Below are positions 1 through 20,165 of a DNA stretch of 20,165 nt, one piece after another. The notes below the pieces were generated by a model. It saw nothing but the letters and a program-made list of their open reading frames with translations, made no database searches and was not told where the DNA came from. The position numbers and the translations under genes are program-made. Source of the stretch: a virus; IMG/VR virus record IMGVR_UViG_3300031656_000049, positions 1 to 20,165 of that record; one strand, 5' to 3'. Position 1 is the stretch's first letter. Each line of letters opens with the position of its first letter.

Positions 1-204
1 CTCGTAGGCAAACGTGTATAGCATTTGCTTATAAAACTCTGTCATACCCCGATCGCTTACACACCAGTCTCGCTTGAAACACTCATACTCGTCGCCTTGC
101 ATGAAGTTTAATCCCATTACTTTTCCATCGCGGTCATACTCTATGTACATCCATCTATCGTTGTCATCGCACCATTGGTGTACTACTTTATCTAATTCTT
201 CCAT
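1..204 (-). CDS. Small unknown protein, partial (runs off left edge)
   Basis: An open frame of 68 codons reads leftward from an ATG at 204 and is still open at base 1. The visible product starts MEELDKVVHQW and is acidic and aromatic-rich, with Cys at residues 12, 41 and 48. I recognise no family. The start is preceded by the ACTATG context used by most leftward genes here. It lies 12 nt downstream of the stop of the gene at 217-606, so both are probably co-transcribed from the promoter at 629-667. Function is unknown. Confidence 0.7.
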   Translation of the reverse strand, partial: MEELDKVVHQWCDDNDRWMYIEYDRDGKVMGLNFMQGDEYECFKRDWCVSDRGMTEFYKQMLYTFAYE

Positions 205-216
205 AGTTATTATATT

Positions 217-606
217 TTAGTCGTTAGTTATTGTTGTGAAATTCCAGTTTTTATTTTTATCTTCGGAAAGATGGGCACATCCGTTTTTTATACAAAATAT
301 TTCGCCACCTCGATCGCTAGTTATATGGAATCCTAATCCGCTATCGCTAAAATCTTTTACTTCGTATAGTTTTATAGGAGTAATAAATCTAGCGTTTTGC
401 GCTGTAGTCCAAGCGTAGGTTGTTTCGATCGGTAATTCGTCGGGTATTTGGTTGAACAATTCGTGCCGTATATCCTCGATAAGATCGATTTCAAGGTTTT
501 CCAGGTTAAATGTATAATTTTCGTATTCGTAGTCGAGTATCATACCTAAAAAATCGTGTAGTTTGTGAAATTGTTTTATTGGTAATTCTAATTTTGCTTT
601 TTGCAT
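217..606 (-). CDS. Hypothetical phage protein, 129 aa
   Basis: Complete frame of 129 codons, ATG start in the ACTATG context. The product is acidic, with no membrane segment or signal peptide. Its C-terminal part holds a Phe/Gly/Asp-rich stretch (GLGFHITSDRGGEIFCI) and one Cys-x5-His pattern, not enough to call a metal site. It is the first gene downstream of the 39-bp element at 629-667 and is followed after 12 nt by the partial gene 1-204. I do not recognise the family. By position it is probably an early phage accessory gene. Confidence 0.75.
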   Translation of the reverse strand: MQKAKLELPIKQFHKLHDFLGMILDYEYENYTFNLENLEIDLIEDIRHELFNQIPDELPIETTYAWTTAQNARFITPIKLYEVKDFSDSGLGFHITSDRGGEIFCIKNGCAHLSEDKNKNWNFTTITND

Positions 607-628
607 AGTATTTATATTTTATTTGTTA

Positions 629-667
629 CATTTATATTATCGATCGGTGTTCGTACTCATTTTGTAA
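629..667 (-). promoter_or_regulatory. 39-bp leftward promoter-like element, copy 1
   Basis: On the minus strand: TTACA, 7 nt, TACGA, 9 nt, GATAATATA, 2 nt, TG. It is one of seven copies with identical internal spacing. It lies about 25 nt upstream of the ATG at 606 and overlaps the last codons and stop of the gene at 637-945. TATANNTG at its 3' end resembles the Bacteroidota -7 box (TAnnTTTG). The promoter role is inferred from position and repetition. Confidence 0.75.
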
Positions 668-945
668 GCGGTTTTCTCTGTTCTAGGAAATTGCCTGAGA
701 TCTGCGGTTGGCCTCTGTAGACTTTGCAAAAAGAATTCTTTAGTACAATCTCGTAAATCCGTGGTTGCGTCGATAGCTTCATCATAAGGTGAAATCATCC
801 ACTCTATTTTAGATAGTTCGTGACCTACGTCTTCCAGCATTTTAAGGTATTCGCTTTCGTCAGCGTATAGCATTACCGCATATTTGTATACTGCTTTGTC
901 GTTAAAGTCTAGGACCCATAGGTGCATAGTTTCTTTATTTTTCAT
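637..945 (-). CDS. Hypothetical phage protein, 102 aa
   Basis: Complete 102-codon frame from an ATG at 945 in the ACTATG context. The product begins MKNKETMHLWVLDFND and has a mixed-charge middle and a basic end. There are no recognisable motifs or membrane segments. It lies 3 nt downstream of the gene at 949-1296 and is the last member of the operon that starts at 1550. Its 3' end overlaps the promoter element at 629-667, so the coding end also carries the regulatory sequence of the next operon. Family unknown. Confidence 0.75.
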   Translation of the reverse strand: MKNKETMHLWVLDFNDKAVYKYAVMLYADESEYLKMLEDVGHELSKIEWMISPYDEAIDATTDLRDCTKEFFLQSLQRPTADLRQFPRTEKTAYKMSTNTDR

Positions 946-948
946 AGT

Positions 949-1296
949 TTATTTTTTAAATAGTTGTTGTAGTGATTTAACATCTTTTAGTCGGTTTATA
1001 TTAGTGACTTCATCGTCATGGTCATCTAGATCACCTCGCATATCGTTGAGGTGCTCGTACATGTGGTCGAGCGCAACCATTAGTACGTTGTGTTCCGCAT
1101 TCGTTAGTGTAGCGGTACCTATGTGCACCTGGGGTTTATTTTGTTCAATGAAACCGTGTAGTAATTCGTTTATATTGCCGAGATAACGGTGCATAGTGAA
1201 AGATTGTTCAGGTGAGATATCACCGCTCTCGAGATGGAAGTCTTCGCATATTCCCGACCAGTCGATGTTTACATATTCTTCAGTTAAATTCTTCAT
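949..1296 (-). CDS. Hypothetical phage protein, 115 aa
   Basis: Complete 115-codon frame from an ATG at 1296 in the ACTATG context. The product is acidic and helical-looking, with an Asp-rich segment (DDHDDEVTN) near residue 95 and several His. No family recognised. It is the middle gene of a leftward operon whose first gene is at 1350-1550 and whose last is at 637-945 (3-nt gap). There is no 39-bp element directly upstream, consistent with co-transcription from 1573-1611. Confidence 0.75.
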   Translation of the reverse strand: MKNLTEEYVNIDWSGICEDFHLESGDISPEQSFTMHRYLGNINELLHGFIEQNKPQVHIGTATLTNAEHNVLMVALDHMYEHLNDMRGDLDDHDDEVTNINRLKDVKSLQQLFKK

Positions 1297-1311
1297 AGTT
1301 ATAGTTTTTAG

Positions 1312-1416
1312 TTAATAGTTATCTTCGCCCTCGTCAAATTCGGCATGTTCTAAACATTCGCCACATATTTCTTCGCTAATATAGCTCGGTTCACATTCCA
1401 GAGATCCTCCACATTG
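1312..1416 (-). pseudogene. Startless open frame with zinc-ribbon-like Cys pattern
   Basis: In a different frame from the gene at 1350-1550, 34 codons are open between a TAA just upstream and a TAA at 1312-1314. The product reads QCGGSLECEPSY, then ISEEICGECLEHAEFDEG, with Cys at 2, 8, 18 and 21. That composition looks like a real small metal-binding protein rather than a shadow frame, but the frame has no ATG, GTG or TTG. It overlaps the 3' end of 1350-1550. Options are a recent indel that broke a small gene, ribosomal frameshifting out of the upstream gene, or a sequence error. The choice between them is inference. Confidence 0.4.
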
Positions 1417-1550
1417 TTATATAGTTTATTTAGTAATAATATTTCATCTTCGTAATCTATTACGTGTTCCGTAAGATCGTTGGTTACTTGACTTACTTCG
1501 AATAGAAGTGATTGGTAACACAGGTGTAATTCTTTATCCGTTAGTTTCAT
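1350..1550 (-). CDS. Hypothetical phage protein, 66 aa
   Basis: Complete 66-codon frame, ATG at 1550 in the ACTATG context, about 25 nt downstream of the 39-bp element at 1573-1611. The product (MKLTDKELHLCYQ at its start) looks helical and acidic up to about residue 50, then ends in a basic tail (LAKKYVANV). That tail overlaps another open frame (1312-1416) with a Cys-rich composition. The natural product may therefore be a different length if a frameshift occurred here. First gene of the operon that continues with 949-1296. Family unknown. Confidence 0.65.
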   Translation of the reverse strand: MKLTDKELHLCYQSLLFEVSQVTNDLTEHVIDYEDEILLLNKLYNNVEDLWNVNRAILAKKYVANV

Positions 1551-1572
1551 AGTGTATAGTTATTATTAGTTA

Positions 1573-1611
1573 CATTTATATTATCAACTCGCTTTCGTAT
1601 AGGTATTGTAA
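1573..1611 (-). promoter_or_regulatory. 39-bp leftward promoter-like element, copy 2
   Basis: Minus strand: TTACA, 7 nt, TACGA, 9 nt, GATAATATA, AA, TG. It sits between the end of the small gene 1626-1781 and the start of 1350-1550, placing it as the promoter of the three-gene operon 1550 to 637. Its 3' flank (TGTAAC) matches copy 1 more closely than the other copies. Confidence 0.75.
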
Positions 1612-1625
1612 ACACCCATAGAACC

Positions 1626-1781
1626 TTAAAATTGTTTAAGCAAGTATTCTCGGTTGTAAAACCCGATTAACTCGGACATCGTAAATTTCTTTCTCCACTG
1701 AGTAGTCTGTTCTACATAAGTGTCTTCACCGATCTTTTCTACATTACCGTCTTCCATCCAATCTTTAAATTCTTTTTCCAT
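1626..1781 (-). CDS. Small hypothetical protein, 51 aa
   Basis: A 51-codon frame from an ATG at 1781 (ACTATG context) to a TAA at 1626-1628. The product begins MEKEFKDWMEDGNVEK and ends NREYLLKQF. It is acidic in the first half, basic and aromatic in the second, and probably soluble. It has its own 39-bp element 38 nt upstream (1819-1857) and is followed by the next element (1573-1611), so it appears to be a single-gene transcription unit. The dedicated promoter, start context and sensible composition support a real gene despite its length. Function unknown. Confidence 0.6.
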   Translation of the reverse strand: MEKEFKDWMEDGNVEKIGEDTYVEQTTQWRKKFTMSELIGFYNREYLLKQF

Positions 1782-1818
1782 AGTGTATTATTTAGTAGTT
1801 ATAGTGTCATTCGTTATT

Positions 1819-1857
1819 CATATATATTATCAATCCACTGTCGTATTCGTTTTGTAA
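1819..1857 (-). promoter_or_regulatory. 39-bp leftward promoter-like element, copy 3
   Basis: Minus strand: TTACA, 7 nt, TACGA, 9 nt, GATAATATA, TA, TG, followed by AAT. It directly precedes the 51-aa gene at 1626-1781. Confidence 0.75.
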
Positions 1858-1925
1858 AAGGTATGTTATTTATTATATAGTAAAAAATGTATTACAGGTA
1901 TTACTCCACTCCTCGTTGTGTGTAA

Positions 1926-1997
1926 TTAGAGTAAATTCACGATTTTGACCGATCTTTTGGATAAAAACACGTGTTTAGGGTAGATAGCGTATAGCAT
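1926..1997 (-). CDS. Possible 23-aa leader peptide
   Basis: A 23-codon frame starts at an ATG at 1997 and stops at a TAA at 1926-1928. It lies 22 nt downstream of the leftward 46-bp element at 2019-2064 and is preceded by an A-rich stretch like those before other genes here. The product begins MLYAIYPKHVFLSK and is basic. The start overlaps a TGCTATACGC decamer, so the ATG may simply be part of that element. It could be a leader peptide or chance. Confidence 0.2.
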   Translation of the reverse strand: MLYAIYPKHVFLSKRSVKIVNLL

Positions 1998-2018
1998 TTT
2001 ACTTTATTTACTAAAACT

Positions 2019-2064
2019 GCGACATTAGCTAGTTATATAGTATAGTAAGAGGCTATTGTCACAC
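2019..2064 (-). promoter_or_regulatory. 46-bp two-arm promoter-like element, leftward copy
   Basis: On the minus strand: GTGTGACAATAG, 23 nt containing TATACTATATAA, then GCTAATGTCGC. The same two arms with exactly the same 23-nt spacing occur rightward at 4763-4808. AAGTGT and TATACT are about 16 nt apart, compatible with a -35/-10 layout. It would drive leftward transcription through the otherwise empty stretch 1858-2018 into the gene at 1626-1781. The 380-bp gap 1782-2160 otherwise holds only the promoter at 1819-1857, a TGCTATACGC copy (minus strand, 1987-1995) and a terminator. Confidence 0.55.
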
Positions 2065-2131
2065 TTTTTTGTAGGACGGAGTCTACTCTTCCGACGCATA
2101 CCAGGTATACTCAGGCCATTAATTTAAAGTA

Positions 2132-2151
2132 AAAGGGGAATTTCACCCCTT
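2132..2151 (-). terminator. Rho-independent-type terminator after the 105-aa gene A
   Basis: Read leftward, a perfect 6-bp stem AAGGGG/CCCCTT with a 7-nt loop is followed by TTACTTTAAATT. It begins 10 nt after the stop codon of the gene at 2161-2478. Stem strength and the T-rich tail fit an intrinsic terminator for that gene. Confidence 0.65.
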
Positions 2152-2160
2152 AGTAGCTAA

Positions 2161-2478
2161 TTACTTAGCTTCTTTGTCTAGTTCTACTCTAGTACTTAAG
2201 TGTCTAGTCATTGTAGGCATATCGGTACTTTGAGACCAATATCCTCTCTTGATCCAACAAGGCATTATGGTTAGTTTAGGTAACATTGCTTCCAATACTT
2301 CGTCGTGATTGTAGGTGACCTCAACATTTCGGTTGTTTATAAAGGTTATTACTTGATTTCTACCTAGCCAACCTTTTCTTACTACAAAGTTCTTTCGGTT
2401 AATAGGTGGGAAGATTAGAGCTTTCTCTTCATTTGACATTTTCGCAATAGCTTGGGTAATTAGGTCTTGATTTTTCAT
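2161..2478 (-). CDS. 105-aa protein, paralogue A
   Basis: Complete 105-codon frame, ATG at 2478. It aligns without gaps to the product of 3120-3437, with about 60% identical residues counted by eye. Shared blocks are MSNEEKA, IFPPI, RNQVITF, VTYNHD, AMLPKL, CWIKR and YWSQST. The conserved Trp, Cys and His residues and ungapped conservation point to a compact folded domain under selection, but I do not recognise the family. It is a single-gene unit with its own 39-bp promoter (2530-2568) and terminator (2132-2151). An A/T tandem-repeat leader lies upstream. Role unknown; by position probably early. Confidence 0.8.
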   Translation of the reverse strand: MKNQDLITQAIAKMSNEEKALIFPPINRKNFVVRKGWLGRNQVITFINNRNVEVTYNHDEVLEAMLPKLTIMPCWIKRGYWSQSTDMPTMTRHLSTRVELDKEAK

Positions 2479-2481
2479 AGG

Positions 2482-2519
2482 TAATTTAATTTAATTTAAT
2501 TATTATTATTATTAGTTAG
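2482..2519. repeat. A/T tandem repeats in a 5' leader
   Basis: Pentamer repeats (TTAAT) followed by about five ATT trinucleotides lie between the 39-bp element at 2530-2568 and the ATG at 2478. A similar TTA tract occupies the leader at 4272-4295. Confidence 0.7.
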
Positions 2520-2529
2520 TTACTTAATT

Positions 2530-2568
2530 CATATATATTATCAATTCAACCTCGTGTTCAGACTGTAG
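2530..2568 (-). promoter_or_regulatory. 39-bp leftward promoter-like element, copy 4
   Basis: Minus strand: CTACA, 7 nt, CACGA, 9 nt, GATAATATA, TA, TG. It is the most divergent in its first two boxes but keeps every spacing. It drives the gene at 2161-2478. A TGCTATACGC decamer lies 4 nt upstream on the other strand. Confidence 0.75.
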
Positions 2569-2572
2569 AGGT

Positions 2573-2658
2573 GCTATACGCTTCGCTATACGTGTTTACC
2601 CCGTAATACCTAAAATTTGGCTACGGAGCATACCTGTGCTATACGCCCGTGTTGGGCG
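2573..2658. repeat. TGCTATACGC hairpin elements between operons
   Basis: Exact GCTATACGC at 2573-2581 and 2638-2646 and a variant at 2585-2592. The copy at 2638 runs into a strong hairpin, CGCCC (2644-2648) with GGGCG (2654-2658), 5-nt loop, lying a few bases after the stop of the leftward gene 2665-2880. The cluster fills the gap between that gene and the next promoter. It could be a 3'-end hairpin or a regulator site; the sequence does not decide. Confidence 0.55.
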
Positions 2659-2664
2659 GTGTTA

Positions 2665-2880
2665 TTATTTTACTTTATTAAAAGGATTACCACAACCACA
2701 AGTCCAAGTGTTTTTACCTAGTGTGGGTTTATCACACGCACAACTACTTATAACACCATATAAAATTAATTGCTCTTTCTGTATTTTTTCCAAATGTCTT
2801 TTAACACTTTGGGTGCTTACCATAAAAGTATTGTTATCCTCTGCTTCTTGTAGCCAATTTAATAAGTTATCTATTGTCAT
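2665..2880 (-). CDS. Small protein with C-terminal zinc-binding-like motif, 71 aa
   Basis: Complete 71-codon frame, ATG at 2880. The N-terminal 45 residues look helical (MTIDNLLNWLQEAEDNN at the start, then SVKRHLEKIQKEQ). The C-terminus has two CxC pairs about 13 residues apart (CAC and CGC), a plausible four-Cys zinc site. The layout suggests a small helix plus zinc-knuckle protein, perhaps a nucleic-acid or protein-binding regulator, but this is inference. It is the third gene of the leftward operon 3437-2665, 65 nt after the gene at 2946-3086. Confidence 0.7.
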   Translation of the reverse strand: MTIDNLLNWLQEAEDNNTFMVSTQSVKRHLEKIQKEQLILYGVISSCACDKPTLGKNTWTCGCGNPFNKVK

Positions 2881-2945
2881 CGTTTATTTATTTTGGTTTG
2901 TAATTATTCTCCGCAAAAAATCTTATCTGAATACGTTATATTCAA

Positions 2946-3086
2946 TTAAAAATAACCGCCTTCGTGTAATCTTATATAAGCCTCACAATCTGCAAGACTA
3001 CCTTGATATGCAACGCTATCATCGTCAGCATTTAATACTTGATAAGTGTTGCCCATAAATAGTTGTACTCTAAAATCTCTTTCCAT
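2946..3086 (-). CDS. Small hypothetical protein, 46 aa
   Basis: A 46-codon frame from an ATG at 3086 to a TAA at 2946-2948. The product starts MERDFRVQLFMGNTYQV and ends RLHEGGYF, with a middle DDDSVAYQGSLADCEAYI. The alternation of strand-like and helix-like segments looks like a tiny alpha/beta domain. It lies 33 nt after the paralogue B gene and 65 nt before 2665-2880, so it is the middle gene of that operon. No family recognised. Composition and context make it a probable real gene. Confidence 0.6.
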   Translation of the reverse strand: MERDFRVQLFMGNTYQVLNADDDSVAYQGSLADCEAYIRLHEGGYF

Positions 3087-3119
3087 AATTAATTATTTTT
3101 AAAATCATATAACAACGTG

Positions 3120-3437
3120 TTAACGTAATTGTTGGTTAAGTTCTTCCATTGTAGCCAGATGGCGTACATTGCTTGGCATGTTAGTACTTTGTGACCAGTA
3201 CTTGCGTTTGATCCAGCACGCTTGGAATTGTAGCTTAGGGAGCATTGCATTGAGCACATCATCGTGATTGTAAGTTACTCTTTGATTTTTGTTGTTGACA
3301 AAAGTGATTACTTGATTTCTGTTGAGCCAGCTTTCACGGACCACGAAGTTAGCTCGTGTGATCGGAGGAAAGATTTTTGCTTTTTCTTCGTTGGACATTG
3401 ATTTAAGTGCATTTTGTAAGATTTCATTTGTATTCAT
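3120..3437 (-). CDS. 105-aa protein, paralogue B
   Basis: Complete 105-codon frame, ATG at 3437 in the ACTATG context. It is the ungapped paralogue of the product of 2161-2478 (about 60% identity), with the same block order ending in CWIKR, YWSQST and RHLAT. Differences concentrate in the first 13 and last 10 residues, which suggests a conserved core with variable ends. It is the first gene of an operon continuing with 2946-3086 and 2665-2880, driven from 3461-3499. Two diverged copies in separate operons suggest duplication followed by specialisation. Function unknown. Confidence 0.8.
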   Translation of the reverse strand: MNTNEILQNALKSMSNEEKAKIFPPITRANFVVRESWLNRNQVITFVNNKNQRVTYNHDDVLNAMLPKLQFQACWIKRKYWSQSTNMPSNVRHLATMEELNQQLR

Positions 3438-3460
3438 AGTTATAGTATTTAATTGTTATT

Positions 3461-3499
3461 CAGTTATATTATCGATTAGTATTCGTATTAGTATTGTAA
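3461..3499 (-). promoter_or_regulatory. 39-bp leftward promoter-like element, copy 5
   Basis: Minus strand: TTACA, 7 nt, TACGA, 9 nt, GATAATATA, AC, TG. Its TTACA box is part of the last sense codons of the small gene 3488-3613, so coding and regulatory sequence overlap. It lies 23 nt upstream of the ATG at 3437. Confidence 0.75.
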
Positions 3500-3613
3500 G
3501 TTAATTAATTCTTCAATATATTCCTGTAATTCTTGTCGATCCGGAGTATGGAAGTGTATTTGAGATTCATTGATTAAAGTTTTGATTTTTTGTAATTTTT
3601 GTAAATTTGACAT
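3488..3613 (-). CDS. Small hypothetical protein, 41 aa
   Basis: A 41-codon frame, ATG at 3613 and TAA at 3488-3490. The product starts MSNLQKLQKIKTLINE and ends in a second amphipathic stretch (DRQELQEYIEELINLQY), which looks like a helical hairpin. The start context (ATATCAAATG) is shared with the gene at 4071-4241, and the leaders of the two genes resemble each other. It has its own 39-bp element at 3650-3688, and its 3' end overlaps the next element at 3461-3499. Function unknown. Confidence 0.55.
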   Translation of the reverse strand: MSNLQKLQKIKTLINESQIHFHTPDRQELQEYIEELINLQY

Positions 3614-3649
3614 TTGATATTTGTTTTAGTTATTATTAGTTTCTTTATT

Positions 3650-3688
3650 CACATATATTATCAATTACACTTCGTACCCAGACTGTAA
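3650..3688 (-). promoter_or_regulatory. 39-bp leftward promoter-like element, copy 6
   Basis: Minus strand: TTACA, 7 nt, TACGA, 9 nt, GATAATATA, TG, TG. It precedes the 41-aa gene at 3488-3613. A TGCTATACGC cluster abuts it at 3691. Confidence 0.75.
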
Positions 3689-3690
3689 GT

Positions 3691-3745
3691 GCTATACGCA
3701 ATGCTATGCGTGCTATACGCCTTCGGCTTTCGCCTCGGGCTTTTT
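3691..3745. repeat. TGCTATACGC cluster and GC-rich hairpin
   Basis: Exact GCTATACGC at 3691-3699 and 3712-3720 with a variant GCTATGCGT at 3703-3711. ACGC at 3696-3699 can pair with GCGT at 3708-3711. The last copy leads into a hairpin, GCC 3719-3721 with GGC 3738-3740 and GGC 3725-3727 with GCC 3732-3734, followed on the plus strand by five T. In the plus orientation this resembles an intrinsic terminator, although all genes here are leftward. Confidence 0.5.
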
Positions 3746-3834
3746 GATCCGATTAGTTTCGGAGTGCATATCCAGCTCCTCGAGCCAGATCAGCAAGTAT
3801 ACTCTTAAGTCTTTGCATGTTCATTGGTTTTAGA

Positions 3835-4005
3835 TTAGTATATGTTGGGGTCTTTGATTCGGCTGTCGATCGCATTCGAGACCAGTAAGGCGTGTATCTT
3901 GAAGCCGTCGATAGGTTGTATACCTTTCTTGTAGTCCGCTTCACTTCGTTGTTTCATGTAGAACTTTATTAGTTCATTGATTGTGTTGTGATCTTGTAAT
4001 GTCAT
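3835..4005 (-). CDS. Small hypothetical protein, 56 aa
   Basis: A 56-codon frame from an ATG at 4005 to a TAA at 3835-3837. The product starts MTLQDHNTINELIKFYMKQR and continues with a basic helix and SNAIDSRIKDPNIY at the end. I prefer this frame to an overlapping GTG-initiated 63-codon frame (3753-3944) for two reasons: it has the ACTATG start context, and its ATG overlaps the stop of the preceding gene as ATGA, the usual sign of translational coupling. Third gene of the operon from 4307-4345. The stretch 3746-3834 then holds no supported gene. Function unknown. Confidence 0.55.
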   Translation of the reverse strand: MTLQDHNTINELIKFYMKQRSEADYKKGIQPIDGFKIHALLVSNAIDSRIKDPNIY

Positions 4006-4067
4006 AGTGTTATGTTATTAGAGTTTAGTATTGATGTTAGTTCCAGTATAAAGTTTAGATAGTCCAT
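4002..4067 (-). CDS. Micro-protein, 21 aa
   Basis: A 21-codon frame, ATG at 4067 in the ACTATG context, TGA at 4002-4004 overlapping the next ATG (4005). The product starts MDYLNFILELTSILN: a short hydrophobic/acidic helix. It follows the stop of 4071-4241 after 3 nt. The tight packing on both sides suggests it is translated, at least as a coupling device, but at this length chance cannot be excluded. Confidence 0.4.
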   Translation of the reverse strand: MDYLNFILELTSILNSNNITL

Positions 4068-4070
4068 AGT

Positions 4071-4241
4071 TTATTGTTTATAAGTTTGTATTAATTTATT
4101 TATATCTTTTAGATTTGAGAAGTGATAGTGATAGATAACTTCTTTTGTATTTGAATTGAATATTGTAAAGTCATACATTTTGTGATTTGAGCAATAGTAA
4201 ATTTGAAAGAATGTTTTGTTTGAAAAGATTTGATTTGTCAT
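4071..4241 (-). CDS. Small hypothetical protein, 56 aa
   Basis: A 56-codon frame, ATG at 4241, TAA at 4071-4073. The product begins MTNQIFSNKTFFQIYYCSNH and is unusually rich in Phe, Tyr, Asn and His (VIYHYHFSNL), with a helical end. The predicted fold is a small beta-rich domain, which is inference. It is the first gene of the leftward arm next to the strand switch. Its leader contains eight TTA repeats and starts at the 39-bp element 4307-4345. Function unknown. Confidence 0.55.
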   Translation of the reverse strand: MTNQIFSNKTFFQIYYCSNHKMYDFTIFNSNTKEVIYHYHFSNLKDINKLIQTYKQ

Positions 4242-4271
4242 TTGATATTTATTTAAGTTATTAATTATTAT

Positions 4272-4295
4272 TTATTATTATTATTATTATTATTA
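4272..4295. repeat. TTA trinucleotide tract, eight units
   Basis: Eight uninterrupted TTA units lie within the leader between the promoter element at 4307-4345 and the ATG at 4241. Such tracts can change length by slippage. Confidence 0.85.
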
Positions 4296-4306
4296 ATTTC
4301 TTTATT

Positions 4307-4345
4307 CACTTATATTATCAAAGTCACCTCGTGTCCGTACTGTAA
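4307..4345 (-). promoter_or_regulatory. 39-bp leftward promoter-like element, copy 7
   Basis: Minus strand: TTACA, 7 nt, CACGA, 9 nt, GATAATATA, AG, TG. It is the rightmost copy, driving the operon 4241-3835, and marks the start of the leftward arm. A TGCTATACGC copy lies 2 nt upstream. Confidence 0.75.
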
Positions 4346-4347
4346 AT

Positions 4348-4370
4348 GCTATACGCCATTCGCTTTGCGT
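4348..4370. repeat. TGCTATACGC element with short hairpin
   Basis: Exact GCTATACGC at 4348-4356; ACGC at 4353-4356 can pair with GCGT at 4367-4370. The arrangement beside the 39-bp element repeats that seen at 2573 and 3691. Confidence 0.5.
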
Positions 4371-4740
4371 TGCCCCACACCAGACCTCGGACCTGACCTG
4401 ACCTAACTCCAGACCTGATCCCGGACCTGACCTCATCTAGGATTCATCAGACCTCGTGTAAGGATCTATCAGGATCTAGCAGATAGTTCATGTACATAAC
4501 CTCGTAACCATACACCACACCAGACCACACCAGACCAGACCACACCGTACCACGGAAAAAACCTCAATCCTTTCACGGGAAATATAGTAGCGCATTGTCT
4601 GTTGTAATAATACTATACGTGTTTGCACGCATATATACGACCGGGAACCTGGAACGACAGGGGGGCTGGGTAAACGAAAGCAGTTCGCCAAACCATAATG
4701 TTTTTAAATTGTATAGTGCAACCCCATGCTTCCATATTTG
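4371..4740. other. Non-coding strand-switch region with short repeats
   Basis: No convincing gene lies between the divergent arms. From about 4380 to 4440 there are repeated ACCTGACCT/CAGACC units. From about 4507 to 4550 there is a C/A-rich, G-poor tract made of CACACCAGAC-like units, whose other strand is GGTCTGGTGTGG-like. A short hairpin CGTG TTTG CACG lies at about 4618-4629. The region is richer in G+C than its surroundings. The 67-codon minus frame here is low-complexity and rejected as a gene. By position it may hold an origin or regulatory hub; this is inference. Confidence 0.5.
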
Positions 4741-4762
4741 CAATAAATTTTTTTTAAGCCTT

Positions 4763-4808
4763 GTGTGACAATAGGTTGTTATATATAATAGTAGTAGGCT
4801 AACGTCGC
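4763..4808 (+). promoter_or_regulatory. 46-bp two-arm promoter-like element, rightward copy
   Basis: GTGTGACAATAG at 4763-4774, 23 nt containing TATATAAT, then GCTAACGTCGC at 4798-4808. TTGTGT and TATAAT are 17 nt apart, a good -35/-10 layout. The element lies 38 nt upstream of the first rightward gene (4847) and shares both arms and spacing with the leftward copy at 2019-2064. Probable promoter of the late arm. Confidence 0.65.
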
Positions 4809-4846
4809 CTTTTTAAGTTTATTTAAACGCGCGTAATCATACAGGT

Positions 4847-5092
4847 ATGGCACAAAATTTATCAGCTACGGCGAGAAGAGACAAAGCGGCAAGAGACAAA
4901 GCGTATGCAATGACCCCTGACAGAAAGGCTAAGAAGACACATGCGGAGCGTGAAGCTAGAGCTAATCCTTCTGCAGCTAAGGGTAAAGATTTTGACCATA
5001 AGGACCAGAAGTGGAAAACGCCTGCTAAGAATAGAGGTAATGATGGGGAGGGTACCAAAAAAGAGGGTGGTAAAAAATACAATACTAAATAA
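4847..5092 (+). CDS. Small basic protein, first rightward gene, 81 aa
   Basis: Complete 81-codon frame, ATG at 4847, the first gene after the rightward promoter element. The product is very rich in Lys, Arg, Ala and Asp. It has a helical N-terminal half (ATARRDKAARDKAYAM), a DFDHKD segment at about 48-53, and a C-terminal NRGNDGEGTKKEGGKKY tail. It contains TPAKN at 58-62, close to the SPAK motif of the later virion-like proteins. No transmembrane segment. I recall similar small basic proteins in marine phages but know no function; DNA or RNA binding is plausible from composition only. Confidence 0.75.
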   Translation: MAQNLSATARRDKAARDKAYAMTPDRKAKKTHAEREARANPSAAKGKDFDHKDQKWKTPAKNRGNDGEGTKKEGGKKYNTK

Positions 5093-5096
5093 ACAC

Positions 5097-5507
5097 ATGG
5101 ATAAGATATTAAAGTTTTTCGGAGCTAGTGTTATAGGAGACATTGGGAAAGTCATAGATGATTTATTCACGAGTGATGAGGAGAGAGATGCTGCTAAGAA
5201 TAAGATCCTACAAGTATTAAAAGAAAAAGAATTAGAGCTGCAAAAAATGCAGACTGATATAATAATCGCAGAAGCAAAAGGTAACTGGCTACAAAGAAGC
5301 TGGAGACCAATTCTTATGTTAAGTTTCGGCTTTATAGTTATATACACAAAGTTTATATCTCAACTCGCATCACAATTAATAACACCTGTTCTAGAGCCAG
5401 AGTTCTGGAGCCTACTAAACTTAGGTATAGGGGGTTATGTTATTGGGCGTAGTGGAGAAAAAATAGCTGCAATAGTAGCGAATAAAATAAACATAACAAA
5501 AAAATAA
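5097..5507 (+). CDS. Holin, GTA-type three-TM family
   Basis: 136 codons from the ATG at 5097. An in-frame upstream extension exists but overlaps the previous gene and is not used. The layout matches the GTA-type 3TM holin family: an amphipathic N-terminus (KILKFFGASVIGDIGKVID), a charged coiled segment at about 26-60, and the signature GNWLQRSWRP at 62-71. Two membrane segments follow (about 71-88 and 103-117), then GRSGEK and a basic tail. Such holins form inner-membrane lesions that time lysis and release the endolysin. No endolysin is seen nearby. It sits at the start of the late arm, 4 nt after 4847-5092. Confidence 0.8.
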   Translation: MDKILKFFGASVIGDIGKVIDDLFTSDEERDAAKNKILQVLKEKELELQKMQTDIIIAEAKGNWLQRSWRPILMLSFGFIVIYTKFISQLASQLITPVLEPEFWSLLNLGIGGYVIGRSGEKIAAIVANKINITKK

Positions 5508-5517
5508 ATAAAAAACA

Positions 5518-5805
5518 ATGGGACAATTTTTTAACCAACCAGATTTTGGGACAGAAGCAAAAGCAATATTACCTACAGACACTATTGCTGCGGGAACAAA
5601 CCTTAAGGGTGCATGCTTATACGTGGGGATCGCGGGGGATATAAGCGTAATAATGACAAGCAAATTCGGACCTAATGGGGAATATCCGGTAGTACCAGCG
5701 GCAATAAAATTCAGAAACGTACCTGCAGGATCTATATTGCCTGTAATAGCTGATTTTGTAGTGGCAACCGGAACTACCGCCTCTGGTCTAGTAGCTTTAA
5801 AGTAA
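5518..5805 (+). CDS. Small putative virion protein, 95 aa
   Basis: Complete 95-codon frame starting MGQFFNQPDFGTEAKAIL. The product is rich in Ala, Gly, Thr, Val and Pro with short beta-like segments and almost no charge clusters, a composition typical of small virion decoration or tail-spike-associated proteins. I have seen similar proteins in environmental marine phages next to tail-fibre genes but cannot assign a function. It is followed after 1 nt by 5807-5974 and then by the large adhesin gene, so a role with the adhesin is a reasonable guess. Confidence 0.7.
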   Translation: MGQFFNQPDFGTEAKAILPTDTIAAGTNLKGACLYVGIAGDISVIMTSKFGPNGEYPVVPAAIKFRNVPAGSILPVIADFVVATGTTASGLVALK

Positions 5806-5806
5806 T

Positions 5807-5974
5807 ATGGCAGTTGGTAATGGCATGGGTATAGGAATCCCAATGGTAAACTTAGGTTTAGGAGCGAGCTCAGCAGTTCCCGGGTTATTAGCCCTTCTAC
5901 AAGCGCGTGCAACATATTACGAAAATCAAACATGTACAACCGCGATTTTAGATAAAATAGAAAAAATACAATAA
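5807..5974 (+). CDS. Small hydrophobic Gly/Ala-rich protein, 55 aa
   Basis: A 55-codon frame from an ATG at 5807 (1 nt after the previous stop) to a TAA at 5972-5974 (1 nt before the next ATG). The first 32 residues are Gly-, Ala- and Leu-rich (MAVGNGMGIGIPMVNLGLGA, then VPGLLALLQ) and could insert in a membrane or pack in the virion. The C-terminal part is a short polar helix (TTAILDKIEKIQ). The perfect packing between two genes argues that it is real. Function unknown. Confidence 0.65.
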   Translation: MAVGNGMGIGIPMVNLGLGASSAVPGLLALLQARATYYENQTCTTAILDKIEKIQ

Positions 5975-5975
5975 T

Positions 5976-8711
5976 ATGGCAAATTTACTTGAGTCTGCGA
6001 GTGTTGTACTGACACCGACAGCGTATAATAATGGCAAAGCACTATGCATTAAACCCGACGACGGAAGCGGTGACTTTGATTTCAGTAGAAATTCAGCCGC
6101 TACTCGTGTAAACGCTCAAGGGTTAGTTGAGGATGTTCAGATACTATCTAGTAATTTGGTGCAGAACGGCGATTTTAGTCAATTAGGAAGTCAAGAAATA
6201 ACTAATGGGAATTTTTCACAGCAAGGTTCGCAATTAATTGTAAACGGAGATTTTGCTACAGATAGCGATTGGAATTTAGGTGGCTCAGACACCCCTATAA
6301 TAGAAAACGGATTTTTAAAATTTGGTATATCAAATGGGACATATTCAAGGGCGAGACAAAATAATGCTTCTATCATTGGAAATTGCAAGGTTACTTATAC
6401 AGTCGTAAATAGTAGTGCTTCTACATTGGCAATTAGAGAATATGCAGGAGGAAACAACGAGAGTGTTCCTGCAACAATAGGCACGCATACAATTTATAAA
6501 AACTTTATTGCAAACGGAATTAGTTTTCAAGCAGGGGGTGTTGACGGTGGTGTCTTAGAAATAGATAATGTTTCAGTCGTTGAGGTGGGGCAAGATTGGA
6601 CAATAGCAAGCGGCTCGGGTTGGAGTATAGGAGAGGATAAAATAATTGGAGTTAATAGCTTAAATTTTTCAGCTTATCAAGCTTCTTTAGTATCTGGTAA
6701 AACATATAAAATAACTTATGAGGTTAAAGACTATGTAAGCGGTACTTTTGGAATTAGAGCAAACACCGCAGCAGGATTAACTGTTACTGCGAATGGTGTT
6801 TACACAGATTATATAACATCAAACGGAAATAAAGTTTATTTAATGGGTTTCGGAACTTTTAACGGCTCTGTAACAAATATTAGTGTTAAGGAAGTCGGGC
6901 AAAATTGGTTTAAAGATGCTAACTGGTCAATAGGTTATAATGTTGCTACAAGTACTGGTGGAGGTAGAATGTTTCAATCAATATCCGCTCTAGAAGGTAA
7001 CACAGGAACAAAAGTAAAAGTAAGTTTTAATATTACAGAGGTAACAAGTGGCGGTGTTAAAGTTGATTGTTATGGAGCGGCATCTTCTGTTATAACAGAA
7101 GTAGGAACACACACTTTTACAGGAACAACAACAAACTCATTAAACTTATACATTAATAATTCGGGCACTGGTAACTTAGTAGGTTCTGTAACGAATATTT
7201 CTGTAATCGAAATTACAAATGATACTAACCTACCTAGAATAAACTACGAGGGCTTCAGTTATCAAGATGCTTTAGGTAGTGAGGAAATTACAAATGGAGA
7301 CTTTTCTAGCGGAGCTACAGGTTGGGTTGTAGGTACAGGATGGAGTGTTGTAGATGGAAAAGCCAATAAAGTGTCGGGAACAGAAAGTGATATAAACCAA
7401 ACAAACGGCTTGGCAACGCAAGGTTTAAGTTATTTATTTAGCTATGACGTTAACTTAACATCGGGTACAGTACAAGCAGCAGTCAAGGGTGGTTCAGGTC
7501 AATTATTTAATACAGTTGGAACTCATACCGTATCAGAAATAATAGTAGCAGGCTCGGGACCTACAGATTTTAAGATTACTGCAAAATCCGGTTTCAATGG
7601 TTCAGTAGACAATGTATCTGTAAAAGAATATAAAGGGCAAGAAGTAGTGCCTAGTTCGGGCTGCGGAAACTGGTTGTGGGAACCTCAGTCAACAAACCTA
7701 ATAACTTATTCAGAAGATTTTACTCAGTGGGATAAAATAAATTCAAATGTAATTAGTATAAATGAAACAAATCCTATTAATTCTGTAGCTTATGAAATAG
7801 AATCTACTGTGTCCTCTAATAAATCAAGAATTTATTATAATAGTTTAATGGTTTCGGGCAGTAGTTATTCAACATCATATTTAGTAAAGCCGTCGTCAAA
7901 TTCTCCTCAATATTTGGGGTTTGCTTGCATTAGTAATACAACACCAGATGTTTTTTATAATTTTTCAAATAACCAATTTGAGGATAATACTATTGTGGGT
8001 AATGCAGCTAAATGTGAAAGTATACAAATGCTTAACGGTTGGAGGCTTTTAAAAGTGCCAATACATAATAATGTAACCAACACAAGACTCAATATTTATC
8101 AAGGTGGTATCTCGGGCGGCGAGCTAATAGGAGTTAATGGTCAGTCTTATTATTTAAAATTCGCACAATTAGAAGAACAATCCTACGTAACATCTTACAT
8201 ACCCACAGATGGAACAACAGTAACACGTAATCAAGATGCCTGTACCAATGGAGGTAGTGTTTCAACAATAAACTCAACAGAGGGTGTTTTATATGCAGAG
8301 ATAGCAGCTTTGGCAAATGAAAATGTTCAGAGAATTTTAAGTATAAGTGACGGAACACATAACAACACTGTAAAACTTGGCTTTTTAAATAGTGCTACAG
8401 ACTATAGACTCTTCGCAGACATTAGATTAGGTGGTGTTAATCAAGCCTTTTTAACATTTAATTTCGGAGCAGTTGCACCAACTTTTAAAAAGTGTGCTAT
8501 AAAGTATAAACAAAATGATTTTGCCTTGTGGATTGATGGTGTAGAGGTTGCAACAGATACAAGTGGTAATACTTTTTCTGCAAATACTTTAAATGAATTG
8601 ACTTTTACAAGGGGAGATGCTGCTCAAAATTTCTTCGGAGAAACTAAATGCCTAGCAGTTTGGAAAGAGGCTTTAACAGATACACAACTTGCAGAACTAA
8701 CAACTATATAG
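5976..8711 (+). CDS. Large tail fibre / adhesin with carbohydrate-binding-like repeats
   Basis: 911 codons. An N-terminal module has the FSRNSAATRVNAQGLVED motif (about 36-53), a phrase common in phage tail proteins. It is followed by repeated NGDF/NGNF segments (about 64, 77, 90 and again near 440) with downstream Trp and Gly, as in family 4/9/22-type carbohydrate-binding jelly-rolls. At about 560-585 comes WEPQSTNLITYSEDF, another recurring phage-tail phrase beginning a further module. The last about 145 residues (from 768) look like a LamG/concanavalin-A-like domain (DGTHNNTVKLGF, later DGVEVATDTSGN). No signal peptide. Most likely the receptor-binding protein recognising surface glycans of the host; the internal repetition suggests module duplication. 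Module boundaries are estimates by eye. Confidence 0.75.
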   Translation: MANLLESASVVLTPTAYNNGKALCIKPDDGSGDFDFSRNSAATRVNAQGLVEDVQILSSNLVQNGDFSQLGSQEITNGNFSQQGSQLIVNGDFATDSDWNLGGSDTPIIENGFLKFGISNGTYSRARQNNASIIGNCKVTYTVVNSSASTLAIREYAGGNNESVPATIGTHTIYKNFIANGISFQAGGVDGGVLEIDNVSVVEVGQDWTIASGSGWSIGEDKIIGVNSLNFSAYQASLVSGKTYKITYEVKDYVSGTFGIRANTAAGLTVTANGVYTDYITSNGNKVYLMGFGTFNGSVTNISVKEVGQNWFKDANWSIGYNVATSTGGGRMFQSISALEGNTGTKVKVSFNITEVTSGGVKVDCYGAASSVITEVGTHTFTGTTTNSLNLYINNSGTGNLVGSVTNISVIEITNDTNLPRINYEGFSYQDALGSEEITNGDFSSGATGWVVGTGWSVVDGKANKVSGTESDINQTNGLATQGLSYLFSYDVNLTSGTVQAAVKGGSGQLFNTVGTHTVSEIIVAGSGPTDFKITAKSGFNGSVDNVSVKEYKGQEVVPSSGCGNWLWEPQSTNLITYSEDFTQWDKINSNVISINETNPINSVAYEIESTVSSNKSRIYYNSLMVSGSSYSTSYLVKPSSNSPQYLGFACISNTTPDVFYNFSNNQFEDNTIVGNAAKCESIQMLNGWRLLKVPIHNNVTNTRLNIYQGGISGGELIGVNGQSYYLKFAQLEEQSYVTSYIPTDGTTVTRNQDACTNGGSVSTINSTEGVLYAEIAALANENVQRILSISDGTHNNTVKLGFLNSATDYRLFADIRLGGVNQAFLTFNFGAVAPTFKKCAIKYKQNDFALWIDGVEVATDTSGNTFSANTLNELTFTRGDAAQNFFGETKCLAVWKEALTDTQLAELTTI

Positions 8712-8713
8712 AT

Positions 8714-9043
8714 ATGATGCAAATATATAAAACGAATTTTCCAACAGAACAACAAGGGAAAGACTACCTATTAAATCTAGGGGTAATAGTAGAAGTAGAG
8801 GGAGAAATAGTCTTTGCTAAAAATACGGCGGCGGTTGTTTATATTGGCAAGGTGGTAGAAGTACCAGCTACGTACGATGCAGATGGTAATATTCTAACAC
8901 CAGCAGTTTACTATGACGGCTATGCCATTGACGTTATGTCAAGTTCTGATTTGGATTTTGGAACTTATGAGGTATATCCAGGTGATGACGCAGCGCATAG
9001 CTTTTACGGATGGGCAAAAAGCGCGGAAGTACCGCCTAGTTAG
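8714..9043 (+). CDS. Hypothetical protein downstream of adhesin, 109 aa
   Basis: 109 codons from the ATG at 8714 (a second ATG follows at 8717). A longer in-frame start at 8648 would overlap the adhesin gene by 64 nt and is not preferred. The product begins MMQIYKTNFPTEQQGKDYL and is acidic and beta-rich, with a TYDADGNILTPAVYYDGYAI segment. Its position directly after the receptor-binding protein is where phages often keep a fibre assembly chaperone or a small tail component, but no motif supports either. Last gene before the 100-nt gap at 9044-9143. Confidence 0.65.
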   Translation: MMQIYKTNFPTEQQGKDYLLNLGVIVEVEGEIVFAKNTAAVVYIGKVVEVPATYDADGNILTPAVYYDGYAIDVMSSSDLDFGTYEVYPGDDAAHSFYGWAKSAEVPPS

Positions 9044-9087
9044 ATCGCAAGATTAAATCAAAGCAATAATAGAACAATAAAACCAAG

Positions 9088-9116
9088 TTTTTTATAATTA
9101 CACGTAACTATATAAT
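9088..9116 (+). promoter_or_regulatory. Possible internal rightward promoter
   Basis: In one of the few gaps of the late arm, TATAAT at 9111-9116 follows a T-run at 9088-9093 with 17 nt between. It lies 28 nt upstream of the ATG at 9144. It lacks the two arms of the 46-bp element. The AT-rich background makes a chance match likely, so this is weak. Confidence 0.3.
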
Positions 9117-9143
9117 AAGAGTTTAAAACAAACAAATAAATAA

Positions 9144-9515
9144 ATGGCAAAAAGAATTAGAATACCAGGGTTTAGAAATGATATAATGTTGAACGCGGAT
9201 GAAATTATGTATGCAGAAGTGGGAGGTGATAAAAGAGCTCCCTATGTAGCAATATACTTTAATAACGCAGACGCTGTCGTACAAGACACAAAAAGGGCTG
9301 AGGCACACCCTAATGGTTTGATAGCGCTAAACATTAGCATACTATCGTTAGATGCTCTTTCAGAATGTCAAAAGTTGCTGCAAGGTATTAACAATGCTCT
9401 TACGGGATTTGGTAACGGGTTAACCGTTGTAGATCATAATTACGGTGACATTGCAACTGTAATTTGGCAAACAAACAATGTAACTCCATCTGTTATTGCC
9501 CCTAAAAAACTTTAA
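9144..9515 (+). CDS. Hypothetical protein upstream of groEL, 123 aa
   Basis: Complete 123-codon frame starting MAKRIRIPGFRNDIMLNAD. The product shows alternating beta-type segments (ADEIMYAEVGG, APYVAIYFNNADAVVQ) and a helix around 70-85 (LSLDALSECQKLLQGINNAL). A compact alpha/beta protein is likely; no family recognised. It is the first gene after the 9044-9143 gap and 31 nt before groEL, so it probably shares a transcript with the chaperonin genes. It could be a small virion protein; this is inference from neighbours. Confidence 0.65.
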   Translation: MAKRIRIPGFRNDIMLNADEIMYAEVGGDKRAPYVAIYFNNADAVVQDTKRAEAHPNGLIALNISILSLDALSECQKLLQGINNALTGFGNGLTVVDHNYGDIATVIWQTNNVTPSVIAPKKL

Positions 9516-9546
9516 ATAAAATAAATTAACAATTAAATAAAATAAA

Positions 9547-11145
9547 ATGGAATTTAATCTACCAAGTCAAATCGTAAAAGATTTGAATTTCGGCGATAAG
9601 GCACGAAATAAAATATTGTCAGGCGTTTATAAATTATCCGACGCAGTGAAGTCAACATTAGGAGCTTCAGGAAAATGCGTAATATATGAGGACGCAATGG
9701 GCAGACCGGTGATAACAAAAGACGGGGTAACCGTTGCAGAAAGCGTAGTCTTAATGGACCCGGTCGAGAACATAGGTGCAACCTTGATAAAGGAAGCAGC
9801 TAATAATACAGTGAGAGAAGCAGGTGACGGTACTACTACAGCTACCGTTCTTGCCTCTTCATTATTAACAGGATTAAACCAATACAAGGGTGAAGAAAAG
9901 ATTAGGAGTATTAAAGACGGCATTCAAGAATGTTATAAAGAAATTGTGGATTACCTTGACGATGCCAGCATACCAGTTGAAGGAGACATGCTTAAACAGG
10001 TTGCTTATATCAGTTGTAATAATGACAAAAGTCTTGGAGACAAAATTGGAGAAGCTTTCGAAAAAGTTGGAAAGAATGGTGTCGTTCTAATGGAAGACTC
10101 CGAAACAAATGATACGTATGTAGACTTTGTGGAAGGGACTCAATTTAATGCGGGTATTAAATCTCAACATTTATTAACAGACAAAGACAAAGGGACAGCC
10201 GTACTTGAAAATCCATACGTTTTAATAGTGAGTTCAAATATACCAAGTGTACGACGTATACAAAGCATACTAGAGCATGTAGTTAAAACAAAAAGAGCAT
10301 TGCTTATAGTTGCTCCTATGGACCAGCAACCGTACGCTACATTGTTAGCGAACAAGGTTAAGGGTAATATAAAAGTAAACATTGTTGATCTCCCGGGGTT
10401 TGGGCCAACTAAGCAAGATACAATTGAAGACTTAGCTATATTAACAGGGGCCACTGTTGTAAACGAAGAACTTGGTGATGATTTAGACTTAATAGATCCA
10501 GGCGTTTTAGGAGAAGTGATAAAATCTGTTACTGATAGCAAGAACACTACCTTGCAAATTAAAGAAAACACAGATGATTTATCTGAAAGGATAATAGAAG
10601 TAAACAATAAAATAGAGAAAGAAACAAACGGTTATATCAAGAAGAAGCTTGAAGCGCGTTTGTCTATGCTAACAGGTAAGGTTGGTGTCATTTATGTAGG
10701 TGCCGATTCAGCTGTTGAACTGAAAGAAAAGAAAGATAGAGTTGAAGACGCAATCCACGCGACTAAAGCTGCTTTACAAGAGGGTATTATACCCGGAGGC
10801 GGAACTGCTTTATTAAACGCTTCTCAACTTATAGAGCCTAAAAACGATGGTTACAGCATATTGTTAAAAGCTATACAAGAGCCATACAATATAATACTAG
10901 GTAATGCGGGGTATTCTGATTACGAATTTCCAAAAGCTAGATCAGAAGCAAGCGACGCCAAGGAAGACTGGGTAGGTATCGGAGTAGATGTAACTTGCGG
11001 TTGTTATAAAAGAATGATAGAAAGCGGCATTATAGATCCCGTGCTAGTAACCAAGTCTGCGTTAAAGAATGCGATAAGCGTTGCTACCACAATTATATCA
11101 GCTGATTGTATAATCTCAAATGTAAGATCTCTTGAAAGCAATTAA
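9547..11145 (+). CDS. groEL: Phage-encoded chaperonin GroEL
   Basis: 532 codons, close to bacterial GroEL length. The equatorial ATP site is intact: TKDGVTVA at 57-64 (Asp59 equivalent to E. coli Asp52), GDGTTT at 93-98 (Asp94 equivalent to Asp87), VEDA at 399-402 (Asp401 equivalent to Asp398) and PGGG at 416-419. The apical region is diverged, with LPGFGPTKQDTIEDLAILTG retained. The C-terminus ends SNVRSLESN without the flexible GGM-repeat tail common in bacterial GroEL. This is an ATP-driven double-ring folding chamber acting with the overlapping GroES. Phages that carry chaperonins are thought to use them for virion proteins; here it lies within the virion gene block. The A-rich start region has no Shine-Dalgarno. 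Confidence 0.95.
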   Translation: MEFNLPSQIVKDLNFGDKARNKILSGVYKLSDAVKSTLGASGKCVIYEDAMGRPVITKDGVTVAESVVLMDPVENIGATLIKEAANNTVREAGDGTTTATVLASSLLTGLNQYKGEEKIRSIKDGIQECYKEIVDYLDDASIPVEGDMLKQVAYISCNNDKSLGDKIGEAFEKVGKNGVVLMEDSETNDTYVDFVEGTQFNAGIKSQHLLTDKDKGTAVLENPYVLIVSSNIPSVRRIQSILEHVVKTKRALLIVAPMDQQPYATLLANKVKGNIKVNIVDLPGFGPTKQDTIEDLAILTGATVVNEELGDDLDLIDPGVLGEVIKSVTDSKNTTLQIKENTDDLSERIIEVNNKIEKETNGYIKKKLEARLSMLTGKVGVIYVGADSAVELKEKKDRVEDAIHATKAALQEGIIPGGGTALLNASQLIEPKNDGYSILLKAIQEPYNIILGNAGYSDYEFPKARSEASDAKEDWVGIGVDVTCGCYKRMIESGIIDPVLVTKSALKNAISVATTIISADCIISNVRSLESN

Positions 11146-11389
11146 CTACTACATCGTTATAGATAAGATAAAGGAGGCTCCCAAAACGGTTGCTGGCCTA
11201 GAATTAACTGAAACACAGAACACGGACATTAGGTATTTAAAAGCTGAGGTTATAAGCGCTGGTGATAAAGTTGATTATATAAAAGAAGGTAGTGTTGTTA
11301 GATATGACAAGCACGCAGGGCATGGGATAGAATGGAATGACAAAATGTATCACGTCATTACTATAAATGATATAGTGCTAGTTGAATGA
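11132..11389 (+). CDS. groES: Phage-encoded co-chaperonin GroES (TTG start)
   Basis: 85 codons, slightly shorter than bacterial GroES (about 95-97). The order matches GroES: an N-terminal beta strand (YYIVIDKI), a mobile-loop-like stretch (APKTVAGLELTET, about 16-28), then a core with EVISAGDKVDYIKEGSVVRYDKHAG, and DIVLVE at the end. The start is TTG at 11132, overlapping groEL by 14 nt. A TAA lies in frame at 11123-11125 and no ATG is available, so TTG is the only sensible start. It caps the GroEL cylinder. Overlap at both ends (ATGA with the next gene) implies coupled translation with groEL and the winged-helix-like gene. Confidence 0.88.
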   Translation: MKAINYYIVIDKIKEAPKTVAGLELTETQNTDIRYLKAEVISAGDKVDYIKEGSVVRYDKHAGHGIEWNDKMYHVITINDIVLVE

Positions 11390-11826
11390 GACTAAGCGCG
11401 CAAGATCTAAGAAATAAGAATATCTTTAAGTATTACAGGCTCGTTAGAAAATGGGCTTGTAAAACTTACGGATTAAAAGACGCAGATTTAGAGTTACTTA
11501 TTTACTTAGATTGTAAAAAGCATTTTATACGTAATGATTTTATTAATGGTGCATATACGTATTCCTGGGATAAAGCAAGATGGGAAAGATTGCGCAAAAA
11601 CGAATGGATAACCATTTTTAGCAAAAGGAATAGAACTACGATGAAGTATAACACTTATACCACATCGTTTAAGTGTAAGCAACTTATAACAAGAATATAT
11701 AGAATATTACTCGGCGAGGAAGATTTACCTACGTCGACAAAGAGCACATTTTATAAAAATAAAACGTATACAGATAAAGTGTTTAACCATGCTATCGATA
11801 ACATGATAAAAGATAGCGAACGATAA
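11386..11826 (+). CDS. Winged-helix-like protein, 146 aa
   Basis: 146 codons, ATG overlapping the groES stop as ATGA. The product is basic. The segment ADLELLIYLDCKKHFIRNDF (about 33-52), then TYSWDKARWERLRKNEWI and a strand pair with RTTMKYNTYTTSFKCKQLITRIYRILLGEED, reads like a MarR-type winged helix: helix, recognition helix, beta wing and C-terminal helix. I recall similar proteins in late regions of Bacteroidota phages. It may be a DNA-binding regulator of late genes or a structural use of the fold. The fold call is inference from pattern, not from a search. Confidence 0.65.
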   Translation: MRLSAQDLRNKNIFKYYRLVRKWACKTYGLKDADLELLIYLDCKKHFIRNDFINGAYTYSWDKARWERLRKNEWITIFSKRNRTTMKYNTYTTSFKCKQLITRIYRILLGEEDLPTSTKSTFYKNKTYTDKVFNHAIDNMIKDSER

Positions 11827-11836
11827 AAATAAGACT

Positions 11837-12262
11837 ATGGCATTTAAAATGACTCCAAAGTCCCCAACCTTAATGGCAACGGGCAAATTCGGATCACCGG
11901 CAAAAAACATGAACAAAGGGTATGGTCCCGCAAAGACTTCTTCTCCAGCTAAGCAAAAATCAGGCAACAGCATGACAGCAGCGGAAAAGAAAGCAATGAA
12001 TGATAGGTCTGTATTTGGACCTGACGGCAAAAATGTTGCAAAGCCACCAAAAAGCAAATCTAAGTCAAAATACGATCTTGATACAACTGCCCCAAAAAAA
12101 GGAAATAAAAATGTTAAAGGGGAAAAGTACGGCAAGTCTCCTGCTAAAAAGAATGGTATGAAATACGATATCAAAGAAGCTAGCAATCAAAATCTTACTG
12201 CAAAGGCTAGAAAACATTTTGCTGAAAATGCTCAACACGATTCTAAGAAAGGGTCTAGATAG
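11837..12262 (+). CDS. Lys-rich protein with three SPAK motifs, 141 aa
   Basis: 141 codons starting MAFKMTPKSPTLMATGKFG. The product is strongly basic and low in complexity, probably disordered. It carries SPAK at 20-23, 36-39 and 101-104 plus GPAK at 30-33, and a KSKSKSK run at about 72-78. It is the first of four adjacent genes whose products share Ser-Pro-x-Lys/Arg motifs, in the position where virion scaffolding, internal head or minor capsid proteins would be expected upstream of terminase and portal. I recall similar SPAK-bearing proteins in marine phages, without known function. DNA-binding or internal head protein is inference. Confidence 0.7.
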   Translation: MAFKMTPKSPTLMATGKFGSPAKNMNKGYGPAKTSSPAKQKSGNSMTAAEKKAMNDRSVFGPDGKNVAKPPKSKSKSKYDLDTTAPKKGNKNVKGEKYGKSPAKKNGMKYDIKEASNQNLTAKARKHFAENAQHDSKKGSR

Positions 12263-12263
12263 T

Positions 12264-12617
12264 ATGGCTTTTAAGCTAAAATCACATTCTGAAATATTTG
12301 GTTTGCACGACGCGACGTCGGAATTTGGCACACCTGTTATTATAAAGGATGATTTAGAAGAGGGGGTACAAGCAGAAGCTAATAGAGATGGAACGATCTT
12401 TGTTAGCTCAGACACCCCTGAAAGTAAAGTGCAGGATGCCGTCGACCATGAGAAAGTTCATTTAGATCAAATGGCTTCCGGAAGGTTACAATACTCAGAT
12501 GATTCTGTTACTTGGAAAAGGGACACAAAGTCGCCTGCTAGGAAATACGATAGAGCCACGATGAACGAAGGGCACCCGGATTTTGAATGGGAAAACGAAG
12601 CATATAAACAATCATAA
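12264..12617 (+). CDS. Putative zinc metallopeptidase-like protein, 117 aa
   Basis: 117 codons from the ATG at 12264 (1 nt after the previous stop); an in-frame extension to 12219 overlaps the previous gene and is not used. DAVDHEKVHLDQM places a HExxH zincin motif at 62-66 within a helix. Acidic residues in FEWENEAY (107-114) could supply the third zinc ligand. The N-terminal half has strand-rich segments (TPVIIKDDL, GTIFVSSDTP). SPAR at 90-93 matches the SPxK motif of its neighbours. Related small HExxH proteins occur in marine phages, as I recall. It may process virion proteins or only keep the fold. Catalysis is not proven by sequence alone. Confidence 0.65.
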   Translation: MAFKLKSHSEIFGLHDATSEFGTPVIIKDDLEEGVQAEANRDGTIFVSSDTPESKVQDAVDHEKVHLDQMASGRLQYSDDSVTWKRDTKSPARKYDRATMNEGHPDFEWENEAYKQS

Positions 12618-12619
12618 TT

Positions 12620-13111
12620 ATGGGATTAAATTTTAGAGGAGCAGCTAGCAGGTTTAAAGATAAAAATCAAAATAGCTTTCAAGATAAATCAGCGCCTGGC
12701 CCAAGAAGAGGTGTAGGTGGTGATGAGCCGGGTAGTTTAGCTAGGGCTGAAAAACGATTTGGAAGAATATCTAGTCCTGCTAAAATAAAGAAAAACTTTT
12801 ACGGGGGTGAAGCATATTTTCAAGATGGCTACAGTGGCGATCTGGCTAATAGCTTACCTATAACGCGTAGGTCAAGTTCTCCTTTAAAAATGAATGAGGC
12901 ATTAGTGTCCGGGGCGGCAGATACAGGAAAAAAATTCGTAGATGCTGGATCATCTTTTGCTGATGGATTTGCTCAATCAGTTAAAGAACCTAAAGCGGAA
13001 GATTTAGGAAAAGAAAATAAAAAAGACGACGACCCAACAGTTGTAGACCCCAGTGAAAAAAAGGACGATATAATAACCACCTCAGCTACGCCAGACGTAA
13101 CAACAAGTTAA
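12620..13111 (+). CDS. SPxK-motif protein, probable virion component, 163 aa
   Basis: 163 codons starting MGLNFRGAASRFKDKN. The N-terminus is basic and Gly-rich (about 1-60), with SPAK at 52-55 and SPLK at 87-90. The middle is Ala-rich (VSGAADTGKKFVDAGSSFAD), and the C-terminus is acidic and then Thr/Ser-rich (KKDDDPTVVDPSEKKDD), likely disordered. It starts 2 nt after the metallopeptidase-like gene. No known domain. Charge segregation and repeated SPxK sites suggest an internal head or scaffold-type protein; that is inference. Confidence 0.65.
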   Translation: MGLNFRGAASRFKDKNQNSFQDKSAPGPRRGVGGDEPGSLARAEKRFGRISSPAKIKKNFYGGEAYFQDGYSGDLANSLPITRRSSSPLKMNEALVSGAADTGKKFVDAGSSFADGFAQSVKEPKAEDLGKENKKDDDPTVVDPSEKKDDIITTSATPDVTTS

Positions 13112-13123
13112 AAAAATATAAAT

Positions 13124-14056
13124 ATGAATAACAAACCAATTACAGCCCGTGTTAAAAGCGGTATGTTCAAAACAAAAGAGCCGCTACTAAATGTAGGACC
13201 GGCCGGAGTTGACGGAAACAACAAGACCCGCAGTATGCCTTCCCCGAGTAAGATGAAAGGGTATACAATGAAGTCTTCACCTTTTAAGCAAGCAAAGACC
13301 TCTGAACAGATTGTTAACGACGAAATGACAAATCAGGGTATAAAACTTGGGACAGAAACAACTACTATCGAACCAGGTAAGGAGGGTACACCGGATACCA
13401 AAATAAAAGGTAACTCAGGGTCAGACGCTTTTAAATCAGCTTTTGGTGACGCTAGAAAAAGCGAGGCAAAAACATTCGACTTTAATGGTAAAAGTTATAG
13501 CACAGAGTTAAGCGAGGACCCTGACTTTGGTAAAGACAAGGTTGTAAAAGGAGACCCTGGGACAGAGGACAAAGCGGTGAAGAAAAAAACGGCTATTATT
13601 GAAAAAGTTGCACGCAAGGGTGAAGCCTCAACAGCTTACGGTACTCGCAATAACTTAAGGAAAGCTAAAGTAGCGGCTCGTAATGCGAAAAAATATCAAA
13701 GAAAAAAAGATAGAAACGATCGCAGAGAAGACCCGTCTCTTTCCGCAAAAGATCAAAGACGTGCTAGAAAAGACGCGGCAGCCGTATCGATAAAAGAAGT
13801 TGCAGATTCTGAAGTACGAAATTCACAAATTCAATCTAAGCAAGGCAAGAGCGGTATTGGGGCTAGCAAGGAAATAGTGCTGGACGATGTTAATGTACAA
13901 CAAGGAGAAAAAACAGACACTCGACAAAGAGAGTTGGGTAATAAAGCTCCTAAAAAAACAGGTTTATTTGATCAATTTAAAAGCCCTGCTGAAATGAAAA
14001 ACAAAGGTTTCTTTAAAAAGAAATCACCTATGAAAATGAATTACTTTAAAAAGTGA
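13124..14056 (+). CDS. Large basic SPxK-motif protein, 310 aa
   Basis: 310 codons starting MNNKPITARVKSGMF. The product is strongly basic and mostly low complexity. Ser-Pro-x-Lys type motifs occur at both ends: SPSK 40-43, SPFK 52-55, SPAE 287-290 and SPMK 301-304, the last in a Lys/Phe-rich tail. The centre (about 165-225) is an Arg/Lys/Ala-rich helix likely to bind nucleic acid (NNLRKAKVAARNAKKYQRKK). Its position before the terminase genes suggests an internal, DNA-associated or scaffold virion protein. The end overlaps the start of the next gene by 4 nt. Function not recognised. Confidence 0.68.
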   Translation: MNNKPITARVKSGMFKTKEPLLNVGPAGVDGNNKTRSMPSPSKMKGYTMKSSPFKQAKTSEQIVNDEMTNQGIKLGTETTTIEPGKEGTPDTKIKGNSGSDAFKSAFGDARKSEAKTFDFNGKSYSTELSEDPDFGKDKVVKGDPGTEDKAVKKKTAIIEKVARKGEASTAYGTRNNLRKAKVAARNAKKYQRKKDRNDRREDPSLSAKDQRRARKDAAAVSIKEVADSEVRNSQIQSKQGKSGIGASKEIVLDDVNVQQGEKTDTRQRELGNKAPKKTGLFDQFKSPAEMKNKGFFKKKSPMKMNYFKK

Positions 14057-14193
14057 AACCTAAAGGGTTAGGCGATACAATAGAAAAAATTACAACCGTA
14101 ACCGGAATTAAAAAAGCAGTCAAAGCTTTACCTTGGGATTGCGGTTGTGATAAAAGAAAAGGAGCATTAAACAAGATGTTTCCATATAAGTAA
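14053..14193 (+). CDS. Small conserved phage protein with CGCDKRK motif, 46 aa
   Basis: 46 codons from a GTG at 14053, overlapping the previous stop (TGA at 14054-14056), to a TAA at 14191-14193. The product reads KGLGDTIEKITTVTGIKKAV, then WDCGCDKRKGALNKMFPYK. The ending CGCDKRK-x-ALN-x-[ML]FPY is a phrase I know from many Bacteroidota phages, always as a short protein near the terminase genes. Role unknown; the basic Cys-containing end may contact DNA or the portal/terminase complex. Start choice rests on overlap and on the family beginning near this Lys-Pro-Lys-Gly. Confidence 0.72.
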   Translation: MKPKGLGDTIEKITTVTGIKKAVKALPWDCGCDKRKGALNKMFPYK

Positions 14194-14210
14194 AAATTAA
14201 ATTTAATTAA

Positions 14211-14492
14211 ATGAAAAAAGAAAAAGACTACACAGAATTTGAGGTTATTAAAGGCGATCATCTTAGTGAATCTGAATTGAATGAATTACGAGAAGCTGTG
14301 AATCGCGTAAACGAGGCGCAAATGCAAATAGGTGGGCTTGAAACACACAAAGCTAAACTTATAACCGAAATATTATTATTCACTAAAGAAGTAGAAAGCA
14401 CTCAAAAAATACTTGCCTCTAAATACGGAGATGTAAGCATCGATCTTAATACTGGTAAACTTACAGAAAATGCGGTTGATAAGAAAGATTAG
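14211..14492 (+). CDS. Coiled-coil protein, 93 aa
   Basis: 93 codons starting MKKEKDYTEFEVIKGDHL. From about residue 18 to 70 it is a long charged amphipathic helix (ELNELREAVNRVNEAQMQIG, then KAKLITEILLFTKEVESTQK), consistent with a dimeric coiled coil. The C-terminus (YGDVSIDLNTGKLTE) is a small strand pair. The same helix-plus-DLNTG arrangement is familiar from small proteins near phage terminase genes, function unknown. Overlaps the next gene by 23 nt. Confidence 0.7.
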   Translation: MKKEKDYTEFEVIKGDHLSESELNELREAVNRVNEAQMQIGGLETHKAKLITEILLFTKEVESTQKILASKYGDVSIDLNTGKLTENAVDKKD

Positions 14493-14688
14493 TATAGGCA
14501 AAGACTATAAGAATGACGCGATGCACTACGCCGTTGGTCAAGAAGTCTATGGCGGACACACTATAGACAGCATTATAGAAGAGGATAATAAATATACTGT
14601 GTATATCTCAAAGGGAGACATACTTATGCCTTGGAAAGATTTTAATAAAAACATGGGTATATCTGTTGAGTATAACATTTCATGGTAA
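14470..14688 (+). CDS. Small conserved phage protein, 72 aa
   Basis: 72 codons from the ATG at 14470. The segment KISIGKDYKNDAMHYAVGQE, the strand-rich middle, and the ending WKDFNKNMGISVEYNISW form a pattern I recall from small proteins of Bacteroidota and crAss-like phages (ISIG-DYK-AMHY-VGQEV at the start, MPIS-E-NI at the end). Its role is unknown. A likely small beta-barrel, from alternating hydrophobic residues. The next gene begins immediately after its stop codon. Confidence 0.7.
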   Translation: MRLIRKISIGKDYKNDAMHYAVGQEVYGGHTIDSIIEEDNKYTVYISKGDILMPWKDFNKNMGISVEYNISW

Positions 14689-15282
14689 ATGCAAAGCGTA
14701 TTTAACTACCTTGTAACACCACAAGGGGGCAGAACAACAGGGCAGACTACAATTGAAGGACAAGAATTACTATTAAACACAGAATTACAAAACCACGAGT
14801 ATTCAAACAGAGTGGGGGTTATATTAAGTTTACCCTTAGCTGAAAAATACAAGGAGCTCCAAGAAGGAGACGAGGTTATATTACATCACAATGTATTCAG
14901 AAGATTCAGAGATGTAAGAGGTAAAGAAAAAAATAGTAAAAGCTATTTAACAGAAGAAACTTATTTGGCACAACCGGACCAAATATACGCATACAGAAGA
15001 GAAGGAGAATGGAGAGCTTTAGAAGGTTTTTGTTTTGTTTCGCCGGTTAAAGAGACTAAAATGTTCTCTATGGATTTTGAAAAGCCGCTAATAGGAGTAG
15101 TCAAATACTGCACTTGTGGATTAGAAGTAGATAATATAGTAGGATTCATACCTACGTCAGAATACGAATTTATTATAGAAGGGCAGAAGTTATACCGAGT
15201 ACCCACCAATTCAATTACAATCAATTATGGACACAAAGGAAACCAAGAGGAATATAATCCTAGCTGGGCACAAAGCAGTTGA
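14689..15282 (+). CDS. GroES-like-fold phage protein, 197 aa
   Basis: 197 codons, ATG immediately after the previous stop. Residues about 40-125 follow the GroES/10-kDa chaperonin pattern: NRVGVILSLPLAEKY, then ELQEGDEVILHHNVFR, a long insertion, and a core closing with PDQIYAYRREGEWRAL. A second half (FCFVSPVKE through YRVPTNSITINYG) may be another small barrel, with Cys at 145 and 147. It is distinct in length from the canonical GroES at 11132-11389. It may be a second co-chaperonin-like protein or a virion protein using the fold. Fold assignment is by pattern and needs a structure prediction. Confidence 0.6.
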   Translation: MQSVFNYLVTPQGGRTTGQTTIEGQELLLNTELQNHEYSNRVGVILSLPLAEKYKELQEGDEVILHHNVFRRFRDVRGKEKNSKSYLTEETYLAQPDQIYAYRREGEWRALEGFCFVSPVKETKMFSMDFEKPLIGVVKYCTCGLEVDNIVGFIPTSEYEFIIEGQKLYRVPTNSITINYGHKGNQEEYNPSWAQSS

Positions 15283-15505
15283 GGAATTAATAAAGGTAGC
15301 GGAAGAGGTGATAATAACTAACTCCGAAGATGACTTAACGGCGGACAAATTAAAAAATGCTGCGGCTTCAAAAAAGCTAGCCATATTTGACGCTTTTGAA
15401 ATACTTAGCCGTATTGAAGAGGAACAAAGAGTATTAGACAACAAGCCTAGGAAAGAAGTGGAAACCACGGAATTTAAAGGATTTGCTGAAAGAATGTCCA
15501 AGTAA
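15227..15505 (+). CDS. Probable small terminase subunit, 92 aa
   Basis: 92 codons starting MDTKETKRNIILAGHKAVEE; overlaps the previous gene by 56 nt and the large terminase by 1 nt (TAATG). All-helical and acidic: a helix at about 10-30, DDLTADKLKNAAASKKLAIF at about 35-54, then a DAFEILSRIEEEQ coiled segment. Immediate position before the large terminase, small size and the helical, oligomer-type profile suit a small terminase subunit that recognises phage DNA. The classical N-terminal helix-turn-helix is not obvious. The call rests mostly on position. Confidence 0.55.
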   Translation: MDTKETKRNIILAGHKAVEELIKVAEEVIITNSEDDLTADKLKNAAASKKLAIFDAFEILSRIEEEQRVLDNKPRKEVETTEFKGFAERMSK

Positions 15506-17718
15506 TGTACGAGCAAAACTTATACAGCATTATAGAGCCAATTAGGAAGACAACAATATCTAGGCTTAATAAAGGCAGCAAATGGGAGTACGGCTACAAT
15601 AAAGAACATGACATTGTTGTTATTAGTAAGACCGGAAAGATCGGTGATATATATAACATACAGGGGTTTAAAATAGCGCTACCATTATTGCCCGGCAAAA
15701 TAAGTAAGAAAAACAATAAGTGGACTCCGGATGAATACCCGAAAGAGTTAAAAGGGATTAATAACATTTTCGATTGGAGAGATTATCCAGAGGAATTTAA
15801 AAATACGTGGGGGACATATATAGATGAGCATTTCAGAAGACGCGAAGAAGGTCATTGGTTCAATAATAAGGGCGTGGACACTTACATTACTGGTACTCAC
15901 TTTATGTACCTGCAGTGGTCCAAGATTGACGTTGGGCAACCTAACTTTAGAGAGTCAAACAGATTATTCTACATATTCTGGGAAGCTTGCAAGGCAGATA
16001 AAAGATGCTACGGAATGTCCTACCTCAAAAACAGGCGATCTGGATTTTCCTTTATGGCTTCCGGCGAAGCTGTTAACCAAGCAACAATATCTTCAGATGC
16101 TAGATTTGGCATACTGTCAAAATCTGGGGGAGACGCAAAGAAGATGTTTACGGACAAAGTTGTACCAATATCGGTTAACTATCCATTCTTCTTTAAACCG
16201 GTACAAGACGGAATGGACCGTCCCAAGACAGAACTCGCATATAGAGTTCCAGCCTCAAAATTTACAAGGAAAAAGCTTGACTCAAATGTTGCAGCGGAAG
16301 ACATCGTTGGTCTTGACACCACGGTCGATTGGAAAAACACGGGTGACAACGCGTATGACGGAGAAAAATTAAGACTACTAGTTCATGATGAATCCGGTAA
16401 ATGGGAAAGACCAAACAATATACTTAATAACTGGCGAGTTACAAAAACTTGTTTAAGGCTAGGTAGTAGAATTATTGGCAAGTGTATGATGGGATCAACC
16501 TCCAACGCTTTAGACAAAGGGGGTGAAAACTTTAAAAAGTTATACAATAGTTCTGACGTAAATAAAAGAAACGCAAACGGGCAAACAAAGTCTGGGCTGT
16601 ATTCTTTATTTATACCTATGGAATGGAATTACGAAGGCTTTATCGACGAGTATGGACATCCTGTATTTAATAAGCCGCCAGAAGGCACCCTGGGGCCGCA
16701 TGGAGACGTTATAGAAGTCGGAGTCATTGAGCACTGGAATAATGAGGTAGACGGATTAAAAGGCGATCAGGATGCTCTAAACGAGTTTTACAGGCAATTC
16801 CCAAGAACAGAAGAACACGCGTTCAGAGATGAAACAAAAAATAGTATATTTAATTTAGCAAAAATATACGAACAAATAGATTACAACGAAGACTTAGGCA
16901 ACAGCAATGTACTAACAAGGGGCAGCTTCCAGTGGGAGCACGGCGTTAAAGATACGAAAGTAATATTTAATCCAAACCCTCAAGGTAGGTTTTTAATTTC
17001 ATGGACACCCGCTTATAATATTCAAAATAGGCAAACTACACGTAATGGTATAAGGTATCCCGGCAATGAGCACATGGGAGCCTTTGGGTGTGACAGTTAT
17101 GATATATCTGGAACAACAGATGGAAGAGGTTCTAAAGGAGCATTACACGGATTAACTAAGTTTAGTATGGAAGATGCGCCTCCTAGCACATTTTTTTTAG
17201 AATATGTTGCTAGACCGCAAACAGCGGAAATGTTTTTTGAAGATGTATTAATGGCGTGCGTATTTTACGGTATGCCTTTGTTATGCGAAAACAACAAACC
17301 GAGGCTTTTATATTACTTTAAAAGAAGAGGCTACCGCGGATACTCGATGAACAGACCTGATAAGCTTTGGAATAAGTTATCGGTAACAGAAAAAGAAATT
17401 GGAGGAATACCAAACTCCAGTGAAGACATAAAACAAGCTCACGCAGCCGCTATTGAAATGTATATAGATAGGCATGTTGGTTTAAGTAATGAGGGGGAAT
17501 ACGGTACAATGTATTTTAATGAAACGTTAAACGATTGGTCGAAGTTTGATATAAACAATAGAACAAAATTTGATGCTGCGATTAGTTCCGGCTTAGCTAT
17601 AATGGCTTGTAATAAAGATTTGTATAGACCGAGCAACAAAGCACAAAAGCAAGTTGTTAATTTAAGATTTGCGAAATATTCTCACGAGGGTACGGCATCA
17701 AAAATAATAAGAAAATAA
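15505..17718 (+). CDS. terL: Terminase large subunit (packaging ATPase/nuclease)
   Basis: 737 codons, longer than most large terminases because of an approximately 110-residue N-terminal extension. ATPase part: a divergent Walker A around 171-182 (MSYLKNRRSGFS, basic P-loop-like but without canonical GKS/T), then Walker B LLVHDE at 291-296 with catalytic Glu296. RuvC/RNase H-like nuclease part: GCDSYDISG with Asp530 and Asp533, and further acidic candidates near the C-terminus. It translocates DNA into the prohead through the portal and cuts concatemers. The overlapping small subunit upstream and portal 1 nt downstream complete the packaging module. Confidence 0.88.
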   Translation: MYEQNLYSIIEPIRKTTISRLNKGSKWEYGYNKEHDIVVISKTGKIGDIYNIQGFKIALPLLPGKISKKNNKWTPDEYPKELKGINNIFDWRDYPEEFKNTWGTYIDEHFRRREEGHWFNNKGVDTYITGTHFMYLQWSKIDVGQPNFRESNRLFYIFWEACKADKRCYGMSYLKNRRSGFSFMASGEAVNQATISSDARFGILSKSGGDAKKMFTDKVVPISVNYPFFFKPVQDGMDRPKTELAYRVPASKFTRKKLDSNVAAEDIVGLDTTVDWKNTGDNAYDGEKLRLLVHDESGKWERPNNILNNWRVTKTCLRLGSRIIGKCMMGSTSNALDKGGENFKKLYNSSDVNKRNANGQTKSGLYSLFIPMEWNYEGFIDEYGHPVFNKPPEGTLGPHGDVIEVGVIEHWNNEVDGLKGDQDALNEFYRQFPRTEEHAFRDETKNSIFNLAKIYEQIDYNEDLGNSNVLTRGSFQWEHGVKDTKVIFNPNPQGRFLISWTPAYNIQNRQTTRNGIRYPGNEHMGAFGCDSYDISGTTDGRGSKGALHGLTKFSMEDAPPSTFFLEYVARPQTAEMFFEDVLMACVFYGMPLLCENNKPRLLYYFKRRGYRGYSMNRPDKLWNKLSVTEKEIGGIPNSSEDIKQAHAAAIEMYIDRHVGLSNEGEYGTMYFNETLNDWSKFDINNRTKFDAAISSGLAIMACNKDLYRPSNKAQKQVVNLRFAKYSHEGTASKIIRK

Positions 17719-17719
17719 T

Positions 17720-20152
17720 ATGGCGAATAGCGTAACAAATAGTTTTTTCCCTAGCCAAGTAGTAAGTGATCAGGAGAAAGTTTCTCAGGATTATGGGTTG
17801 CAAGTTGGTAGAGCGATTCAAAATGAATGGTTCAGTAGCAACTCTGGGGCGACTCGCTTTAGAAGTAATCAAAATACTTTCCATACTTTAAGACTATACT
17901 CAAGAGGCGAACAACCAGTACAAAAATATAAAGACGAGCTTTCCATCAATGGCGATCTATCTTATTTGAACTTAGACTGGAAACCGGTTCCAATATTATC
18001 AAAGTTTGTTGATATCGTTGTTAATGGTATAGCTGATAGATCTTTTGATATTACTACTTATTCGCAAGATCCTTATGGCGTAAGCAAAAGAACAGCTTAT
18101 ATGGAGTCTGTTTTAAGAGACAAGCAAACAGAGGACTTAAATAACTTCGCTCAAGAAAATTTTGGTATTAATCTTTTTGAAAATCCACCAGAAACTTTAC
18201 CAGATTCTCAAGAAGAATTAGATATACACATGCAGCTTACTTATAAGCAAGGCATAGAGATAGCTGAAGAAACAGCGATTAACACGCTGCTAGACGAAAA
18301 TAGATATGATCTGACAAAAAGAAGGACTTATTTAGATTTAGCAACATTAGGTATAGGTTGTGTTAAAAATAACTTTTCAGAATCCGAAGGTGTTACTATT
18401 GATTATGTTGATCCAGCTTATTTGGTATATTCGTATACAGAGGACCCTTATTTTCAAGACATATATTACGCGGGAGAAGTTAAATTTGTGCCAATAAATG
18501 AAATTAAAAAACAATTCCCTGAATTAACTCAGGGCCAATTAGAAAGAATTCAGCAGCAGGGCACACAAAATTATGGTGTTTTTGATCAGACTGCAAGTAA
18601 CGAATATAACAACAATAGGGATTCAAACGTAATACAGGTTTTATACTTTAATTATAAGACTTATATGAATGAGGTCTACAAAGTTAAAGAAACAGCAACG
18701 GGTGCAACTAAAATAATAGTGCGAGACGATCAATTTAATCCTCCGGTAGAAATGCTAGAAGAGCAATTTGGAAAAATGTCAAGATCTCTTGAGGTACTTT
18801 ATGAAGGTGTTATGATTGTTGGTACAGATATAATGCTTAAATGGGAAATGGCAAAGAATATGATGCGCCCTAAAAGTGATGTATCTAAAGTTAAGATGAA
18901 TTACGCTATTACTGCGCCTAGAATGTACAAGGGAAGAATAGAATCGCTAGTAAGCAAGTGCACGGGATTTGCTGATATGGTACAATTGACTCACTTAAAA
19001 TTGCAACAGGTACTGCAAAGAATGATTCCTGACGGGGTGTACCTTGATGCCGATGGTATTAACGAAGTGGATTTAGGAAATGGAACAAATTACAATCCGC
19101 AAGAAGCACTAAATATGTTTTTCCAAACGGGTTCTATAATAGGTAGATCATTTACCCAGGATGGGGATATGAATCCTGGTAAAGTTCCTATACAAGAAGT
19201 ACCTACTGGAAGTGGTGGCGCAAAATTGCAAACATTAATTTCAACTTACAACTATTATCTACAAATGATAAGAGATGTAACTGGTCTAAACGAGGCAAGA
19301 GACGGATCTACTCCGGATTCTAGAGCATTAGTAGGTGTTCAAAAGCTAGCCGCAGCAAACTCGAATACAGCCACTAGGCATATACTTGACTCAGGGTTGT
19401 ATTTAACAAGAGAGCTTTGTGAATGCTTATCATTGAGAATATCAGATATAATAGAATATCACCCAGCTAAAGAATCTTTTATAGCTAAAATAGGTAGGTT
19501 TAATGTTGGAACATTAGAAGAAATGGCTGACTTACACATGTATGACTTCGGAATATACTTGGAGCTAATGCCTGACGAAGAAGAGAAGGGGGCTTTAGAG
19601 AACAATATTCAAGTTGCTTTACAGCAAGGTAGCATAGATCTTTCTGACGCTATAGATATTCGCGAAGTAAAAAATCTTAAATTAGCGAATCAACTTCTTA
19701 AAGTTAAACAAAAGAAAAGACAAGAAAGATTGCAGGCTGAAAATCAAGCTAACATACAGGCTCAGGCCCAGGCTAATGCTCAGGCTCAGCAAGTTGCTGC
19801 TCAAGCGGAAATACAAAAAGATCAGGCTTTGTTCCAAACCAAGTCTCAGCTAGAGGAGTTAAAAGGTTCTATAGAAGAAAAAAGAATAGGTATTGAGGTT
19901 AATGCTAAAAAAGAATTAATGGAATTAGAATTCCAATATAATATGCAATTGAAAGGCATAGAAGTAGATGGATCCAAATCTAAAGAAAAAGAAATTGAAG
20001 ATCGTAAAGATCAAAGAACCAGGATACAGGGTACTCAGCAAAGTGAAATGATCGAGCAAAGAAAAAACGATTCTCCAGCAAAAAACTTTGAATCCGCAGG
20101 AAATGACGTAATGAGTCAAGGATTTGGCTTAGGAGCGTTCGATCCTAGGTAA
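17720..20152 (+). CDS. Portal protein, large type
   Basis: 810 codons, 1 nt after terL. Large portals of about 800 residues directly after terL are typical of crAss-like and related podoviruses. The N-terminal region (about 60-110) has LRLYSRGEQPVQKYK and LDWKPVPILSKFVDIVVNGI, portal-type clip/wing features. The core around 500-540 (LQTLISTYNYYLQMIRDVTG followed by LNEARDG) is the stem-helix region. The last about 150 residues form a Gln/Ala-rich coiled coil (NIQAQAQANAQAQQVAAQAE) ending with SPAK at 785-788 and a short Gly/Phe tail. The dodecameric ring is the DNA entry vertex. The coiled tail and SPAK may contact internal head proteins. Confidence 0.82.
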   Translation: MANSVTNSFFPSQVVSDQEKVSQDYGLQVGRAIQNEWFSSNSGATRFRSNQNTFHTLRLYSRGEQPVQKYKDELSINGDLSYLNLDWKPVPILSKFVDIVVNGIADRSFDITTYSQDPYGVSKRTAYMESVLRDKQTEDLNNFAQENFGINLFENPPETLPDSQEELDIHMQLTYKQGIEIAEETAINTLLDENRYDLTKRRTYLDLATLGIGCVKNNFSESEGVTIDYVDPAYLVYSYTEDPYFQDIYYAGEVKFVPINEIKKQFPELTQGQLERIQQQGTQNYGVFDQTASNEYNNNRDSNVIQVLYFNYKTYMNEVYKVKETATGATKIIVRDDQFNPPVEMLEEQFGKMSRSLEVLYEGVMIVGTDIMLKWEMAKNMMRPKSDVSKVKMNYAITAPRMYKGRIESLVSKCTGFADMVQLTHLKLQQVLQRMIPDGVYLDADGINEVDLGNGTNYNPQEALNMFFQTGSIIGRSFTQDGDMNPGKVPIQEVPTGSGGAKLQTLISTYNYYLQMIRDVTGLNEARDGSTPDSRALVGVQKLAAANSNTATRHILDSGLYLTRELCECLSLRISDIIEYHPAKESFIAKIGRFNVGTLEEMADLHMYDFGIYLELMPDEEEKGALENNIQVALQQGSIDLSDAIDIREVKNLKLANQLLKVKQKKRQERLQAENQANIQAQAQANAQAQQVAAQAEIQKDQALFQTKSQLEELKGSIEEKRIGIEVNAKKELMELEFQYNMQLKGIEVDGSKSKEKEIEDRKDQRTRIQGTQQSEMIEQRKNDSPAKNFESAGNDVMSQGFGLGAFDPR

Positions 20153-20165
20153 TAATAATAATAAT
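20150..20165. repeat. TAA trinucleotide tract at the window end
   Basis: The portal stop codon TAA is the first of about five consecutive TAA units that run to the window edge; the tract may continue beyond it. It gives stops in one frame and an A/T-rich leader for the next gene. Confidence 0.7.

Follow-up and report, generated by a model that had tools for sequence, protein, structure and literature searches.

A predicted promoter family with a constant -10 element and genome-specific upstream boxes in a clade of uncultured two-armed phages

Our analysis revealed that a short sequence repeated seven times in a fragment of viral DNA, hereafter element E, forms a predicted promoter family shared by related phages, a clade with genomes of 60-70 kb whose genes lie in two divergent arms. 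The window, namely the whole stretch of DNA analysed, is a 20,165-base IMG/VR record with genes for terminase, portal, GroEL and GroES. It spans the divergence of the two arms, one running leftward over 1-4345 and the other rightward from 4847, which we take from gene content and layout as putatively early and late, respectively. The same organization is found in five related records of 61-66 kb, with about 42-46 kb of late arm and 16-18 kb of early arm. Among named records, those closest to the window in terminase are MW202828 (63.5%), the elemo phages of Flavobacterium (45%) and the Cellulophaga phages, and the clade forms a large, very common and uncultured group related to flavobacterial phages. 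Besides the genes of Table 1, the late arm of the relatives ends with a protein of about 2900 aa (8380-17190 in record G005, and equivalents elsewhere), which bears a HAD-phosphatase-like motif, DFDDTLA, and is probably an internal virion protein. The 146-aa late-arm protein of the window is possibly a regulator, and its relatives occur in phages devoid of E as well.

The pattern YTACA-N7-YACGA-N9-GATAATATA-N2-TG is matched by all seven minus-strand copies exactly where the original prediction had placed them, with neither mismatches nor indels, and no further site with up to three mismatches is found on either strand of the window. Shuffled windows yield 0.01 matches on average and never reach seven; a matrix built on 849 related sites returns exactly the same seven copies and no others, and its control gives 192 real sites versus 0 in a shuffled concatenation of the relatives. 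Such a set is far beyond chance. The distance from E to the start codon is 22-65 nt, close to the 20-70 nt first proposed. The extent of the element is refined in that conservation also runs downstream (TG-TAACWAA) and inside the N7 spacer. Scanning the window for Rfam families and tRNAs gave no match, nor did a nucleotide search of its positions 1-6000 against phages. An octamer, TGCTATAC, is also seen in 8 copies at 16-4354 of the window versus 0.75 expected, three of which (2572, 3690 and 4347) abut or nearly abut E elements.

Table 1. Features of the window
Feature	Position	Strand	Predicted start; gene	Remarks
E copy 1	629..667	-	629; ORF 217-606	exact match; matrix score 43.7
E copy 2	1573..1611	-	1573; ORF 1350-1550	exact match; matrix
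E copy 3	1819..1857	-	1819; ORF 1626-1781	exact match; matrix
E copy 4	2530..2568	-	2530; p105 copy a (2161-2478)	exact match; matrix; kept before p105 in relatives
E copy 5	3461..3499	-	3461; p105 copy b (3120-3437)	exact match; matrix; kept before p105 in relatives
E copy 6	3650..3688	-	3650; ORF 3488-3613 (41 aa)	exact match; matrix
E copy 7	4307..4345	-	4307; ORF 4071-4241	exact match; matrix; first of the early arm
p105 copy a	2161..2478	-		105 aa; kept in E-carrying relatives; weak box-reader candidate
p105 copy b	3120..3437	-		paralogue, 62% identical to copy a
Second L element	2019..2062	+		inside early arm, late-ward orientation
L element	4765..4808	+		before late arm; inverted repeat round AT-rich TATATATAATAG core
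GroEL	9547-11145			late arm
GroES-like co-chaperonins (two)	11132-11389, 14689-15282			late arm
146-aa protein	11386-11826	+		late arm; winged-helix regulator look by eye

The exact pattern occurs in at least 118 IMG/VR stretches, the records used being metagenomic and some of them fragmentary. Each of 20 records scanned over their full length has 3-14 copies, all on a single strand, and the reversed pattern gives 0; in the five records studied closely this strand is that of the early arm. In near-complete relatives, both the scan and the matrix show E again in front of further genes of that arm. One terminase family is common to 44 of the 49 carriers checked. No E is found in MW202828, elemoA, phi38:1 or phi14:2. 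For MW202828, a perfect 16-bp palindrome, GTGTCGTTAACGACAC, is seen ten times before the genes of its E-less early arm (144-10169), and this may be an early promoter or operator of its own. On the host side, exact matches among 84,980 species genomes are confined to a few MAG contigs, and the relaxed pattern has 0 matches in 294 Bacteroidia genomes (reversed control, 2), the lone match being an already known phage contig in a 295th genome. A host regulon was rejected on these grounds.

From 235 unique sites, the consensus of E is YTACARAYTAAAYACGA-N7-TN-GATAATATAWATG-TAACWAA. When sites are anchored on the upstream box alone, GATAAT is found at a constant distance from it in 422 of 433, its first base is G in 428, and position 39 is a purine in 430. 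The start-codon spacing behind E is bimodal: at sites with TG at 38-39 the start codon lies mostly 18-24 nt further on (289 of 469 assigned), while at sites without TG it coincides with position 39 in 52 of 242 cases, never lying one base later. These copies with a start codon at position 39 belong to leaderless genes. The spacing of the TG-less sites fits a +1 at position 39, the G of TG, and such position statistics strongly suggest this as the start point. GATAAT would then occupy -12 to -7, and the box, 17 bp long, would extend from -38 to -22 with its centre near -30. In many leadered copies, positions 37-42 read ATGTAA, a start followed by a stop codon, at the predicted 5' end.

Several of the initial ideas on E can be judged from this anatomy. 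Its promoter-like nature is supported, as is its recurrence before same-arm genes. The transcription start, however, had been expected 5-12 nt past the TG, and should rather coincide with its G or lie no more than about 2 nt away, since TG-less copies retain GATAAT, often with ATG at 39. For the same reason TATANNTG probably has no function as a counterpart of the host -7 box, which it resembles, and GATAAT probably acts as the -10 instead. The flavobacterial sigma-A promoter TAnnTTTG (PMC9723704) resembles E in being AT-rich and belonging to the same host phylum, and TATANNTG is superficially -7-like, whereas -12 to -5 in E, counted from the start suggested by the leaderless sites, reads GATAATAT and copies without TG exist. 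The misfit between E and the Bacteroidota -33/-7 promoter was rightly noted.

While GATAAT remains constant, the upstream box is uniform inside each genome and differs between genomes. Certain genomes without standard E carry promoter sets with the same GATAAT and a box of their own, for example CGGACTT-N16 in 40 stretches, and TTGCAAACAAAATACGA, TATARGTTTGAYACGA, CCCCNAACTAAATAC and more in others. This suggests a conserved reader for the -10 and a drifting one for the box; provided that the copies are functional, the box is probably read by a factor which each phage encodes and which drifts with it.

The 105-aa early protein p105 was considered for this role. In its tree (47 copies), the genomes with the CGGACTT box fall into one clade, the second change there being a type-I locus that holds just one CGGACTT site, while on eight other early-gene trees, sigma and HTH206 (see below) included, this box needs 3-5 changes. 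However, both p105 types are found in E-box genomes, which weakens the initial link, and in partial Mantel tests several control genes correlate with the box as well as or better than p105 does. Because the correlation is not specific to p105, and co-transfer of a linked gene and promoter could explain the single CGGACTT clade equally well, its candidacy stays weak. The predicted p105 model is confident; its best structural Z is 3.1, and no solved structural relative of the model was found.

As reader of E, a phage-encoded sigma factor, RNA polymerase or activator had been proposed. The first of these exists in near-complete relatives, and its action on E is what we infer. All five relatives encode a protein of 252-255 aa which is a sigma-70-family factor as judged by Pfam, profile and predicted fold: region 2 matches PF04542 at 6.5e-5, just under the curated cut-off, the profile matches SigA structures at 4.9e-9 over residues 31-133, and the predicted model matches SigA with a Foldseek probability of 1.00. 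Region 4 is weaker (PF04545, E 0.054; a second SigA-aligned segment of 5.5 bits), and its part 4.2 was rejected as box reader, as the helix does not track the box type. In region 2.4, the SigA profile alignment sets R109 against E. coli T440, the residue that reads -12, and K102, R103, G106, R109 and R110 are invariant in 66 homologues. The invariant R109 is consistent with the near-invariant G at -12 in E.

Of the E-carrying records, all 18 that reach 59 kb or more encode sigma (with a broken frame in two), as do 22 of 27 when shorter ones are counted, versus 0 of 4 relatives without E; within one clade, this co-occurrence is compatible with function and with shared ancestry alike. In records G004 and G015 sigma is interrupted by stops or frameshifts, and so is TerL in G015, which may be assembly error. 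The window's own sigma gene would fall outside the 20,165-base fragment, and two records near the window (terminase 80% or p105 88% identical) do encode one. Among 88 sigma loci, only 2 have E directly in front of the gene, which lies about 10 kb into its arm, so that immediate-early use of E would need sigma to be delivered or made beforehand.

A second element, L, bears on how sigma could be made. L is an inverted repeat, GTGACRTTAG...CTAAYGTCRC, of 42-45 bases overall, with 324 unique copies in the relatives and 0 for the reversed control. Each of the six genomes examined has L ahead of its late arm, and L also overlaps the start codon of HTH206, a helix-turn-helix gene found directly upstream of sigma in many loci. 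The copy at 4765..4808 is likely a late promoter or operator, and these two positions make HTH206 a likely, putative regulator binding L. In the window, some 90 bases ending in a terminator-like hairpin, AAGGGGAATTTCACCCCTT, come after the early-arm copy of L; 2019-2150 (+) is possibly a small RNA heading towards the p105 gene.

Taking these together, we favour, at slightly better than even confidence, a scheme in which E would be the promoter of the early/middle arm, the phage sigma with host core RNA polymerase would recognise GATAAT with the unusual G that it has at -12, and the box would be recognised by another phage factor or by some part of the holoenzyme that has been remodelled; drift of this box factor between genomes would leave each with a private box dialect and a constant -10. 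The sigma gene would be expressed behind HTH206 from L, and its first synthesis thus need not depend on E. Our preference for sigma acting on E is a moderate one, drawn from the G at -12, as the host sigma-A recognises TAnnTTTG (PMC9723704). The regulons of phages phiEco32 and 7-11 resemble the E clade in that the late genes and the phage sigma gene lie in opposite arms, and in that phage-specific promoters, whose element is 6-9 bp away from the start, are repeated genome-wide (PMC8948821). Their consensus is GTAAtg-16-aCTA or tAATGTAtA rather than GATAAT, and E differs in its 17-bp box at -38 to -22 with per-genome dialects. In those phages, moreover, the phage sigma drives middle and late genes and host sigma reads the early promoters, whereas E repeats in the early/middle arm (PMC8948821).

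This difference leads to a real rival, since L serves both the late arm and the operon of HTH206 and sigma, much as one promoter type of phage 7-11 stands before both its sigma gene and its late genes (PMC8948821), which counts against sigma acting on E. It is possible, though on balance doubtful, that the phage sigma reads L, and that host RNA polymerase with host sigma uses E as an early promoter, helped by a phage activator at the -30 box. The position of L before the late arm and over the HTH206 start codon speaks for this, and so do the T4 middle promoters served by MotA and AsiA, where an activator box centred near -30 replaces the -35 at a near-fixed distance from the -10 (PMC2988021), as does the box of E with its putative activator. 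The T4 box is about 9-10 bp long and about 12 bp from the -10, against 17 bp and 9 bp in E, and T4 middle promoters keep the host TAtaaT with T at -12 (PMC2988021). Against this rival, E has G at -12 in 428 of 433 sites, whereas the flavobacterial primary sigma uses TAnnTTTG at -12 to -5 and that host has sigma54 and ECF factors as its only others (PMC9723704); the host genomes scanned, moreover, lack E.

Other readers appear less probable. A virion-borne phage RNA polymerase of the crAss or N4 type is improbable, even though the virion polymerase of the crAss-like phage phi14:2 performs rifampicin-resistant early transcription and this phage shares with the E clade GroEL and a genome of two arms, where early genes and late genes are on different strands (PMC10136315); the terminase and portal families in common with flavobacterial relatives and the 2900-aa late protein point the same way. 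Against it, no aligned DFDxD is conserved in the five near-complete relatives, while the phi14:2 control protein shows SDFDID, and neither motif nor profile detected such a polymerase, although a motif search could miss distant enzymes. Moreover the single solved-structure match of the 2900-aa protein is at chance level (E 0.76), and the promoter looks bacterial, its -10 hexamer lying 7 nt from the start. Host promoters are used by many phages, so a transcription factor or an alternative sigma of the host might be thought of; considering that relaxed E is absent from the 294 Bacteroidia genomes, that the box dialect differs per phage genome and that the carriers are confined to one clade, we regard this as very improbable. 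The nearness of E to start codons would also suit an RNA leader or translation signal, or a replication or packaging site. This is extremely improbable, as none of the seven copies examined folds better than its shuffles, in leaderless genes E sits a fixed distance ahead of the start codon, and the layout of box and -10 is that of a promoter.

Going beyond the favoured reading by the phage sigma, we tentatively suggest, as something possible more than probable, that a virion polymerase is absent and that sigma together with a fast-drifting box-binder, perhaps p105, makes up a two-part promoter code, constant at the -10 and private to each genome in its upstream word. If true, such a code could bar co-infecting relatives from each other's early promoters. 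The E system provides a testable transcription programme for very common, uncultured phages, and an uncommon natural promoter set in which one half is fixed and the other half diverges, thus allowing direct tests of how recognition is split between sigma factors and activators. Altogether, E can serve as an early-gene marker for metagenomic phage genomes.
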